Shown in pieces: positions 1 through 64,000 of a DNA stretch of 64,000 nt. Both the position numbers and the translations under genes were made by a program. Each line of letters begins with the position of its first letter. The first letter of the stretch is position 1. This DNA is from Spongiibacter nanhainus (lineage in GTDB: Bacteria > Pseudomonadota > Gammaproteobacteria > Pseudomonadales > Spongiibacteraceae). Location of the stretch: NCBI RefSeq assembly GCF_016132545.1, contig NZ_CP066167.1, positions 3,065,001-3,129,000 on the forward strand, given 5' to 3'. The notes beneath the pieces are model-generated. The model worked only from the letters and a program-made list of their open reading frames with translations, was not told where the DNA came from and did no database searches.

Positions 1-376
1 GGAAAAATCGAGTTTTCAGTGGCGAAAACTCGGCTTTTGTTCCGGATGCAGGTTTACCCTTGTGGGAAATGGGAGAATCGGCTCTGTGGATGTACTCAGC
101 CGACTTCAACGCCAAAGAGAATTTCCAAAGTCGGCTGACTATGGGCCGATCGGCCCAATCTGATAAGATTGACTGCGAAATCGGTTGTGCGAACTCATTA
201 GCAAAGTTGTGGATCGTGCGCGGATCGTCGGGCCGCCCCATACAGAAATATGCAATTTCAAGCTCTGGGTGCATCCCCGCACTGGCTGCCCAGGCCGAAA
301 TGCCATCATAGGCCCTCGGTAGCCCGAAGGTCACAGGGTTTTCGTCTTGGCTGTGACACTTCTCCGTTTTGTCCAT
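1..376 (-). CDS. Unrecognised protein, partial at the left edge (N-terminal ~125 codons)
   Basis: An uninterrupted minus-strand frame starts at ATG 376-374 (Met-Asp-Lys-Thr-Glu-Lys) and stays open for about 125 codons to base 1, so the C-terminus lies outside the window. Composition is protein-like: mixed charged and aromatic residues, no low complexity, for example a Trp-Ala-Asp-Arg-Pro-Ile-Val-Ser-Arg-Leu-Trp stretch near residue 75. I do not recognise a family, and no signal peptide or membrane segment is apparent. The upstream 100 bases are AT-rich; TTGTAT and TATCAA with 17-bp spacing on the minus strand is a possible promoter, but no clear Shine-Dalgarno precedes the ATG. It sits beside an insertion sequence, so it may be accessory DNA. 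The frame is a better coding candidate than the plus-strand frame at 60-311, which it overlaps. Confidence 0.5.
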   Translation of the reverse strand, partial: MDKTEKCHSQDENPVTFGLPRAYDGISAWAASAGMHPELEIAYFCMGRPDDPRTIHNFANEFAQPISQSILSDWADRPIVSRLWKFSLALKSAEYIHRADSPISHKGKPASGTKAEFSPLKTRFF

Positions 377-525
377 TGATCTTAAGTGACCTGTATTCCA
401 ATCGTTCTTATCCTTGATACCCCCTTATAAATGCTTATACAAGCTATTTTATGTATTTTTGGTACAATTAATATGTACTAATATCGCCATTCTCATAACC
501 TCCTGCCCCCGCTACCAACAAGATG

Positions 526-566
526 AAAGGCGAATCAAGCACTTAGCTGATTCGCCTTTTTTGTTT
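526..566 (+). terminator. Rho-independent terminator-like hairpin
   Basis: A perfect 12-bp stem (AAAGGCGAATCA at 526-537 pairing with 548-559), a 10-base loop and a T-rich tract (557-566) form a classic intrinsic terminator on the plus strand. No plus-strand gene precedes it here, so its gene may have been lost or displaced. The IS end starts directly after it at 567. Confidence 0.6.
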
Positions 567-772
567 GGCTCTACCCCATAAACGGGGGATGGCACTCATC
601 TCACCCTGTTAATTACACCGTCCCATCCGCAGTGGGCCAGCACTCGCAGTCTGTAATTCTCAAAGTTTCGGCTCTACCCCATAAACGGGGGATGGCACTC
701 ATCTCACCCTGTTAATTACACCGTCCCATCCGCAGTGGGCCAGCACTCGCAGTCTGTAATTCTCAAAGTTTC
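567..772. repeat. Perfect 103-bp tandem duplication of the IS left end
   Basis: Bases 567-669 and 670-772 are identical 103-bp units arranged head to tail. Each starts with the terminal sequence GGCTCTACCCCATAAACGGG and carries the last ~74 bases of the transposase gene including its stop codon. The complete transposase frame uses the inner copy (stop at 699), so the outer copy is a detached duplicate of the IS end. Confidence 0.9.
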
Positions 773-1892
773 TAAAACCATACGCTCGCCGCGAGATCAT
801 TTCCATTTTGTTGTGGAAGCCTTCGGTGATGCCGTTGCTTTTGGTAAAGCGCCACATCGCCACTATCGGCTGTAACCAGGACCGCAAGGTGCGGGCTAGT
901 GCGTGTAATGGGCTGGCCTCTAACTGCTCAACCAACGCGACGAAGGCCGGCAAACGGGCTTCGGCTTTCTTCCGCGTCAGGGTCTTGAGCAACACAAAGC
1001 GCACCAGCCGCTGCTTGGCAAGATACAGCGCCTGCAACACCGGGTAATCCGCCAAGTAACGCATCAGATTGGCATGCTGCTCATCACCCAGGCGCCACTT
1101 GTGACGACGCATCAGGCTGATCAGCCCTCGGTTCTTGCGCCCCTCCGGGTCGTGTTGCTGCCAGACCTTCAGGAAATGCTGATTGATCAATCTCACCACA
1201 TGAAATCGATCGGCCACAATCGTGGCGTTGGGGAAGTAACGGCGGGCAATGCTACGGTAGGTCTCTGACAAATCCATCACCACCACCTGGACCTGCTCTC
1301 TACCTTGTAAACCCCGTAAATAGCGGCGCAGGCTGGGTTCCGAGCGCCCGAGCTTAACGTCAAAGACCTTGTGGTTCCTCAGGTCTGCAAAGGTCGTGGC
1401 ATAGCCGCTCTTGCGGGTAAAGAAGTGCTCATCGATGCCCAGTACCCGGGGACAATAGCGACGATCTCCCTCGGACCGCTTCTGGCCAATATGGTGCTGA
1501 TACCAGCGTTCAACCGTCGCTGGGCTGATGCGGTGCGTCAGGGACAACTTGCGCTGGGTGACACCCCCGTCGTGCGCCTCGAAGACCTCCAAGCGATACG
1601 CCTCGGAGGCCCGATAACGCGGTCGTATCCCAACAAATGAGTGGCGGAAATACCGTCGGCACCCCTGGCAGTGGTATTTGGGCACCCGCAGGTGCAAGGT
1701 CAGAATCTGGTTGCCCTGACGGGTATGCTTGATGGTCCGCTGGTAGGTCGCCTTGATCCGCAAGCCCGCCCCCTGGCAGTGCTTACAGGGCGGCCTGATA
1801 CTCGGCTTGGCCCACACCTCAATACCCTGTATGCGCACGACCCGTTCAATCTCAAGGCCCGGTAGGCCTATAATCATTCCTGCGTGGGACAT
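699..1892 (-). CDS. ISL3-family transposase
   Basis: This is a 397-residue DDE transposase of the ISL3 family. The N-terminal part carries CxxC zinc-finger-like pairs (Cys-Lys-His-Cys near residue 36-39 and Cys-Gln-Gly-Cys near 75-78). It is followed by a helix-turn-helix region and a catalytic core with the conserved Gly-Ile-Asp-Glu (~152), Asp-Leu-Ser-Glu-Thr-Tyr and Ala-Asp-Arg-Phe-His motifs. The C-terminal Asn-Gly-Ile-Thr-Glu-Gly-x-x-Asn-Lys motif and the following Arg-Arg-Ala-Tyr-Gly-Phe-Arg-Asn-Phe are hallmarks of ISL3. The frame is intact and full length, so the element may still be active. Its last 24 codons lie in the duplicated 103-bp segment. Confidence 0.93.
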   Translation of the reverse strand: MSHAGMIIGLPGLEIERVVRIQGIEVWAKPSIRPPCKHCQGAGLRIKATYQRTIKHTRQGNQILTLHLRVPKYHCQGCRRYFRHSFVGIRPRYRASEAYRLEVFEAHDGGVTQRKLSLTHRISPATVERWYQHHIGQKRSEGDRRYCPRVLGIDEHFFTRKSGYATTFADLRNHKVFDVKLGRSEPSLRRYLRGLQGREQVQVVVMDLSETYRSIARRYFPNATIVADRFHVVRLINQHFLKVWQQHDPEGRKNRGLISLMRRHKWRLGDEQHANLMRYLADYPVLQALYLAKQRLVRFVLLKTLTRKKAEARLPAFVALVEQLEASPLHALARTLRSWLQPIVAMWRFTKSNGITEGFHNKMEMISRRAYGFRNFENYRLRVLAHCGWDGVINRVR

Positions 1893-1969
1893 CGGTAGTC
1901 TCCATTAAACTGTTTCGTCGCAAATTCAGTTTAATGAATGCCGGTGTCCCCCGTTTATGATGAAGAGCC

Positions 1970-2310
1970 ATCTCGACTTCCTCACATCTGACCTTCGGGC
2001 CATGGGCCAGTGAGCCGATCGCGAAAAGGCAGCACAAATTCTGGAAGGTCTCGCTTGGGACCTGGTGCTTCACCCTTGCGAAAGGTCACGCATCGAACAA
2101 CAAATTCCGGAACGCAAAGAGGAAGAAAATCAGAAAACCCGTTCAATTTTTTAACCGAAAACGATGCTAAGCAAGTCTACTTTAAAAACTTAGGCAGCGT
2201 GTCTCAAACCTTCTGACGACCTACAGACCGCTATCTGCTGCTCTACGCATTGTCGACTGCCCACAAATTGAACATCTGCGAACTTTCATGGTTTATTCCG
2301 TAAACACCGC
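1970..2310. other. Intergenic region between the IS and the LysR gene; possible gene remnant
   Basis: No convincing complete gene is present. A plus-strand frame from 2014 to the stop at 2152-2154 (46 codons) has a plausible acidic/basic C-terminus (ends Glu-Glu-Glu-Asn-Gln-Lys-Thr-Arg-Ser-Ile-Phe) but no start codon and an in-frame TGA directly upstream (2011-2013). It could be the 3' remnant of a disrupted gene. The overlapping 68-codon plus frame at 2010-2216 shows no family features. Confidence 0.3.
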
Positions 2311-3213
2311 CTAGGTTGCAACGATCGCCGGCAATTCGTCGCGGAGGAAATTCGCGAAGCGGGACACCGTCGGCGGAACGCCCTGGCGAGAGGGCATCAG
2401 CAAGCTGATATCTGCGCTTCCAGCTGTCCACTCGGGCAGCACTCGCACCAGGCGCTTGGCTTGCAGTTCGTCCCGGCAAGTGTATAGCGGTAAACCCACG
2501 ATACCGAGGCCCGCCGACGCAGCCTGCTTGAGCGTCACCATATCATCACTGCATAAAAGCGGCTGATAAGGTTTTGAAAAGGTTGAGTCATCAGACGCGC
2601 GCAGCACCCAATGCCCTGTATCCGAATTCCAGCCAAGCTTCAGGCCAGCGTGCCCGTCAAGTTCTTCCGGGGTCATCGGTGCGCCAGCCTTATCAATATA
2701 CGACTGGGAGGCAAGTAGTCCCCAGGTAACCGTGGCTAATCGGCGGTGAATCATTGTGGAGTCAGGCAGGGGCGCGGAGTGCGCGCGAATTGCCATGTCG
2801 ACGCCAGTTTCAATGAGATCTACGGACTGGTTAGTGACCTGCTGAATAATCTCCACTCTCGGATGAGCTTTCAGAAAGCGGGTGACCAGTGGACTCAGTG
2901 CAAATTGCGCCATGCCTACCGAACAGGTCAGTCGAACTTTGCCGGTCAGTATGTTGGAGCTTTCTTCAATGGCAATGCGCGCCGCCTCGATTTCATCAAC
3001 TGCTTTGCGCGCGTGCTGATAGATCGCTTCACCCATCTCGGTCACTTTAAACTGGCGCGACGTGCGCTGGATGAGCCGGACACCTAGCTGATCCTCGAGC
3101 TGGCTGACATGACGGCTGAGCCGGGACTTGGGGATGTTCAGTGCTCTCCCCGCTGGCGCAAAGCCCTTTTTCTCGACCACATGAACGAAATAGAAATAGC
3201 CGTTCATATCCAT
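2311..3213 (-). CDS. LysR-family transcriptional regulator (divergent from pirin)
   Basis: This 300-residue protein has the LysR layout: a winged helix-turn-helix at about residues 4-62 (Phe-Ala-Pro-Ala-Gly-Arg-Ala-Leu-Asn...Ser-Arg-Leu-Ser-Arg-His-Val) and a periplasmic-binding-protein-like effector domain at about 90-295. Length is typical. It is transcribed away from the pirin gene, with 177 bp between the starts, an arrangement in which LysR proteins usually regulate the divergent neighbour and themselves. LysR-pirin pairs are common in proteobacteria; the inducer is unknown. ATG 3213 is used; ATG 3207 is an equally possible start. Confidence 0.9.
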   Translation of the reverse strand: MDMNGYFYFVHVVEKKGFAPAGRALNIPKSRLSRHVSQLEDQLGVRLIQRTSRQFKVTEMGEAIYQHARKAVDEIEAARIAIEESSNILTGKVRLTCSVGMAQFALSPLVTRFLKAHPRVEIIQQVTNQSVDLIETGVDMAIRAHSAPLPDSTMIHRRLATVTWGLLASQSYIDKAGAPMTPEELDGHAGLKLGWNSDTGHWVLRASDDSTFSKPYQPLLCSDDMVTLKQAASAGLGIVGLPLYTCRDELQAKRLVRVLPEWTAGSADISLLMPSRQGVPPTVSRFANFLRDELPAIVAT

Positions 3214-3273
3214 CGCATACCCCTTTAGTGCCCAAACTATTGCCCGCCGTTTGCCGGTCAGCCACTGGCCTCT

Positions 3274-3358
3274 CGTTCCAATATTAGAACGATAAGTTCA
3301 TATTTTGCCACTTTTTACCATCATCGTTCCAGGTAATACTTTATCTCAACGAGTTGAG
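3274..3358. promoter_or_regulatory. Candidate LysR operators in the LysR/pirin intergenic region
   Basis: Two dyads stand out. CGTTC-N8-GAACG lies at 3274-3291, with a further CGTTCC copy at 3325-3330. CTCAAC-GA-GTTGAG lies at 3345-3358. Dyads of this size between divergent LysR and target genes commonly mark LysR binding; the assignment is inferred from position only. Confidence 0.4.
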
Positions 3359-3390
3359 AGACAAACCAGAAAGCCAATTAGGAGGCGAAT

Positions 3391-4269
3391 ATGAACCTAC
3401 AAACCACGTCCCGCAACGAGCACAAGGACGTTCAGTTAAGTCAGAAAGTCACAGGAAAGCCCTTACGCATTGGCGAAGGCTTTGAGGCGATGAGCTTCAA
3501 GCATGATCAGTTTGACGGCCTGATGGATCCTCTGGTCATGATCGACCACTACACCATGAGCCGCCCGACCTTCGGTGCTCACCCGCATGCGGGCATGTCT
3601 GCCCTGTCCATTCTGTTCGAGGACAGCGAAGGGGTATTCAACAATCGCGATTCGCTCGGCAATAATATTGATCTGCTGCCCGGCGACGCTTACTGGCTGA
3701 AGGCCGGTAGCGGTGCCGTTCACGATGAGAAGCCCACCCAAGGATCGCGCACCCACGGCCTCCAGATATTCGTCAATTTACCGCAGCGCCATAAACACGA
3801 TGCACCCACCTCTCGGCACGTACCTTCTACTGCAATACCTGTGATCGCCAGCGAGGGTCACCGGGTTCGAGTGGTGCTGGGTGACAGCAATGGCACACAG
3901 GGGCCGCAATCGCCGGCACTGCCGCTGACAGCACTGGACGCTTTCCTGGATGCTGGCGGCACATACACCCACGACGTTAACGCCGATCAGTCACTGCTGG
4001 TCTATTCAGTCCATGGCGAAGTCACTGTTCAGCTGGGCGAGCAAGAAATCCACTTGCCGGAAAAACAGGCCATTGCCATGCAGTCTGGCGCTAGAGCGCA
4101 AACCTTAAATCTCGCCAGCGCAAAAGGGGCTCACCTTGTTGTCCTCCAGGGTGCGCCGGTTCGAGAGCAGTTCATCCAGAAAGGACCGTTTGTAATGAGC
4201 ACCACGGCTGACATCCAGCAGGTGACGGCCGCTTACGAGGCCGGCCAGCTGGGGGCCATTGCCGAATAG
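3391..4269 (+). CDS. Pirin family protein (cupin metalloprotein)
   Basis: This 292-residue bicupin is of normal pirin length. The pirin metal site is intact: His64-Pro-His66 (in Gly-Ala-His-Pro-His-Ala-Gly) and His111-Asp-Glu113 correspond to the HxH and HxE iron ligands of characterised pirins. The N-terminal cupin spans about residues 25-130 and the C-terminal pirin domain about 170-285. Bacterial pirins include quercetinase-like dioxygenases and redox-sensing partners; the substrate here cannot be told. A strong AGGAGG (3380-3385) lies 5 bases before the ATG. The divergent LysR gene is the likely regulator. Confidence 0.92.
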   Translation: MNLQTTSRNEHKDVQLSQKVTGKPLRIGEGFEAMSFKHDQFDGLMDPLVMIDHYTMSRPTFGAHPHAGMSALSILFEDSEGVFNNRDSLGNNIDLLPGDAYWLKAGSGAVHDEKPTQGSRTHGLQIFVNLPQRHKHDAPTSRHVPSTAIPVIASEGHRVRVVLGDSNGTQGPQSPALPLTALDAFLDAGGTYTHDVNADQSLLVYSVHGEVTVQLGEQEIHLPEKQAIAMQSGARAQTLNLASAKGAHLVVLQGAPVREQFIQKGPFVMSTTADIQQVTAAYEAGQLGAIAE

Positions 4270-4347
4270 CCGTCAGTCAGGGCGGCTGCCAAAGTCACGC
4301 CAAGCACTACCGGTAAATGAAACTCCAAACCAGCAGAGGACATAGCC

Positions 4348-4506
4348 ATGAAACGATACGCCTACAACCCGGAACCCTTAACAAAAGAAAATGCCGCACC
4401 GGAAGCCATGGATGTTTACAGCGCCCTCGGCATGGATTGGCAACCCTGGTCCAGCAAGTACAAAGCAGTGAAATCGCCTCCGCTCAGTGAGGCCCTAGAA
4501 AGCTGA
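4348..4506 (+). CDS. Small hypothetical protein (52 aa)
   Basis: The frame ATG 4348 to TGA 4504-4506 encodes 52 residues beginning Met-Lys-Arg-Tyr-Ala-Tyr-Asn-Pro-Glu-Pro and containing Met-Asp-Trp-Gln-Pro-Trp. A GAGGA (4336-4340) lies 7 bases upstream. It lies 78 bp after pirin on the same strand and could be cotranscribed. No family is recognised. It has no signal peptide or membrane segment, and support rests on the ribosome site and co-orientation only. Confidence 0.4.
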   Translation: MKRYAYNPEPLTKENAAPEAMDVYSALGMDWQPWSSKYKAVKSPPLSEALES

Positions 4507-4611
4507 TGAACCGCGCAGCCCCTCACAGAGAGCCAATCCTCCCGCGAGGCCATTGGCTGTCTTCCGTCTGAGACCTTACAAACAAGCACGAGCGAAAACC
4601 TGGAGCTTGCC

Positions 4612-4857
4612 ATGATCTGCGGAAAGTATTTCCACTATGTGTTTGTCGCCTTGATGTCGATGGGTATGACCCTGATTCTGTCCTTGTTCGCCACGGCCAA
4701 CAACGAAGGCCAGTCGGGCAATTTCGTATGGCTATGGCTATTAGCGGCGGCGCTGAACTTTGCGATTGCCTTTCCCACGGCCCTCGCGGTGGCGCCTGTT
4801 GCTCGGTGGGCCGCCGGAAAGCTGACGACTACCACCGGGCGGTGTTCGGACCGTTAA
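4612..4857 (+). CDS. DUF2798-like small membrane protein
   Basis: This 81-residue protein has two predicted transmembrane helices (about residues 8-27 and 39-61) separated by a polar turn. The Phe-Pro-Thr-Ala-Leu-Ala-Val-Ala-Pro-Val-Ala-Arg end resembles the DUF2798 family of two-helix proteins. A GGAG lies 7 bases before ATG 4612. The function of the family is unknown. It stands alone between the small ORF and the HMG-CoA reductase gene, with about 170 bp before the latter. Confidence 0.7.
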   Translation: MICGKYFHYVFVALMSMGMTLILSLFATANNEGQSGNFVWLWLLAAALNFAIAFPTALAVAPVARWAAGKLTTTTGRCSDR

Positions 4858-4938
4858 GCATGGCCAAGGCGATTATTGATTACTTTTATTCTTCACCCTA
4901 AATTCAAGCCGACAGGATATAAAAATCCAATTAGAAAA

Positions 4939-4957
4939 GAATCAGCAACGCTGATTC
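4939..4957. terminator. Short hairpin upstream of the HMG-CoA reductase gene
   Basis: GAATCAGC-aac-GCTGATTC forms a perfect 8-bp stem with a 3-base loop. A T-run would exist only on the minus strand (the plus strand has AGAAAA before the stem), so it is a weak terminator candidate or a leader structure. Confidence 0.3.
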
Positions 4958-5029
4958 ATTACGTATGACGCCATTGCTAGAGAAAGGCTGCAGCGATAGC
5001 CTGTGCCCTCAACCCTACGGAATGTCACC

Positions 5030-6208
5030 ATGAGCAACAATAACAAAATCCCCCGACTGAAAGGCAAAGACTACAGCGAAGAGGCGGCCCGTCAACGCCG
5101 GGAGTTTCTCGAGTCCCAAACGGGTGCCAGTCTGTCCCACACCGCGCACTACTCCCTGCCACCTGAGTCGGTGAGCGGCAATACCGAAAACTTTATTGGC
5201 GTTGTGCAGATGCCGCTTGGCGTGGCAGGCCCCTACCAGATTAACGGCGATCACGCCCAAGGAGAATTCTATATCCCGCTGGCGACAACCGAAGGCACAC
5301 TGGTGGCCTCTTATTCGCGGGGCATGCGGGTTGTTAGCGAGTCCGGCGGCGTCTCTGTTAGCGTTGTCGAAGAATTTATGCAGCGCGCACCGCTGTTTGA
5401 ATTCGCTACCGCCCGTGAAGCCATCGCTTTTTCCCAGTGGCTGGACGCACGCTACGACGATATCAAAAAGGAGGCCGAGAAAAGCAGCTCCGTCGCCAAG
5501 CTACAACATATCCAGAAGTGGGTGGTCGCTAACAAACTTTTCACGCGCTTTAACTACACGACCGGGGACGCCGCTGGCCAGAATATGACCGGTAAAGCGA
5601 CCCATATGGCCTGCCAGTGGATTCTGAAAACTTACGACGGCGCGTTTACCAATTTCTCGCTGTCCGGGGGAATAGAGACCGACAAAAAACATTCCCATAT
5701 GAACCTGCTTCACCCACGGGGCAAACGGGTGGTGGCGGAAGCCGTTATCAAGCGCGACATCCTGCTCGATACCATGCGCGCCGACCCCGTAAATATGGTT
5801 AAGCTCCGTCAGCGCACTATTCTCGGCAGCCTGCTGGCGGGCTCGGCCTACAACGGACCCCACTCTGCCAACGGTATCGCGTCGTTATTTATCGCCACCG
5901 GCCAGGATGAAGCGAACGTTGTGGAATCCCACACTGGGCTGGCTTTTATGGAGCTCACTGATGACGGCGATTTGTACTACTCAGTCACCCTGCCCTCGGT
6001 GATTTGCGCCTCCTACGGGGGCGGCACCGGTCTCGCCACACAACGGGAGTGCCTGGAAATGTTGGGCTGTTACGGAAAGGGCAAGGCCAAGAAGCTGGCA
6101 GAAATCATTGCAGCTACAGTATTGGCCGGAGACCTGTCTCTCGCGGCTGCTATCGTCTCGGATGAATGGGTATCAAGCCACGATCAGTATGGCCGCAACC
6201 GGCCTTAG
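5030..6208 (+). CDS. Hydroxymethylglutaryl-CoA reductase, class I-like
   Basis: The product should reduce HMG-CoA to mevalonate with NAD(P)H. The substrate motif Glu-Asn-Phe-Ile-Gly...Pro-Leu-Gly-Val-Ala-Gly-Pro and Thr-Thr-Glu-Gly-Thr-Leu-Val-Ala-Ser are those of class I (eukaryote/archaeal-type) enzymes. The class II pattern seen in Pseudomonas mevalonii differs. All four catalytic residues are visible: Glu88, Lys189 (Asn-Met-Thr-Gly-Lys), Asp293 (Gly-Gln-Asp-Glu-Ala) and His384 (Ser-Ser-His...Asn-Arg). I prefer ATG 5030 (392 aa, GGA 10 bases upstream) over GTG 5003. No membrane anchor is present and no other mevalonate-pathway gene occurs in this window, so the pathway role is open. Confidence 0.93.
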   Translation: MSNNNKIPRLKGKDYSEEAARQRREFLESQTGASLSHTAHYSLPPESVSGNTENFIGVVQMPLGVAGPYQINGDHAQGEFYIPLATTEGTLVASYSRGMRVVSESGGVSVSVVEEFMQRAPLFEFATAREAIAFSQWLDARYDDIKKEAEKSSSVAKLQHIQKWVVANKLFTRFNYTTGDAAGQNMTGKATHMACQWILKTYDGAFTNFSLSGGIETDKKHSHMNLLHPRGKRVVAEAVIKRDILLDTMRADPVNMVKLRQRTILGSLLAGSAYNGPHSANGIASLFIATGQDEANVVESHTGLAFMELTDDGDLYYSVTLPSVICASYGGGTGLATQRECLEMLGCYGKGKAKKLAEIIAATVLAGDLSLAAAIVSDEWVSSHDQYGRNRP

Positions 6209-6249
6209 TTGATTACATCGAATGACGACGCTCTGGGGCTCGCTGCGTG

Positions 6250-7242
6250 TTATCGCAGACCAGCCTCCAAGTAGCGGGCCGCCCCTTGCAAGCCTAACTC
6301 TGGCTTGCGAACAACCATGAGGGGAATCTTGGCCAAGTAACTAGCGAATCGTCCTTTGGCTTCGAAGCGCCGCCGAATATCGCTTTGCACGATAAAGTCG
6401 ATAATGCGCGGGGCGATGCCGCCGGCAATATAAACGCCCCCTTTTGCTCCCAGCGTCAGCGCCAGGTTTCCGGCTACCGAGCCGAGGATTTCACAGAATA
6501 CCTGTAACGCTTGGGAAGCCAAGGGATCGGCACCCAGCAGTGCGGAAGAGGTAACGTCTTCGGGAGAGCCACATACGGCCTCGGTTTTATTGATCGCAGC
6601 TAAAGCCTGATAGATATTGAGAATGCCCCCGCCAGATAACAAGCGCTCAACCGATACGTGGCCAAAGTGCGGCAGCAGTTGCTGGAGTATTTGTATCTCC
6701 AGATCAGTGACCGGCGCAAAATCAACATGCCCGCCCTCACCTTCGATGACCTTAGTATGTCCGCCGGCATTCACCACCGAACACACTCCCAACCCGGTAC
6801 CCGGCCCCAGCACAGCAATGGGCTTGTCGTGATCTGCAGTACCGCCACCTAATGTGAGGTAGTCCGAGTGACCAAGCCCGGCAATTGCCTGCCCAACGGC
6901 GACGAAATCATTGATCAGCGCCACGTCGATATGCCCCAAAGCGGCCGACAAGCGTGGCCGGCTTACAGACCAAGGGCTGTTGGTAAAAGACAGCGTATCG
7001 CCCTCAATAGCACATGCTACGGCAAAACAGGCATTTTCTGGCCACGGTCTCCACGAGCCATCATCATGGACATCTGCCAAGAAATGCTCAAGGGCATGAT
7101 CGAACTCAGGAAAAGAGTCCACAGAATACGAGGCCACCAGTCCAAAATCGCCAGTGGCACAATCCTGCACGGCAAATCGGGCATTGGTCCCGCCAATATC
7201 GGCAAGGATGTTCCAGGACTTCTTTGAATGCTTAGCCATCAT
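6250..7242 (-). CDS. glk: Glucokinase
   Basis: This enzyme phosphorylates glucose to glucose 6-phosphate using ATP, in the cytosol. It has 330 residues, typical of the proteobacterial Glk family. Visible motifs are the phosphate-1 loop Ala-Asp-Ile-Gly-Gly-Thr-Asn-Ala-Arg (14-22), the catalytic Asn111-Asp112, Gly-Pro-Gly-Thr-Gly-Leu-Gly (146-152), and Glu-Gly-Glu-Gly-Gly-His (167-172) contacting the sugar. Met1 and Met2 are both possible starts. It lies 57 bp downstream of the FGE-like gene on the same strand, so the two may share a transcript. The window also holds pgi, but far away. Confidence 0.92.
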   Translation of the reverse strand: MMAKHSKKSWNILADIGGTNARFAVQDCATGDFGLVASYSVDSFPEFDHALEHFLADVHDDGSWRPWPENACFAVACAIEGDTLSFTNSPWSVSRPRLSAALGHIDVALINDFVAVGQAIAGLGHSDYLTLGGGTADHDKPIAVLGPGTGLGVCSVVNAGGHTKVIEGEGGHVDFAPVTDLEIQILQQLLPHFGHVSVERLLSGGGILNIYQALAAINKTEAVCGSPEDVTSSALLGADPLASQALQVFCEILGSVAGNLALTLGAKGGVYIAGGIAPRIIDFIVQSDIRRRFEAKGRFASYLAKIPLMVVRKPELGLQGAARYLEAGLR

Positions 7243-7299
7243 TCAGCGATTTCACTGTATTGTTCCATCCAATGGACATACATGCCGACCAGCAGAGAC

Positions 7300-8331
7300 T
7301 TAAGGTTGAACACGATCTTTCACCAATCGAAAACCGACGTGACTACTGCCGGTATCGACATCACCCCGGCCTCGCGCACCTGGGCGGAACCTGGCGCAAA
7401 AATCGTCGGTGCACATGAAAGAACCGCCCTTTTGCACTTTCATCTGTTTTCCCGCTACGGGTTTTGATGGCCCACGGGGGTTTTCCACGATGCTATTTTT
7501 GACCAAGGTCGCGTAGTAGCGAGGCGAATACCAATCGCTGACCCATTCCCAGACATTGCCACTCATATCATAGAGACCGAAAGCATTGGCGGGGAATGAC
7601 CCAACTGGCGCGGTGTAAATATAGCGATCCCGAGCGGAATTATTGAAAGGAAAATCCCCCTGGAAGGTATTCGCCATATAGTTGCCTTCGGGGTTCATCT
7701 CACCACCCCAGACAAACTCGGCCTGGCTAAGACCACCCCTTGCAGCAAATTCCCATTCCGCCTCTGTGGGCAAACGCTTACCGGCCCAGGCGGCATAGGC
7801 CATCGCGTCTTCCCACGCCACATGCACCACCGGATGATTCTCCCGCCCTGCGATAGTAGTGCCGGGGCCCGCCGGGTGCTTCCAGCTAGCACCGGGCACA
7901 AAGCTCCAGCCCTTGGCTAGTGGCCCATCGGTTAGCGGGTATGACGGTGAATGGAATACCACAGACCCCGGAACCAATAAGGATTCATCAACACCGGGAA
8001 ATTCGACCGGATCTAATGGCCGCTCAGCGACGGTGACATAGCCCGTCTCCTCGACAAACTGTGCAAAGGCGGCGTTTGTGACCTCTGTGGCATCGATATA
8101 AAAGTCATCGACTTTCACCCGGTGCAACGGTGCTGCCTCTGGCATCATTGGGTGTTCGATGCCCATCACGAACTCACCACCCTTGATGTACACCATACCG
8201 TCAGGCGCGACTCCCGCCGAGTCCTCACACGCCATCAGCGCAAAAAAAACGATCACCGCAAGTGCTGAATTGCCAAAGGAAATGTTATTCGTCGAGAACC
8301 ACATATTTGTGAGTGAGTAGTTTGAGGGCAT
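7300..8331 (-). CDS. Formylglycine-generating-enzyme (SUMF1/FGE-sulfatase) family protein, probable lipoprotein
   Basis: This 343-residue protein has an FGE-sulfatase domain at about residues 42-338. Family motifs seen include Gly-Gly-Glu-Phe-x-Met-Gly, Pro-Val-Val-His-Val-Ala-Trp-Glu-Asp-Ala, Arg-Leu-Pro-Thr-Glu-Ala-Glu-Trp-Glu and Met-Ser-Gly-Asn-Val-Trp-Glu-Trp. Unlike many bacterial family members, it keeps both cysteines that bind copper in true FGE: Cys307 and Cys312 in Met-Cys-Thr-Asp-Asp-Phe-Cys. A hydrophobic segment ending Leu-Met-Ala-Cys35 suggests a lipoprotein exported to the periplasm, although the short n-region has no Lys or Arg. True FGEs convert a sulfatase Cys to formylglycine; no sulfatase is in this window. 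It is upstream of glk on the same strand. Confidence 0.85.
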   Translation of the reverse strand: MPSNYSLTNMWFSTNNISFGNSALAVIVFFALMACEDSAGVAPDGMVYIKGGEFVMGIEHPMMPEAAPLHRVKVDDFYIDATEVTNAAFAQFVEETGYVTVAERPLDPVEFPGVDESLLVPGSVVFHSPSYPLTDGPLAKGWSFVPGASWKHPAGPGTTIAGRENHPVVHVAWEDAMAYAAWAGKRLPTEAEWEFAARGGLSQAEFVWGGEMNPEGNYMANTFQGDFPFNNSARDRYIYTAPVGSFPANAFGLYDMSGNVWEWVSDWYSPRYYATLVKNSIVENPRGPSKPVAGKQMKVQKGGSFMCTDDFCARFRPGARGRGDVDTGSSHVGFRLVKDRVQP

Positions 8332-8550
8332 GCCCCGAGCGCCGATTTCGTACCAGTCCCTGAAAACTCAAGCCACGATCAGTACTGAATGCAGTAGACA
8401 TTAACAGCAATGCCCCGACTTTACAGCTACCTGCCGTCCGCCACCACCGGTTATCGTTTGTAGGGCTACTGAGGCAATCAAAGCATAATTTGCCGCTTAT
8501 CAAGCGACACTGCACAGAATTATCACTTTTGCTCACGATAGCTTTATCTA

Positions 8551-8586
8551 TAAAAAAAGCCCCGCCGGCAAAACCGACGGGGCTTT
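8551..8586 (-). terminator. Intrinsic terminator downstream of the EF-G gene
   Basis: On the minus strand AAAGCCCCGTCGG pairs with CCGGCGGGGCTTT (near-perfect 13-bp stem, 5-base loop) followed by a T7 tract. It lies about 23 bases after the fusA-like stop codon. Confidence 0.9.
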
Positions 8587-8609
8587 AGTCTGATCGCTCA
8601 AGCCATTAC

Positions 8610-10694
8610 TTACTTGGCAGCGCGTTTCTCTTTCTCTTTGGCAATCACTTCCTCGGCAACATTGGCTGGGCAAGGCGCGTAGTGAGAGAACTCCATAGAG
8701 AACTGGCCACGACCTGAGGTCATCGTACGCAGGGTGCTGATATAACCAAACATTTCGGACAGTGGTACATCCGCTTTGATGCGTACGCCTGTTGCGTTGG
8801 GCTCTTGACCAGAGATCATACCGCGACGGCGGTTCAGGTCACCGATCACGTCACCGACGTTGTCTTCAGGGCTGAACACGTCCACTTTCATCACCGGCTC
8901 CAACAACTGAGCGCCAGCTTTAGGCATGGACTGACGGAAAGCGCCTTTGGCGGCGATCTCGAAGGCGACCGCCGAGGAGTCAACCGCGTGGTAGGCACCG
9001 TCATGCAGGTTGATAGCAACATCCAGAACCGGGAAGCCAGCCAGTGGGCCCTGCTCCATCATCGACTTGAAGCCCTTCTCAATAGCGGGGAAGAACTCCT
9101 TCGGTACGTTACCGCCGACAACCGTCGTGGTGAAGGTGAAGCCAGAGTTGGGCTCACCCGGCTCGATGGTGTAGTCGATTTTACCGAACTGACCAGAACC
9201 ACCGGACTGCTTCTTGTGGGTGTAGCTGTCTTCGATTTTCTGAGTGATGGTCTCGCGGTACGCAACCTGAGGCTGACCGACTTCCAGCTCAACACCATAG
9301 GTACGCTTAAGGATGTCGACTTTGATATCCAGGTGAAGCTCACCCATACCTTTGAGGATGGTCTCACCGGAGTCTTCGTCGGTCTCAACGCGGAAAGACG
9401 GATCTTCGGCAACCATCTTGCCGATCGCGATACCCATTTTCTCGGTGGAGCCCTTGTCCTTGGGCGTCACGGAGATAGAGATAACCGGATCCGGGAACAC
9501 CATGGCTTCCAGCGTACAGGGGTGATCCTGAGAACACAGAGTGTGACCGGTCTGTACGTTCTTCATACCGACGATAGCGATAATGTCACCCGCCGTCGCG
9601 TGGCTCAGTTCGTTGCGCTCATCGGCCTGCATTTCACACATACGACCAATACGCTCGGTCTTGCCGGTGAAGGAGTTAAGGATGGTGTCACCCTTGTTGA
9701 TTTGGCCTGAGTAAATCCGCACGAAAGTCAGGGCACCAAAGCGGTCGTCCATGATTTTGAACGCCAACGCGCGCAGTGGTTCGTCAGGAGAGACAATCGC
9801 GAATTCACCAGTCGGGTTACCTTCCTCGTCGGTCAGCGGCTGAGGATTCACCTCAGTGGGAGACGGCAGGTAGTCGACAACCGCGTCCAGCAACAGCTGC
9901 ATACCTTTATTCTTGAAGGCAGAACCACAGTAGGTGGGGAAGAAAGCCAGCTCCAGGGTACCCTTGCGGATACAGCGCTTGATGTCGTCGATGGAGGGCT
10001 CTTCACCTTCCATGTAGGCCATCATCAGGTCATCGTCCATTTCCACCGCGCTTTCAATCAATTGCTCGCGGTAAGTTTCGACCTGGTCCACCATATCGGC
10101 GGGAATGTCGGTAACTTCGTAATTTTCGGGCTGTCCGGTTTCATCCCATACGTAAGCTTTTTTGCTCAGCAGGTCGACCACGCCAGAGAATTCGTCTTCC
10201 CGGCCAATAGGCAGAGTCATGATCAGCGGGTTGGCACCCAGGACTTTTTTGACCTGCTCGGTCACGCGCAGGAAGTCAGCGCCAACACGGTCCAGCTTGT
10301 TAACGAAGATCAAGCGGGAGACTTTGGAGTCGTTGGCGTAGCGCCAGTTAGTCTCTGATTGGGGCTCAACGCCACCGGAACCACAGAATACACCGATACC
10401 GCCATCCAGGACTTTCAGTGAGCGGTAAACCTCTACTGTGAAGTCAACGTGCCCTGGGGTGTCGATGATGTTGAGACGATGGCCGTTCCACTCACAGGTA
10501 ACAGCAGCTGACTGAATGGTAATACCACGCTCAGCTTCCTGCTCCATGAAGTCAGTGGTAGATTCACCCTCGTGAACCTCACCGAGCTTGTGAATTTTAC
10601 CAGTGAGCTTGAGGACACGCTCAGTGGTAGTGGTTTTTCCGGCATCAACGTGGGCGAAAATACCGATGTTGCGGTACAAGGATAAGTCAGTCAC
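8610..10694 (-). CDS. Elongation factor G, stand-alone paralogue (EF-G2 type)
   Basis: This is a translational GTPase of 694 residues with the full EF-G domain series: the G domain with Ala-His-Val-Asp-Ala-Gly-Lys-Thr (P-loop, ~14-21), Arg-Gly-Ile-Thr-Ile, Asp-Thr-Pro-Gly-His and Asn-Lys-Leu-Asp, then domains II-V. The gene is monocistronic, with its own terminator and a ~600 bp upstream non-coding region. The canonical fusA is expected in the str operon (rpsL-rpsG-fusA-tuf), which usually precedes the S10 operon and so would lie past the right edge of this window. This copy is therefore probably a second EF-G. Its role (translocation, or a specialised function) is not decidable from sequence. 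Confidence 0.9.
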
Positions 10695-11235
10695 GGCGTT
10701 CTCTAAAATTAGGTGGGTTAAAATCGTGCGATACGATACTGGAAGTGGGAAAAAATTTCTCTCTTATTTTGCGTAATTATGCTAAAAGCGGCCTTTTTTT
10801 TGCCAAATTTCACAAAAAACCACCCCCTCTCCTTCACACAAGCCCCACCTTCGACCCACTCCCCGATGTAAAGAGCCCTCAACGAGGGATATGAAGAGCC
10901 TTCAGCGAGGAAGGTAAAGGAGCCTTCGGCGAGGAATATGAACAGCACTCAGCGAGGAAGATAAAGAACCCTCAGCAAGCTTACAGACGCGGCTAAAACA
11001 TGCCTCTTGCGGCGAAAACACCCTCAAAAAATCTCACAATACCCATATAAGTTAGATAGTTACCCTCATCTCACAAAGAAATAAGCGCTGAGATCAACAC
11101 TCAGTTGATGATCGTAACGACGAGTATTTGGCCACCCTCGCAACCCACCTACCACAGCCCTACAGAAAACACATAAATACCTATACTAATCAATAGCTTG
11201 CAACCCAGATAGCCGGGCCAGTTAAAACAAGGCTG
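10695..11235. other. Non-coding region between the EF-G gene and the zinc island
   Basis: This stretch holds the EF-G upstream region, an AT-rich segment and the tandem repeat at 10865-10980. A 76-codon minus frame (10718-10948) reads through the repeat and gives a repetitive Leu-Ala-Glu-Gly-Ser pattern; I regard it as non-coding. From 10981 to 11235 I see nothing beyond low-complexity AT-rich sequence. Confidence 0.5.
10865..10980. repeat. Degenerate ~24-bp tandem repeat, about five units
   Basis: Successive units share the core CCTTCAGCGAGGAA preceded by a variable TATGAAGAG/GTAAAGGAG-like stretch, at roughly 24-bp spacing. The units diverge at several positions each, so this is an old minisatellite-like array rather than a recent expansion. 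Confidence 0.75.
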
Positions 11236-11276
11236 TTGCCAGCCGAAAAAAACCCTTTTATGATATGTTATATCAT
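11236..11276 (+). promoter_or_regulatory. Promoter with overlapping Zur-box-like palindrome
   Basis: TTGCCA (11236-11241) and TATGAT (11259-11264) are 17 bp apart and resemble a sigma-70 promoter. Overlapping the -10 is ATGATATGTTATATCAT (11260-11276), a dyad with perfect 7-bp arms and the TGTTATA core seen in gammaproteobacterial Zur sites. Occupation by Zur would block the promoter. It precedes the dksA-like gene and a co-directional operon that includes zur, which fits autoregulated zinc repression. Confidence 0.65.
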
Positions 11277-11305
11277 TTCATAAACAAGGGGGCGATGTGC
11301 AATAA

Positions 11306-11746
11306 ATGGTGAACAGCTCTGATCTGGACTCGGGCACCTTCTCAGGGGTTATTCCCAAGCAGATTTTGCAACAGCCCTACATGAGTGAGCAGCAAATCGC
11401 TTTCTTTCGCCAGCGATTGCAAACGATGAGGGAGCACACCCTTGCCCGCATCCGCGCCGCACAACAATCGATGAGCGAACGCCCAGTACTGAGCGACAGC
11501 GCGGACCTGGCCCAATACGAGGAGGACTCCAGGATGACTCTCCGTACCGTCCAGCGGGAGAGCAAGCTGCTTCGAAAAATCGAGGCGTCACTGAAGCGTA
11601 TTCACACCGGCGACTACGGCTATTGCCTGGAGAGTGGCGAGCCCATCGGGATTGCCAGGCTGTTGATCCGTCCCACAGCAGAGTATTGCGCGGAGATAAA
11701 AAACCAGATGGAAGAAAGGGAAAAACACTATGGCAACTACCGCTAG
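11306..11746 (+). CDS. dksA2: DksA2-like transcription factor (zinc-site-deficient DksA paralogue)
   Basis: This 146-residue DksA/TraR family protein should bind RNA polymerase through its secondary channel with ppGpp. The coiled-coil tip retains acidic residues Asp64 and Asp67 (Ser-Asp-Ser-Ala-Asp). The C-terminal zinc-finger fold is present, but the four-Cys set is reduced to two: Cys107-x-x-Ser110 and Cys128-x-x-Ile131. Pseudomonas aeruginosa DksA2, which works without zinc and is made in zinc starvation, shows the same kind of two-cysteine pattern. It is first in the operon behind the Zur-like box, and its 3' end overlaps the COG0523 gene by 17 nt. ATG 11306 is used; Met26 (11381) is an alternative start. 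Confidence 0.88.
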   Translation: MVNSSDLDSGTFSGVIPKQILQQPYMSEQQIAFFRQRLQTMREHTLARIRAAQQSMSERPVLSDSADLAQYEEDSRMTLRTVQRESKLLRKIEASLKRIHTGDYGYCLESGEPIGIARLLIRPTAEYCAEIKNQMEEREKHYGNYR

Positions 11747-12941
11747 AAAACTGCCCGTTACCGTACTGTCAGGCTACCTCGGCGCGGGCAAAACCACTGT
11801 TCTGAGCCATGTGTTGAATAACCGGGACGGCCGCCGAGTGGCGGTCATCGTCAACGACATGAGCGAGATCAATATCGACGCCGCTGCGGTGCAGAACGAG
11901 GTGGCCTTGAATCGCAGCGAAGAAAAACTGGTGGAAATGAGCAACGGTTGTATCTGCTGCACTCTGCGGGAAGACCTACTTAAAGAAGTGCATCGCTTAG
12001 CAAAAGAAGGGCGCTTCGACTATCTGCTCATCGAATCTACAGGGATATCAGAGCCCTTACCGGTGGCGGAAACCTTCACTTTTGAAGACGAAAACGGCGA
12101 CAGCCTGTCGGACGTCGCCACCCTGGACACCATGGTAACCGTGGTTGATGCCGTCAACTTTCTTACCGACTACGATCAAGCCAAATTTTTGCGGGAAACC
12201 GGAGAACACCTCGGCGACGAGGATCAACGCAGCGTCGCGGACTTGTTGGTGGATCAGGTGGAATTTGCCGATGTCATCTTGGTTAGCAAAACAGACTTAG
12301 TGCACGAGATGGACGTGAAGCGGCTTATCGCCGTGTTGAGAACACTCAATACCGAAGCCGAAATAGTTCCTATACAGCTTGGCGAGGTAGATACAGGTCA
12401 AGTACTAGGCACCGGAAAATTTAGCTTTGAGAAAGCTCAGCTCTCCCCAGGTTGGCTCAAAGAGATGCGCGGGGAACATGTTCCAGAAACCGAGGAATAC
12501 GGGATTGGCAGCTTTACCTATACTGCTCGCCGCCCCTTTCACCCGGAGAAATTCTACAACTTCCTCCACAGTAACGACCTGCAAGGAAAGCTTATTCGCT
12601 CTAAGGGCTACTTCTGGCTTGCCAGCCGCCCTGAGTTCGCCGGCCAATGGAGCCAGGCCGGCGGCATGGCCCGCTATGGCTTTGCCGGTATGTTCTGGAA
12701 AGCCGTACCAAAAGACCGCTGGCCCGATGACGAGGAATACCTACAGTCCATAGCATCTAATTGGCAAGAGCCCTTCGGCGACATGCGCCAGGAGCTGGTA
12801 TTTATTGGTCAAAACCTGGATCAAAACCAGGTAACCCAGGCGCTGGACAGATGCTTGCTGAGTGACGAAGAGCTGCTGGCAGGTAAAGCACAGTGGCAAC
12901 GACTGCCCGACCCCTTCCCCGCCTGGGAGGCCGAAGCATGA
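11730..12941 (+). CDS. COG0523 GTPase, zinc metallochaperone (ZigA/YciC type)
   Basis: This G3E-family P-loop GTPase of 403 residues has Walker A Gly-Tyr-Leu-Gly-Ala-Gly-Lys-Thr-Thr (15-23), the signature metal motif Cys74-Ile-Cys-Cys77, a Glu-Ser-Thr-Gly switch region, Ser-Lys-Thr-Asp as guanine-specificity motif, and a C-terminal CobW_C domain (about 270-390). Zur-controlled members deliver zinc to client proteins during starvation. It overlaps the DksA2 gene by 17 nt and ends in an ATGA overlap with the DUF1826 gene, so the three are translationally coupled. The pairing of DksA2 with a COG0523 protein is known from Pseudomonas. Confidence 0.92.
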   Translation: MATTARKLPVTVLSGYLGAGKTTVLSHVLNNRDGRRVAVIVNDMSEINIDAAAVQNEVALNRSEEKLVEMSNGCICCTLREDLLKEVHRLAKEGRFDYLLIESTGISEPLPVAETFTFEDENGDSLSDVATLDTMVTVVDAVNFLTDYDQAKFLRETGEHLGDEDQRSVADLLVDQVEFADVILVSKTDLVHEMDVKRLIAVLRTLNTEAEIVPIQLGEVDTGQVLGTGKFSFEKAQLSPGWLKEMRGEHVPETEEYGIGSFTYTARRPFHPEKFYNFLHSNDLQGKLIRSKGYFWLASRPEFAGQWSQAGGMARYGFAGMFWKAVPKDRWPDDEEYLQSIASNWQEPFGDMRQELVFIGQNLDQNQVTQALDRCLLSDEELLAGKAQWQRLPDPFPAWEAEA

Positions 12942-13594
12942 TCCCCGCCCGCTCCCCGGACGCCGAGCTTTATCGTCACAGCGTTATCGGCCGCACGCCC
13001 GAGTCGCTCACCGATATCTACCGAGAGGACGTCAATATAGCGGTATGGCAGCGACAAGCTCCGCACCTGGCCCTTAGGGACGCTCAGGAGCTAGCCAAGA
13101 ATAGAAGTTTCAATGGTCTGCGCTGCGCCATACCCACCCAAAAACTCAGTCGGGTAGCAGACAGCCTATCGGAGATCTCCCCCTACCCCTACCTGCAAGC
13201 GGACGTGCAACTGCTGATAGAGATGTTCAGCTGCTTGTTTGAGCTGAAGGCGGTGGGCCTGAGATTGACGCCATTGAAAAACGCCATGTGTCCCAAATTC
13301 CATGTCGACCGGGTGCCTTGTCGGCTCATCACTACCTATCGCGGCCCTGCCACGCAGTGGCTGCCCCACCACTGCGTGGATCGCAGCAAGCTCGGCACTG
13401 GCAGCGCGGGCCTCAGTGATCAGGATAGCGGCTTATACCCCTCAGAGGCACACATCGAGACCTTAACGGCAGGCGACGTAGCCTTGCTTAAGGGCGAACT
13501 CTGGGAGGGCAACGAAGGTGCCGGCGCCGTGCACCGATCTCCCGCCGTGGAATCTGGCCATACACGCTTGCTCCTCACATTGGATTTTAGTTAA
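12938..13594 (+). CDS. DUF1826 domain protein
   Basis: This 218-residue protein matches the DUF1826 family, recognisable by Met-Cys-Pro-Lys-Phe-His-Val-Asp-Arg-Val-Pro-Cys-Arg-Leu-Ile-Thr-Thr-Tyr-Arg-Gly (about residues 109-128). The His-x-Asp arrangement in this motif may bind metal, but the activity is unknown. Family members commonly sit beside Zur-regulated COG0523 genes, as here. The start is ATG 12938, overlapping the COG0523 stop as ATGA with GGGAGG 8 bases upstream; the longer in-frame extension to 12893 is unlikely. No signal peptide is present, so it is probably cytosolic. Confidence 0.85.
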   Translation: MIPARSPDAELYRHSVIGRTPESLTDIYREDVNIAVWQRQAPHLALRDAQELAKNRSFNGLRCAIPTQKLSRVADSLSEISPYPYLQADVQLLIEMFSCLFELKAVGLRLTPLKNAMCPKFHVDRVPCRLITTYRGPATQWLPHHCVDRSKLGTGSAGLSDQDSGLYPSEAHIETLTAGDVALLKGELWEGNEGAGAVHRSPAVESGHTRLLLTLDFS

Positions 13595-13645
13595 CCACGC
13601 AGGCGAAGACCTGTTACCGAACAATTACCTTACTAGGAGACACCC

Positions 13646-16087
13646 ATGAAACGCAGCGCGAGCCTTCTCGCTTTGATAACGGCATCCGGACTGACCCATG
13701 CACTGTCCGGCCAAGTTAACGACGGATCGGGACACCCGGTCAGCGGCGCCAACACCGAAGTTGTCGGCAGCAAACTCAAAGCCAAAACCAACGCCCAGGG
13801 TCGCTTTACCCTGGACACTGGCGACCAACATGTCGATGAACTCCACATCGATGCACCGGGCTACAGCCACGAGACTCTGCGCATCGTCGATGACGACGAG
13901 GCGCTGCAAATCACCCTGCGGCGTACAGCTATTGAGCAAATTGACGTAACCGCAACCCCGTTTCACAGCTCGATCATGGAATCCGCACAACCGGTCACTG
14001 TGGTCGCCGGCGATGAGCTGCGCCGCAAACAGGCAGCGACATTGGGTGAAACCCTCAAAAACGAAGTGGGCGTCCACTCCAGCTATTTCGGCCCGGTAGC
14101 CAGCAGCCCTATTATCCGCGGTCTGAACGGCCCACGGGTGTTGATCACCCAAAATGGCTTGGATGTAAGCGATGCTTCACGAGTTGGCCCCGACCACGTG
14201 GTGGCCACAGAAGCGAGCACCGCTGAGCAAATTGAGATTTTGCGCGGCCCCGCAACGCTATTCTACGGCTCCGGTGCGATTGGCGGGGTCGTGAATGTGG
14301 TGGACGACCGGGTACCGTCCAACAGCGAGGCAAAAGGCGCCTTTAACGTCGGTCACAATACCGTGGCGGACGAATACGAGGCCTCCGCAGCCTACACCGG
14401 TGGTACCGACCACTTCGCGTTTCATATCGATGGTTTTTGGCGAGACGGAGACGACTACGACATTCCCGGTATCGCCGTGAACGAGACCGAGGAAGAGCAC
14501 GAAGAGGAAGGCCATGAAGAGCATGTCGACGGCACGTTGGAGAACAGCGCCTCAGAGAGCGAGGGCTTCAATATTGGCGGCAGCTGGCTGCTGGATAATG
14601 GCTTTGTCGGCATTTCCTACGGTCGACTAGAACGGTTGAATGGTGTGCCCGGCCACAGCCATGCCCACGACGAGGAACACGAAGAACACGAAGGTGAGGA
14701 CGAGCACGAAGACGAGCATGAAGATGAGCACGAGCATGAGCATGGCGAAGGCGGCGTACTCTCTGATCTGGAGCAGGATCGCTGGCAGTTAATCAGTGAG
14801 TTGTCATTGGACACCCCCCTGCTGCGCGGTATCCACACTCGCCTCGGCTACACCGACTATGAGCACGCCGAGGTAGAAAACGGCGAGGTCGGCACGGTAT
14901 TTCGCAACGAGACACTGCAGGCCCGAGTCGACCTGCTACTCCAAGAAATCGCTGGCTGGCATGGTGCCCTGTCTTTTGAGGGCAAAAGCTCGGATTTTGA
15001 GGCCACTGGCGAAGAGGCCTTTACCCCACCAAGCCGCACCGACAGTGTTGCCATTGCCCTAATGCAGGAAAAACACGTCGGTAAACTGCTATGGCAGATC
15101 GGTGCGCGGGTTGAGCAGGTCACTATTGAGGCGGATCCCATCGAGTGGGAAGAACACCACGCCGAAGAGGGAGAAGAGGCAGAGCACACTATGCTCCATT
15201 TTGACGAGATGGAGTTTACGCCCTTTAGCCTATCCGCCGGCCTGGTGTGGGACTTTGCTCACGATTACAACGCCGCGCTATCACTGACTCACGCGGAGCG
15301 GGCTCCCAGTGCGGCTGAGTTATTCTCTTATGGTCCCCACATTGGCACCGGGAGCTTCGAAGTTGGCGCCCTGTTTTGGCTCCACGAAGGCGAGCACCCC
15401 CACTTTCATTACAGCGACGATGTCGACGAGGAAGTATCCAACAACATCGACCTGAGTTTGCGCAAACATTCCGGCAACCTCAGCTGGGTGGTAAACGTGT
15501 TTTACAACCAAGTGGACAACTTCTACTACCAGCGCAATAGCGGCCTGACCAGCGAGGACTTCGAAGGTCATGACCACGGCGAAGACGACCACGAAGAGCA
15601 TGAAGAACACGAAGACCATGCTCACGACCACGGCGGCCTGCCGGTATACGTCTTCGAGCAGGCTGACGCCACGCTATATGGCCTCGAAGCTCAACTGGCC
15701 TGGCAGTTCGATCCAGCTTGGACTCTAAAGATATGGGGCGACAGCATTCGCGGCAAACTGGATGACGGCGGAAACCTGCCCCGCATTCCACCTGTGCGAG
15801 TGGGCAGCCAATTGCGCTACCAAAGCTATGGCTGGGAGGCTGAGCTCGGCGCGACCCACTATGCCGAACAGGGCAAGGTCGCAGAATTGGAAACGTCAAG
15901 CGATGCTTACACCCTGGTGGATGCCGAAGTGGCCTACACCTTTGCGGCGGATCGCGGCGATCTAACCGTCTACCTCAAAGGCGCCAACCTGACCGATGAG
16001 GAAGCCCGGGTGCATAGTTCCTTCCTCAAAGACAAGGCACCTCTACCCGGTAGAGGCTTTAGCATTGGCTTGCGAGGGCAATTTTGA
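13646..16087 (+). CDS. His-rich TonB-dependent outer-membrane receptor (zinc uptake, ZnuD-like)
   Basis: This 813-residue outer-membrane receptor has a signal peptide (about 1-20), a carboxypeptidase-regulatory-like domain (about 21-88), a plug (about 105-225, with Ile-Arg-Gly-Leu-Asn-Gly-Pro-Arg-Val and Leu-Arg-Gly-Pro-Ala-Thr-Leu-Phe-Tyr-Gly) and a beta-barrel ending in Phe. Three predicted extracellular loops are extremely His/Glu/Asp rich (about 285-305, 338-370, 640-665), as in neisserial ZnuD, and suit zinc capture. TAGGAGA lies 6-9 bases before the ATG. The position inside the Zur-type operon supports zinc as substrate; direct proof is absent. Confidence 0.9.
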   Translation: MKRSASLLALITASGLTHALSGQVNDGSGHPVSGANTEVVGSKLKAKTNAQGRFTLDTGDQHVDELHIDAPGYSHETLRIVDDDEALQITLRRTAIEQIDVTATPFHSSIMESAQPVTVVAGDELRRKQAATLGETLKNEVGVHSSYFGPVASSPIIRGLNGPRVLITQNGLDVSDASRVGPDHVVATEASTAEQIEILRGPATLFYGSGAIGGVVNVVDDRVPSNSEAKGAFNVGHNTVADEYEASAAYTGGTDHFAFHIDGFWRDGDDYDIPGIAVNETEEEHEEEGHEEHVDGTLENSASESEGFNIGGSWLLDNGFVGISYGRLERLNGVPGHSHAHDEEHEEHEGEDEHEDEHEDEHEHEHGEGGVLSDLEQDRWQLISELSLDTPLLRGIHTRLGYTDYEHAEVENGEVGTVFRNETLQARVDLLLQEIAGWHGALSFEGKSSDFEATGEEAFTPPSRTDSVAIALMQEKHVGKLLWQIGARVEQVTIEADPIEWEEHHAEEGEEAEHTMLHFDEMEFTPFSLSAGLVWDFAHDYNAALSLTHAERAPSAAELFSYGPHIGTGSFEVGALFWLHEGEHPHFHYSDDVDEEVSNNIDLSLRKHSGNLSWVVNVFYNQVDNFYYQRNSGLTSEDFEGHDHGEDDHEEHEEHEDHAHDHGGLPVYVFEQADATLYGLEAQLAWQFDPAWTLKIWGDSIRGKLDDGGNLPRIPPVRVGSQLRYQSYGWEAELGATHYAEQGKVAELETSSDAYTLVDAEVAYTFAADRGDLTVYLKGANLTDEEARVHSSFLKDKAPLPGRGFSIGLRGQF

Positions 16088-16147
16088 AAGCGCTGATTGG
16101 CCTACACCTGCCGCCCTCGGCAGGAAAACTTGCCGGAGAGTAGCACT

Positions 16148-16762
16148 GTGCTGTACACAGCAATGCGACACCTGTGGGCGATGGCCCTCGGCCTGAGCGT
16201 GAGCATAAGCGCCCATACGGCGCCTCTTTCGCCTGAGGCTGAACTTGAGGCAGAGCGACATCCTGGCCATGGCGGTCATAGCGCACATGTCCATGGCGTC
16301 GCTCGACTCCAGATAGTGTTGGAGGGTTCCCAACTCGACATTGCACTGCTCTCACCCGCGGCAAACCTTGTGGGTTTCGAGCATCGCCCGGAAACCGACG
16401 ATCAGCTTGCGATCGTCGCCCTCACCCATCGACGGCTGTCAGAGGGCGAGGTCCTCTTTCAAACCGAGCCGGCCAGTTGTCATCTGGCCGGCCACAGCAT
16501 CGACCTAAGCACTATCGACAAGCACGGCGAAGAGGAAAGCGAAGAACACCACAACGAGTCTCCGTCACACAGCAGCTCACATAGGGAAATCACCGCCCAA
16601 TACCGCTTTACCTGTGCCGAACCCGATGAGGTGCGGGCTTTGTCGACGACCTTAATGGCGCAGTTTCCCGGAATTCGCCATCTGCAGGTGCAATGGATCA
16701 GCGGTCATCGACAAGGGGCGGCAACACTGGATAATGGTCGCACTGGCGTAATCCTAAGGTAA
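16148..16762 (+). CDS. DUF2796 His-rich periplasmic protein (ZrgA-like)
   Basis: The product (204 aa from GTG 16148) has a signal peptide ending near Ala-His-Thr-Ala. A mature region starts with a His cluster (His-Pro-Gly-His-Gly-Gly-His-Ser-Ala-His-Val-His-Gly), followed by the DUF2796 core Val-Ala-Arg-Leu-Gln-Ile-Val-Leu-Glu-Gly...Asn-Leu-Val-Gly-Phe-Glu-His, and a second His/Glu cluster near the middle. As I recall, the DUF2796 protein ZrgA of Vibrio cholerae is a zinc-responsive component acting with an ABC system. GTG 16148 is chosen because GGAGAG lies 7 bases upstream; ATG 16163 is the alternative. It is 60 bp after the receptor gene. Confidence 0.87.
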   Translation: MLYTAMRHLWAMALGLSVSISAHTAPLSPEAELEAERHPGHGGHSAHVHGVARLQIVLEGSQLDIALLSPAANLVGFEHRPETDDQLAIVALTHRRLSEGEVLFQTEPASCHLAGHSIDLSTIDKHGEEESEEHHNESPSHSSSHREITAQYRFTCAEPDEVRALSTTLMAQFPGIRHLQVQWISGHRQGAATLDNGRTGVILR

Positions 16763-16767
16763 AGACC

Positions 16768-17220
16768 ATGAATAATATCGAGCAGATACTCAACCAAGCG
16801 GAAGCAAGTTGCCGCGCCAATGGTGGCAAATTGACCGAGAAGCGCAAGCGCATTCTGAGTGGTCTACTGCAATCCCAAAAAGCGCAATCCGCCTACGAGC
16901 TGATCGACTATATGCAGAAGGAGTTCGGGGTATCGCTACCGCCAACCACCGTCTATCGAATCCTAGACTTTTTGGCCAGCGAAAATCTCGTCCACAAGCT
17001 TCACTTGGCCAACAAGTACATTGCTTGCTCCCATATTACCTGCGACCACGCACACGAAGTGCCACAATTTCTGATTTGCGATGAATGCGGCACGGTAAAA
17101 GAAATCGGCATCAAGAAAACCCTGATCAACACTCTGGAAAGCAATGTAAAACAGGCCGGCTATGTCCTTAAAAGCCCGCAGCTTGAGCTGCACTGCCTGT
17201 GTGATAGCTGCGCGCACTGA
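16768..17220 (+). CDS. zur: Zinc uptake regulator Zur (Fur family)
   Basis: This 150-residue Fur-family repressor has an N-terminal winged helix (about 20-85, with Pro-Pro-Thr-Thr-Val-Tyr-Arg-Ile-Leu-Asp-Phe-Leu). The dimerisation/metal domain carries Cys-Ser-His...Cys-Asp-His-Ala-His, a structural Cys-Asp-Glu-Cys pair, and Cys-Leu-Cys-Asp-Ser-Cys near the C-terminus. Gene context (COG0523, DksA2, His-rich transport proteins) assigns it to Zur rather than Fur. It starts 5 bp after the DUF2796 stop, so it is probably cotranscribed and negatively autoregulated through the box at 11260-11276. Confidence 0.9.
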   Translation: MNNIEQILNQAEASCRANGGKLTEKRKRILSGLLQSQKAQSAYELIDYMQKEFGVSLPPTTVYRILDFLASENLVHKLHLANKYIACSHITCDHAHEVPQFLICDECGTVKEIGIKKTLINTLESNVKQAGYVLKSPQLELHCLCDSCAH

Positions 17221-17246
17221 GAGTGTTACCACAAGTAGGAGGTAGC

Positions 17247-17675
17247 GTGAATTCAGCAACACGTCGTATGGACAAAGCGGCAATCGGACTGTCCCTAGTG
17301 TGTACCGTGCACTGTTTGTTACTGCCGGTATTACTAGTGATGCTGCCCACCCTCGGCGGCACCGCCCTGGGCGATGAGCGCTTTCACCAATGGCTTTTGT
17401 TTGCGGTATTGCCACTTAGCATTTTCGCGCTATCCATTGGTTGTCACCGACACAAGCAAAAGGTTATTTTGCTGCTGGGCCTGTTGGGCATGGCAGCGCT
17501 GACATTCGCGGCACTGCTGGGGCACGACCTACTAGGAGAAATCGGCGAGAAGGTGGTCTCTGTACTGGGGGCTTCGCTCATTGCTCTCGGTCACTGGGGC
17601 AACCACAGATTGTGCCAACGCTTAGACGGTCGCTGTGATCATAAAGTCTTTTCAGACTGCCAGTCGGAGGAATAG
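17247..17675 (+). CDS. MerC-like inner-membrane protein
   Basis: This is a 142-residue MerC-domain protein with four predicted hydrophobic helices and Cys-Thr-Val-His-Cys in the first, the cysteine pair used for metal in MerC. The C-terminus is Cys/His-containing (Leu-Cys-Gln...Cys-Asp-His...Asp-Cys). The true start is most likely GTG 17247, directly behind AGGAGG (17237-17242); the longer frame from 17223 lacks a ribosome site. No other mer gene is nearby, and its place after zur suggests transport or binding of zinc rather than mercury. Confidence 0.83.
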   Translation: MNSATRRMDKAAIGLSLVCTVHCLLLPVLLVMLPTLGGTALGDERFHQWLLFAVLPLSIFALSIGCHRHKQKVILLLGLLGMAALTFAALLGHDLLGEIGEKVVSVLGASLIALGHWGNHRLCQRLDGRCDHKVFSDCQSEE

Positions 17676-17678
17676 GAC

Positions 17679-17732
17679 ATGAACCGCGATGACACCACTG
17701 CACGGTATACCCACAAGACGCCATGCGATTAA
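17679..17732 (+). CDS. Possible 17-aa peptide between the merC-like gene and hisI
   Basis: ATG 17679 to TAA 17730-17732 encodes 17 residues (ends His-Lys-Thr-Pro-Cys-Asp). It follows a good ribosome site (GGAGGAATAGG, 17667-17677) immediately after the MerC-like stop. It may be a leader peptide, or the ribosome site of a decayed gene start. No homology claim is possible. Confidence 0.25.
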   Translation: MNRDDTTARYTHKTPCD

Positions 17733-17768
17733 TGGCCGTGCATAGTGCATAAATAGGCTTACCCATCC

Positions 17769-18203
17769 GTGATTAATCAATTCTTCCAGTCCCTCGAGTC
17801 CCGCCAGGCAGGCGAGTCACTGCCCTTGGAAGAGGTAATGAGTCACTTGATGTTTAATTCTAGCGGGCTTATCCCCGTCGTGACGCAAGATCAAGCGAGC
17901 CGGGAGGTGTTAATGATGGCTTGGATGAATCGCGACGCCATCGATGCGACCTTGCGTTCAGGTACCATGACTTATTGGTCCCGTTCACGATCACAGTTGT
18001 GGCGCAAAGGCGAAACCAGCGGCCACGTTCAGCACTTACAATCAATGCGCATTGATTGCGATGGCGACGCCCTGTTATGCGAGGTGCAGCAGTGCGGCCC
18101 GGCCTGCCATACCCAGCGTTCAAGCTGTTTTTACCTGGGCGTCGATCCCGCTTCCCGGTTGGTTACCATTACTGAGTCGCCGCCGATCACGGGCGAAATT
18201 TAG
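17769..18203 (+). CDS. hisI: Phosphoribosyl-AMP cyclohydrolase paralogue
   Basis: HisI opens the ring of phosphoribosyl-AMP in histidine synthesis and needs zinc. Conserved elements are Gly-Leu-Ile-Pro-Val-Val-Thr-Gln-Asp, Met-Ala-Trp-Met-Asn-Arg-Asp-Ala, Tyr-Trp-Ser-Arg-Ser-Arg, Leu-Trp-Arg-Lys-Gly-Glu, Arg-Ile-Asp-Cys-Asp-Gly-Asp-Ala-Leu-Leu and Ala-Cys-His-Thr...Ser-Cys-Phe-Tyr, so the metal Cys/Asp ligands are present. GTG 17769 gives 144 aa; ATG 17838 (GGAAGAGG just upstream) gives 121 aa, closer to the usual HisI core. No other his gene is nearby. HisI copies in Zur-type loci are regarded as starvation paralogues of the main HisI. Confidence 0.87.
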   Translation: MINQFFQSLESRQAGESLPLEEVMSHLMFNSSGLIPVVTQDQASREVLMMAWMNRDAIDATLRSGTMTYWSRSRSQLWRKGETSGHVQHLQSMRIDCDGDALLCEVQQCGPACHTQRSSCFYLGVDPASRLVTITESPPITGEI

Positions 18204-18275
18204 GTGCCACCGTCCTGGACCATTCACCAATAGCTACTACTCACCCTTAACTACTACATCCGGAGTCGTCGATTT

Positions 18276-19271
18276 ATGGCCGCGCTGAAATCCATCCCCA
18301 CCAATGTGATTACCGGCTTTCTCGGTGTGGGCAAGTCGACGGCAATCCTGCATTTGCTCAAACACAAGCCGGAGCACGAGCGCTGGGCCGTGTTGGTCAA
18401 TGAATTTGGCGAAGTGGGCATTGATGGCAGTCTATTCGCCGGCCAGCAAACTGAAGACGCTGGCATTTTCATCCGCGAAGTTCCCGGCGGATGTATGTGC
18501 TGCACGGCAGGACTGCCAATGCAAATAGCTCTGAACATGCTGCTGTCCAGGGCAAAGCCGCATCGCTTGCTGATAGAACCTACTGGCCTGGGCCATCCTG
18601 AAGAAGTGCTGGCGGTGTTGGCCTCTGACTACTACCGGGAGGTCCTCGACCTGCGTGCCACTCTGACCCTGGTCGACGCCCGCAAAATCCAAGATTCCCG
18701 TTACACTCAGCACGACACTTTTAACCAGCAGCTGGCCATCGCTGACGTTATTGTCGCCAACAAATCAGAGCAGTACGGGGCGAGAGATTTTCCCGCTTTA
18801 CTGGATTTTCTGGAAGGCAGGCTGAGCCTGGACAGTAAATCGGTCTATCAGGTCAGTAATGGCGCAGTGCAAAACCAGTGGTTACAGGCCCCTACAGCGC
18901 AGTCGCCACACCCGCTCCACCAACACCAAAGCGAAGCCCCGCCACCGATCATCAATACCGGTGATATCCCTGAGCAGGGCTACCTGAGTATCGATAATGA
19001 GGGCGAAGGTTTCCACAGCCGGGGATGGGTATTTAAACCCCAGTGGACTTTCTCTGCCGACAAACTCTATAACCTACTGCTGGGTGTCGAAGCCGAGCGC
19101 ATCAAGGGGGTGTTTATTACTGACCAAGGCATCGCTGCTTACAACAAAGCCGATAATGTACTCAGCCAAACCGAACTGGACGACTGCCTGGATAGCCGCA
19201 TCGAATGCATCAGTACCGATACCGCGGCCCTTGAAAATCTAGAGCAAGCCCTACTCGACTGTGTGATCTAG
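18276..19271 (+). CDS. Second COG0523 GTPase (CobW/YeiR-like metallochaperone)
   Basis: This 331-residue G3E GTPase is distinct from the copy at 11730. Walker A is Gly-Phe-Leu-Gly-Val-Gly-Lys-Ser-Thr (14-22), the metal motif is Cys73-Met-Cys-Cys76, followed by Glu-Pro-Thr-Gly-Leu-Gly-His-Pro, and Ala-Asn-Lys-Ser-Glu replaces the usual NKxD. A His-rich linker (His-Pro-Leu-His-Gln-His-Gln) precedes a CobW_C-type domain. The replacement of the guanine-specificity Asp by Glu is worth noting. It is the last gene of the island's plus-strand run, ending inside the hairpin at 19268-19310. Confidence 0.9.
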   Translation: MAALKSIPTNVITGFLGVGKSTAILHLLKHKPEHERWAVLVNEFGEVGIDGSLFAGQQTEDAGIFIREVPGGCMCCTAGLPMQIALNMLLSRAKPHRLLIEPTGLGHPEEVLAVLASDYYREVLDLRATLTLVDARKIQDSRYTQHDTFNQQLAIADVIVANKSEQYGARDFPALLDFLEGRLSLDSKSVYQVSNGAVQNQWLQAPTAQSPHPLHQHQSEAPPPIINTGDIPEQGYLSIDNEGEGFHSRGWVFKPQWTFSADKLYNLLLGVEAERIKGVFITDQGIAAYNKADNVLSQTELDDCLDSRIECISTDTAALENLEQALLDCVI

Positions 19272-19310
19272 GGAACCTCTGCATAAGCTGGTAATGCAGA
19301 GGTTCCCTAG
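19268..19310. terminator. Perfect 17-bp inverted repeat between convergent genes
   Basis: CTAGGGAACCTCTGCAT (19268-19284) pairs perfectly with 19294-19310 around a 9-base loop. The TAG stop of the COG0523 gene (19269-19271) and the TAG of the DUF3299 gene (19307-19309) lie at the two bases of the stem. It probably acts as a bidirectional terminator, although it has no T-tract on either side. Confidence 0.6.
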
Positions 19311-19918
19311 TCGTCATATGGCTCAATGCTCTCCACCTTCACGGCATATGCAGCCGTGGCAGTCTCGTTTTCAATAAGGGTCGTCCGTAGTTTGCCAGAA
19401 ATCCAAAATGGGTCGTACAAGGACTCGAGCTTAAAGCCTTGGTCAAATTCCGCATAGGTAATTTGATTGGGGGGAGGTGGTGGCACGTGGATACAAGCGC
19501 CGAAGTAAGGTACCAGAAAAAATCGGGTCACCTGTTGGTCGCCGTCGCCGAACTCCAATGGCACGATAAAGCCCGGCAGGCGAATTGCCTGACCATCAAA
19601 CTCTTTGACCACTCGGGTCGAGACCAGGGCCCGCTGATAGGCGCTATCACCGGCGGGCTCCAGTTCTGTTTGGAACTGGCTGTCAATTTGATCCTGCTCA
19701 GAACCATCGGCAATCTCATTGAGGGATTCGGGAGGGTTAAGAAAAGCGTCCAAATCCTCCTTGGGCATCAGGTCGGTCCACTCGATGGTTCGATAGCCAT
19801 CGACAGCCCTGCCGCTGGCATCTGCGCTCTGGACAATACTGCTTGCTGTCATTACCAGTAACAACACTAGCGACTGGCCTGCAACGCGGGCCATCCTTAA
19901 GGGGTTTAGACGCATCAA
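19307..19918 (-). CDS. DUF3299 exported protein
   Basis: This 203-residue protein has an N-terminal signal peptide (hydrophobic core about 13-28, cleavage near Gln-Ser-Ala-Asp). The DUF3299 hallmark is clear: Leu-Pro-Gly-Phe-Ile-Val-Pro-Leu-Glu and Phe-Phe-Leu-Val-Pro-Tyr-Phe-Gly-Ala-Cys-Ile-His-Val-Pro-Pro-Pro-Pro-Pro-Asn, with a Cys and His that could bind metal. DUF3299 genes often accompany LolD/FtsX-like ABC genes and DUF2796 proteins in Zur regulons, and here it is divergent from such an ABC pair. The biochemical role is unknown; periplasmic metal handling is inferred. Confidence 0.85.
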   Translation of the reverse strand: MMRLNPLRMARVAGQSLVLLLVMTASSIVQSADASGRAVDGYRTIEWTDLMPKEDLDAFLNPPESLNEIADGSEQDQIDSQFQTELEPAGDSAYQRALVSTRVVKEFDGQAIRLPGFIVPLEFGDGDQQVTRFFLVPYFGACIHVPPPPPNQITYAEFDQGFKLESLYDPFWISGKLRTTLIENETATAAYAVKVESIEPYDD

Positions 19919-19987
19919 AGCTCACTCCAAATAGGGGCTTAGAATGAAAAAAAGTCACCAAGGTTCCATGTCGCGCTGTACCATTTA

Positions 19988-20052
19988 GAATCGATCGATT
20001 CCCAGGCAATCACGAGAACATACTGTGATAGTTAACGTTGAGAACATGCTGT
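19988..20052. promoter_or_regulatory. Palindrome and direct repeats between DUF3299 and ABC genes
   Basis: GAATCGATCGATTC (19988-20001) is a perfect 14-bp palindrome. A 13-bp direct repeat, GAGAACATACTGT (20014-20026) and GAGAACATGCTGT (20040-20052), straddles the ABC ATPase start codon at 26-bp spacing. These may bind regulators of the divergent genes. No Zur-like dyad is visible here. Confidence 0.35.
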
Positions 20053-20693
20053 TTTCTTACGACAAAACCAGCTCACCGCTGCTGGATATTCCGCAATGGA
20101 CTCTGGACAACGCAGAACAGGTATTTCTGCATGGGCCGTCAGGGAGTGGCAAGTCCACATTCCTCAACATACTGGCAGGCATTCTGCTACCCAATCGCGG
20201 CTGTGTCGACATCCTTGGGCAGCGCATTAATGGGCTGCGCAGCGGCAAACGGGATAAATGGAGGGCCCGGCATATTGGCGTTGTATTTCAACAGTTCAAC
20301 CTTATCCCCTACCTGAGCCCTGTGGACAACATCAGACTGGCCGCCCATTTTGCCAACACCCCTAATGCTAGCCGGGAGGCATCGAAACTGCTGACATCGC
20401 TGAGTATCGACGGCGAACTCTGCCATCGCCCTGCATCGCAATTGAGCGTCGGACAGCAGCAGCGGGTTGCCATTGCCCGGGCGCTGATCAATCGTCCAGA
20501 ACTGATCATTGTCGACGAGCCCACCTCGGCGCTAGATGCACAAAATCGCGATGGGTTTATATCGCTGTTGATGGACAGCGTTCAGCAAAGTGGAGCTGCC
20601 CTACTGTTTGTCAGTCACGATTTATCCCTGTCGACGCACTTTCACAGAGTGGATGCCCTGGGCAAGATCAACCGCGCGGGAGAAACGGCCTGA
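20025..20693 (+). CDS. ABC transporter ATP-binding protein (LolD/MacB-type, ZrgB-like)
   Basis: This 222-residue ATPase has Walker A Gly-Pro-Ser-Gly-Ser-Gly-Lys-Ser-Thr, Q-loop Phe-Gln-Gln-Phe-Asn-Leu-Ile, signature Leu-Ser-Val-Gly-Gln-Gln-Gln-Arg-Val-Ala, Walker B Leu-Ile-Ile-Val-Asp-Glu-Pro-Thr and the Ser-His-Asp switch. It uses a GTG start (20025). Its stop overlaps the permease start (ATGA-type coupling at 20693), so the pair forms one transporter. Subfamily resemblance is to FtsE/LolD/MacB ATPases, whose partners are mechanotransmission permeases rather than channels. Context suggests zinc-linked function like the Vibrio Zrg system. Confidence 0.9.
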   Translation: MIVNVENMLFSYDKTSSPLLDIPQWTLDNAEQVFLHGPSGSGKSTFLNILAGILLPNRGCVDILGQRINGLRSGKRDKWRARHIGVVFQQFNLIPYLSPVDNIRLAAHFANTPNASREASKLLTSLSIDGELCHRPASQLSVGQQQRVAIARALINRPELIIVDEPTSALDAQNRDGFISLLMDSVQQSGAALLFVSHDLSLSTHFHRVDALGKINRAGETA

Positions 20694-21988
20694 TGTTTAT
20701 ACACTTGGCGCTGCGAAGTCTTTGGAGCCGTAAAGGCTCTGTGCTGCTCACTTTTTTTGCCATTACGGTCAGTGTATTTGTGCTTCTAGGCGTGGAGACC
20801 ATCCGTCACCAGGCCAAGAGCAGCTTTAACAATACCGTATCGGGCATCGACCTGATCGTGGGTGCCCGAACAGGCGATGTGAATTTATTGTTGTATTCGG
20901 TCTTTCGTCTGGGTAACGCCACCAATAATATTAGCTGGCAAAGCTATCAGGCCATCGCCAATGACCCCAAAGTGGCGTGGACTATCCCCCTCTCCCTGGG
21001 GGACTCCCATAAAGGCTACCGGGTGATGGGTACCACCGACGAGTACTTCCAGCACTTTCGCTATGGCGGTGACCGTGCTTTGGTCTTGGCTCAGGGTAAA
21101 GCCTTTAGGGATACCTTTGACATTGTTCTGGGCAGCGCCGTCGCCCGCGCATTGGGCTATCAACTAGGGGACAAGATAGTGCTGGCGCATGGTCTCGGCA
21201 GCACCAGCTTCAGTAAGCATGAAGACTCCCCTTTCGAGGTGGTAGGGATACTCCAAACCACCGGCACACCAGTCGATCAGACCCTGCATGTGAGCCTGGC
21301 AGGTATTGAAGCCATTCATGCGGGTTGGCCGTCTGGGTCTCCAACCAGTAGCTACCCATCAACCGATCAACATTCCTCCCATCAGCATACTCACTCTCAG
21401 GCCGCGAGCGCGGACCAACATGAGACACACCACGAGGAGAATCCGGATGCCATCACTGCGTTTATGGTGGGGCTAACATCCAAGTTGGCGACATTTCAAA
21501 TGCAACGCCAGATCAACACCTATTCCGGGGAAGCCCTGCTGGCCATTCTCCCCGGCGTCACCATTAGCCAACTCTGGCAGATGATGGCAGTGATGGAACA
21601 CACACTGCAGCTAATTGCGGCACTAGTATTGCTTGCCTCGCTGCTGGGCCTGGCGGCGATGCTACTGGCGACACTTCGCGAGCGCGGGCCGGAAATCGCC
21701 GTGATGCGAGCCATTGGCGCATCGCCCCTGTTTGTCTTTGCACTGCTGGAAGTGGAAGCCATCATCATCAGCCTGGCCTCCTGCGTACTGGCGGCCCTAT
21801 TGCTCACGGTTGGCGCCTCGCTGTCGGCCGACTGGTTAGCGGCACAATTCAGCTTAGTGATGGATTCGGGACCCATTTTGAATAGCGGCTCAGCTTTGAT
21901 TCTGGGTTTGGTGCTGGCGGCCACCATCATTATTACCCTGGTACCGGGCATACAGGCTTACCGCTACGCGCTTAGGGAGCAATTGTAG
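20693..21988 (+). CDS. FtsX/MacB-type ABC permease with His-rich periplasmic loop
   Basis: This 431-residue permease has one N-terminal transmembrane helix (about 17-37), a large periplasmic domain (about 40-300) and a C-terminal three-helix FtsX block (about 305-425), the four-helix layout of LolC/MacB-like proteins. The periplasmic domain contains an insert dense in His (about 220-250: His-Ser-Ser-His-Gln-His-Thr-His...His-Glu-Thr-His-His), not usual for Lol proteins and pointing to metal. It is coupled to the upstream ATPase by overlapping stop and start codons. Confidence 0.88.
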   Translation: MFIHLALRSLWSRKGSVLLTFFAITVSVFVLLGVETIRHQAKSSFNNTVSGIDLIVGARTGDVNLLLYSVFRLGNATNNISWQSYQAIANDPKVAWTIPLSLGDSHKGYRVMGTTDEYFQHFRYGGDRALVLAQGKAFRDTFDIVLGSAVARALGYQLGDKIVLAHGLGSTSFSKHEDSPFEVVGILQTTGTPVDQTLHVSLAGIEAIHAGWPSGSPTSSYPSTDQHSSHQHTHSQAASADQHETHHEENPDAITAFMVGLTSKLATFQMQRQINTYSGEALLAILPGVTISQLWQMMAVMEHTLQLIAALVLLASLLGLAAMLLATLRERGPEIAVMRAIGASPLFVFALLEVEAIIISLASCVLAALLLTVGASLSADWLAAQFSLVMDSGPILNSGSALILGLVLAATIIITLVPGIQAYRYALREQL

Positions 21989-22029
21989 ACAAGGGGGTGG
22001 CAAACCCGGGTGCGGCCTGCTCAAGGTAA

Positions 22030-22058
22030 TTAATCGATTAAGTAGTTGTTATGCTACT
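22030..22058. promoter_or_regulatory. Palindromes upstream of the TetR gene
   Basis: TTAATCGATTAA (22030-22041) is a perfect 12-bp palindrome, and AGTAG-N8-CTACT follows (22041-22058). TetR proteins usually bind such dyads in their own upstream region. The AATCGAT core also occurs in the palindrome at 19988-20001. Confidence 0.35.
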
Positions 22059-22160
22059 ATCTGCTTCAGTAATGACGTCGACGAGAGCTATTTGCCCTGA
22101 GGTTCAGTGCGCCTTTTCCCATAATTGCCATTCAACGCGACCACGACATAAGCAGACACC

Positions 22161-22805
22161 ATGACCGATTCAGCGACTTCCGCTACGGCGGGCAAAAAGC
22201 AGCGGCGCAACTCCCGCGCTGCGTTGATGCAGGCCGCCAGTGAAATACTGATTCAACGCAATACGATCGATATTTCCCTCAGCGATATTGCCGAGCACTC
22301 GGGTTTGAACTCGGCACTGATCAAGTATCATTTTGGCAATAAAAACGGGCTGCTACTGGCGCTGGTAGAACGGGACGCGGGGCCGAGTATGGAAAAACTC
22401 AAGGCCCTGTCAGAACAAGACACCCCCCCTAAAGAAAAACTGCGGATGCACATCGCCGGTGTGATCCACACCTACGCCAAATGCCCCTATCTCAATCGCC
22501 TCGTTCATACCTTGATGGAAAATGGCAACGATGAGATTGCGCAGGAATTGGTGGACTTCTTCGTTAAACCCATCCTTAACGCCCAACAGCGCATCGTTGA
22601 GCAGGGTGTTGAACTCGGCATTTTCAAGCCCGTCGACCCCATGATGTTTTACTATTTACTGATCGGCGCCTGTGATTATATTTTTTACGCCCGCCACTCC
22701 CGTCGTTTTATGAGCGGGCAGCCCGACCTCAGCCAAGCCATGCGCAATCAGTACATCGACTTTGTTACCGAGAGTGCCATCAAAATACTGACCGCCGACG
22801 ACTAA
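22161..22805 (+). CDS. TetR-family transcriptional regulator
   Basis: This 214-residue TetR repressor has an N-terminal helix-turn-helix (about 17-65) containing Ile-Ser-Leu-Ser-Asp-Ile-Ala-Glu-His-Ser-Gly-Leu-Asn-Ser-Ala-Leu-Ile-Lys-Tyr-His-Phe and an all-helical ligand/dimer domain. Length is typical and the ligand unknown. It lies 172 bp after the ABC permease gene on the same strand, separated by palindromes that may be its operator, so it is probably a separate unit. Confidence 0.88.
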   Translation: MTDSATSATAGKKQRRNSRAALMQAASEILIQRNTIDISLSDIAEHSGLNSALIKYHFGNKNGLLLALVERDAGPSMEKLKALSEQDTPPKEKLRMHIAGVIHTYAKCPYLNRLVHTLMENGNDEIAQELVDFFVKPILNAQQRIVEQGVELGIFKPVDPMMFYYLLIGACDYIFYARHSRRFMSGQPDLSQAMRNQYIDFVTESAIKILTADD

Positions 22806-22820
22806 GGCGGCGTTGTACAG

Positions 22821-23498
22821 CTACGCCAAAGTAATCTCAGTGCTTTCACTGACCAGCCCCCGGCTGCGCCGGGTATTAAAGTGTGCCAGGTCCTGCCAAC
22901 GTTTTAGAATATGCCGCTCTCCACGGCGATGGGTGTCGTCCAACAAAATCGTCGCCCCCTCCCTCAAGTGGGGCATTAATCGAGGCAGCATGCCGTAGCG
23001 CCCACCCAGGGTACCACTGGGCGGGCCATCACAAATCACCAGATCGATATTGTCGGCGTAGTGAAACCCCTCTGGCGGACCGTACCAACTGTAGCCATCG
23101 AACTCCCGCAACGGAGCGTACACCAGCTCAACATGATCAATACCCACCCGCTGCAGCATGCCGTTGATGTGATCAAACCAGGCCAGGTTGTGCTCCAAGA
23201 CCTGCACACGTCGGCCTTGATGGGCAGTCAGCGCCCCCACAATCAGGGTGGTTGCGCCCGAGCCGCACTCCAACACGGCCCCATCTCGCTGTAGGGCGCT
23301 TTTGGCTACCTGGCGAAGGTAGCGCCAACCGGCAGAGTAAAACAGATTGCCCCAGGACATCAGAATCAGCAGCAGGGCGATATTGGATATTTTGTCCTGC
23401 CCGCGGCCAATCAGCAGGCGTTTGAGGGCATAGTTCAGCAGCACACTGCGCCACGGGGCGCCGCGCTGCTTGTACGATGAGCGAGGTTGAGACTCCAT
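22821..23498 (-). CDS. Class I SAM-dependent methyltransferase-like protein
   Basis: The 225-residue product (from ATG 23498, GGGAG 8 bases upstream) has a Rossmann-type SAM motif Val-Leu-Glu-Cys-Gly-Ser-Gly-Ala-Thr-Thr-Leu (about residues 73-83). A downstream acidic strand (Val-Gln-Val-Leu-Glu-His) and Asp-Leu-Val-Ile-Cys-Asp-Gly-Pro-Pro follow. The N-terminal ~60 residues include a hydrophobic segment (Ile-Ala-Leu-Leu-Leu-Ile-Leu-Met-Ser) that may be amphipathic or membrane-associated. The substrate is unknown. The gene is convergent with the TetR gene. Confidence 0.7.
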   Translation of the reverse strand: MESQPRSSYKQRGAPWRSVLLNYALKRLLIGRGQDKISNIALLLILMSWGNLFYSAGWRYLRQVAKSALQRDGAVLECGSGATTLIVGALTAHQGRRVQVLEHNLAWFDHINGMLQRVGIDHVELVYAPLREFDGYSWYGPPEGFHYADNIDLVICDGPPSGTLGGRYGMLPRLMPHLREGATILLDDTHRRGERHILKRWQDLAHFNTRRSRGLVSESTEITLA

Positions 23499-23633
23499 AA
23501 ATAACTCCCACCCCAACACTGCCGCCGGGGTATATCGTATCGATACATCCTGAAACAGGACATCCTACGAACAGAGAGTTACCCATATCCGTGTTACACG
23601 GATAAGTCAGGCCGGGATGGCGCCGGCCTGGTA

Positions 23634-24488
23634 TCAGCGCAACAGCAAGAGTGGACGCTGGGTTGCCGTCAGCATACGGGCGGTAAAGCTGCCCAACAGC
23701 ATGCTGCGCAGACGGTGATGGCTGTAGGCCCCCATTACGGTCAGGCCAATATTGTGTTCAGCCTGGTATTGGCACAGCGCCTCATCGATTTTGCCCTGTA
23801 AATGCACGGCGCGATGCTCCACCCCCGCGACCTTCAGGGTACGGGTGGCCTCATCCAGAGCCTCTTGAGCGCGTTGCTCATCGCCCACGTAAACCAGGTG
23901 ACAGGGAAGCCCCCTCAGCAGCGGACTTGCCACCACCATTTCCAGCGCCTTCTCCGCTGCTTCGGTACCGTTGTAGGCCAGCATGATTTCCTCAGGAACC
24001 GAAAATTCGCCATTGACCACCAACACCGGACGGTGCAATGCCCGAATCACCGTCTCCAGATGGGCACCCAGCTCGCCCTCGCCGTGCTCTTCACCCCGCA
24101 CACCCATCACCAATACGCGGATGTCATCTTCCAGCTCAACCAGTGCTTCCTGCAAACTGCCGTGACGCTGCCAAGCTTCGAGTTCGGCCACACCGTCTTC
24201 TTCACAACGCTGGCGGGCGGCTTCCAGCATTAGCTTACCCTTGTTCATCAGCAGGCGGCTGCGCTCCTGTTCAACCCGGGTTAACTCTTCCAGCAGCTCT
24301 TCCTGGCTGCCCAGGCCGATGCTGCCGCTGAGGTCCACTTCGGCCCGAGAACGCTGTTCGATGTTGTGCAATAGCTTCAATGGCGCACCCACAGCCTTGG
24401 CGACCCAGGCGGCGTAGTCGCAAACCGCGGTACTTAAGCCACCGCCATCGATACACCCCAGCACGTAGTTATTGTTATGCTCCGTCAT
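23634..24488 (-). CDS. Tandem-domain universal stress protein
   Basis: This 284-residue protein has two Usp domains (about 7-152 and 158-283). The second ends with Met-Gly-Ala-Tyr-Ser-His-His-Arg-Leu-Arg-Ser-Met-Leu-Leu-Gly-Ser, the ATP-loop pattern (G-x2-G-x9-G-S class, slightly altered); the first has Val-Met-Gly-Val-Arg-Gly-Glu with a weaker loop. The start is ATG 24488, overlapping the SulP stop as TGATG, so the two proteins are translationally coupled. Such SulP-Usp pairs suggest the stress protein modulates or serves the transporter. Confidence 0.9.
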   Translation of the reverse strand: MTEHNNNYVLGCIDGGGLSTAVCDYAAWVAKAVGAPLKLLHNIEQRSRAEVDLSGSIGLGSQEELLEELTRVEQERSRLLMNKGKLMLEAARQRCEEDGVAELEAWQRHGSLQEALVELEDDIRVLVMGVRGEEHGEGELGAHLETVIRALHRPVLVVNGEFSVPEEIMLAYNGTEAAEKALEMVVASPLLRGLPCHLVYVGDEQRAQEALDEATRTLKVAGVEHRAVHLQGKIDEALCQYQAEHNIGLTVMGAYSHHRLRSMLLGSFTARMLTATQRPLLLLR

Positions 24489-25978
24489 CAATGCGCTCCC
24501 AGCACTTTGTCGATTTCTTCGGGTTTATCGTGGACGCCAAAACGGTCGACAATGGTTTCGCTGGCCTCATTGAGACCAATCACTTCCACATCGGCACCCT
24601 CGCGGCGGAATTTGATCACCACTTTGTCCAGCGCCGCGACTGCGGAAATATCCCAGAAATGGGCAGCGCTGAGGTCAATGATGACCTTATCCACCGCCGC
24701 TTTAAAGTCAAAGTAGCCCACAAAGCGATCTGAGGAATTAAAGAACACCTGCCCCACTACCCGATAGCGGTGGGTCGTGCCCTCTTCGCTTTCAGACTTA
24801 TCGACATACATAAAGTGACTGACTTTGTTGGCAAAGAACAAGGCCGCCAACAACACCCCCACCAGCACGCCAAAGGCCAGGTTGTGGGTCCACACCACCA
24901 CCGCCACGGTCGCCACCATAATAATATTGGAGGACAGCGGATTGGTCTTAAGGCCCCGGATCGACTCCCAATTGAAAGTCCCGATGGAGACCATAATCAT
25001 CACCGCTACCAGCGCCGCCATGGGAATCAACGATACCCAGTCACTGAGAAAGACCACCATTGTCAGCAACATGGCACCGGCAAAAAAGGTCGACAACCGC
25101 CCCCGGCCACCCGACTTCACGTTGATCACCGACTGGCCGATCATTGCACACCCAGCCATGCCGCCCAGCAAACCAGAGGCGATATTGGCCACGCCCTGGC
25201 CCTTACACTCGCGGTTTTTGTCGCTTCCGGTATCGGTCAGGTCGTCGACGATGGTCGCGGTCATCAGCGACTCCAGCAGGCCCACCACCGCCATCGCGGC
25301 AGCGTAGGGGAAGATGATTTGCAAGGTTTCCAGGTTTAAGGGCACATCCGGCCACAGGAATACCGGTAGGGTATCGGGCAATTCACCCATATCGCCCACG
25401 GTGCGAATATCCAAACCAACAGCGACGGCCAGTGCGGTCATAGTGAGAATGCACACCAGCGGCGAGGGAATGACTTTGCCGACCTTGGGCAAGCGCGGGA
25501 ACAGGTAGATAATCCCCAGCCCCCCTGCCGTCATGGCGTAGACGTGCCAGGTGACGTTGGTCAGCTCCGGCAGCTGGGCCATAAAAATCAGTATCGCCAG
25601 GGCATTCACAAAACCGGTGACCACCGACCTGGCCACAAAACTCATGAGCTGCCCCAACTTCAGGTAGCCGGCGATAATTTGCAGCACCCCGGTCAGCAGC
25701 GTGGCCGCCAGCAGGTACTCCAAACCGTGGTTTTTCACCAGCGTCACCATCAATAGCGCCATCGCCCCGGTGGCAGCGGAAATCATACCCGGGCGACCAC
25801 CGACAATGGAGATCACCACCGCGATACAGAAAGACGCGTACAACCCCACCTTGGGGTCGACACCGGCAATAATGGAAAAGGCAATTGCCTCTGGGATCAA
25901 CGCCAGGGCTACAACCAGCCCGGCCAGGAGGTCGGCACGGATATTACCGAGCCAATCTTCTCTTTTTGAAAGCAACAT
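24488..25978 (-). CDS. SulP-family anion transporter (bicarbonate or sulfate) with STAS domain
   Basis: This 496-residue SulP carrier has a core of about 10-12 transmembrane helices (residues ~14-395) with the Leu-Ile-Pro-Glu-Ala-Ile-Ala-Phe motif near the N-terminus and the Gly-Leu-Leu-Glu-Ser-Leu-Met-Thr-Ala region. A cytosolic STAS domain follows (about 410-490, with [12 protein letters not shown]). Short SulP proteins coupled to Usp genes in marine proteobacteria are often considered Na+/bicarbonate carriers; sulfate or other anions remain possible. Confidence 0.88.
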
Positions 25979-26126
25979 GAAAGGCCTGCTTGGGAGACTA
26001 TAAATCGGAGAGAGGCGCCTGGCGGATACCGCCGCCCCGGCGAGCGGGGAAGTTTACGGATTGGTCAGTGAGTATGCAAATGAGTCGTAACGCGACCAAC
26101 TGCACCTCTAACTCTATTCTTCCGGT

Positions 26127-26858
26127 CTAGACTGCTGCGGGACCTTTGCACACATACACCGAGTTTGTTGCCTGATTATTCTGAAAGGGATTGAAGAAAG
26201 ACACCAAGTGGGATTCTACCTGCTCAAACACTGTAGCCAGCAGGGCTTCAAATTCGGCATCCGGCCGGTTCTGTGACCACATAGCAAAAACTCCACTTGG
26301 CTTAAGCTGTTGGGCCATTAAAGCGAGATTGTCAGTGCTATAAAAACGGGCATTGGCTGAATTCAGAAATTGCGTGGGTGAGTGGTCGATATCCAGCAGA
26401 ATGGCGTCAAATTGACGTCCGGGTTGCCGGGGGTCAAAACCCGACAGGGGGTCGACCGCCAGGTCAAAAAAGCTGCCCAGCACATAGCGATTGCGGGGGT
26501 CAGCATTCAATACCTGCCCCAGCGGCACTCGTTCTTCACGGTGCCAGGTGATGACGGTATCCAGAGCCTCGACCACTAACAGTTCATCCAGCCGGGTATC
26601 TTCCAAGGCTTTTACCGCGGTGTAACCCAGCCCCAGCCCACCGACCACCACACTGAGTTTGTCACCCTGCAGCGCCGCCAGCCCGAGAGTCGCCAGGGCC
26701 TCTTCGGCAGCGTAAAAGGCGCTGGACATTAAAAATTCATCGCCCAGCTTCACCTCGTAAATATCCCGGTCACCCAGCACCGGAATCCGCCGGCGGCGCA
26801 ACGATATCTCGCCGATGGGGGAGCTCTGGCTATCAATTTCTTCAAACATCAGTGACAC
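26127..26858 (-). CDS. Spermidine-synthase-like methyltransferase-fold protein
   Basis: This 243-residue protein has the nucleotide-binding motif Val-Val-Gly-Gly-Leu-Gly-Leu-Gly-Tyr-Thr-Ala (about 70-80), an acidic loop (Leu-Val-Val-Glu-Ala-Leu-Asp) and Ala-Ile-Leu-Leu-Asp-Ile-Asp-His-Ser. This is the fold of SpeE and related SAM-dependent enzymes. The canonical SpeE putrescine-site signature is not evident, so I would not call it speE. It is monocistronic and divergent from the TPR lipoprotein gene. Confidence 0.7.
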   Translation of the reverse strand: MSLMFEEIDSQSSPIGEISLRRRRIPVLGDRDIYEVKLGDEFLMSSAFYAAEEALATLGLAALQGDKLSVVVGGLGLGYTAVKALEDTRLDELLVVEALDTVITWHREERVPLGQVLNADPRNRYVLGSFFDLAVDPLSGFDPRQPGRQFDAILLDIDHSPTQFLNSANARFYSTDNLALMAQQLKPSGVFAMWSQNRPDAEFEALLATVFEQVESHLVSFFNPFQNNQATNSVYVCKGPAAV

Positions 26859-26987
26859 AAGCGCGATTTCCCTGCCTATGAAAAAGGGCCATGATACGTG
26901 GAAACAAGAATGTTCGTCGTTAAATTGTCACACCAACATTCGTCTTTTGCGCGTACACTATGGCAAACCCGTGTTTAAAAAGAATAA

Positions 26988-28133
26988 GTGATACCGTCAA
27001 TGGCTTTCCAGCACCGTAGGACGCCGAATTTCACAGCTTATTTAGTATTGCTCCTTCTGCTCACTGCCCTAACGGCGTGTTCTTCCTCTGTGGACCTGCC
27101 GATTCAAGCCCCCTCTGAGGCGGAGACCGACGCGCTATTGCAACAAGGCGCGCTGTTTGAGGTCAGCGAGGATACCCCGCCCCCCGACGATGGCATTCTG
27201 GACATGGATCAAACCATGCGGAGCTTTGTTGAAGAGCATGTCCCCTCGGTATTGCAGCCCCGCGCTCGGCTGCGCTATTTGATCGACAGCCTGCTGCGCC
27301 CCAGCCAGTTGGGTCTGGAATACAACCCCGGCATCACTCACAACGCTGCCGACACCTTTTATCAGCGCGAGGGCAACTGTCTGGCGCTAACATCGCTGTT
27401 TATCACCATGGCCCGGGAAGCCGGCCTGGAGGCCCACTACAATCAGGTGGCCGTGCCACCCAGCTGGGAAATGCTGTCCAACAACAGCCTGGCGGTGTAC
27501 AAGCACATCAATGCGGTGGTGGTCTTGGAGGGTGGAGAAGAAGTCGTGGTGGACCTCAGCGTCGACAACTACGAGTACCTCTATGCGCAGACCCGTCTGT
27601 CTGAGTCAGAAGCCGCCGCACAGTTTTACAGCAATCGCGGCATCGATATGCTCAATAGCGGCGACCACAGACAGGCCTATCGTTACTTCCGTCGCGCCCT
27701 GCAATTAAACCCTAAGGAGGCCTTTATTTGGGGAAACCTGGGTAGCCTTTTCAGGCGTGAAGGCCACAACGATATGGCGGAGATCGCCTATCGCCAGGCG
27801 CTTAGCTTAGATGCTCACGAGCCGACGGCTCTGTCAAACCTGGGACGCCTGTATCGCGGCACCGGCGAGAAGGCGCTGGCAAAATCGCTGGAAGAGTACA
27901 ACCACCAGTTACAACGGCGGAACCCCTTCTGGCATTACAGCCGGGCCCGGGACGCCTACGAACGGGGCAATTACACGGAAGCGCTTACCGCGATACAGCG
28001 AGCCATCTATTTACAGCGTGATGAGTACCGGTTTTATGAGTTTGCAGCGGTTATCTACCGCCGCAAAGGCGACCGGGAAAAGTACGAAGAATACGGACTC
28101 AAAGCGGCGCGCCTGAAGTTTAGCGAAGACTGA
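26988..28133 (+). CDS. TPR-repeat lipoprotein with transglutaminase-like domain
   Basis: The product is a lipoprotein: hydrophobic signal followed by Leu-Thr-Ala-Cys-Ser-Ser (lipid Cys at residue 27 if ATG 27000 is the start, 31 from GTG 26988). An N-terminal segment with Arg-Glu-Gly-Asn-Cys-Leu-Ala-Leu-Thr resembles a bacterial transglutaminase-like fold (Cys in a GNCxxLT context), and His-Ile-Asn-Ala-Val-Val-Val may carry the His. TPR repeats follow in the C-terminal half (about 195-370), typified by Ala-Phe-Ile-Trp-Gly-Asn-Leu-Gly-Ser-Leu-Phe. Its partner or substrate is unknown. It stands alone on the plus strand. Confidence 0.8.
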   Translation: MIPSMAFQHRRTPNFTAYLVLLLLLTALTACSSSVDLPIQAPSEAETDALLQQGALFEVSEDTPPPDDGILDMDQTMRSFVEEHVPSVLQPRARLRYLIDSLLRPSQLGLEYNPGITHNAADTFYQREGNCLALTSLFITMAREAGLEAHYNQVAVPPSWEMLSNNSLAVYKHINAVVVLEGGEEVVVDLSVDNYEYLYAQTRLSESEAAAQFYSNRGIDMLNSGDHRQAYRYFRRALQLNPKEAFIWGNLGSLFRREGHNDMAEIAYRQALSLDAHEPTALSNLGRLYRGTGEKALAKSLEEYNHQLQRRNPFWHYSRARDAYERGNYTEALTAIQRAIYLQRDEYRFYEFAAVIYRRKGDREKYEEYGLKAARLKFSED

Positions 28134-28164
28134 AGTTTCGCGAAGAACAGTCAATGCCGTTCGG

Positions 28165-29202
28165 CTAGCGCCGGGCTATGCGGCGATAGAAATCCACGTA
28201 CTGATTCACCACCACCTCGCGGCTAAAGCGCTGCCGATAGTCCTGGGCCGCACTGTCGCGCAGCTGGTCCCGCATTTGCGGGTTGGCCAGCAGCTGCACA
28301 ATGGCATCGCTCAGTTGCTGCACATCGTCAATATCCGTCAACCAGCCGGTCTCGCCGTGGGCAATCACTTCCCCAGGGCCCTGGGAGCGGGTGGCCAAAA
28401 TTGGGCAGCCGTGGAAGAAGGACTCCATCACAATCGAGCCCAGCCCTTCGTGTCGTGAGGGGCAAACAAACAGATCAGCGGTACGCATCAGTGCGGTGAC
28501 GTCGTTGCGCCAGCCCAGAAAGCGCACCCGGGCGTCCAGGCCCAGTTCACTGCACAGCGACTTTAGCGCGGCCTCCTCCGGCCCACTGCCCGCCAGCCAC
28601 AGCACGGCATCGGGGACCTCTTTAAGCGCCCGCAGTAAGGTGTCAAAGGCCTTGTTGGTATGCAGGCGCCCGGCCGCCAACAGCAGCGGTACATCGCTTG
28701 GCGTATCAAAACTGTCCCGGGGTAGCGGCGCGACCTCGGTCTCGTCGGCAAAATTGGGAATGTGCACCACTCGATCCGCCGGCATGCCGCCGTCAATCAG
28801 ATGCTGGCAAATCCCCTTACTGATACCGACCCAGTAATCGGCCTGTTGGTAGTACTTGAGTTTGTAGTAGTGTCCCAGACGATTGACCAGCACATAGTTA
28901 CCCTTGGGCGTGGCGGCACTGGCCCGCCCCATCCAGGTCATCACGATGTCGGGGCGGAATTTATTGAGCTGACGTCGATAGACCCAACGGTCGTAGACAT
29001 CAAACTGGCCACCAAACCGGAACCCAGCAGTCTCCACGCCTTGCTCCCGCAGTGCTGCCACCCGGTGGGGGTGATTGCGGATAAAGGCCTTTTCGGTGAG
29101 CTCGCCACTGGCTTGCAATCCGGCACTGAGTCGAACAAAGAAATTCTCCGCCCCACCCTGAGGGGCACCGGCCAATACCTGGGCTACCCGCAACTGTGTC
29201 AT
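28165..29202 (-). CDS. GT4-family glycosyltransferase
   Basis: This 345-residue GT-B enzyme has an N-terminal Gly-Ala-Pro-Gln-Gly-Gly-Ala-Glu-Asn acceptor-side loop. The C-terminal GT4 nucleotide-sugar domain carries Ala-Ala-Gly-Arg-Leu-His, Phe-Leu-Gly-Trp-Arg-Asp-Asn-like and Pro-Ser-Arg-His-Glu-Gly-Leu-Gly-Ser-Ile-Val-Met-Glu (the E-x7-E region). It is the last gene of the minus-strand envelope cluster, and its start overlaps the sulfotransferase stop by 4 nt. It most likely adds a sugar to LPS core or another surface glycan; donor and acceptor are unknown. Confidence 0.88.
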   Translation of the reverse strand: MTQLRVAQVLAGAPQGGAENFFVRLSAGLQASGELTEKAFIRNHPHRVAALREQGVETAGFRFGGQFDVYDRWVYRRQLNKFRPDIVMTWMGRASAATPKGNYVLVNRLGHYYKLKYYQQADYWVGISKGICQHLIDGGMPADRVVHIPNFADETEVAPLPRDSFDTPSDVPLLLAAGRLHTNKAFDTLLRALKEVPDAVLWLAGSGPEEAALKSLCSELGLDARVRFLGWRNDVTALMRTADLFVCPSRHEGLGSIVMESFFHGCPILATRSQGPGEVIAHGETGWLTDIDDVQQLSDAIVQLLANPQMRDQLRDSAAQDYRQRFSREVVVNQYVDFYRRIARR

Positions 29203-29804
29203 GACAGCTCCTGTGTCTGATCATCGGCATTGCGCGCCCGGTTTTTATAGGGAAACGGCATTGCCGGTTTGTCCACACCGATAAACTCGCAAACCTTGTC
29301 CCAGCCGTCTCCTGCCATAATATTCATCACCAAAAGGCGCTCGGCAGGAATCACCGCCTGCACCCGGGCGTTGTGCTCCCGATAGCGCTGGCGGTAGAGA
29401 TCCTCAACCGGCGAAGCACTGCCGTAAACCCGCTCTCGCAAGGCGCGACGAAAGACTTTGTAAGAGCGTCTCCGGGGCAGGTCAAACAAACGGGGATACT
29501 TCACCGGCCGCAGAAAAAAGTGGTTCTCGATACTGGGCCACCAGTCATCTTCGTCCCGCAAAGTAAGGATAAACTTGGCCTCCGGGTAAGCCTTAGCCAA
29601 CTGCTCATAGTAGTGGGCCACCGGCAAATCGAAGACCGCATCCATATCGTCATAGACCCGGAAGTTGGCATCCTCGCGACCGTGAATCACCGCGTCGTGG
29701 AGGCGGTCGGCATGAAAGCCCAGGGTTTTGTAGCCCAGCAGAGTAAAGGCTTCTTGCAGGCTGGTGGTGCCAGTTTTGCTGAGGCCAGCGCCAAATACTT
29801 TCAT
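29199..29804 (-). CDS. Sulfotransferase family protein
   Basis: This 201-residue sulfotransferase has the PAPS 5'-phosphosulfate loop Gly-Leu-Ser-Lys-Thr-Gly-Thr-Thr-Ser-Leu at residues 7-16 and the downstream Phe-Ile-Leu-Thr-Leu-Arg-Asp (3'-phosphate site). It resembles compact bacterial sulfotransferases. It overlaps the YrbL-like gene upstream and the GT4 gene downstream by 4 nt each, so it belongs to the same operon, and sulfation of the glycan made there is the natural inference. Confidence 0.85.
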   Translation of the reverse strand: MKVFGAGLSKTGTTSLQEAFTLLGYKTLGFHADRLHDAVIHGREDANFRVYDDMDAVFDLPVAHYYEQLAKAYPEAKFILTLRDEDDWWPSIENHFFLRPVKYPRLFDLPRRRSYKVFRRALRERVYGSASPVEDLYRQRYREHNARVQAVIPAERLLVMNIMAGDGWDKVCEFIGVDKPAMPFPYKNRARNADDQTQELS

Positions 29805-30571
29805 GGTTCTGTCTTGTCCTGATCTACCGGTGACACCCTGGCTCCCGACTTGGTCACACCTGGGGTGTCCTGCTTTGGCGGGGGGATATTGGGCTCACCG
29901 TCTTTCAGCGGCACGCCCTGTAGGCCGGGATAATTGCCGTCCTGAATCTGGGCTAAAAACTCATCGATGCGCTCGGGTAAATTGTTGGCCTTGCGACCGG
30001 CAAAGTAGCGGCGCAGCCACAGCGGCGCCCAGGCCTTCCCCGCCAGGCCCGATGCCCCCATACCGTCAATCACCACCAAGCGCTGAATCGCTCCCTGTTG
30101 ATCGCGCTGCACTACGATATTGTGAATCAACAAATCCTTGGAGGGCACCGCGTAGTCGCGCCAGTGAGCCATCAATTCTGCGACGGCGCGCTGCAGGTCG
30201 GGCTGATAGCCGCCGTGCCACAGCTCCAGCTTAAGAGAGCGGGAAATCTCCCCATTGCCGTCCAGTATCAGTTCGGAGCAAAGGCCCGGCCCCATATCGG
30301 TATCCAGCATGCCGTAGCAGCGACTGACATGCTTAAACAAGGCATCGGGATAGTGGCTTTGCAAACGCTCCATCACCTGCAGTTCTTCCAGGTTGTCATC
30401 AAAGGCCGACAGCGGTCGCAGATTCTTGGGGAAGCTTTTTTTGGCACGCCGCCACTCCAAACTGCGATCGGGGCGCCTGACCTTGATGCAACGATCGGCA
30501 AACTCAGGGTGGACAAAACACAGGCGGTTGCCGCCCCTGGCAAAGGCCTCTTTGTCCTGCAAGGCAATCAT
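29801..30571 (-). CDS. YrbL-like kinase-fold protein
   Basis: The 256-residue protein (from ATG 30571) fits the PhoP-regulated YrbL family. It has kinase-fold elements: Ile-Lys-Val-Arg near residue 30, a catalytic-loop-like Lys-Asp-Leu-Leu-Ile-His-Asn-Ile-Val-Val (about 146-155) and Val-Val-Ile-Asp-Gly in the metal-binding position. In an LPS-type cluster it could phosphorylate a core sugar, but YrbL itself is uncharacterised to my knowledge. ATG 30571 overlaps the upstream gene's TGA as ATGA. The extension to 30607 is less likely. Confidence 0.75.
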   Translation of the reverse strand: MIALQDKEAFARGGNRLCFVHPEFADRCIKVRRPDRSLEWRRAKKSFPKNLRPLSAFDDNLEELQVMERLQSHYPDALFKHVSRCYGMLDTDMGPGLCSELILDGNGEISRSLKLELWHGGYQPDLQRAVAELMAHWRDYAVPSKDLLIHNIVVQRDQQGAIQRLVVIDGMGASGLAGKAWAPLWLRRYFAGRKANNLPERIDEFLAQIQDGNYPGLQGVPLKDGEPNIPPPKQDTPGVTKSGARVSPVDQDKTEP

Positions 30572-31608
30572 TTCAGCGAGCCGTCCAGATTGATGTCCCG
30601 GGCCCACACGTAGTCGTGGCTGAAAGGAATCCCCATTGACGCCTCGACAATGTACTGGGCGTAGAGACGGGAGTTAATTTGCTGATGAAAGAAATCCCGG
30701 CAGCGGCTGGCCCAGGCCTGGCGTTTGTGATCGTCGTGGTGGAACTCGCGGATTTTGGCCAGCAAGTCGGCCTCATCGTCAAAGTACACCGCCGACTCCG
30801 CGGGCAGCAGCTCGTCAAAACGCGGGCCACTGTGAGTAAACTGCAAAATGCCATTGCCCGCCAGCTGCGCCATCCGCGCCGAGGAATACCAGTAGTCCCC
30901 CTCCTGGCGATTCAGGTTCAGCCCCATGCGGGTACGGGCCAAAGCGCGGTCGTAATCTCGCCCCCACACCGGCGACTCGCCAAAGCTGCCATAGGTTTTG
31001 AAGTTCATTTCCTCTGCCACTGCGTCTTTGATTCGACCCACCATTTGCAGGCGCTGGGTAAATTCAGTGGCGTTGCTGCAGAACAGCAAATCGATATCCA
31101 GATCGTCCCGCTCGGCGTTGTTCAGGCACTCCACCGAAGGGTCCACCGGGTTGGGCATGTGGTAAAGGCGGGCGCCGATACCTTCAAACTGGCGCAATTC
31201 ACGGCGCCCCGTGGAGACAAACACCGCGTCCACCACCGATGCCCGGGACTTGATGCGCTCCACATTACTGGGCACAAACAGCGGGTCATTATTGCAATGG
31301 GCCACCACCGCATTGGGGTACAAGCCCTTGATCGCCTTTAGGGTGTCGTTAGTAATCATATCGCAGTGCCCGGCAATCACCAGGTCGGGCTCCATGGCGT
31401 CGACCATTTCCAGCAGGCGCTTGTTGGCTTTGCCAACGCCCAAGTCGCGGATTCCCAAGGGCGCTTCAAAGGCGGCGATATCCCGATCACTAAAGGTTTG
31501 CAGGTAGTGGTCGTTTTTGATCAGGCCAAAACTGAGTTTCTGTGCCCAGCTGACCCGGGTCTGGCCGTAGCGACGCAGCTGTTGGTAGGCAATATGTAAA
31601 ACTCTCAT
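30568..31608 (-). CDS. Glycosyltransferase (GT-B fold, glycosyl transferases group 1-like)
   Basis: The product has 346 residues from ATG 31608 (Met-Arg-Val-Leu-His-Ile-Ala-Tyr, preceded by GGA). The upstream in-frame extension to 31698 is probably not translated. A Rossmann-like N-domain (Pro-Asp-Leu-Val-Ile-Ala-Gly-His) and a C-domain with Gly-Leu-Asn-Leu-Asn-Arg...Arg-Met-Ala-Gln-Leu-Ala-Gly-Asn-Gly and Phe-Asp-Asp-Glu-Ala-Asp-Leu-Leu resemble the CgeB-like glycosyltransferase group. The downstream YrbL gene is coupled by ATGA. The specific sugar is unknown. Confidence 0.75.
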   Translation of the reverse strand: MRVLHIAYQQLRRYGQTRVSWAQKLSFGLIKNDHYLQTFSDRDIAAFEAPLGIRDLGVGKANKRLLEMVDAMEPDLVIAGHCDMITNDTLKAIKGLYPNAVVAHCNNDPLFVPSNVERIKSRASVVDAVFVSTGRRELRQFEGIGARLYHMPNPVDPSVECLNNAERDDLDIDLLFCSNATEFTQRLQMVGRIKDAVAEEMNFKTYGSFGESPVWGRDYDRALARTRMGLNLNRQEGDYWYSSARMAQLAGNGILQFTHSGPRFDELLPAESAVYFDDEADLLAKIREFHHDDHKRQAWASRCRDFFHQQINSRLYAQYIVEASMGIPFSHDYVWARDINLDGSLK

Positions 31609-31725
31609 CGAGGGTCCATGACGTTCATGTTGATTATTGAGCACCTGCATCCGGGCCAGTGACGAGTCGCGACTATACCATTGCCCCCACAGCGGCAACA
31701 GTTATCGCCGGCCCTGCCACCCAGC

Positions 31726-32880
31726 TCAGGCCGTGGCAGTGTCGCCAATTTTCAGTAGCCGTTGATAGACCTCAAGGGTGCTTTGTACCTGGCTGTCCAG
31801 GTAGTAGGCCTCGGGCAGCCGAAGATGGTTGTCGGCGTCGAGGATGTCCGCCACCCGAGCGGCAAAGGCCACCACATCGTCGGGAGGCACCAGCCCCTGA
31901 GGAAAGCCCTGCTGCAGGGATTCGCTGGCACCGCCCCGGTCATAGGCCACCACCGGCGTGCCCGACGCCAGCGACTCCGGCACGGTGCGACCAAAGGGCT
32001 CTGGCTTGTTGGACATATGGCAGGTCACATCGGCCCAGCGATAAAACTGGGCTATGTCGCTGCGGTGGCCGAGAAAACTGACGTGCTCCTGCAAACCGAG
32101 CTGCTGCCGGAGAGTCATCAGTTCTTGGAGGTAGTGCTGCTTATCGGGCTCGGCATCGCCGATCACCACACCGTGGCAGTCGGGCCGCAGTTTGATGAGC
32201 TGCGCCATCATGGCCAAAAAAGCCTCCTGCCCCTTCCAGCGACTGAGACGTCCCGGCATAAGAATCAGCCGCTTATCCTTTAATGCCGGGTAGTCCGCCA
32301 GTATATCTGCCTGCCATTGCCGCGACACCGGCTCACGGCTAAACGCCGCAGGGTCCAAGCCTCTGGGAATCAGGGTCACCCGCTCCGGGGCGACCTTGTA
32401 GTGCTCAAAGATGTAATCCTGCACACAGTGGGATATGGCGATCACCTGCTCGGCCCGGGCCATAATGCCGCTGTAGGCGTTGACCGAGTACAAGCCATGG
32501 AAGGTACTCACCAGGCCTGGGCGATGTTCAGGGGGCATCTTTCGCCATGCCAGCCAGACGATCCAGGCCGGCACCCGGGAGCGCACGTGGACGATATCGG
32601 CACCCAGTTCTTCCAGCAGGCGCCGCATCGGCCGCACTTGCTTTAGCGACGCCAGGGACTTGCGGTGTACCGGCATGGTGATGTGCTCACAGCCGGCGGC
32701 TTCCAGGGCCTCGACTTGGCGCCCGCCACTGGAAATCACCACCGCCCGGTGCCCGCGCTTGACCAGTTCCCGGGCGAACTCCACCGTACCCCGCTCCACG
32801 CCCCCGGCATTCAAGGCGGGTAAGACCTGTACCACGGTCAGGCGTCGCTGGGCTGATTTGCGCGACTCAGCTGTCGTCAT
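31726..32880 (-). CDS. GT4-family glycosyltransferase
   Basis: This 384-residue GT-B enzyme has Ala-Gly-Gly-Val-Glu-Arg-Gly-Thr-Val-Glu near the N-terminus and a C-terminal Met-Pro-Gly-Arg-Leu-Ser-Arg-Trp-Lys-Gly donor-binding segment. Pro-Glu-Pro-Phe-Gly-Arg-Thr-Val-Pro-Glu-Ser-Leu-Ala-Ser-Gly (the E-x7-E motif) is also visible. These are hallmarks of retaining GT4 enzymes such as LPS-core glucosyl/galactosyl transferases. Its start overlaps the ELM1-like gene stop by 4 nt; the next gene downstream starts 117 bp later. Confidence 0.9.
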   Translation of the reverse strand: MTTAESRKSAQRRLTVVQVLPALNAGGVERGTVEFARELVKRGHRAVVISSGGRQVEALEAAGCEHITMPVHRKSLASLKQVRPMRRLLEELGADIVHVRSRVPAWIVWLAWRKMPPEHRPGLVSTFHGLYSVNAYSGIMARAEQVIAISHCVQDYIFEHYKVAPERVTLIPRGLDPAAFSREPVSRQWQADILADYPALKDKRLILMPGRLSRWKGQEAFLAMMAQLIKLRPDCHGVVIGDAEPDKQHYLQELMTLRQQLGLQEHVSFLGHRSDIAQFYRWADVTCHMSNKPEPFGRTVPESLASGTPVVAYDRGGASESLQQGFPQGLVPPDDVVAFAARVADILDADNHLRLPEAYYLDSQVQSTLEVYQRLLKIGDTATA

Positions 32881-33812
32881 TGCTTCACTCCCTTGTCCAT
32901 CGCCAACAGCCAGTCAGCGGCGCGATCCGCCTCCCACAATGTCGTCCCGGGTTTTGGTAGCGCTTGGTCTAGGTCGACCGTTGCCGCATCGCTGGCCAGA
33001 CCACTGGCCAGCACCTGTTCCATGCTGCGGGTCACTCGGGAATCGCGCTTTTTGCCCAAGCTAAGCAAGCCCGTCGGGGCACCGGCGGTAATACTCTCGT
33101 ACACCATCGACACGCTGTCCCGACTGACCCACACCTGTCCGGCCTCCGCCAGTTGCTGCTGTAACCAGCCACCGCCACTGTGGCCAAAGGGCATCGCTTG
33201 AATATTTCTTCGCTGTTGGCGCCGCAATTGGGTGAGAAATTCCGGTGGGGTGCGGGGCGAGTCCGACACCTTCCACTGCACCGCGGGCTGGGCATCGGCA
33301 ATCGCCAGTACTTGCTGCAGCACGGTGTCGTCATCCCATACAAAATGCCGATTGATACCGCCCAGCAAGATTAAACCGTGATCTGGAAGCCGGGGGGTGT
33401 GACTGGGCTCGATCACATTGAGCACGCCCTGAGTCGCCAATACTGAGGGCCGATCGGGGGGCGCATCGTGCACCGGCACACAGGCGGCATCAAACAGCCA
33501 CAGTGGCCAGCTGGGTCGCATTAACACCAGGGCTTTAGCGCCGGTCATCCACTTACACCACAACATCGGCAGATGGCAGTGACTGCCGGCGCCGATAATC
33601 CAGTCCGGCAGCTTGGCGACGGGGGCCACGCTGGTGGAGAACTGCTGTAACAAGCCCTGTCGCCGGGTGTAGCGAAAGGGCCTCTTGGACATGTCCAACC
33701 ACACCGTCTGCAAATCGCACTTGGCTTCCAGCCGCGCTACCAGACCGCGAATCTGATTGAGGTGCCCGGGCCGGCCATCGGTAATTATCCACGCTGTCAG
33801 GGTTTTGCTCAT
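32877..33812 (-). CDS. ELM1-family (mitochondrial-fission ELM1-like, DUF1022) protein
   Basis: This 311-residue protein (from ATG 33812) has the family N-terminus Ala-Trp-Ile-Ile-Thr-Asp-Gly-Arg-Pro-Gly-His-Leu-Asn-Gln and a C-terminal Trp-Val-Ser-Arg-Asp-Ser-Val-Ser-Met-Val-Tyr-Glu. Bacterial members have a GT-B-like fold and cluster with LPS genes, so a glycosyl-transfer role is suspected but unproven. An in-frame start at 33842 is also possible; neither has a clear ribosome site. It lies just downstream of the acyltransferase gene. Confidence 0.8.
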   Translation of the reverse strand: MSKTLTAWIITDGRPGHLNQIRGLVARLEAKCDLQTVWLDMSKRPFRYTRRQGLLQQFSTSVAPVAKLPDWIIGAGSHCHLPMLWCKWMTGAKALVLMRPSWPLWLFDAACVPVHDAPPDRPSVLATQGVLNVIEPSHTPRLPDHGLILLGGINRHFVWDDDTVLQQVLAIADAQPAVQWKVSDSPRTPPEFLTQLRRQQRRNIQAMPFGHSGGGWLQQQLAEAGQVWVSRDSVSMVYESITAGAPTGLLSLGKKRDSRVTRSMEQVLASGLASDAATVDLDQALPKPGTTLWEADRAADWLLAMDKGVKQ

Positions 33813-33850
33813 GGGCTGACCATACTCGCTTATCGATCTCATAGGACCGA

Positions 33851-34747
33851 TCAGTAAAACGTCGCTTTACCTTCCGGGCGGGTTTTAAACCGCCGGTGCA
33901 CCCACATGTACTGCTCCGGCACCTTGCGGATGTTGTCCTCAAGCTGGGCATTGATAGCCCGTGCATCCGCCGCCGGATCGTCGCTGGGAATTTGCGGCAG
34001 GGGCACAATATCAATGCGGTAGCGGCGACCGTTGTCAAGGCGCTGCTGGTGGGTCATCACCACCCTCGCCCTCCCTGCTTTAGCCAGGGTACTGGTGGCA
34101 ATAGTGGTAGCAGCCAGCACACCGAAGAAGGGCACGAATGCCGCTGATTTGCGACCGTAATCCTGATCCGGCAGGTAAAACAGCCGCCGCCCTTCGCGCA
34201 GGCGCTTTAGCGCCCGCTTCACATCCCGCCGGTGAATGGGCTCGCCGTAGCGCCCTCGGGCGCGACTCAGAATTCGCTCCAGCACCGGGTTTTTATGGCG
34301 GCGATAAAAGGAGTCTGCCGGAAAAGACTGGGCCAGCAGTGCGCCGCCCACATCCAGCCCGGTAAAGTGGGTGCCTATCACAATGATGCCCTGCCCGTCG
34401 TCGTTGCTCAGGTGTTCCTCACCGTGCAGCTCCGGGACGATATCGAGATCTTCGATAGGCCGAAACCAGGCCCGCACGGTTTCCATCAGCCCGATACCCT
34501 GATCCTGCATGGTGCGCTTGAGCAAGCGCTGCCGCTCGGCCTCGCTCTTCTCCGGGAAGCACATTTCCAGGTTGACCCAGGCTATGCGCCGACGCTGCCT
34601 GGCAAAATAGTAGAACAGTGTTCCCATACCCCGCCCCAAGGCGTGGTTGACTGCCCTGGGCAGCTGAGCCAGGAACCACATCACCGCAACGCCACACCAG
34701 GTCGGCCAATAGCGGGGAGCCAGGAGTTGTCTCGGAATTGTCATCAA
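33851..34747 (-). CDS. lpxL: Lipid A biosynthesis acyltransferase (LpxL/HtrB-like)
   Basis: This 298-residue inner-membrane acyltransferase transfers a secondary acyl chain to Kdo-lipid IVA or its derivatives. The family motif His127-Phe-Thr-Gly-Leu-Asp132 (HX4D) is intact, and Tyr-Leu-Pro-Asp-Gln-Asp-Tyr-Gly follows. One N-terminal transmembrane segment is present (about 15-33). It is the first gene of the minus-strand cluster, which links the downstream glycosyltransferases to LPS. Distinction among LpxL, LpxP and LpxM cannot be made by eye. Confidence 0.87.
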   Translation of the reverse strand: MMTIPRQLLAPRYWPTWCGVAVMWFLAQLPRAVNHALGRGMGTLFYYFARQRRRIAWVNLEMCFPEKSEAERQRLLKRTMQDQGIGLMETVRAWFRPIEDLDIVPELHGEEHLSNDDGQGIIVIGTHFTGLDVGGALLAQSFPADSFYRRHKNPVLERILSRARGRYGEPIHRRDVKRALKRLREGRRLFYLPDQDYGRKSAAFVPFFGVLAATTIATSTLAKAGRARVVMTHQQRLDNGRRYRIDIVPLPQIPSDDPAADARAINAQLEDNIRKVPEQYMWVHRRFKTRPEGKATFY

Positions 34748-34887
34748 ATTGCCATTACACTATTACACCTGTTAGCGGCCGGGGCGAAGCCGCCTTCACA
34801 GCCGCGCGCATTGTACACGTTATTGAGAAAAGGGAATTTGCAGCAGGGCATTTGACGCACTGATCTGTCCCGGGACTTGTTGTAGTT

Positions 34888-35262
34888 ATGATGAATAAAC
34901 CAGGCCGCTCCGGCTTTATGCGTATCATCCACGCCACCGGCTACTCGCAGAAAGGTCTGCGCGCCGCCTGGCAACACGAAGAGGCCTTTCGCCAAGAAGC
35001 CATCCTGGCGGCGATACTGTTGCCCACGGCGTTTTGGCTGGGGCAGACCGCCCTGGAGCGTATCGCACTGATTATCCCCGTGTTTCTGGTGGTTATCGTC
35101 GAGCTGGTCAACTCCGCCATCGAAGCCGCCATCGACCGCATAAGCATGGACCGCCACCCGCTTTCCGGCCAGGCCAAAGACATTGGCTCCGCCGCCGTTT
35201 TGATGAGCCTGCTGCTGTGCGCGGTGAGTTGGGGATTGATTATTCAACAGCGCTTTTTCTGA
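34888..35262 (+). CDS. dgkA: Diacylglycerol kinase
   Basis: This 124-residue integral membrane enzyme phosphorylates diacylglycerol to phosphatidate, recycling lipid released in envelope synthesis. It has three transmembrane helices and the conserved Val-Glu72-Leu-Val-Asn-Ser-Ala-Ile-Glu79-Ala-Ala-Ile-Asp-Arg motif, whose two Glu residues bind Mg-ATP. Length equals the E. coli enzyme within a few residues. It is divergent from the acyltransferase gene, a fitting neighbour. Confidence 0.93.
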   Translation: MMNKPGRSGFMRIIHATGYSQKGLRAAWQHEEAFRQEAILAAILLPTAFWLGQTALERIALIIPVFLVVIVELVNSAIEAAIDRISMDRHPLSGQAKDIGSAAVLMSLLLCAVSWGLIIQQRFF

Positions 35263-35309
35263 GTCGAGGTCTCGGGACACGCCAAGGCGGGTAAATTCCC
35301 TCACCCCCT

Positions 35310-35338
35310 TGACATTCAAGCCCCCAGCCGGAATAATC
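35310..35338 (+). promoter_or_regulatory. rpsT promoter
   Basis: A consensus TTGACA (35310-35315), 17-bp spacer and AATAAT (35333-35338) lie about 42 bases before the rpsT start codon, fitting a strong sigma-70 promoter. Confidence 0.75.
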
Positions 35339-35379
35339 CCCGCCCTAAATTTTCCACGCCAGTTTTCGAGGAGTATCGA

Positions 35380-35646
35380 GTGGCTAACTCTCCACAAGCA
35401 CGGAAACGCGCACGTCAGGCGGAAAAACGTCGTTCGCATAACGCCAGTCTGCGCTCCATGGTTCGCACCTACCTCAAGCGTGTAGTTGCGGCAATCGAAT
35501 CCGGTGACCAGCAAGCGGCTAAAACCGCCTACGACGCTGCTGTACCCGTTCTTGACCGCGTTGCCGACAAAGGCATTTACCACAAGAACAAAGCGGCACG
35601 TCATAAGAGCCGCCTCAATGCCCGCATTAAGGCGATGGCTGCGTAA
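35380..35646 (+). CDS. rpsT: 30S ribosomal protein S20
   Basis: This 88-residue, very basic protein starts [11 protein letters not shown] and has the S20 pattern throughout ([12 protein letters not shown]). It binds 16S rRNA in the small subunit body. It uses a GTG start (35380) behind GAGGAG; non-ATG initiation is also the rule for E. coli rpsT (UUG), where it serves autoregulation. A strong terminator follows. Confidence 0.96.
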
Positions 35647-35663
35647 CATTAAGCCTCGCACAT

Positions 35664-35692
35664 AAAAAAACCCGCTGCGGCGGGTTTTTTTA
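35664..35692. terminator. Bidirectional terminator between rpsT and proB
   Basis: CCCGC and GCGGG form a GC stem flanked by A7 on the left and T7 on the right, so it can end transcription from both rpsT (plus) and proB (minus). Confidence 0.9.
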
Positions 35693-35712
35693 TGTCTGGC
35701 ATTGGGCGCGCA

Positions 35713-36834
35713 CTAACTGACCGCCAAATTGTCCCGATGAATGAGCTCCGGATCACCGATATAGCCCAACACTTCGGCAATATCCTTGCTGCCCACACCA
35801 GCTATTTTTTTCGCCTCGTCGGCGCTGTAATTTACCAACCCGCGAGCCACTTCTTCGCCGTCCGGTCCGATACACAGCACCAGATCGCCGCGGTTAAAAC
35901 GACCGCTGACACGGGTTACCCCCACCGCCAGCAAACTGCGCCCCTGCTGTCGCAATACCCGCACCGCGCCGGCATCCAGCTGCAAGGTACCCTGACTGCG
36001 CAACTGTCCAGCCAGCCATTTTTTGCGGGCCGCCATAGGGGCCTGATCCGCTCGCAACAGCGTTCCCAGCTCCTCACCGGCCAATAGCCGCGTCAGCACC
36101 TCATCGACTCGACCGCCAGCAATAACGGTGTCGCTGCCAGAGCGCGCCGCCAGGCGCGCCGCCCTCAGTTTGGTCAGCATGCCGCCACGACCAAGACCAC
36201 CACCGCTGCCACCCACCATGGGATCCAACTGAGTATCGGAGGCCTGAGCATCACTGATCAGCTCGGCATCGGGGTTGTGGCGGGGATCGCTGGCATACAA
36301 GCCCTGCTGGTCAGTGAGGATGATCAGCGCATCGGCATCGATCAGGTTAGCCACCAGGGCAGCCAGAGTGTCGTTATCACCAAAGCGGATTTCATCGGTT
36401 ACCACGGTGTCGTTTTCATTGACTACCGGCACCACGTTGAGCTCTAGCAGGGTCATCAGGGTACTGCGGGCATTGAGGTAGCGGTCCCGGGCAGAGATAT
36501 CATCGTGCCCCAATAGAATCTGCGCAGTCTGCAGTCCGTGCTGGCGAAAGCGGGTTTCGTAGGCGTGCACCAGCCCAACCTGCCCCACCGCCGCCGCTGC
36601 CTGCAATTGATGCAGGTCTTCGGGGCGTTGCGACCAACCCAGTCGGGTCATGCCCTCCGCCACTGCCCCGGAGGACACCAGCACCACCTCCCGGCCACTC
36701 TGCTGTAGCGCCGCCAGTTGAGCGACCCAACTATCCAGGCCCTGAGCATAAAGCCCCTTGCCATCGTCAGTGAGCAGCGCCGAACCAATCTTGACCACCA
36801 GGCGCCGGGCTGAAGTGAGTTTTTCCCGCGTCAC
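35713..36834 (-). CDS. proB: Glutamate 5-kinase
   Basis: This enzyme catalyses the first step of proline synthesis, ATP-dependent phosphorylation of glutamate. It has 373 residues: an amino-acid-kinase domain (about 8-250; Val-Val-Lys-Ile-Gly-Ser, Val-Val-Leu-Val-Ser-Ser-Gly-Ala-Val, Val-Asn-Glu-Asn-Asp-Thr-Val) and a C-terminal PUA domain (about 280-360), the usual two-domain form. It starts with GTG 36834. It lies downstream of obgE on the same strand with a 62-bp gap; the obgE-proB order is conserved in gammaproteobacteria. Confidence 0.95.
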
Positions 36835-36896
36835 ATCACACTCTCTTGTTTAACTTGCGCTTGTTACAGCCGCCACTCCCAGCGCACCCAAGGGCA

Positions 36897-38099
<1,203 letters not shown>

Positions 38100-38180
38100 T
38101 CACTACCGCTAATGGGGAGAGCCGCGCTCTCCCTGACTGTTTCAGGGCTACTACTTTAATGTACTTACTGCAGAAACAAA

Positions 38181-38206
38181 AAAGCCCCGTCGGCTGACGA
38201 GGCTTT
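38181..38206 (-). terminator. Terminator after rpmA
   Basis: An 11-bp stem with one mismatch (AAAGCC-C-CGTC against GACG-A-GGCTTT) is followed on the minus strand by TTTGTTTC. It probably gives partial termination between rpmA and obgE. Confidence 0.7.
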
Positions 38207-38227
38207 CGATCTCCGTGAGGCCGCGTG

Positions 38228-38485
38228 TCAGGCCGCGACAATGCTCACGAATTTACGGCCTTTTGGGCCTTTGGTTTCGAACTTAACCACGCCGTCCGAC
38301 TTGGCGAACAGAGTGTGGTCTGTGCCGCAACCGACGTTTTCACCAGCGTGGAACTTGGTGCCGCGCTGACGAACGATGATGCTGCCTGCAGTGACAACCT
38401 GGCCACCGAAGCGCTTCACACCTAAGCGTTTACTTTCCGAATCGCGCCCGTTACGGGTACTACCACCAGCTTTTTTGTGAGCCAT
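38228..38485 (-). CDS. rpmA: 50S ribosomal protein L27
   Basis: This 85-residue protein has the L27 N-terminus [14 protein letters not shown], whose flexible tail reaches the peptidyl-transferase centre. It is 30 bp downstream of rplU, the invariant pair. No extra N-terminal cleavage peptide (seen in Firmicutes) is present. Confidence 0.97.
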
Positions 38486-38515
38486 GCGTTTCTCCTCGTG
38501 TTCTCAGGTCCGCCC

Positions 38516-38827
38516 TTAGGCGCTGATACCAGTGATTTTGACTTCAGTATACCACTGGCGATGTCCCGCCTGCTTCATGCTGTGCTTGCGACGGCGAAAC
38601 TTAACGATCTTCACTTTGTCGTGACGACCTTGTGCCACGACTTCCGCAGTAACCTTGCTGCCGTCCACGTAGGGAGCGCCAATTTTCAGATCTTCACCCG
38701 CTTTGACCAGCAGTACCTTGTCAAAGGTCACGGTCTCGCCGGTGGCGATTTCCAGTTTTTCCAGCTTGAGGGTTTCGCCCTCTTCAACACGGTGCTGCTT
38801 GCCACCGCTCTCGATCACTGCGTACAT
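38516..38827 (-). CDS. rplU: 50S ribosomal protein L21
   Basis: This 103-residue protein has the L21 sequence from [11 protein letters not shown] to Lys-Ile-Thr-Gly-Ile. The true start is ATG 38827; the longer frame to 38989 enters the leader. It is the first gene of rplU-rpmA, with a ~150-nt leader from the promoter at 38979-39007. Confidence 0.97.
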
Positions 38828-38978
38828 AAGCAAATTCTCCAAAAGCCTGCTTGCGCTGTTTGAGTAGATTGGCCGCCTCACCGGGGAACCGAGCCCCAAG
38901 GCGGAACAAGTCCAGGCACTGATCGCCGCGCGTAGCGCTGCAATGCAGTTTCGGTACATTCCTAAAATAAGGGCGCGA

Positions 38979-39007
38979 AGTATACGCACAACAGCGCCAC
39001 ATCACAA
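38979..39007 (-). promoter_or_regulatory. rplU-rpmA promoter
   Basis: On the minus strand TTGTGA (39002-39007), a 17-bp spacer and TATACT (38979-38984) form a good sigma-70 promoter, placing the transcript start near 38972 and leaving a ~145-nt leader. Confidence 0.7.
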
Positions 39008-39098
39008 GCCCTGAGAGAGGCCGCGAATGCCTGTTCTTGACAGCCCGTAGTGGGCCCCATAGGATGCTGCCGATTCCACCAGATGTACCCTCGCAAAC

Positions 39099-40058
39099 AT
39101 GCATCAGATTCGACAGGTCGTGGACAGCGAATTTGCCGCCGTCAACGACTTCATTATTGAGCAACTCCATTCCAACGTGCCCCTGGTGGAAAACATCGGG
39201 CACTACATTGTCGATGCTGGCGGAAAACGTCTGCGCCCGTTATTGACCCTGCTCTGCGCCGGCGCCACCGGCAATATTGGTCACGATTCAGTTCGACTGG
39301 CCGCGGTGATTGAATTTATCCACACTGCAACCCTGCTGCACGATGACGTGGTGGACCTGTCGGAACTGCGGCGCGGCCGCCCCACCGCCAACGCCAACTG
39401 GGGCAATGCCCCCAGCGTACTGGTGGGGGACTTCCTCTACTCCCGGGCCTTCCAGATATTGGTGGGCATCGGCAGCATGCCGCTGATGGATCTGCTGTCC
39501 CACACCACCAACACCGTGGCAGAAGGGGAAGTTCTCCAACTTACCCGGGTTGGCGACAGCGCCACCAGCGAAGAAGATTACTTCGATGTGATTCGCGGCA
39601 AAACCGCCGTGCTATTCGCCGCCGCCTGTAGCGGTGCCGCCATCATTAACAGCGCCGCAAGCCACCGCGAGACACTGCACCAATACGGTCTCAACCTGGG
39701 CATCGCCTTTCAATTGGTGGACGACATTCTCGACTACCAGGGCAACCCCGAGGAGACCGGCAAGAACGTCGGCGACGATCTGGCTGAGGGCAAGCCCACC
39801 CTGCCGCTGATCTATGCGCTCCAGCATGCCAAGCCTGAACAGCAGCAGCAAATTCGGCAGGCCATCGAACAGCGTTCCGCCGAGCACCTGACAGAGATCC
39901 TTCACACCGTGCAATCCTGTGGCGCACTGGAGTACTGCCAACGCCAAGCCGAGTATTTCTCTAACGCGGCAGCCGAGTCACTCAACACACTGCCGGCGTC
40001 CGCCTACCGGGACGCTCTGGTGTCATTAACCACCCTCGCCCTTCAGCGGCGCAGCTAG
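39099..40058 (+). CDS. ispB: Octaprenyl (polyprenyl) diphosphate synthase
   Basis: This enzyme elongates isoprenyl diphosphate to the ubiquinone side chain. It has 319 residues with both aspartate-rich motifs: Asp82-Asp-Val-Val-Asp86 (FARM) and Asp208-Asp-Ile-Leu-Asp212 (SARM). It is divergent from rplU, as in E. coli and Pseudomonas. Chain length cannot be read reliably; octaprenyl is assumed from synteny. Confidence 0.94.
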   Translation: MHQIRQVVDSEFAAVNDFIIEQLHSNVPLVENIGHYIVDAGGKRLRPLLTLLCAGATGNIGHDSVRLAAVIEFIHTATLLHDDVVDLSELRRGRPTANANWGNAPSVLVGDFLYSRAFQILVGIGSMPLMDLLSHTTNTVAEGEVLQLTRVGDSATSEEDYFDVIRGKTAVLFAAACSGAAIINSAASHRETLHQYGLNLGIAFQLVDDILDYQGNPEETGKNVGDDLAEGKPTLPLIYALQHAKPEQQQQIRQAIEQRSAEHLTEILHTVQSCGALEYCQRQAEYFSNAAAESLNTLPASAYRDALVSLTTLALQRRS

Positions 40059-40189
40059 ATCGCGGCGCGCTACCCCGCCCGTTTTCATCAGAACGGAACG
40101 GTTTTTGCGTTACACTTTCCAAAGCCTTTGGGCCGGATGTCAGCCCCACCGGCGTGGAATAACGTGTAACACCGCAAGGACCCAGGATC

Positions 40190-41809
40190 GTGCCCCAACT
40201 CGACGGATCAGTTTTCGACCAGCTTCACAGTCTTGCCCAGTCAAGCCGCAACCAGTCCCTGGCTGGGCGCTTTGCCGACGACCCCGAGCGCGCCGCGCGC
40301 TACAGCGCTCAGGTAGGCCCTCTGTATGTCGACTACGCCAAGCACCACCTCGACCCCACAATACTGTCGACTCTGCTGACACTGGCAGAGCAAGCGGAGC
40401 TCCCGGCGCGGTTTGCTGACATGGCGACCGGTGCGCTTCTCAACAACACCGAGGAGCGGCCAGTCAACTACCCCCAGCTGCGCCGACAGGGCGCAGAGGG
40501 TGACGGCAATGGCGATATTGGCGCCATGTTCGGCACCATGGAGCGGCTGGTAACCGCTGTGCGTACCGCCCAGTGGCGCGGTCCCAGCGGCAAGCCCTAT
40601 CGCCATGTGGTGAATATCGGTATCGGCGGCTCCGACTTTGGACCTCGCCTGCTTTGCGACGCCCTGCCTACCTCAGCCACTGGCGGCGACCTCACCAGCC
40701 ATTTTGTCGCCAATATCGACCCAGATTGCATAGAGCGGGTTTTATCTGAGCTGCCGTTGGACCAGACGCTGTTTATTGTGGCGTCGAAATCCTTTTCTAC
40801 TCAGGAGACCCAGTACAACGCCCAGCACGCCATGGCCGCGCTAAAGCAATTACGCGGCACTGATTCGGTAGCCGATCAATTTATCGCCGTCACCGCCAAG
40901 CCCAGCGCGGCGGCGGCACTGGGGATTCCAGAGGCTCAGATAGTCGCTGTACCAGACTGGGTCGGCGGGCGCTTTTCACTGTGGTCAGGCTTTGGCATTG
41001 CCATTGCGCTGAGCAAAGGCATGGCGGTGTTTCGCCAAGTGCTGCAGGGCGGCGCCCTGGTGGACGATCACGTCGCCTCAACCCCCTTGAAAGACAACAT
41101 TCCCGCCCTGCTGGGGCTGCTGGACGTGTGGTATCGCAACGGCTGGGATTGCAGCTCTCAGGTTGTGCTGCCCTACAGCCACCGGCTGGCACTGCTGCCC
41201 ACCTACCTACAGCAACTGTTTATGGAAAGCGCCGGCAAATCGGTGGCCGCCGATGGCACTCCGCTGGCGGTGGCCAGCGGCAACGTACTGTGGGGGAGCG
41301 AGGGCACCAACGGCCAGCACTCCTTTCACCAGCTGCTGCACCAGGGCAGCGATATGATTCCCGCCGACTTTATCGCTTCGGTGACGCCACCAGCAGGGGG
41401 CGAGGCCGGACACGCGGCGCTGCTGGCCAACTGCTTTGCACAAAGCCTGGTATTGATGGAAGGACAGGACCCCAGTGCGCTTGCCGAAAAACTTTGCGAC
41501 GAGGGCCTGGAGCCCGAGGCCGCCATGCAGCTTGCCCGGCACAAGGCCATGCCGGGCAATCGCCCCAGCACCACCATTTTGCTGGAAAATCAGGGGCCCC
41601 AAGCACTGGGGGCCCTGATTGCTCTCTACGAGTACAGGCTGCTTACTGCCAGCTTTATCTGGGGACTGAATCCCTTCGACCAGTGGGGCGTTGAGCTGGG
41701 CAAGCAGGTGGGCAAGCAGTTATTGTCTGCCATCGACAGTGGCGATCTGCCCCAGAATCTGGACAGCTCGACGCGAAACTTGATGGAAAAAATGAAAGCC
41801 GGGCGCTGA
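40190..41809 (+). CDS. pgi: Glucose-6-phosphate isomerase
   Basis: This enzyme interconverts glucose 6-phosphate and fructose 6-phosphate. It has 539 residues, close to the E. coli enzyme. Signatures include Asn-Ile-Gly-Ile-Gly-Gly-Ser-Asp-Phe-Gly-Pro, Val-Gly-Gly-Arg-Phe-Ser-Leu-Trp-Ser and Gly-Thr-Asn-Gly-Gln-His-Ser-Phe-His-Gln, covering the phosphate loop and catalytic Glu/His regions. It starts with GTG 40190 (AGGA upstream). With cpsG and galU downstream (convergent), this block supplies sugar phosphates for polysaccharides. Confidence 0.95.
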   Translation: MPQLDGSVFDQLHSLAQSSRNQSLAGRFADDPERAARYSAQVGPLYVDYAKHHLDPTILSTLLTLAEQAELPARFADMATGALLNNTEERPVNYPQLRRQGAEGDGNGDIGAMFGTMERLVTAVRTAQWRGPSGKPYRHVVNIGIGGSDFGPRLLCDALPTSATGGDLTSHFVANIDPDCIERVLSELPLDQTLFIVASKSFSTQETQYNAQHAMAALKQLRGTDSVADQFIAVTAKPSAAAALGIPEAQIVAVPDWVGGRFSLWSGFGIAIALSKGMAVFRQVLQGGALVDDHVASTPLKDNIPALLGLLDVWYRNGWDCSSQVVLPYSHRLALLPTYLQQLFMESAGKSVAADGTPLAVASGNVLWGSEGTNGQHSFHQLLHQGSDMIPADFIASVTPPAGGEAGHAALLANCFAQSLVLMEGQDPSALAEKLCDEGLEPEAAMQLARHKAMPGNRPSTTILLENQGPQALGALIALYEYRLLTASFIWGLNPFDQWGVELGKQVGKQLLSAIDSGDLPQNLDSSTRNLMEKMKAGR

Positions 41810-41823
41810 GGCTAGCGCCCGGC
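41798..41823. terminator. Hairpin between convergent pgi and cpsG
   Basis: A perfect 10-bp GC stem (GCCGGGCGCT / AGCGCCCGGC) with a 6-base loop covers the pgi stop codon. On the minus strand it is followed by TTTCATTTTTT, so it fits a terminator for cpsG. Confidence 0.65.
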
Positions 41824-41831
41824 AGAAGGAC

Positions 41832-43175
41832 TTAGAGCTGGGCTAACAGCTCTTCTGTTTTGCTCTGCATCAGCGCTGAGTCACCGGCACTCTCAACGTT
41901 GAGTCGCACCACTGGCTCAGTGTTAGACATCCGCACATTAAAACGCCAGCCATCGAAGCTCATACTCAAACCATCGGTATGATCCACGGACTGGGCGGCG
42001 TCGGCGTAGCGAGCCTCGATAGCCGCCAGGGTTGCCGCCGCGTCTTCCACTTCGCGGTTGATTTCACCGCTACAGGGGTACTCGGCCTGACGCTCTTCCA
42101 CCAGCGATGCCAGACTGGCCGACTTCACTGACATTAACTGGGTCACCAGCAGCCAGGGAATCATGCCACTGTCGCAGTAGGCAAAATCACGGAAGTAATG
42201 GTGAGCGCTCATCTCGCCGCCGTAGACCGCGTTTTCCAGGCGCATCCGCTCCTTGATAAAGGCGTGCCCGGTTTTACTCTGGATCGCCTTGCCGCCGTTG
42301 GCCTCGGCGATAGCAATCGTGTTCCAGGTCAGCCGCGGATCGTGAACGATTTTCTCACCGGGGGATTGCAGCAGAAAGGTTTCCGCCAGCAGCCCCACCA
42401 CGTAGTAGCCCTCGATAAAATTGCCCTGATGATCAAAGAAGAAACAGCGGTCGAAATCGCCGTCCCAGGCAATCCCCAGATCGGCACCACTGCTTTTGAT
42501 AGCATCGATGGTGGGCTGACGATTCTCGGTTAGCAGCGGGTTAGGCACCCCATTGGGGAAGTTACCATCGGACTCGTGATGAACTTTAATAAATTCAAAA
42601 GGCAGGTGGGGCTCCAGTAAATCCACAACCCGACCGGCACCGCCATTACCGGCATTCACAACGATTTTGAGGGGCGACAGGCTGGCAACATCGATATAGG
42701 ACAGCAGATGCTGCACATAGGCGTCGGCACAATCCAGCGGCTGCAGGCCGCCCCGCTCCCCCACCGGGGGGAAGTCGTTTTTCTCGGCCAAGGCTTTTAT
42801 GTCCAACAGGCCGGTGTCGCCACTGATGGGTTTGGACTCTTCCCGGACAAACTTCATGCCGTTGTAGTCTTTGGGATTGTGGCTGGCGGTGACCGCGATG
42901 CCGCCGTCCATCTTGGCGTGTGAGGTGGCAAAATAGATCTCTTCCGTACCACACAGCCCAATGTCATAGACATCCACGCCGGCATCCATCAAGCCGTTGC
43001 TGAGCGCCCCCTTGATGGCCTCGCTACTGAGGCGGATATCATGGCCCACCACCACTTTCTTAGGCTTGATCACTTCGGCATAGGCGCGACCAATGCGATA
43101 GGCGATGTCTTCATTCAGCTGATCGGGGATGCGACCGCGGACATCGTAGGCCTTAAAACAGGTCAAAGATTCCAC
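41832..43175 (-). CDS. cpsG: Phosphomannomutase (CpsG/ManB type)
   Basis: This enzyme converts mannose 6-phosphate to mannose 1-phosphate for GDP-sugar synthesis. Its 447 residues closely follow E. coli CpsG at the N-terminus (Leu-Thr-Cys-Phe-Lys-Ala-Tyr-Asp). The phosphoserine Ser98 lies in Thr-Ala-Ser-His-Asn-Pro, the Mg loop Asp-Gly-Asp-Phe-Asp-Arg is intact, and the sugar/phosphate loops are present. It starts with GTG 43175 behind AGGA, 2 nt after the galU stop, so the two are one operon. Dual phosphoglucomutase activity is possible. Confidence 0.92.
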
Positions 43176-43177
43176 GG

Positions 43178-44008
43178 TTATTCCTCGCTGTAGATGTGCT
43201 CGTAGACGTAATTAGTGGCCTCGATAAAGCCAGGCACGCTACCACAGTCAAAACGTTTGCCACGGAATTTGTAGGCCAGTACACAACCGTTCTGGGCCTG
43301 GGTCATCAACGCATCGGTAAGCTGAATCTCTCCATTTTTCCCCGGTGGGGTATCACGGATAATGTCAAAGATATCCGGCGTCAGAATATAGCGACCGATA
43401 ACCGCAAGATTACTGGGTGCGTCCTCGGGCTTGGGTTTTTCAACCATATTGGAAACCCGATACAAACCGTTACCCATATCCTCGCCGGCAATCACACCGT
43501 ACTTTTCAATTTGGTCGGCGGGTACTTCCATGGTGGCGACAATACTGCAGCGAAACTGGTTATAGAGTTTCACCATCTGCGCCATCACGCCCTCATCACC
43601 TTTGTTTAAGCACAGGTCATCAGAGAGAATAACGCCGAAGGCCTCATTGCCAATCAGGCACTCGCCGGTCAGGATAGCGTGGCCCAGCCCCTTCATTTCC
43701 CGCTGACGGGTCATCATAAAGGTGCCTTTATCGAGAACCTCGCGGATGCTGGATAGGTACTTTTCCTTGCCAGTACCGGCAATCTGGTGCTCCAGCTCAT
43801 AGCTAATATCGAAATGGTCAGCTATCGATCGCTTGCCGCGACCAGTGACAAAGGCCACCTCTTTCAGCCCAGCCTCAATGGACTCCTCCACGCCGTATTG
43901 CACCAGTGGCTTGTTCACCAGCGGTAGCATCTCTTTTGGCATGGATTTAGTTGCGGGAAGAAATCGAGTGCCGTAACCGGCGACGGGAAACAAACATTTT
44001 TTAATCAT
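43178..44008 (-). CDS. galU: UTP-glucose-1-phosphate uridylyltransferase
   Basis: This enzyme makes UDP-glucose from glucose 1-phosphate and UTP. It has 276 residues, with the nucleotidyl-transfer N-terminus [15 protein letters not shown] and Pro-Lys-Glu-Met-Leu-Pro. AAGGAAAG lies directly before the ATG. It is the first gene of galU-cpsG. Confidence 0.95.
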
Positions 44009-44342
44009 AGCTTTCCTTATAGTTGCCCCTAGCAGGGCATATCACTCCAGCGGCGATGGCCGACAACATACATGTGACCGGGAGCTGGATTGTCCCAGTC
44101 AGGCCCTGCCTAGGCAATACATCCTCGCGCATCGGGGCGAGACCTGCCTGTGGTATAGCGAATCCCTATGACCATCATATTACGGCCCAGTTTCGCTGGG
44201 GCAAGTCACCTTGCCAGCAGTGCCTGTCGCGGCGTTCAAAGTTGATAGAGCAAACATCAGGCCAATGTTGACATTTTTGTGTGACTCGCCTTTTGCTGTG
44301 CTAACATGCGCCCTACTTTCCACCCCGGACAATGGTCTCAGG
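44009..44342. other. Intergenic region between divergent galU and fabA
   Basis: No gene is supported. It must hold both promoters. TTGACA (44268-44273) on the plus strand is a plausible -35 element for fabA, but I could not place a matching -10 at the right spacing. The upstream in-frame extension of fabA to 44211 is judged untranslated. Confidence 0.4.
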
Positions 44343-44864
44343 ATGTCTGTTAACGAGAAGAATAGTTTTAGCAAACAAGAGCTTATAGATTGCGGCCACG
44401 GTCGCTTGTTCAGCGGCGGCAACCCGCGACTGCCAGTGGACAACATGTTGATGGTAGACCGCGTTACCCATATCAGCAGTGAAGGTGGCACCCACGGCAA
44501 GGGCCAGCTGGTCGCCGAGCTGGATATCCACCCCGACCTGTGGTTTTTCGACTGCCACTTTGTCGACGACCCGGTCATGCCGGGCTGCCTGGGCCTTGAC
44601 GCCATGTGGCAACTGATGGGTTTTTTCCTTGGCTGGCGCGGCAACGGCGGCAAGGGCCGAGCACTGGGCGCCGGGGAAATCAAGTTCACTGGACAGATTC
44701 TGCCGGACAGCAAACTGGTCACCTACACCCTGAACTTCAAACGTTTGATCGAGCGCAAGCTAATCATGGGTATCGCTGACGGTGAGGTCTCGGTTAATGG
44801 TAAGGTGATCTATACCGCCAAGGATTTGCGTGTCGGGCTGTTTAACGACACCGACAGCTTTTAG
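44343..44864 (+). CDS. fabA: 3-hydroxydecanoyl-ACP dehydratase/isomerase
   Basis: FabA dehydrates beta-hydroxydecanoyl-ACP and isomerises trans-2 to cis-3-decenoyl-ACP, the branch point of anaerobic unsaturated fatty-acid synthesis. It has 173 residues from ATG 44343. Catalytic His72 ([12 protein letters not shown]) and Asp86 (Gly-Leu-Asp-Ala-Met-Trp-Gln) are in place. fabB follows 90 bp later on the same strand, the usual coupled pair. Confidence 0.96.
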
Positions 44865-44954
44865 TAAAGCTGCAGCTGTAGCGACAGATAAGCTATAAAG
44901 ATAGATAGCTAAGCAACGGACAAGCACACACTACCTATTTGTGAGAGGTATTTC

Positions 44955-46175
44955 ATGAGACGTGTAGTCATTACCGGCATGGGCGTCGTGTCGAGCATTG
45001 GCAACAACCTGAGTGCCGCACTGGCATCACTGGAGAACGGCACTTCAGGTATTACTGCCAACGACACCTACAAGGAGATGGGGTTTCGCAGTCAGGTTTC
45101 TGGCTCTATTAAAGACCTGGACCTCAAGGAACACATCGATCGTAAACAGCTGCGCTTCATGGGCGATGCCGCGGCCTACGCCTACATTGCCATGCAGGAA
45201 GCGTTGACTGACTCCGGCCTGGAAGCCAGCGACCTGGACAACCCCCGCACCGGCATTATCGCCGGCTCCGGCGGTGCTTCGTCGGCCAATCTAGTGGAAG
45301 CCGCCGACGTACTCCGCGAACGCGGCGTCAAGCGGGTGGGCCCCTACCGGGTGACCCAGACCATGGGCAGCACCGTGTCGGCTTGCCTGGCGACACCCTT
45401 TAAGATCAAGGGCATCAACTACTCCATCTCCTCGGCCTGCGCTACCAGCGCCCACTGCATTGGCAATGCTGCTGAACTGATTCAGCTGGGCAAGCAGGAT
45501 GTGATCTTTGCCGGTGGCGGCGAGGAGGAGCACTGGACGCTGAGCTCACTGTTCGACGCGATGGGCGCACTGTCCACCAAGTACAACGATACCCCCGACA
45601 AGGCCTCCCGGCCCTACGACGCCGACCGTGACGGCTTTGTTATCGCCGGCGGCGCGGGCATGGTGGTAATGGAAGAGCTGGAGCACGCCAAGGCCCGGGG
45701 CGCAAAAATTTATGGCGAACTGGTGGGTTACGGCGCCACCTCTGATGGTTACGACATGGTAGCGCCCAGCGGTGAAGGTGCCGCGCGCTGTATGCACCTG
45801 GCTCTGCAGGATATCGACGGCGGAGTGGATTACATCAACTCCCACGGCACCTCGACGCCAGCGGGGGATATGCAGGAGCTGAAAGCCATTAAACAGGCCT
45901 ATGGCGACCAGCCGATGCCGATGATCGGCTCCACCAAGTCTTTGGCGGGCCACTCTCTGGGCGCCACCGGTGTGCAGGAAGCGATCTTCTCGCTGCTGAT
46001 GATGCAAAACAACTTCGTTGCCGCATCAGCCAACATCGACAAACTCGACGACGAAGCTGAGGGCATCCCCATTCTCACCGAAAAGAAAACCGGGGTGACC
46101 TTGAACACCATTATGTCTAACAGCTTTGGCTTTGGTGGCACCAACGCCAGCCTAGTGTTTAAACGCTACGAGTAA
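44955..46175 (+). CDS. fabB: 3-oxoacyl-ACP synthase I
   Basis: FabB condenses malonyl-ACP with acyl-ACP and is needed to extend cis-3-decenoyl-ACP. It has 406 residues with active-site Cys162 (Ser-Ser-Ala-Cys-Ala-Thr-Ser) and the two His in Asn-Ser-His-Gly-Thr-Ser-Thr-Pro and Leu-Ala-Gly-His-Ser-Leu-Gly-Ala-Thr. GAGAGG precedes the ATG. It is paired with fabA. Confidence 0.96.
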
Positions 46176-46270
46176 GCCTCGATCAGCGGCCGCTGCCGGC
46201 GGTCGCTGACTTCCCCCCTCTCTTCTGCCTTCGTTATTTTTTATCCGTCAGCTAGTGGGCCGTCGCACCC

Positions 46271-47473
46271 CTAATCCAGCAACGACATGGGAATGGCAGA
46301 AACGGTATCGCCTCGCGAGACGGTGGTGCCTGGTGGAATCACCACCAAGGCATCGCACCATGCCACAGAACTCAGCACTCCGGAGCCCTGGTGGGGATAC
46401 AGACTGGCGCTGAGCCGCCCACCCTCGCCACTTAAGCGAGCCCGAGCGTACTCTTGTCGACTACCGGATTTGGGCCAATCGAAATCCGCCGACACCGGCC
46501 AGGCGCTGGGTACAGCATCATTGTCGCCCAGCATTGACAGCAGATAGGGGCGGACCAGCAAACAGAAGGTCACAAAGCTGGAGACCGGGTTGCCAGGTAA
46601 GCCAAAAAACGGCGTATCGCCTAATTTGCCATAGGCCAAGGGCTTGCCCGGCTTGATGGCCAGCTTCCACAACGACAGCCAGCCCAGCGCCTCAACCTGG
46701 CTTTTGACGTGGTCTTCCTCACCCACAGAGACACCACCGCTACTAACCACCACATCTGCAGCGGCAGCGGCGTTTGTCAGGGCCTGGCGGGTGGCCTCAG
46801 GGCTATCCCCGACGATCCCCATATCCACAACGTCCATGCCCAAGCCGGCCAGCAGTGCTGCCAGCATCGGACGATTGGAATTGTAGATCTGTCCCGGCTC
46901 TATCGCCTGACCGGGCTCGCGCAGCTCATCGCCGGTACACATCAACGCAACTTTAAAGGGGCGCCGAACCGGCGCGACGTCGATGCCCAGAGAAGCCAAC
47001 AGCCCAAGCTGCGCAGCGCCCAATCGCTGACCGGCTGACAATACGGTTTGCCCCCGGGCGATATCCTCTCCGCGACGACGAATATGCTGGCCGGTACTGG
47101 GCTGGGTCGACAACTGCACGTGATCGCCGTCGCGCTGGCAGTCCTCCTGGGCAACAACGCAATCTGCTCCGGGTGGCACCGGTGCGCCGGTAAAAATTCG
47201 CGCCGCCGTGCCCGGCATCAGTGGCGTGGCGACCTGGCCCGCCGGGATGCGCTGGCTGACCAGCAGGGGCTGCCCATCCCGAGCGTCCAGCGCTCGCAAT
47301 GCATAGCCATCCATCGCACTGTTGTCCACCGGCGGCACATCGATACCGGCACGGATCTCTTCAGCTAATACCGCGCCACGGCATTGCACAATTGGCAGGC
47401 GCTCGACGCCCACTAATGAGGCGTCCGACACAATTTGGTGCAAAGCGTCATCAAAAGGGGTTAACTTAGCCAC
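46271..47473 (-). CDS. moeA: Molybdopterin molybdenumtransferase
   Basis: MoeA inserts molybdate into adenylylated molybdopterin. The product is ~400 residues from GTG 47473, whose start overlaps the moaB stop; the longer frame to 47551 would overlap moaB by 86 bp and gives an atypical hydrophobic N-terminus. Motifs include Val-Asp-Asn-Ser-Ala-Met-Asp-Gly-Tyr-Ala, Ile-Phe-Thr-Gly-Ala-Pro-Val-Pro, Ser-Ser-Gly-Gly-Val-Ser-Val-Gly-Glu and Gly-Leu-Pro-Gly-Asn-Pro-Val-Ser. It is last in the RmlD-like/moaB/moeA run. Confidence 0.93.
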   Translation of the reverse strand: MAKLTPFDDALHQIVSDASLVGVERLPIVQCRGAVLAEEIRAGIDVPPVDNSAMDGYALRALDARDGQPLLVSQRIPAGQVATPLMPGTAARIFTGAPVPPGADCVVAQEDCQRDGDHVQLSTQPSTGQHIRRRGEDIARGQTVLSAGQRLGAAQLGLLASLGIDVAPVRRPFKVALMCTGDELREPGQAIEPGQIYNSNRPMLAALLAGLGMDVVDMGIVGDSPEATRQALTNAAAAADVVVSSGGVSVGEEDHVKSQVEALGWLSLWKLAIKPGKPLAYGKLGDTPFFGLPGNPVSSFVTFCLLVRPYLLSMLGDNDAVPSAWPVSADFDWPKSGSRQEYARARLSGEGGRLSASLYPHQGSGVLSSVAWCDALVVIPPGTTVSRGDTVSAIPMSLLD

Positions 47474-47999
47474 TTTCGGCACCAGAACGACGAGTGTTGA
47501 GCACCCCGACAAAATTACAAGGGCGGTGCCTACTGTCCAGCTGCTCAGCAATCAGGCGGGTCCAGGCCGTTTTGCAGGCACCGGTGGAGCCTGGCATGCA
47601 AAAAATCACGGTGTTGTTAGCCAACCCGGCCAGCGCCCGGGATTGCACCGTTGAGGAGCCAATCTCTTCAAAGGACACGGCTCTAAAGACCTCACCAAAG
47701 CCGTGAATCTCCTTGTCGAACAACACCGACACGGCTTCCGGGGTGGAATCCCGGCCCGAGAAGCCGGTGCCGCCGGTGACCAAAACCGCCTGCACGGCGT
47801 CGTCGGCAATCCACCGAGACAGCACTGCTCGAATCTGGTAGATGTCGTCTTTGACAATGCATTTTTCCAGCACGCGGTGACCGGCACCGCTCAACACATC
47901 CTGTAAGTAGTGCCCCGAGGTATCGCTGGCCTCGTCGCGGCTGTCGCTGACCGTCAGTACCGCCACACCCAGAGCGGTAAAGGTTTCACCGGCACTCAT
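47466..47999 (-). CDS. moaB: Molybdenum cofactor biosynthesis protein B
   Basis: This 177-residue MogA/MoaB-fold protein adenylylates or binds molybdopterin. It has Leu-Val-Thr-Gly-Gly-Thr-Gly-Phe-Ser-Gly-Arg-Asp-Ser-Thr-Pro-Glu-Ala (about 74-90) and a Cys-Met-Pro-Gly-Ser-Thr-Gly-Ala loop. Its start overlaps the upstream gene's stop (ATGA), and its stop overlaps moeA, so all three are translationally coupled. Confidence 0.94.
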   Translation of the reverse strand: MSAGETFTALGVAVLTVSDSRDEASDTSGHYLQDVLSGAGHRVLEKCIVKDDIYQIRAVLSRWIADDAVQAVLVTGGTGFSGRDSTPEAVSVLFDKEIHGFGEVFRAVSFEEIGSSTVQSRALAGLANNTVIFCMPGSTGACKTAWTRLIAEQLDSRHRPCNFVGVLNTRRSGAESG

Positions 48000-48832
48000 A
48001 CGACTTCCTCCTCACACAGGCTTTTAATCAATTTTGGCAAATAGGCTCGCCAGGGTAACTGCTTGATGCCGAAGTGACGAAGAATGCGATCACAGGACAA
48101 TGGCGCAATCCAGGGTTGCCAATCCTCCCCTTGATCGTCATCTGCGCTGATCTCCGACGCCACCGCCACAAACTGCGACGCATAAGCCAGGCTGACTTCG
48201 GCGAATTCAAATGCCGTACTGCTGCCACTACTGTTGTAATGGTAGACCCCGCGACACAACGCTCCGCAGGAGAGCTGGTCGACCATTCCCGATACGACCC
48301 GGGCAAGATCAGTGACTGGTGTCGGGCAGGCACGGCGGGTATTGCGCAGCGACACGGCATCACTCTGGCGAAACCACCGCACACAATCGGCAAGAAAGTG
48401 ATCGCCGCTGGCAGCCACCAGGGTCCCGGTGCGCAAAATCAATGTTTGCGCGTTACTGGCCAAGACCTGTTCTTCCAGCGCGATTAGCTGTCGACCCCAC
48501 TCAGAGCTAGCGGCGGGAATGGTATTTTCTGCAGCGCCCTCGTCGTCGAGATTCGCGCCATCAAACACGCCACCATCGGTGATCAACAAATACAGCGCGG
48601 ACTGCCGAGCACAGGCGTGTAGTAATGTTTCGTAAAAGGCGGGTGGCGAGGCAATGCCACCGCCTTGAAGTGGGCTGATCCAGCGGGCGTCAATCACCAG
48701 TGCATCGCGAAGCGCGCCGTCGCTGGCATCGGCGACATGCACGGAGTCCAATATCTCGCGACCGCGGGATGCAAACTGAGCACGTATTGCATCGGCCAGC
48801 GGCCCACCGTTGGAGAGCAGGACAACATTCAC
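47996..48832 (-). CDS. RmlD-like NAD(P)-binding sugar-nucleotide reductase family protein
   Basis: This ~278-residue protein resembles the dTDP-4-dehydrorhamnose reductase (RmlD_sub_bind) family, with an N-terminal beta-alpha-beta (Asn-Val-Val-Leu-Leu-Ser-Asn-Gly-Gly-Pro-Leu-Ala-Asp-Ala), Tyr-Leu-Leu-Ile-Thr-Asp-Gly-Gly-Val-Phe-Asp-Gly and Val-Thr-Asp-Leu-Ala-Arg-Val. The glycine motif is not the canonical GxxGxxG, and the YxxxK catalytic pair is not evident, so enzymatic activity is uncertain. Start GTG 48832 or TTG 48844. Its ATGA overlap with moaB is unusual company. Confidence 0.65.
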   Translation of the reverse strand: MNVVLLSNGGPLADAIRAQFASRGREILDSVHVADASDGALRDALVIDARWISPLQGGGIASPPAFYETLLHACARQSALYLLITDGGVFDGANLDDEGAAENTIPAASSEWGRQLIALEEQVLASNAQTLILRTGTLVAASGDHFLADCVRWFRQSDAVSLRNTRRACPTPVTDLARVVSGMVDQLSCGALCRGVYHYNSSGSSTAFEFAEVSLAYASQFVAVASEISADDDQGEDWQPWIAPLSCDRILRHFGIKQLPWRAYLPKLIKSLCEEEVV

Positions 48833-49003
48833 AATTGGTGGCAACCCTTAAAAGTGGTGACTCGGCATTTCTTGATAACGGCTACAAACTTACTTCATGC
48901 ACCACGGGCAAACAAGGGAAAAACTTGTTGAAGATTAGTGACTTGGCCGCAGCTGGCGCGCTTCCTCGACAAGGCTTACGCGCCGGGATCTGCGTCGCGA
49001 ACG

Positions 49004-49525
49004 CTAAAACGGAATATCATCGTCAAAACCGTCGTCAAAGCCGCCGGGAGCTGGCGCGCCCTGGCCCTGCGGAGCCTGGTTTTGAGGAGCCGGGTTTTGC
49101 GCCGGCCGCGAAGGAGCAGATTGGGGACGCTGCGGGGCGGACTGATTGTAGTCGCCATAGCCGCCACTGCTGCCGCCACTGCTGCCGCCACGACCATCGA
49201 GCATTTGCATCTCGTTGGCGACGATTTCTGTGGTGTAGCGATCCTGGCCATCCTGACCTTGCCACTTGCGGGTCCGCAGTGAACCCTCGACATAGACCTT
49301 GGAGCCTTTCTTTAGATATTCGCCTGCGATTTCCGCCAGGCGGTTAAAAAACACCACCCGGTGCCACTCGGTACGCTCTTGGGGCTGCCCGGTTTGCTTG
49401 TCCTTCCAACTTTCGCTGGTGGCAAGGGTAACATTGGTCACCGCTGACCCTGAGGGCATATAGCGGGTTTCCGGGTCCTGGCCCAGATTGCCGATCAAAA
49501 TCACCTTGTTGATGCCACGCGCCAT
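49004..49525 (-). CDS. ssb: Single-stranded DNA-binding protein
   Basis: This 173-residue protein has the OB fold (about 1-112; [15 protein letters not shown]), a Gly/Pro/Gln-rich linker and the acidic tip Asp-Asp-Asp-Ile-Pro-Phe that recruits repair and replication proteins. It lies downstream of the MFS gene on the same strand; the uvrA/MFS/ssb order is shared with Pseudomonas. Confidence 0.96.
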
Positions 49526-49630
49526 CGTTATTCTCCTGTTGCCCTATTGCTGTTGCCAAGGGTATTCGCTATCCAAACGAGCACTATACCGCAATCTTTT
49601 CTGTCGCGACCATGACGGCTACCTAGAAAT

Positions 49631-50980
49631 TTAACGCCTGACTTCAACACTACCGGGTAGACAGGCAATATCAAAATCCCTGGCCACCTGCAGATAGGCG
49701 GTACGCTGCTCCTCAAAAACGGTAATCGCCAGGGAGCCGGGCAGTGCCAGCATGGCCGACTGCAGCCCCCGGGCGTCCCACTCGCCGGGCTGCCAATACA
49801 ATGTCAGGTTCTCAGACTTTGGCGGCACCTGCATCCACCACGCCACCGCCCACCATATCAACGCCGACACCGCAACGAGGGTAAACACCGCACTGCTGCC
49901 ACCCCAACCCGACAACCAGCCGCCCACCAGACCACCGCAAAATGCTCCAAAAAACTGAAAACTGGAGTAAACCCCCATCGCGGTGCCTTTGCCGCCGGGA
50001 TACACCGTCCGGCTCAGCAGTGATGGCAGTGACGCCTCCAAAAAATTAAATGCCGCAAAAAACACCAACAACATAATTAGCAGCAAGGTGCCATGCAGTG
50101 TCAGCACAGACAGGGGCAGGGTTGCTGCCGCTAACAGCGCTACCGCCAACAAAAACACCGCGCGCATGGCATCACGGCGCTCGGCATAAATAATCGCTGG
50201 CACCATCGCCACAAAGGACAGAACCATCACCGGAAAGTAAACCTGCCAGTGGTCTGCCCGCATCCAACCTAACTGCTCCAACAAGCCCGGCACCACAACA
50301 AACAGCGCCATCAGCATGCCGTGCAGGAAAAATATGCCAATGTTAAGCCGCATTAAATTCGAATCTTTTAAGCAGCGGGCCAACATCTCGCCCGGGGCCC
50401 GACTGCCGGCATCCACAAATTGACTATTTGGGGTAGGAATCACAAACACCGTGATGGCTATGCCCACTATCGCAAGCACTGCCGTGACCACAAACAGACC
50501 GCTGAGCCCCGACCAGCCGCCGATCCACGGTCCCAGCACCAGCGCCAGAGAGAAAGACACGCCAATACTGCCCCCAATAGCTGCCATCGCTTTGGTGCGG
50601 TGCTGCTCCCGGGTCAGATCCGCCACCATCGCCGTCAAAGTACTGGCAATGGCTCCGGCCCCCTGCAAAAGACGGCCGGCAATCACGCCGTATAGGCTGT
50701 CGCTCATCGCCGCGACCACGCCACCCAGGGCGAACACCAGCAAACCGCCAATAATCACCGGTTTGCGGCCGATGCGATCAGATAACATACCCAGGGGAAT
50801 TTGCAGTATCGCCTGCCCCAGGCCATAAACCCCCAGTGCCAAGCCAATCAGTAGTGGCGTACTGTGCCGGTATTCCTCGGCATAGAGCGCCAATACCGGC
50901 AGCAGCATAAACAGACCCAGCATGCGAAAGGCATAGAGGCTGGCCAGTGCCAGTACCGCACGCAATTCGAATCGAGTCAT
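49631..50980 (-). CDS. MFS transporter, YajR-like
   Basis: This ~449-residue protein is a 12-helix major facilitator (about residues 5-390) with the motif-A Gly-Met-Leu-Ser-Asp-Arg-Ile-Gly-Arg-Lys-Pro between helices 2 and 3. A C-terminal soluble domain of ~60 residues resembles the small alpha/beta domain of YajR. The substrate is unknown. ATG 50980 is preferred over TTG 50995. It is divergent from uvrA and next to ssb. Confidence 0.88.
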   Translation of the reverse strand: MTRFELRAVLALASLYAFRMLGLFMLLPVLALYAEEYRHSTPLLIGLALGVYGLGQAILQIPLGMLSDRIGRKPVIIGGLLVFALGGVVAAMSDSLYGVIAGRLLQGAGAIASTLTAMVADLTREQHRTKAMAAIGGSIGVSFSLALVLGPWIGGWSGLSGLFVVTAVLAIVGIAITVFVIPTPNSQFVDAGSRAPGEMLARCLKDSNLMRLNIGIFFLHGMLMALFVVVPGLLEQLGWMRADHWQVYFPVMVLSFVAMVPAIIYAERRDAMRAVFLLAVALLAAATLPLSVLTLHGTLLLIMLLVFFAAFNFLEASLPSLLSRTVYPGGKGTAMGVYSSFQFFGAFCGGLVGGWLSGWGGSSAVFTLVAVSALIWWAVAWWMQVPPKSENLTLYWQPGEWDARGLQSAMLALPGSLAITVFEEQRTAYLQVARDFDIACLPGSVEVRR

Positions 50981-51087
50981 GGGGGAATCAGTCAAGAGTT
51001 GAGGGCCTGTTTACAAAAATCATCAGCGGGGGAAGCTTGGCATTCTACCAGCTCGTCCGGCAGCCTGACATCCGCCCGTTTTGCTTT

Positions 51088-51117
51088 TTGCGCCACAATC
51101 TGACTCGACCGTATAAT
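51088..51117 (+). promoter_or_regulatory. uvrA promoter candidate
   Basis: TATAAT (51112-51117) with TTGCGC (51088-51093) at 18-bp spacing lies about 27 bases before the uvrA start. No CTG-N10-CAG LexA box is visible around it. Confidence 0.5.
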
Positions 51118-51143
51118 GGTCTGTTTATTTCTCCGGGGGATTT

Positions 51144-53996
51144 ATGGATCGGATTATTGTTCGCGGCGCCCGCACCCACAATTTAAAGAACATCGACCTA
51201 GAGATTCCCCGCGACAAGCTGGTGGTCATCACCGGTCTATCGGGGTCGGGTAAATCCTCCCTGGCGTTTGACACGCTTTATGCCGAGGGGCAGCGCCGCT
51301 ACGTAGAGTCTCTCTCTACCTACGCTCGGCAGTTCCTGTCGATGATGGAAAAGCCCGACGTCGACCATATCGACGGCCTGTCACCGGCCATTTCCATTGA
51401 GCAGAAATCCACCTCCCACAATCCCCGCTCCACCGTGGGCACCATCACCGAAATTCACGATTACCTGCGCCTGTTGTTTGCCCGGGTTGGCGAGCCCCGC
51501 TGCCCTGATCACGATGAGCCACTGGCCGCCCAGACTGTTAGCCAAATGGTGGACACAGTTCTGGCGCTACCGGAGGGCAGCAAGATGATGATGCTGGCCC
51601 CGGTAGTACAAAACCGCAAAGGCGAGCACCTCCACGTGTTTGAAAAGTTGCGCAGCCAGGGTTTTGTGCGCGCCAGAATCGACGGTATTGTGACCGACTT
51701 GGATGACACGCCAAGCCTGGATAAAAAGCGCAAACACACTATTGAGGTGGTCATCGACCGCTTTAAAGTGCGCAGCGACCTTGCCCTGCGATTGGCAGAA
51801 TCCTTCGAGACCGCGCTGGAACTGACCGACGGCATTGCCTCCGTGGCACCCATGGACGCCGATGGCGGTGCCGAGCTGCTGTTCTCTGCCAAATTTGCCT
51901 GCCCCCATTGCGGCTACAGCCTCAGCGAATTGGAGCCGCGACTGTTTTCCTTTAACAGCCCATTGGGGGCATGCAGCAGTTGCGACGGCCTGGGTGTAAA
52001 ACAGTACTTTGACGAATCCCGCCTGGTGCAACACCCGGAAGCCAGTCTTGCCACCGGCGCCATCCGTGGTTGGGACCGCCGCAGCGTGTATTACTTCCAT
52101 ATGCTCAACTCCCTAGCGGAGCACTACGGCTTCGATATCGACGCGCCTTTTGAGTCCCTAAGCGCCCAGCACCGTAAAAAGATCCTCTACGGCAGCGGCA
52201 ATGAAGAAATCAGTTTTACCTACGTCAACGATCGGGGCGACAACTTCCAGCGCCGGCATCGCTTCGAGGGGGTTATTCCCAATATGGAGCGACGCTACCG
52301 GGACACAGAGTCACAGACCGTAAGGGAAGAGCTCAGCAAATACCTCTCTACTGACAATTGTCCGGACTGTCACGGCACCCGCTTGCGCCGGGAAGCCCGC
52401 CACGTATTCTTGCTGGACAACACCCTACCGGATATTTCCAGCATGCCGGTGGGCGCCGCCAGGGACTATTTCGCCACCCTAAAACTCAGCGGCCGCCGGG
52501 CACAGATTGCCGAAAAGATCCTGAAAGAAATCAATGACCGTTTGCGCTTCCTGGTGGATGTCGGTCTCAACTACCTGACCCTGGACCGCAGCGCCGATAC
52601 GCTGTCCGGGGGTGAGGCTCAGCGCATCCGCCTGGCCAGTCAAATTGGTGCCGGCCTGGTGGGAGTCATGTATATCCTCGACGAGCCCTCCATCGGCTTA
52701 CACCAGCGCGACAACGAACGGTTGCTCAATACACTTCGCCACCTGCGGGATATCGGCAACACCGTGATCGTCGTGGAGCACGATGAAGACGCCATCCGCA
52801 CTGCCGATCACATCATTGATATCGGCCCCGGCGCCGGGGTGCACGGCGGCGAGGTGGTGGCCCAGGGCAGTCTCACAGCGATTCGCCGCAGCGCCGAGTC
52901 ACTCACCGGGCAATACCTTTCCGGCAAGCGCAAGATTGCGGTGCCAGAGCAACGCTACGAGCCCAACCCCGATCGCTATATTCACCTGGAGGGCGCCATT
53001 GGCAATAACCTACAGGATGTGACCCTCAACCTTCCGCTGGGCTTGATGACCTGCATTACTGGCGTGTCGGGATCTGGTAAGTCGACACTGATCAACCACA
53101 CTCTGTTCCCCATCGCGGCTACGGTACTCAACGGCGCAACCACGCTAAAGCCCGCGCCTTACACTGACATTCACGGTTTGGAGCTGGTAGACAAGTGCAT
53201 CGATATTGACCAGAGTCCGATCGGCCGGACTCCTCGTTCTAACCCTGCAACCTATACCGGTATATTCACCCCTATTAGGGAGTTGTTCGCGGGCACCCAA
53301 GAGGCCCGCTCCCGCGGTTATAAAGTGGGGCGTTTCAGCTTTAACGTTAAAGGCGGCCGCTGCGAGGCCTGCCAGGGTGACGGGGTCACCAAAGTGGAGA
53401 TGCATTTTCTTCCCGACATCTACGTCGCCTGTGAAGTCTGCCAGGGCAAACGCTATAACCGCGAAACCCTGGATATACTCTTTAAGGGCAAAAACATCCA
53501 CGAAGTGTTGGAAATGACCGTCGAAGAAGCCAACAGCTTTTTTGAGAACGTCCCCGCCATCAGCAAGAAACTCCAGACTTTAATGGACGTCGGCTTGAGT
53601 TATATTCGCCTGGGGCAGGCCGCCACCACCCTATCGGGGGGCGAAGCTCAACGGGTTAAACTGGCAAGAGAGTTGTCCAAGCGGGATACCGGCAAGACCT
53701 TGTATATCCTTGACGAACCCACCACTGGGCTGCACTTTGAAGACATTCAACTATTACTGACCGTACTGCATCGCTTGCGGGATCACGGCAACACGGTGGT
53801 AGTGATTGAGCACAACCTGGATGTGATAAAAACAGCAGACTGGATTATCGATCTAGGGCCCGAAGGCGGCAGTGGCGGCGGCCAGATCATCGCGGAAGGT
53901 ACGCCAGAACAGGTCGCCACACTGGATCATTCCTACACCGGCCAGTTCCTGGCACCAATGTTAAAGACCCGCAAGACCACCAAAAAGAGCGCCTAG
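51144..53996 (+). CDS. uvrA: Excinuclease ABC subunit A
   Basis: UvrA is the damage-recognition ATPase of nucleotide excision repair. It has 950 residues with duplicated ABC modules: Walker A Gly-Leu-Ser-Gly-Ser-Gly-Lys-Ser-Ser (31-39) and Gly-Val-Ser-Gly-Ser-Gly-Lys-Ser-Thr (~640). Both ABC signatures read Leu-Ser-Gly-Gly-Glu-Ala-Gln-Arg. Zinc sites Cys-Pro-His-Cys...Cys-Ser-Ser-Cys and Cys-Glu-Ala-Cys...Cys-Glu-Val-Cys are intact. Length is normal. Confidence 0.97.
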
Positions 53997-54049
53997 CCAG
54001 GGCGCTCAAACAATGCCCAGCCCCGCTGTACCGGTGGGTGAGCCGGGCA

Positions 54050-54081
54050 CAAAAAAGCCGGCGCTAGGGCCGGCTTTTTAG
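54050..54081. terminator. Bidirectional terminator between uvrA and rplQ
   Basis: GCCGGC and GCCGGC arms extended by A6 and T5 (AAAAAGCCGGC / GCCGGCTTTTT) give a stem usable from both sides. It ends the alpha operon on the minus strand and uvrA on the plus. Confidence 0.88.
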
Positions 54082-54099
54082 GTCAGACAAACGTGGATG

Positions 54100-54492
54100 T
54101 TAATCCTCGTCGTCTTCCTCTACCTCTTCTACTACTGGACGATCGACCAGCTCGACATAGGCCATAGGCGCTTTGTCACCGGTGCGCAAACCGCACTTCA
54201 TAATGCGGATGTAGCCACCCGGACGGGTTTCATAACGCGGACCCAGCTCGCCGAACAGCTTGCCCACGGCCTCATCGCTGCGCAGACGAGAAAAAGCCAG
54301 GCGGCGGTTAGCCACACTGTCAGTTTTCGCCAGTGTAATCAGCGGCTCGGCATAGCGACGCAGTTCCTTGGCTTTGGGCAAGGTAGTTTTGATCAGTTCA
54401 TGCTCCACCAGCGACGCAGTCATGTTGCGAAACATCGCTTTGCGGTGAGAGCTGTTGCGGTTCAGTTGGCGGCCACTTTGACGATGACGCAT
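54100..54492 (-). CDS. rplQ: 50S ribosomal protein L17
   Basis: This 130-residue protein starts [17 protein letters not shown], typical of L17, with Arg-Pro-Gly-Gly-Tyr-Ile-Arg-Ile. An acidic C-terminal tail ends in Glu/Asp repeats. It is the last gene of the alpha operon. Confidence 0.97.
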
Positions 54493-54576
54493 GGCTTTAT
54501 CCCTTACTAATAGTTGATGCTATCTCAGCATGTACCTAGTTAATCGAACGGCGTATCAGAGATCGCCCGGAGCGGC

Positions 54577-55578
54577 TTACGCCAGCACCCGGTCGTCGTT
54601 ACGCAAACTTGCCGGCGGCCAGTTGTCCAAACGCAGGCCCAGTGACAGGCCGCGAGACGCCAGCACATCTTTGATTTCGGTCAGCGATTTCTTGCCGAGG
54701 TTAGGAGTCTTGAGCAGCTCCACCTCGGTACGCTGAACCAGGTCGCCGATGTAGTAAATATTTTCCGCTTTCAAACAGTTGGCGCTGCGCACAGTCAGCT
54801 CCAAGTCGTCTACCGGACGCAGCAGAATCGGATCAACTTCGTTTTCTTCCCGTGAAGGCTCTTTCTCGCCTTCGCTTTCCAGGTCAACGAATACGGCCAA
54901 TTGTTGTTGCAGAATGGTCGCTGCGCGGCGAATCGCTTCTTCAGGATCGATTGTGCCGTTGGTTTCCAGATCCAGCACCAACTTGTCCAGGTCAGTGCGC
55001 TGTTCAACCCGTGCACTTTCGACCACGTAGCTTACCCGGTTGATCGGGCTGTAGCTGGCATCCAACTGCAGACGGCCGATAGAGCGAGTTTCTTCTTCGC
55101 CACCATCGCGAGCATCAGCCGGCACGTAACCGCGGCCACGACCGATGGTCAAGCGCATGTTAAGGTCGCCGTCGCTGTTAAGCGTTGCGATAACGTGCTC
55201 GGGATTAACGATTTCTACTTCGTGGTCAGTCTGGATATCACCAGCTGTGACTGGGCCCGGACCTTTTTTGCTGAGCGTCAGTACCGCTTGGTCTTTGCCA
55301 TTGAGTACAACGGCAACTTCCTTGAGGTTCAGCAGCACTTCGATAACGTCTTCTTTCACGCCTTCCATCGCGCTGTACTCGTGGAGCACACCGTCGATTT
55401 CAGCTTCGACTACCGCACAACCGGGCATGGACGACAGCAAGATGCGGCGCAGCGCATTACCCAGCGTGTGGCCAAAACCCCGCTCCAGCGGTTCCAAGGT
55501 TACCTTGGCGCGGGTCGAACCCAGTTCTTCAACCTGGATGACACGCGGGGTCAGAAATTCATTCACTGCACTTTGCAT
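54577..55578 (-). CDS. rpoA: RNA polymerase alpha subunit
   Basis: This 333-residue subunit has the assembly domain (about 1-235, [12 protein letters not shown]) and the C-terminal domain (about 250-325). The C-terminal domain has Arg-Ser-Ala-Asn-Cys-Leu-Lys and [10 protein letters not shown] for UP-element and activator contact. Confidence 0.97.
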
Positions 55579-55610
55579 AGCTCACCTGTGAGGGTTATCC
55601 GGTCAATGAC

Positions 55611-56231
55611 TTACTTGGAGTAAAGTTCTACGATCAGTTGCTCGTTGATCTCCGAGGACAAGTCACTGCGATCCGGTGCATTTTTAAACACCGCTTCCAG
55701 CTTGTCGTTGTTCACATCCAACCAGGCGCAATCACCGCGCTGAGCGGCCAGGGCAATAGCGGACTGAACACGCAGCTGCTTCTTGGCCTTTTCTCGCAGA
55801 GAAATCACATCACCAGGCTGAACTTGGTAAGACGGAACATTAACCACAGAACCGTTTACCAAAATACCTTTATGAGAGACCAGCTGACGTGCTTCCGCGC
55901 GGGTAGAGCCAAAACCAATGCGGTATACAACATTGTCCAGGCGGCTTTCCAGGTACTGGAGCAGGTTCTCACCGGTTGCACCTTTTTTACTTGCAGCTTT
56001 TTTGTAGTAGCTGCGGAATTGCTTTTCCAGCACGCCATACATACGACGAACTTTTTGCTTCTCACGAAGCTGCACACCGTAATCCGACAGGCGACCGCGA
56101 CGGGCACCGTGCATACCGGGGGCAGTTTCCGCCTTACACTTAGAGTCCAGCGGACGCACACCGCTCTTCAGGAACAGGTCGGTACCTTCCCGTCTGGCTA
56201 ATTTACAGCTTGGGCCCAAATATCTAGCCAT
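55611..56231 (-). CDS. rpsD: 30S ribosomal protein S4
   Basis: This 206-residue S4 starts Met-Ala-Arg-Tyr-Leu-Gly-Pro, with the S4 RNA-binding domain ([12 protein letters not shown]...His-Lys-Gly-Ile-Leu-Val-Asn-Gly). It lacks the N-terminal CxxC zinc motif (C-minus form). In E. coli S4 represses the alpha operon. Confidence 0.97.
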
Positions 56232-56254
56232 GCTCAGAATTCCTCAACTGTTAA

Positions 56255-56647
56255 TTACACGCGACGTTTCTTGGGAGGACGGCAACCATTGTGTGGAATG
56301 GGCGTCACGTCTGTGATGTTGGTGATTTTGTAACCGCAGTTATTCAGTGCACGCACTGCTGACTCACGACCGGGGCCAGGACCTTTAACTTCGACGTCCA
56401 GATTTTTAAGGCCGTATTCTTTTGCGGCATTACCGGCGCGCTCGGCAGCTACCTGAGCCGCGAAGGGCGTGCTCTTACGAGAGCCGCGGAAACCGCTACC
56501 ACCCGCCGTTGCCCAGCTCAGAGTATTACCCTGGCGGTCGGTGATGGTAATGATGGTGTTATTGAATGAGGCGTGAACATGCGCAACGCCATCGACGACG
56601 GTCTTTTTGACCTTCTTACGCGGTGTTTGCTTACCGGGTTTAGCCAT
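56255..56647 (-). CDS. rpsK: 30S ribosomal protein S11
   Basis: This 130-residue S11 (start ATG 56647, AGGAA upstream) contains [13 protein letters not shown] and ends [10 protein letters not shown]. The nine-codon extension to 56674 is not used. Confidence 0.97.
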
Positions 56648-56744
56648 TGTGATTCCTGCTTCTAATATCAACACTACACTAGAGGTGTAGCTACACTAAA
56701 ACGCGACAGCGCTGCGACAAGCGCAGCACCGATGTCCCTAGGGA

Positions 56745-57101
56745 TTACCTACGGATAGGCTTGCGTGGGCCTTTACGGGTACGGGCGTTGGTCTTGGTGC
56801 GCTGACCGCGCAGCGGCAAGCTCTTCCGATGGCGCAAGCCACGGTAGCAACCCAGGTCCAACAAACGCTTAATATTCATGGACACTTCGCGCCGCAAATC
56901 GCCTTCTACCGCGATTTTGCCAATGGCATTCCGCAGGCTGTCCAGCTGCTCTTCGCTAAGATCACCCACTTTAGTGTCTTCAGCGATAGAGGTTGTGGCA
57001 CAGAGTTGCTTGGCCGTAGTACGACCGATACCATAAATATAGGTCAACGAGATAACCGCGTGCTTGTTATCCGGTATATTGACTCCTGCGATACGAGCCA
57101 T
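56745..57101 (-). CDS. rpsM: 30S ribosomal protein S13
   Basis: This 118-residue S13 has Ala-Arg-Ile-Ala-Gly-Val-Asn-Ile-Pro at the start and [16 protein letters not shown]. It heads the alpha operon genes. The 143 bases between rpmJ and rpsM could hold the S4-binding leader known in E. coli, which I did not resolve. Confidence 0.97.
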
Positions 57102-57244
57102 TCAGATTACTCCAATCAATCCTGTTTTAATAAACGAGTACGCCGTACTGCTTAGGGCTGTTAACAAGCCGCAGACGGACCGCCGCGCGAAAGGCGCAGT
57201 AGTCTATCCGCAAGACACTCACAAATCAAGCCCCAAAGCCGGGA

Positions 57245-57361
57245 TTAACCCTGGCGCTGCTTGTGACGGGGCTCTGCGCTGCAGATAACCCGTACCACGC
57301 CTTTGCGACGAACAATTTTACAATTGCGGCAAATAGCTTTTACTGATGCGCGAACTTTCAT
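57245..57361 (-). CDS. rpmJ: 50S ribosomal protein L36, zinc-ribbon form
   Basis: ATG 57361 to TAA 57245 encodes 38 residues starting Met-Lys-Val-Arg-Ala-Ser-Val-Lys, a full L36. The zinc ligands Cys11, Cys14, Cys27 and His33 are intact (C-plus form). This is relevant because zinc-starvation loci in other bacteria often carry a Cys-less L36; none is seen in this window's zinc island. It lies between secY and rpsM as expected. Confidence 0.96.
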
Positions 57362-57397
57362 AACCACACTCCAAACGAGCCACTCGCAACCCCCGCC

Positions 57398-58726
57398 TTA
57401 GCGGGCGCCGCTACCATAGTTTTTCAAATTTGCCTTTTTCATCACCGAGTCGTACTGGTGAGACATCATGTGGGACTGGACCTGGGACATGAAGTCCATA
57501 ACCACAACCACCACAATCAGCAACGAGGTACCACCGAGATAAAACGGCACATTCCAGAACACCACCAAAAATTGAGGCAGCAAACACACTGCGGCGATGT
57601 AAAGCGAGCCGAACATGGTCAAACGCGTCAATACACCATCAATATAACTGGCGGTTTGCTTACCGGGACGAATACCTGGCAGGAACGCTCCGGAACGTTT
57701 CAAATTATCCGCAACTTCATCCGGGTTAAACATCAACGCGGTGTAGAAGAAGCAGAAGAAAATAATCAGTGCTGAGAACAGCAAAATATTCAACGGTTGC
57801 CCAGGGCCAATCGCCAAAGCCAATTCCTGCAGCCACTCCATACCGTCCTGGCTTTGCCCTACCCACTGGGCAATCGATGCGGGGAACAGCAGAATAGAGC
57901 TGGCAAAAATTGCGGGAATGACCCCGGCCATATTCACCTTCAAAGGCAGATGACTTTGCTGCCCTTGATACATGCGATTGCCGCGCTGTTGCTTGGCATA
58001 ATTCACTGTAATCCGCCGCTGGCCACGCTCGATGAAAACAACAAAGTAAACCACCGCTACCGCCAGCACCAAAATGGCTAACAGCACCAGTATATTCAGT
58101 TCACCCTGGCGAGCTTGCTCGAGGGACTGCCCAACAGCAGCCGGTAGCCCGGCGACGATACCGGCAAAGATCAGCATGGAAATACCATTGCCGATACCCC
58201 GCTCGGTGATTTGCTCGCCAAGCCACATCATAAAGACGGCGCCGGTAACCAGCGAAACCACAGCGGTAAAATAGAAACTCAGGTCGGCGTTAAAGGCCAA
58301 ACCTTGGTTTGCGAGGCCTACGGTCATACCCGTCGCTTGCAGCAGCGCCAGCACCACCGTCAGGTAACGGGTGTATTGGCTTATCTGCCTGCGACCAGCC
58401 TCGCCTTCTTTTTTCAGCGCCTCAAGTTGAGGGCTGACTGCGGACATCAACTGCATGATGATGGACGCAGAAATGTAGGGCATGATCCCCAAGGCCAGGA
58501 TGCTCATCCGCTCCAGAGCACCGCCTGAAAACATGTTGAACAGCCCGAGTACAGTTCCCTGATTCTGATTAAACAGAGCGGCTAGCTGCTCCGGGTTAAT
58601 CCCGGGCACCGGAATGTGGGTGCCGATACGATAGACAATAATCGCCAGCAACAGAAAACGAAGGCGAGCCAAGAGCTCGCCTAATCCGGATTGCTTACCA
58701 GTTGACAGGGGACCGGGTTTCGCCAT
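57398..58726 (-). CDS. secY: Protein translocase subunit SecY
   Basis: This 442-residue, ten-helix core of the Sec channel is recognised by [12 protein letters not shown], [10 protein letters not shown], Arg-Gly-Ile-Gly-Asn-Gly-Ile-Ser and Gly-Gly-Thr-Ser-Leu-Leu-Ile. It lies 12 bp after rplO in the spc operon. Confidence 0.97.
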
Positions 58727-58738
58727 GGGGTATGCGCC

Positions 58739-59182
58739 TTATTCCTCGACTTTGCCGCCGGCTTTCTCGATTGCTTCCCGAGCACCTTTGGTGACCGCCA
58801 ACCCTTTCAGGCTCACAGCTTTTTTGATGTCACCAGACAGAAACACTTTTGCGCGTTCGATGTTATTGCTGATCAAGTCCGCGCGCTTGAGCGCGTCCAG
58901 GTCAATAACAGCATCTTCTACACGGTTCAGCTCGGACGTGCGAATCTGTGCAGTGACTTGTGCCAAACGGGAGTTAAAGCCGTATTTAGGCAGGCGTTTC
59001 TGCAGTGGCATTTGGCCGCCCTCGAAACCGGGACGAACACTACCACCAGAGCGAGCTTTCAAACCTTTGTGACCGCGGCCACCTGTTTTACCCAAACCGC
59101 TACCGATACCGCGACCAACGCGCTTTGCGTTTTTGGTACGGCCAGGTGCTGGGCTCAACGTGTTAAGACGTAAATCAGTCAT
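58739..59182 (-). CDS. rplO: 50S ribosomal protein L15
   Basis: This 147-residue L15 has the Gly-rich N-terminal extension ([17 protein letters not shown]) and globular C-domain. It lies 3 bp after rpmD. Confidence 0.97.
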
Positions 59183-59185
59183 CCC

Positions 59186-59362
59186 TTACACCTCAACCTT
59201 TACCAGATAGTTAACTTTATTGATCATGCCACGCACTGACGGGGTATCTTCAACCTCGACGGTGTGACCGATCCGGCGCAAGCCCAGGCCAGCTACGCAA
59301 GCTTTGTGGGACTTCAGGCGCCCGGCAATGGAGCGCACTTGAGTTACTTTGATTTTGCTCAT
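59186..59362 (-). CDS. rpmD: 50S ribosomal protein L30
   Basis: This 58-residue L30 (start ATG 59362) has Lys-Val-Thr-Gln-Val-Arg-Ser and [10 protein letters not shown]. The TTG two codons upstream is not preferred. Confidence 0.96.
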
Positions 59363-59382
59363 TTCCAACCCTGCCCCTTGTC

Positions 59383-59895
59383 TTAGCCCAGGATCTCTTC
59401 TACCGATTTGCCGCGCTTTGCTGCGACTTCATCTGGAGAAGAAATGCTTTGCAGTGCTTTGATGGTAGCGCGAACCACGTTCACCGGATTGGTAGAGCCG
59501 TAGCACTTAGCCAAAACGTTGTGAACACCGGCAATTTCCAGCACCGCACGCATCGCACCACCGGCGATTACACCAGTACCATCAGACGCAGGCTGCATGT
59601 AAACCTTGGATGCACCGTGGTTAGCTTTAACCGCGTACTGAATCGTATCACCCTTGATATCCACCTGAACCATGTTGCGACGGGCGGACTCCATGGCCTT
59701 CTGGATAGCGACGGGCACTTCGCGAGCCTTGCCGCGGCCAAAACCGACCTTACCGTTACCATCACCAACCACCGTCAGCGCGGTAAAGCTGAAGATCCGG
59801 CCACCTTTAACTACTTTGGCAACACGATTTACCTGTACCAGTTTTTCCTGGAGGCCTTCTGTGTTTGCGTTGTCTTTCTGCTCGTTGAATGCCAT
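59383..59895 (-). CDS. rpsE: 30S ribosomal protein S5
   Basis: This 170-residue S5 has the N-terminal dsRNA-binding-like domain ([12 protein letters not shown]) and Gly-Arg-Gly-Lys-Ala-Arg-Glu-Val-Pro. It contributes to decoding accuracy. Confidence 0.97.
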
Positions 59896-59905
59896 CGCCT
59901 AAACC

Positions 59906-60256
59906 TTAGAATTCCAAACCGCCTTCGCGGGCCGCATCTGCCAACGCCTTCACTCGACCGTGGAAACGGAATCCACTGCGATCAAAGGCCACCTGTGTTA
60001 CGCCCGCTGCCTTGGCGCGGTCAGCAATCAATTTACCAACACCGGCTGCTGCTGAAATATTGCCAGTAGCGTTGCCGCGCAGCTCTTTATCCAAGGTGGA
60101 AGCGCTAGCGAGGACTTTATCGCCTTCGGCTGCAATCACCTGGGCATACATGTGGCGGGGCGTACGGTGTACGCTCAAGCGCACTGCGCGCAGTTCACGC
60201 ATTTTGTTTCGAGCGCGGCGGGCGCGACGCAATCTTGATACTTTTTTATCGCTCAT
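59906..60256 (-). CDS. rplR: 50S ribosomal protein L18
   Basis: This 116-residue basic 5S-rRNA-binding protein ends [19 protein letters not shown], the standard L18 C-terminus. It is in canonical spc position. Confidence 0.97.
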
Positions 60257-60266
60257 AACCTAGCCC

Positions 60267-60800
60267 TTACTTCTTCTTCGCTTCTTTACGACGAATCATT
60301 TCGTCTTCGTAGCGAACACCTTTACCCTTGTAAGGCTCTGGCGGACGGAAAGCTCTAATCTCCGCGGCCACTTTGCCCAACATCTGCTTGTCATTGCCAC
60401 TGAGCACGATCTCAGTCTGGCTTGGCGTTTCCGCCTTAACACCTTCAGGCAGCGCGTAATCAATCGGGTGAGACAGCCCTACCACCAAGTTAAGGCTATT
60501 ACCGCTCGCTTTGGCCCGGTAACCAACACCATTGAGAATCAATTTGCGCTGAAAACCTTCACTCACACCAATGACCATATTGTTAGTCAAGGAGCGCATG
60601 GTTCCCGCCATCGCCCAGCCGTTTTTTGCGCCTTCGCGGGCGGCAAACACCAGCTGACCATCTTCTTGCTTCACTTCAACGGCTTCGTGCAGGGGCATGG
60701 ACATGTTGCCATTTTTGCCTTTCACTGCGATCGCACCGCCGTCGAGCTTGACCTCTACCCCTTTGGGCAGCGTCACTGGACTTTTCGCTACTCTAGACAT
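60267..60800 (-). CDS. rplF: 50S ribosomal protein L6
   Basis: This 177-residue L6 has two tandem alpha/beta domains and the C-terminal [13 protein letters not shown] signature. It binds near the sarcin-ricin loop. Confidence 0.97.
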
Positions 60801-60828
60801 CTTTAGAACTCTTCAAGCTGTCAATCAT

Positions 60829-61224
60829 TTAGAAAACGGTGCAAAGCACTTCGCCACCGACACCTGCCGCCCGCGCGGCGCGATCTGTCATTACACCAGA
60901 GCTGGTGGAGACAATCGCAACGCCCAAGCCACCACGTACCGAAGGCAACTCGTCTTTACCTGCATAGGACCGCAGACCAGGGCGACTTACACGCTGGATT
61001 TCTGCGATAACCGGCTTGCCCTGGAAGTACTTGAGCTCAACAAAGAGAGACGCCTTACCGCCGTTCTCCTCGACGCGCCAACCCGCAATGTAACCCTCGC
61101 CTTCCAATACGGCGGCTACCGCTTTTTTCAGCTTTGAAGCCGGAATTTCAACAACAGTCTTACCTGCCATTTGAGCGTTGCGGATGCGGGTCAACATATC
61201 CGCCAGAGGATCTTGCATGCTCAT
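60829..61224 (-). CDS. rpsH: 30S ribosomal protein S8
   Basis: This 131-residue S8 has [13 protein letters not shown] and ends Gly-Gly-Glu-Val-Leu-Cys-Thr-Val-Phe. Start ATG 61224 (GGGAG 6 bases upstream) is preferred over ATG 61218. In E. coli S8 represses the spc operon at rplE. Confidence 0.97.
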
Positions 61225-61284
61225 GTTTTGCTCCCATCGATCGCCGCAACTCGCGGCGGCAAAATACTTATTCCAGTTACCTAA

Positions 61285-61590
61285 TTACCAGCTGGCTTTT
61301 ACCAGACCCGGAACGTCGCCACGCATGGCGGCTTGACGCAGCTGGTTGCGGCACAGACCAAATTTACGATACACACCATGAGGACGACCGGTGACCTGGC
61401 AACGGCGACGCTGACGAACAGGGCTGGCGTTGCGCGGCAGCTTTTGAAGCTTAACCTGGGCATCCCACTTTTCTTCATCACTGGCGTCCAGGCTGGAAAT
61501 AATTGCCTTCAGCTCTGCACGCTTGGCAGCGTATTTAGCGACGGTGCGTGCGCGCTTTGCTTCCCGCGCTTTCATTGACTGCTTTGCCAT
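61285..61590 (-). CDS. rpsN: 30S ribosomal protein S14, zinc-independent form
   Basis: This 101-residue long-form S14 has [16 protein letters not shown] but lacks the CxxC zinc pairs, so it is the C-minus version usual in gammaproteobacteria. Confidence 0.97.
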
Positions 61591-61604
61591 ATGCCGGAGT
61601 CCTC

Positions 61605-62144
61605 TTAACCTTTAAATGGGAAGCGGAACGCTTTCAGCAGCGCACGGCCTTCCTCATCGTTGCGAGCGGTCGTAGTAATGGTGATATCGAGACCACGCAA
61701 CTTATCGACTGTGTCGTAATCAATTTCAGGGAAGATAATTTGCTCGGTCACACCCATCGCAAAATTTCCCCGTCCGTCAAACGACTTGGGGCTAACACCC
61801 CGGAAGTCCCTTACACGGGGGATCGCTACAGTAATCAGGCGATCCAGAAATTCGTACATGCGCTCACGACGCAAAGTTACTTTGCAGCCGATAGGCCATC
61901 CGTCGCGAATTTTAAAACCTGCGATGGATTTGCGGGCTTTGGTCACGACCGGCTTTTGACCGGACACTTTTTCCAAATCACCCAGCGCTGCCTCAAGAAC
62001 TTTCTTATCCCCAGCTGCTTCACCCACACCCATGTTCAGAGTGATCTTGGTAATACGGGGAACTTCCATCGGGTTCGCCAGGCCCAGCTCTTCAATCAGC
62101 TTGGCCTTCAACTCGTTGTTATACAATTCCTGTAAACGTGCCAT
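61605..62144 (-). CDS. rplE: 50S ribosomal protein L5
   Basis: This 179-residue 5S-rRNA-binding L5 has [14 protein letters not shown] and Val-Arg-Asp-Phe-Arg-Gly. It lies between rplX and rpsN. Confidence 0.97.
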
Positions 62145-62157
62145 TTTCTATAAACCC

Positions 62158-62475
62158 CTACGCGTCCACCGCTTCGCCGCTGGATTTAAAAATCCGGCTC
62201 TTGCTGCCGTCGTCGGCAACCTTGATTCCAACGCGATCCGCCTTGTTGGTGGACGGGTTGAAAATCGCCACATTAGAAATGTGGAGAGGCGCCTCTTTCT
62301 CGACAATTCCACCAGCCACACCCAACTGCGGGTTGGGACGCTGGTGTTTCTTAACCATATTGATGCCGGCAACCAAGACTCGGCCATTGTCCAACACTTT
62401 TTGGACTTTGCCGCGTTTACCTTTGTCTTTACCGGTCAAGACGATAATTTCGTCTTCACGTTTAATCTTGCGCAT
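62158..62475 (-). CDS. rplX: 50S ribosomal protein L24
   Basis: This 105-residue KOW-motif protein has [13 protein letters not shown], initiating 50S assembly. It is in canonical position after rplN. Confidence 0.97.
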
Positions 62476-62505
62476 AGCTGACCTCAGTCTTCCCCAGTTC
62501 GCCCT

Positions 62506-62874
62506 TTACAATACTTCCGGGGCCAGTGAGATAATTTTCATAAATTTCTCGCTGCGCAGCTCCCGGGTTACCGGACCAAAAATACGAGTGCCCACGGGCG
62601 CCAGACTGTTGTTGAGCAACACAGCGGCATTGTCGTCAAATTTGATCGTTGAACCGTCACTGCGGCGTACACCCTTTTTAGTGCGCACTACCACCGCGGT
62701 CATCACTTGGCCTTTCTTCACCTTGCCGCGGGGAATGGCTTCCTTGACCGTCACTTTGATCAAATCGCCGACGCGAGCGTAGCGACGGTGAGAACCGCCA
62801 AGCACCTTGATGCACATAACCTGGCGAGCGCCACTGTTATCCGCAACTTCCAAATAGCTTTCTGTTTGAATCAT
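62506..62874 (-). CDS. rplN: 50S ribosomal protein L14
   Basis: This 122-residue L14 starts [16 protein letters not shown] and ends Ser-Leu-Ala-Pro-Glu-Val-Leu. It is usually the first gene of the spc operon. Confidence 0.97.
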
Positions 62875-62931
62875 CTCTCACTCCAAACCCGTCAACTGTG
62901 CCTCTCGCGATCAACACAGGCCGTCGGCCGT

Positions 62932-63198
62932 TTATATCTGAGTCGCGGTTTCTTCAACCCGCAACAGGGTCCAGGATTTGTTTTTGGACAGTGGGCGAGT
63001 TTCGCTCACTGTTACCGTATCGCCTGCTTTACACTCATTATTTTCATCATGAGCGTGGATCTTTGATGAGCGTGTAATGTACTTCCCATAGATGGGATGC
63101 TTAACACGACGCTCAATCAGTACAGTGATGGTTTTATCCATCTTGTCGCTGACGACCTTCCCGGTGGCGGTACGAGCGCTCTTTGCTGCTTCTGACAT
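62932..63198 (-). CDS. rpsQ: 30S ribosomal protein S17
   Basis: This 88-residue OB-fold S17 has [14 protein letters not shown] and Val-Ser-Glu-Thr-Arg-Pro-Leu-Ser-Lys. It is the last gene of the S10 operon in the standard order. Confidence 0.97.
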
Positions 63199-63199
63199 C

Positions 63200-63391
63200 T
63201 TAGTTACCTGCCTTTTCCTGGAGCACGGTTTTCACGCGCGCAATGTCACGACGGGTTTGTTTCAACAGATGCGTCTGCGCCAATTGACCGCTGTTTTTCT
63301 GCATCCGCAGTTTAAACTGGCTCTCGAGCAGCTGAACGAGTTCAGCATTCAACTCTTCCAGTGATTTATCGCGCAATTCAACAGCCTTCAT
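63200..63391 (-). CDS. rpmC: 50S ribosomal protein L29
   Basis: This 63-residue L29 starts [10 protein letters not shown]. The start ATG (63391) shares a base with the rplP stop codon (TGATG), showing tight translational coupling. It lines the peptide exit site. Confidence 0.96.
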
Positions 63392-63804
63392 CACATCACC
63401 ACCCGCTTAACAAATGCTGTGGGGACCGGAATTTTGGCTGCGGCAAGTGCAAAGGCCTCGCGCGCCAATTCTTCGGGCACACCCTCAACTTCATACAACA
63501 CTTTCCCGGGCTGAATCTGGGCTACCCAGTACTCGACATTACCCTTACCTTTACCCTGACGTACTTCCAGCGGCTTTTCGGTGATGGGCTTATCGGGAAA
63601 CACCCGAATCCAAATTTTCCCGCCCCGCTTGATGTGGCGAGTCATGGCACGACGCGCCGCTTCGATCTGGCGAGCGGTGATTCGTCCGCGACCTACGGCC
63701 TTCAGACCAAAATCACCAAAGCTGACTTTGCTGCCACGCTCTGCCAGACCGCGGTTGCGGCCCTTCTGTACCTTGCGAAACTTCGTGCGCTTCGGCTGTA
63801 ACAT
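63391..63804 (-). CDS. rplP: 50S ribosomal protein L16
   Basis: This 137-residue L16 starts [11 protein letters not shown] and has [13 protein letters not shown]. Its stop overlaps rpmC. It lies 12 bp after rpsC. Confidence 0.97.
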
Positions 63805-63816
63805 CTTGCGTAACCC

Positions 63817-64000
63817 TTACTCTGAAACTTTCTTGGCCTTGGCTTCTACGGCATCGCGTTTTGTAGCGAGGACTTCACCTTTGAAGATCCACACTTTGAC
63901 ACCGATGATGCCGTACGTAGTCGCCGCTTCGTGGGTCGCGTAATCAATATCTGCACGCAGTGTATGCAGCGGCACACGACCTTCCCGATACCACTCTGTC
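63817..64000 (-). CDS. rpsC: 30S ribosomal protein S3, C-terminal part
   Basis: The last ~60 codons of S3 are present, ending at TAA 63817: [14 protein letters not shown] and [10 protein letters not shown] are the S3 signature. The N-terminal part lies beyond the right edge, where the rest of the S10 operon is expected. Confidence 0.96.

Follow-up and report, generated by a model that had tools for sequence, protein, structure and literature searches.

The genome of Spongiibacter nanhainus contains a row of nine genes that is probably one operon, repressed by the zinc uptake regulator Zur, induced by zinc starvation and carrying a second Zur that would most likely act on its own locus. The row lies in a 64,000-nucleotide stretch of DNA (contig NZ_CP066167.1, positions 3,065,001 to 3,129,000), which is referred to here as the window and in whose numbering features are given. 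To our knowledge, accounts of Zur usually assume a single such regulator in each genome. A canonical zur (Zur1) is present elsewhere in this genome, together with znuC and znuA. The operon-borne divergent Zur is labeled Zur2, a name coined in this analysis for a class defined by its position in a phylogenetic tree.

In the ORF list of the window, nine plus-strand reading frames form an unbroken row from 11306 to 19271, with overlaps at two junctions and a widest intergenic gap of 93 bp (17675/17769). All nine genes claimed in the initial annotation are present, their families matched by Pfam or NCBIfam profiles. The first gene encodes a DksA2-like protein (11306–11746; PF21157, PF01258 and residue inspection), with ATG 11381 as a possible translation start. 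It is followed by ZigA, a COG0523 zinc metallochaperone GTPase (11730–12941; NF038288, 699.7 bits against a cut-off of 600), a DUF1826 protein of uncertain start (12893–13594; PF08856, 204.7 bits) and a TonB-dependent receptor with His-rich loops (13646–16087; PF07715, PF00593, PF13620). The His-rich DUF2796 protein ZrgA (16097–16762; PF10986, 161 bits, cut-off 27.4) likely starts at ATG 16163, where a signal-peptide-like sequence begins. Zur2 (16768–17220; PF01475, 53.6 bits, cut-off 23.1), a MerC-like membrane protein (17223–17675; PF03203, 99.9 bits, cut-off 27.6), a paralogue of the phosphoribosyl-AMP cyclohydrolase HisI (17769–18203; PF01502, and NF000768 with 160.3 bits, cut-off 126) and a second COG0523 GTPase, CobW2 (18276–19271; PF02492, 144.8 bits), which has a CMCC motif and no CobW_C match, complete the row. 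Most of these families are associated with zinc starvation, and the nine genes are probably one transcription unit.

Several of the products were examined for residues that bear on zinc use. The zinc finger of the DksA in the window reads CLES..CAEI, so that two of four cysteines are lost, and a second DksA in the genome has the canonical four-cysteine finger (CDTC..CIDC), the combination expected of a DksA2. The HisI paralogue is genuine, as a second HisI is encoded elsewhere in the genome; the operon copy retains its cysteines, however, and the zinc sparing suggested earlier does not fit HisI. For the TonB receptor, which has an N-terminal CarboxypepD_reg domain, the closest NCBIfam model is ZnuD (NF038289); its score of 416 bits is below the cut-off of 950 and the receptor is therefore called ZnuD-like only. 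An alignment of 38 MerC-like sequences shows C27, H30, C31, H55, H77 and H124 to be invariant. The name MerC-like was chosen because this gene copy sits in a zinc locus, and it was solely the gene context that led us to discount mercury resistance. It should be mentioned that the AlphaFold model of this protein is mediocre (pLDDT 69.6) and was not used; a Foldseek search with it gave no match at E ≤ 0.001, the best being human ZnT7 with E 0.35.

A candidate sigma-70 promoter (TTGCCA-17-TATGAT, 11236–11264, plus strand) was found by consensus scan ahead of the first gene. The scan of 10500–20500 returned 5 promoters versus 6.0 expected in shuffled sequence, which is no excess over chance; this candidate is credible because a Zur operator overlaps its -10 box. 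The operator, TGATATGTTATATCATTTCA (11261–11280), comprises two dimer sites that overlap with a shift of 5 bp, represented by the 17-mers 11260–11276 and 11265–11281. It has 0 mismatches to the two-dimer IUPAC motif TGWNAYRWTATAWYRTNWCA, an E. coli motif (PMC4219657) applied here to the S. nanhainus genome, and is the sole locus genome-wide with at most two mismatches. The Zur-like dyad that had been noted over the promoter is thus borne out as a Zur-type operator across the -10, and the identical 17-mer is also found upstream of homologous clusters. In P. aeruginosa, a 17-nt palindrome is likewise described as overlapping the -10 (PMC8531726). At up to three mismatches the genome contains 31 matches versus 27 per strand for a reversed-pattern control, and since this excess is slight no wider regulon is claimed; one such match that was inspected, at 2992482, falls within an ORF. 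An Rfam scan of 10600–22200 gave nothing at the gathering threshold. At the other end of the row, a perfect 16-bp inverted repeat (19269–19309, arms 19269–19284 and 19294–19309) folds with -32.8 kcal/mol (z -7.35) and includes both convergent stop codons. No T run follows it, and it is a likely marker of the operon end.

An arrangement in which zur2 and the distal genes are transcribed from promoters of their own would agree with a weak promoter-like site ahead of zur2 (16708–16735), with Zur-type sites directly ahead of zur2 in four relatives (L104, L153, L158 and L166), and with one genome, G293, in which dksA2-zigA is separate and has its own exact site. For the window we consider this improbable: no second Zur-type site was found inside the operon, promoter-like sites are not above chance, and no gap exceeds the 93 bp given above.

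The initial annotation had described the operon as carrying its own zur. A repressor gene is indeed within the operon, but it is a divergent second paralogue rather than the canonical zur. The best NCBIfam model for Zur2 is Zur (NF008646), with 93.3 bits against a cut-off of 167; this model looks narrow, because Zur1, the canonical protein of this genome, likewise falls short with 109.4 bits. The reading frame of zur2 is intact. With residue roles taken from E. coli Zur (PMC4219657), zinc site A is formed by C104, C107, C145 and C148 and site B by H76, C87, H96 and E112, while Y43 and R64 occupy the places of the base-contacting Tyr45 and Arg65. Zur2 and its site thus resemble E. coli Zur on the znuABC operator (PMC4219657; chain 4mtd) in ligands, base contacts and an operator match without mismatches, and zinc-dependent DNA binding is predicted for Zur2. 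A difference from E. coli Zur lies in the segment after C87, which is one residue longer in Zur2 and contains extra Cys/His residues.

In the tree, one branch with SH-aLRT 99 splits a Zur2 side (104 rows) from a Zur1 side (32 rows). The extra Cys/His after C87 is present in 89/104 Zur2-side rows. The strict motif CxHxxCxHxH marks 89/104 rows on the Zur2 side and 0/32 on the Zur1 side but was rejected as a clade label (AU p 1.4e-46), and the class is therefore defined by the tree. Among the 82 genomes with Zur2 in the order sample, 65 have no Zur1 match at E 1e-25; in these Zur2 may be the sole Zur. Upstream sites above 14 bits were found for 56/70 named Zur2 loci, compared with 0/70 in reversed sequence, a count made with our own matrix on loci that have at least 3.5 kb upstream and are partly non-independent.

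The comparison within the genus bears on which Zur acts at the operon. Zur1 is present in 12/12 genus genomes sampled. The Zrg permease was found in 8/18 genus genomes, and zur2 is present in six of these eight loci. The remaining two loci belong to G063 and G148, genomes in which Zur1 is the only Zur; there the operon is otherwise similar (DUF1826-receptor-zrgA-merC-cobW2-zrgE-zrgCB, with hisI in G148 only), but zrgA is followed by merC with no zur2 in between. These two loci speak against a cassette that is invariably accompanied by a repressor of its own, a reading that was dropped. Their operator, ATGATATGTTATAACAT, is a 17-mer with one base different, and as a near-identical operator is kept there without Zur2, Zur1 can probably control the operon. 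It is therefore conceivable, though we regard it as rather unlikely, that Zur1 also controls the operon in the window, and that Zur2 is redundant, decaying, or a sensor acting elsewhere that responds to some other metal or at a different zinc set point. The skeleton RNNNYRNNRYNNYRNNNY, to which the operator of the operon and that of znu both conform, agrees with such a role for Zur1, and the extra Cys/His after C87 could alter sensing. The TATCAT form of the operator, ATGATATGTTRTATCAT, argues otherwise: it occurs in 24/293 order genomes, and all 24 are among the 82 with Zur2, so that no genome of this sample has the site without also having Zur2. The intact frame of zur2, the retention of all its ligands and base contacts, and the 65 Zur2 genomes lacking a Zur1 match also speak for a working Zur2. 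On the other side, a wider operator pattern occurs in 33 genomes, six of them Zur1-only.

We therefore favor control by Zur with Zur2 most likely serving this locus and Zur1 serving znuABC, with possible overlap. Two dimers of Zur carrying zinc would sit on the -10 box, repress the nine genes and leave the operator when cytoplasmic zinc drops; induction of the operon under zinc shortage is very probable. Derepression would supply the outer-membrane receptor and ZrgA as a periplasmic zinc binder, the zinc-allocating GTPases ZigA and CobW2, the DksA substitute, an extra HisI and the MerC-like membrane protein. More Zur2 would also be made, closing a negative feedback loop; autoregulation of an operon-borne zur is known (PMC6103462). 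More tentatively, zur2 may be a control module that can be inserted into an accessory zinc-starvation locus, its place being between zrgA and merC. Its product, which would have a slightly different operator and probably a zinc set point of its own, would take control from Zur1 and give a two-stage zinc response; where the module is absent, the operator would differ by one base and Zur1 would act alone. The MerC-like protein would then be an unrecognized membrane component of the zinc-starvation response. Two related repressors in one genome, and sister genomes that differ in having the second one and in a single operator base, amount to a natural experiment that bears on which Zur is active, on how paralogous sensors share a single metal signal and on the operator base responsible. 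If Zur1 and Zur2 were interchangeable, the finding would shrink to a well-stocked ordinary Zur operon.

The unit of eight kb first described holds for the nine genes, but the locus is larger, being adjoined by zrgE and zrgC-zrgB, which had been missed. They encode a DUF3299 homologue of ZrgE (19307–19918, minus strand; PF11736, 156.6 bits), a ZrgC-type ABC ATPase (20025–20693, plus strand; PF00005, 108.1 bits) in a recurrent place between zrgE and zrgB, and a ZrgB-type MacB/FtsX permease with a His-rich loop (20693–21988, plus strand; PF12704, PF02687). No operator is recognizable in the zrgE/zrgC gap of this genome (best 2.5 bits). With DUF2796, an ABC ATPase, a permease and DUF3299 together, the locus has the gene set of the Zur-repressed ZrgABCDE system of Vibrio, in which DUF3299 is zrgE of V. 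parahaemolyticus (PMC9817125), and the adjoining genes would complete a Zrg ABC system. ZrgA scores 104.6 bits with NF047873, below the cut-off of 185, and a DUF2607 (ZrgD) gene was not noticed on reading the ORF list (at least 70 aa, 9000–21500). Unlike the Vibrio arrangement, zrgA here is part of the operon with zur2, and zrgE and zrgCB are transcribed divergently. As described in PMC9817125, the Vibrio system is treated as zinc uptake and a zrgA mutant has impaired growth at low zinc, from which import might be expected here too. The opposite direction is a possibility of real weight, if somewhat short of an even one: the P. aeruginosa homologue PA4063-PA4066 has been argued to be a pyochelin-cobalt exporter, with its MacB fold stressed (PMC11481552), and ZrgB in the window matches MacB_PCD and FtsX. 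ZrgBC would then expel a metallophore or its cobalt complex, and the locus would join zinc uptake with metallophore recycling, although no metallophore gene was noticed on reading the ORF lists.

The collection of genes had been called unusual, which is overstated. Zur-regulated COG0523 (yciC) clusters of beta- and gamma-proteobacteria described by Haas et al. 2009 (PMC2770081) collectively hold zur, zinc transporters and HisI and DksA paralogues, and a figure legend there names DUF1826 and an outer-membrane protein. In P. aeruginosa, DUF1826, zigA and dksA2 are adjacent (PA5534-PA5536) in the Zur regulon, which differs in the further genes amiA, folE2 and cam and in having zur with znuCB (PA5499-PA5501; PMC9431628). 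Gene collections of this type had thus been described before, but this one also carries a second, divergent Zur, and the gene for it is missing in two close relatives. In contrast to the 2009 clusters as presented in that source, the second Zur here is linked to MerC and Zrg, with the canonical zur elsewhere; 'MerC', 'two Zur' and 'paralogs of Zur' are absent as whole words from the main text of PMC2770081. The proposed search of relatives shows that the gene order recurs, but the full nine-gene set itself is unmatched, with all nine genes together in 0/80 named Zur2 loci and in 0/7 other genus loci examined.

Upstream of the operon, EF-G has an orthologue of at least 87% identity in 17/18 genus genomes, its own included. 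None of the window's other neighbours occurs beside EF-G in seven other genus EF-G regions, except for one 25% LysR match, and an empty insertion site could therefore not be defined. The GC content of the locus is 51–58% (2-kb windows), which is unremarkable and gives no compositional sign of recent acquisition. This composition, the 2009 precedent and PA5534-PA5536 would suit an ordinary Zur-regulated COG0523 cluster, with zur2 there by chance and a content varying by loss, a view that we find doubtful but well worth weighing. The retention of the canonical zur-znu in the genome weighs against it, as does the occurrence of the Zrg permease in fewer than half of the 18 genus genomes while Zur1 is in all 12 sampled. 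The cluster tree cuts both ways: four of five genus rows (the window, G212, G123 and G232) group with support 95, whereas G192 falls outside them, with AU p 0.018 for one clade. In this locus, DUF1826, DUF3299 and the MerC-like protein have a context in which they could be tested.

The genome is one contig of 4,078,570 bases, with the window at 3065001-3129000. All nine plus-strand genes described in the initial annotation are present at 11306-19271, and their family assignments proved correct. ZigA and HisI each pass an NCBIfam equivalog cut-off. For four other operon proteins, namely Zur, DksA (112.2 of 115.5), ZrgA and the receptor, the score falls short of the respective cut-off, so that these names rest on similarity. 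HisI and DksA each have a second copy in the genome, the second DksA being C4-type, and the operon DksA2 has lost two of its four finger cysteines. The operon HisI retains its cysteines, which bind metal. A fold search with the MerC-like protein was uninformative; its invariant Cys and His residues, in an alignment of 38, would suit a metal-handling membrane protein. The operon ends in a perfect 16-bp inverted repeat containing both convergent stop codons.

The Zur-like dyad proposed at the operon promoter is real. The segment 11261-11280 has 0 mismatches to the E. coli two-dimer motif TGWNAYRWTATAWYRTNWCA, as given on a structural basis in PMC4219657, a test independent of our own matrix. It is the sole locus genome-wide with ≤2 mismatches to this motif; the canonical znu site has 3. 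The predicted operator overlaps the -10 hexamer, as is likewise described for Zur sites in P. aeruginosa (PMC8531726). The promoter hexamers alone are no better than chance. No further Zur-type site was found within the operon.

The operon was also said to carry its own zur. The repressor gene is indeed there, but it is not the sole zur, as a canonical zur (Zur1) adjoins znuC, divergent from znuA and with its own box at 59569. Together with a Fur-type gene (best match, 143 bits), these make three FUR-family genes in the genome. The operon paralogue, for which we coin the label Zur2, keeps every one of the eight zinc ligands of E. coli Zur, and both of its base-contacting residues. In a tree of 140 rows and only 149 columns, a single branch (SH-aLRT 99) separates 104 Zur2-side from 32 Zur1-side sequences, with a program warning that this split unites two long branches. 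Four rows, both query proteins among them, were unlabelled; the others were labelled by whichever tblastn query matched better, so the tree is a consistency test and not a blind one. Zur2 matches of at least 100 bits occur in 82 of the 293 order genomes, some of the weakest being absent from the tree; Zur1 at E ≤1e-25 occurs in 141. The two occur together in 17 genomes versus 39.5 expected, kinship being ignored. G123 and G232, two genus genomes, encode a further Zur2-like protein (56-57% identity; loci L077 and L078) close to a receptor gene, and thus have three Zur-type genes each. A genome note on Idiomarina names 'zur1, zur2', with no comment where the names appear (PMC5347250).

The predicted operators of the two paralogues were compared at unequal thresholds (9 bits for Zur1, 14 for Zur2) and with an orientation rule that biases both sets towards G at position 8. 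Sites above 9 bits were found at 24 of 30 Zur1 loci, chosen as best matches and including 12 from the genus; the other six were dropped. From the 80 Zur2 loci, 10 with <3.5 kb upstream were dropped, and 56 of the remaining 70 have sites above 14 bits, versus 0/70 in reversed sequence. The Zur2 sites have G at position 8 in 44/56 cases, A at position 4 in 84% and T at position 14 in 55%; among the Zur1 sites, G at position 8 and T at position 14 are both absent (0/24 each), and position 4 is T in 83%. Across the 293 whole genomes, ATGATATGTTRTAWCAT is found in 33, 27 with Zur2 and six with Zur1 only, and the form ending in TATCAT in 24, every one with Zur2. In all six Zur1-only genomes the site reads ATGATATGTTATAACAT, so position 8 alone does not distinguish the two kinds. 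The counts do not establish a strict separation of the two operator types.

A natural experiment is provided by two genus loci without zur2. The Zrg permease is present in 8/18 genus genomes, and zur2 follows zrgA in six of the eight loci (window, G212, G123, G232, G192 and G293). In G063 and G148 the order is DUF1826-receptor-zrgA-merC-(hisI, G148 only)-cobW2-zrgE(reverse)-zrgC-zrgB, and just 49-55 bp separate the zrgA and merC matches. Their operator is ATGATATGTTATAACAT, one base different from ATGATATGTTATATCAT in the window. A search for Zur2 elsewhere in both genomes at 1e-12 gave nothing except a weak match of Zur1 strength, and Zur1 is present in both. Since these genomes keep the locus and Zur1 without zur2, Zur1 can probably run it, with zur2 as a detachable part. 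The dksA2-zigA head is missing too from these loci (L243:5160-13742 and L244:8473-16454).

In 11 of the first 20 order loci, zrgA-zur2 is followed by reverse zrgE and then zrgC-zrgB, often with merC, hisI and cobW2 in between; two more have the same genes rearranged. The dksA2-zigA-DUF1826 head is found in 3/4 other genus loci among these 20 and also in other families (L083, L099). Among the 56 of 80 named Zur2 loci with >6 kb either side of zur2, the neighbours within 7.5 kb were CobW2 (34), MerC (32), ZrgA (28), ZrgE (27), ZrgC, ZrgB and DUF1826 (24 each), ZigA (18), HisI (14), the receptor (7) and DksA2 (5); zrgA, B, C and E were all within this radius in 22/56. The complete nine-gene set occurs in 0/80 named loci, with only the receptor missing in two Zhongshania loci. 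In G293, dksA2-zigA stands apart from the Zrg locus (L096:8909-10573) and is preceded by a 17-mer identical to that of the window operator. The long operon of the window thus looks like modules gathered under one promoter. In the seven other genus loci, an operator-like site scoring 12.7 to 16.8 bits lies between zrgE and zrgC; the corresponding window gap (19919-20024) has no recognisable Zur operator (best 2.5 bits), and in this genome Zrg may therefore not be tied to Zur. The window permease ZrgB (20693-21988) has a His-rich loop, HQHTHSQAASADQHETHHEE.

In the working that we propose, zinc-loaded Zur would keep the operon promoter closed, and zinc shortage would open it. The receptor and ZrgA would then take up zinc, the two COG0523 GTPases would allocate it, DksA2 would substitute for a zinc protein, the dose of HisI would be raised, and the repressor would be resupplied from the operon. 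Autoregulation is described for an operon-borne zur in PMC6103462. Vibrio Zrg is reported as a zinc uptake system (PMC9817125), and the P. aeruginosa Zrg homologue PA4063-PA4066 as exporting a cobalt-pyochelin complex (PMC11481552). Zur-regulated COG0523 clusters containing zur have been known since 2009 (PMC2770081). Among the titles listed from a limited literature collection, none describes a two-Zur system or MerC/mercury with Zur.

The named relatives are mostly Gammaproteobacteria, many of them marine by name. A cluster tree built by a quick method from five joined cluster proteins (31 rows) groups the window with G212, G123 and G232 (support 95), with G192 falling outside a group to which Halieaceae also belong; a single clade for the five genus rows is rejected (AU p 0.018). 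The window's neighbour genes are not shared at the G212, G123 and G192 clusters. Plasmid records matching Zur2 number 116, all at <60% identity and 110 typed non-mobilizable. In the cyanobacterium Acaryochloris marina, the conjugative plasmid pREC1 (L241) has a Zur2-like gene (48.6% identity) directly after zigA, and three more repressor or Fur-type genes lie within ~5 kb. Within the genus the locus is an accessory one, which may have been transferred horizontally.

Upstream of the operon, the window has an ISL3-family transposase gene (699-1892, ~9 kb away) and a gene for a bacterial HMG-CoA reductase (5003-6208; PF00368, 402 bits), an enzyme uncommon in Gammaproteobacteria. The genome has two EF-G genes, one at 8610-10694 of the window and the other at genome position 3134526, which share 55% identity.
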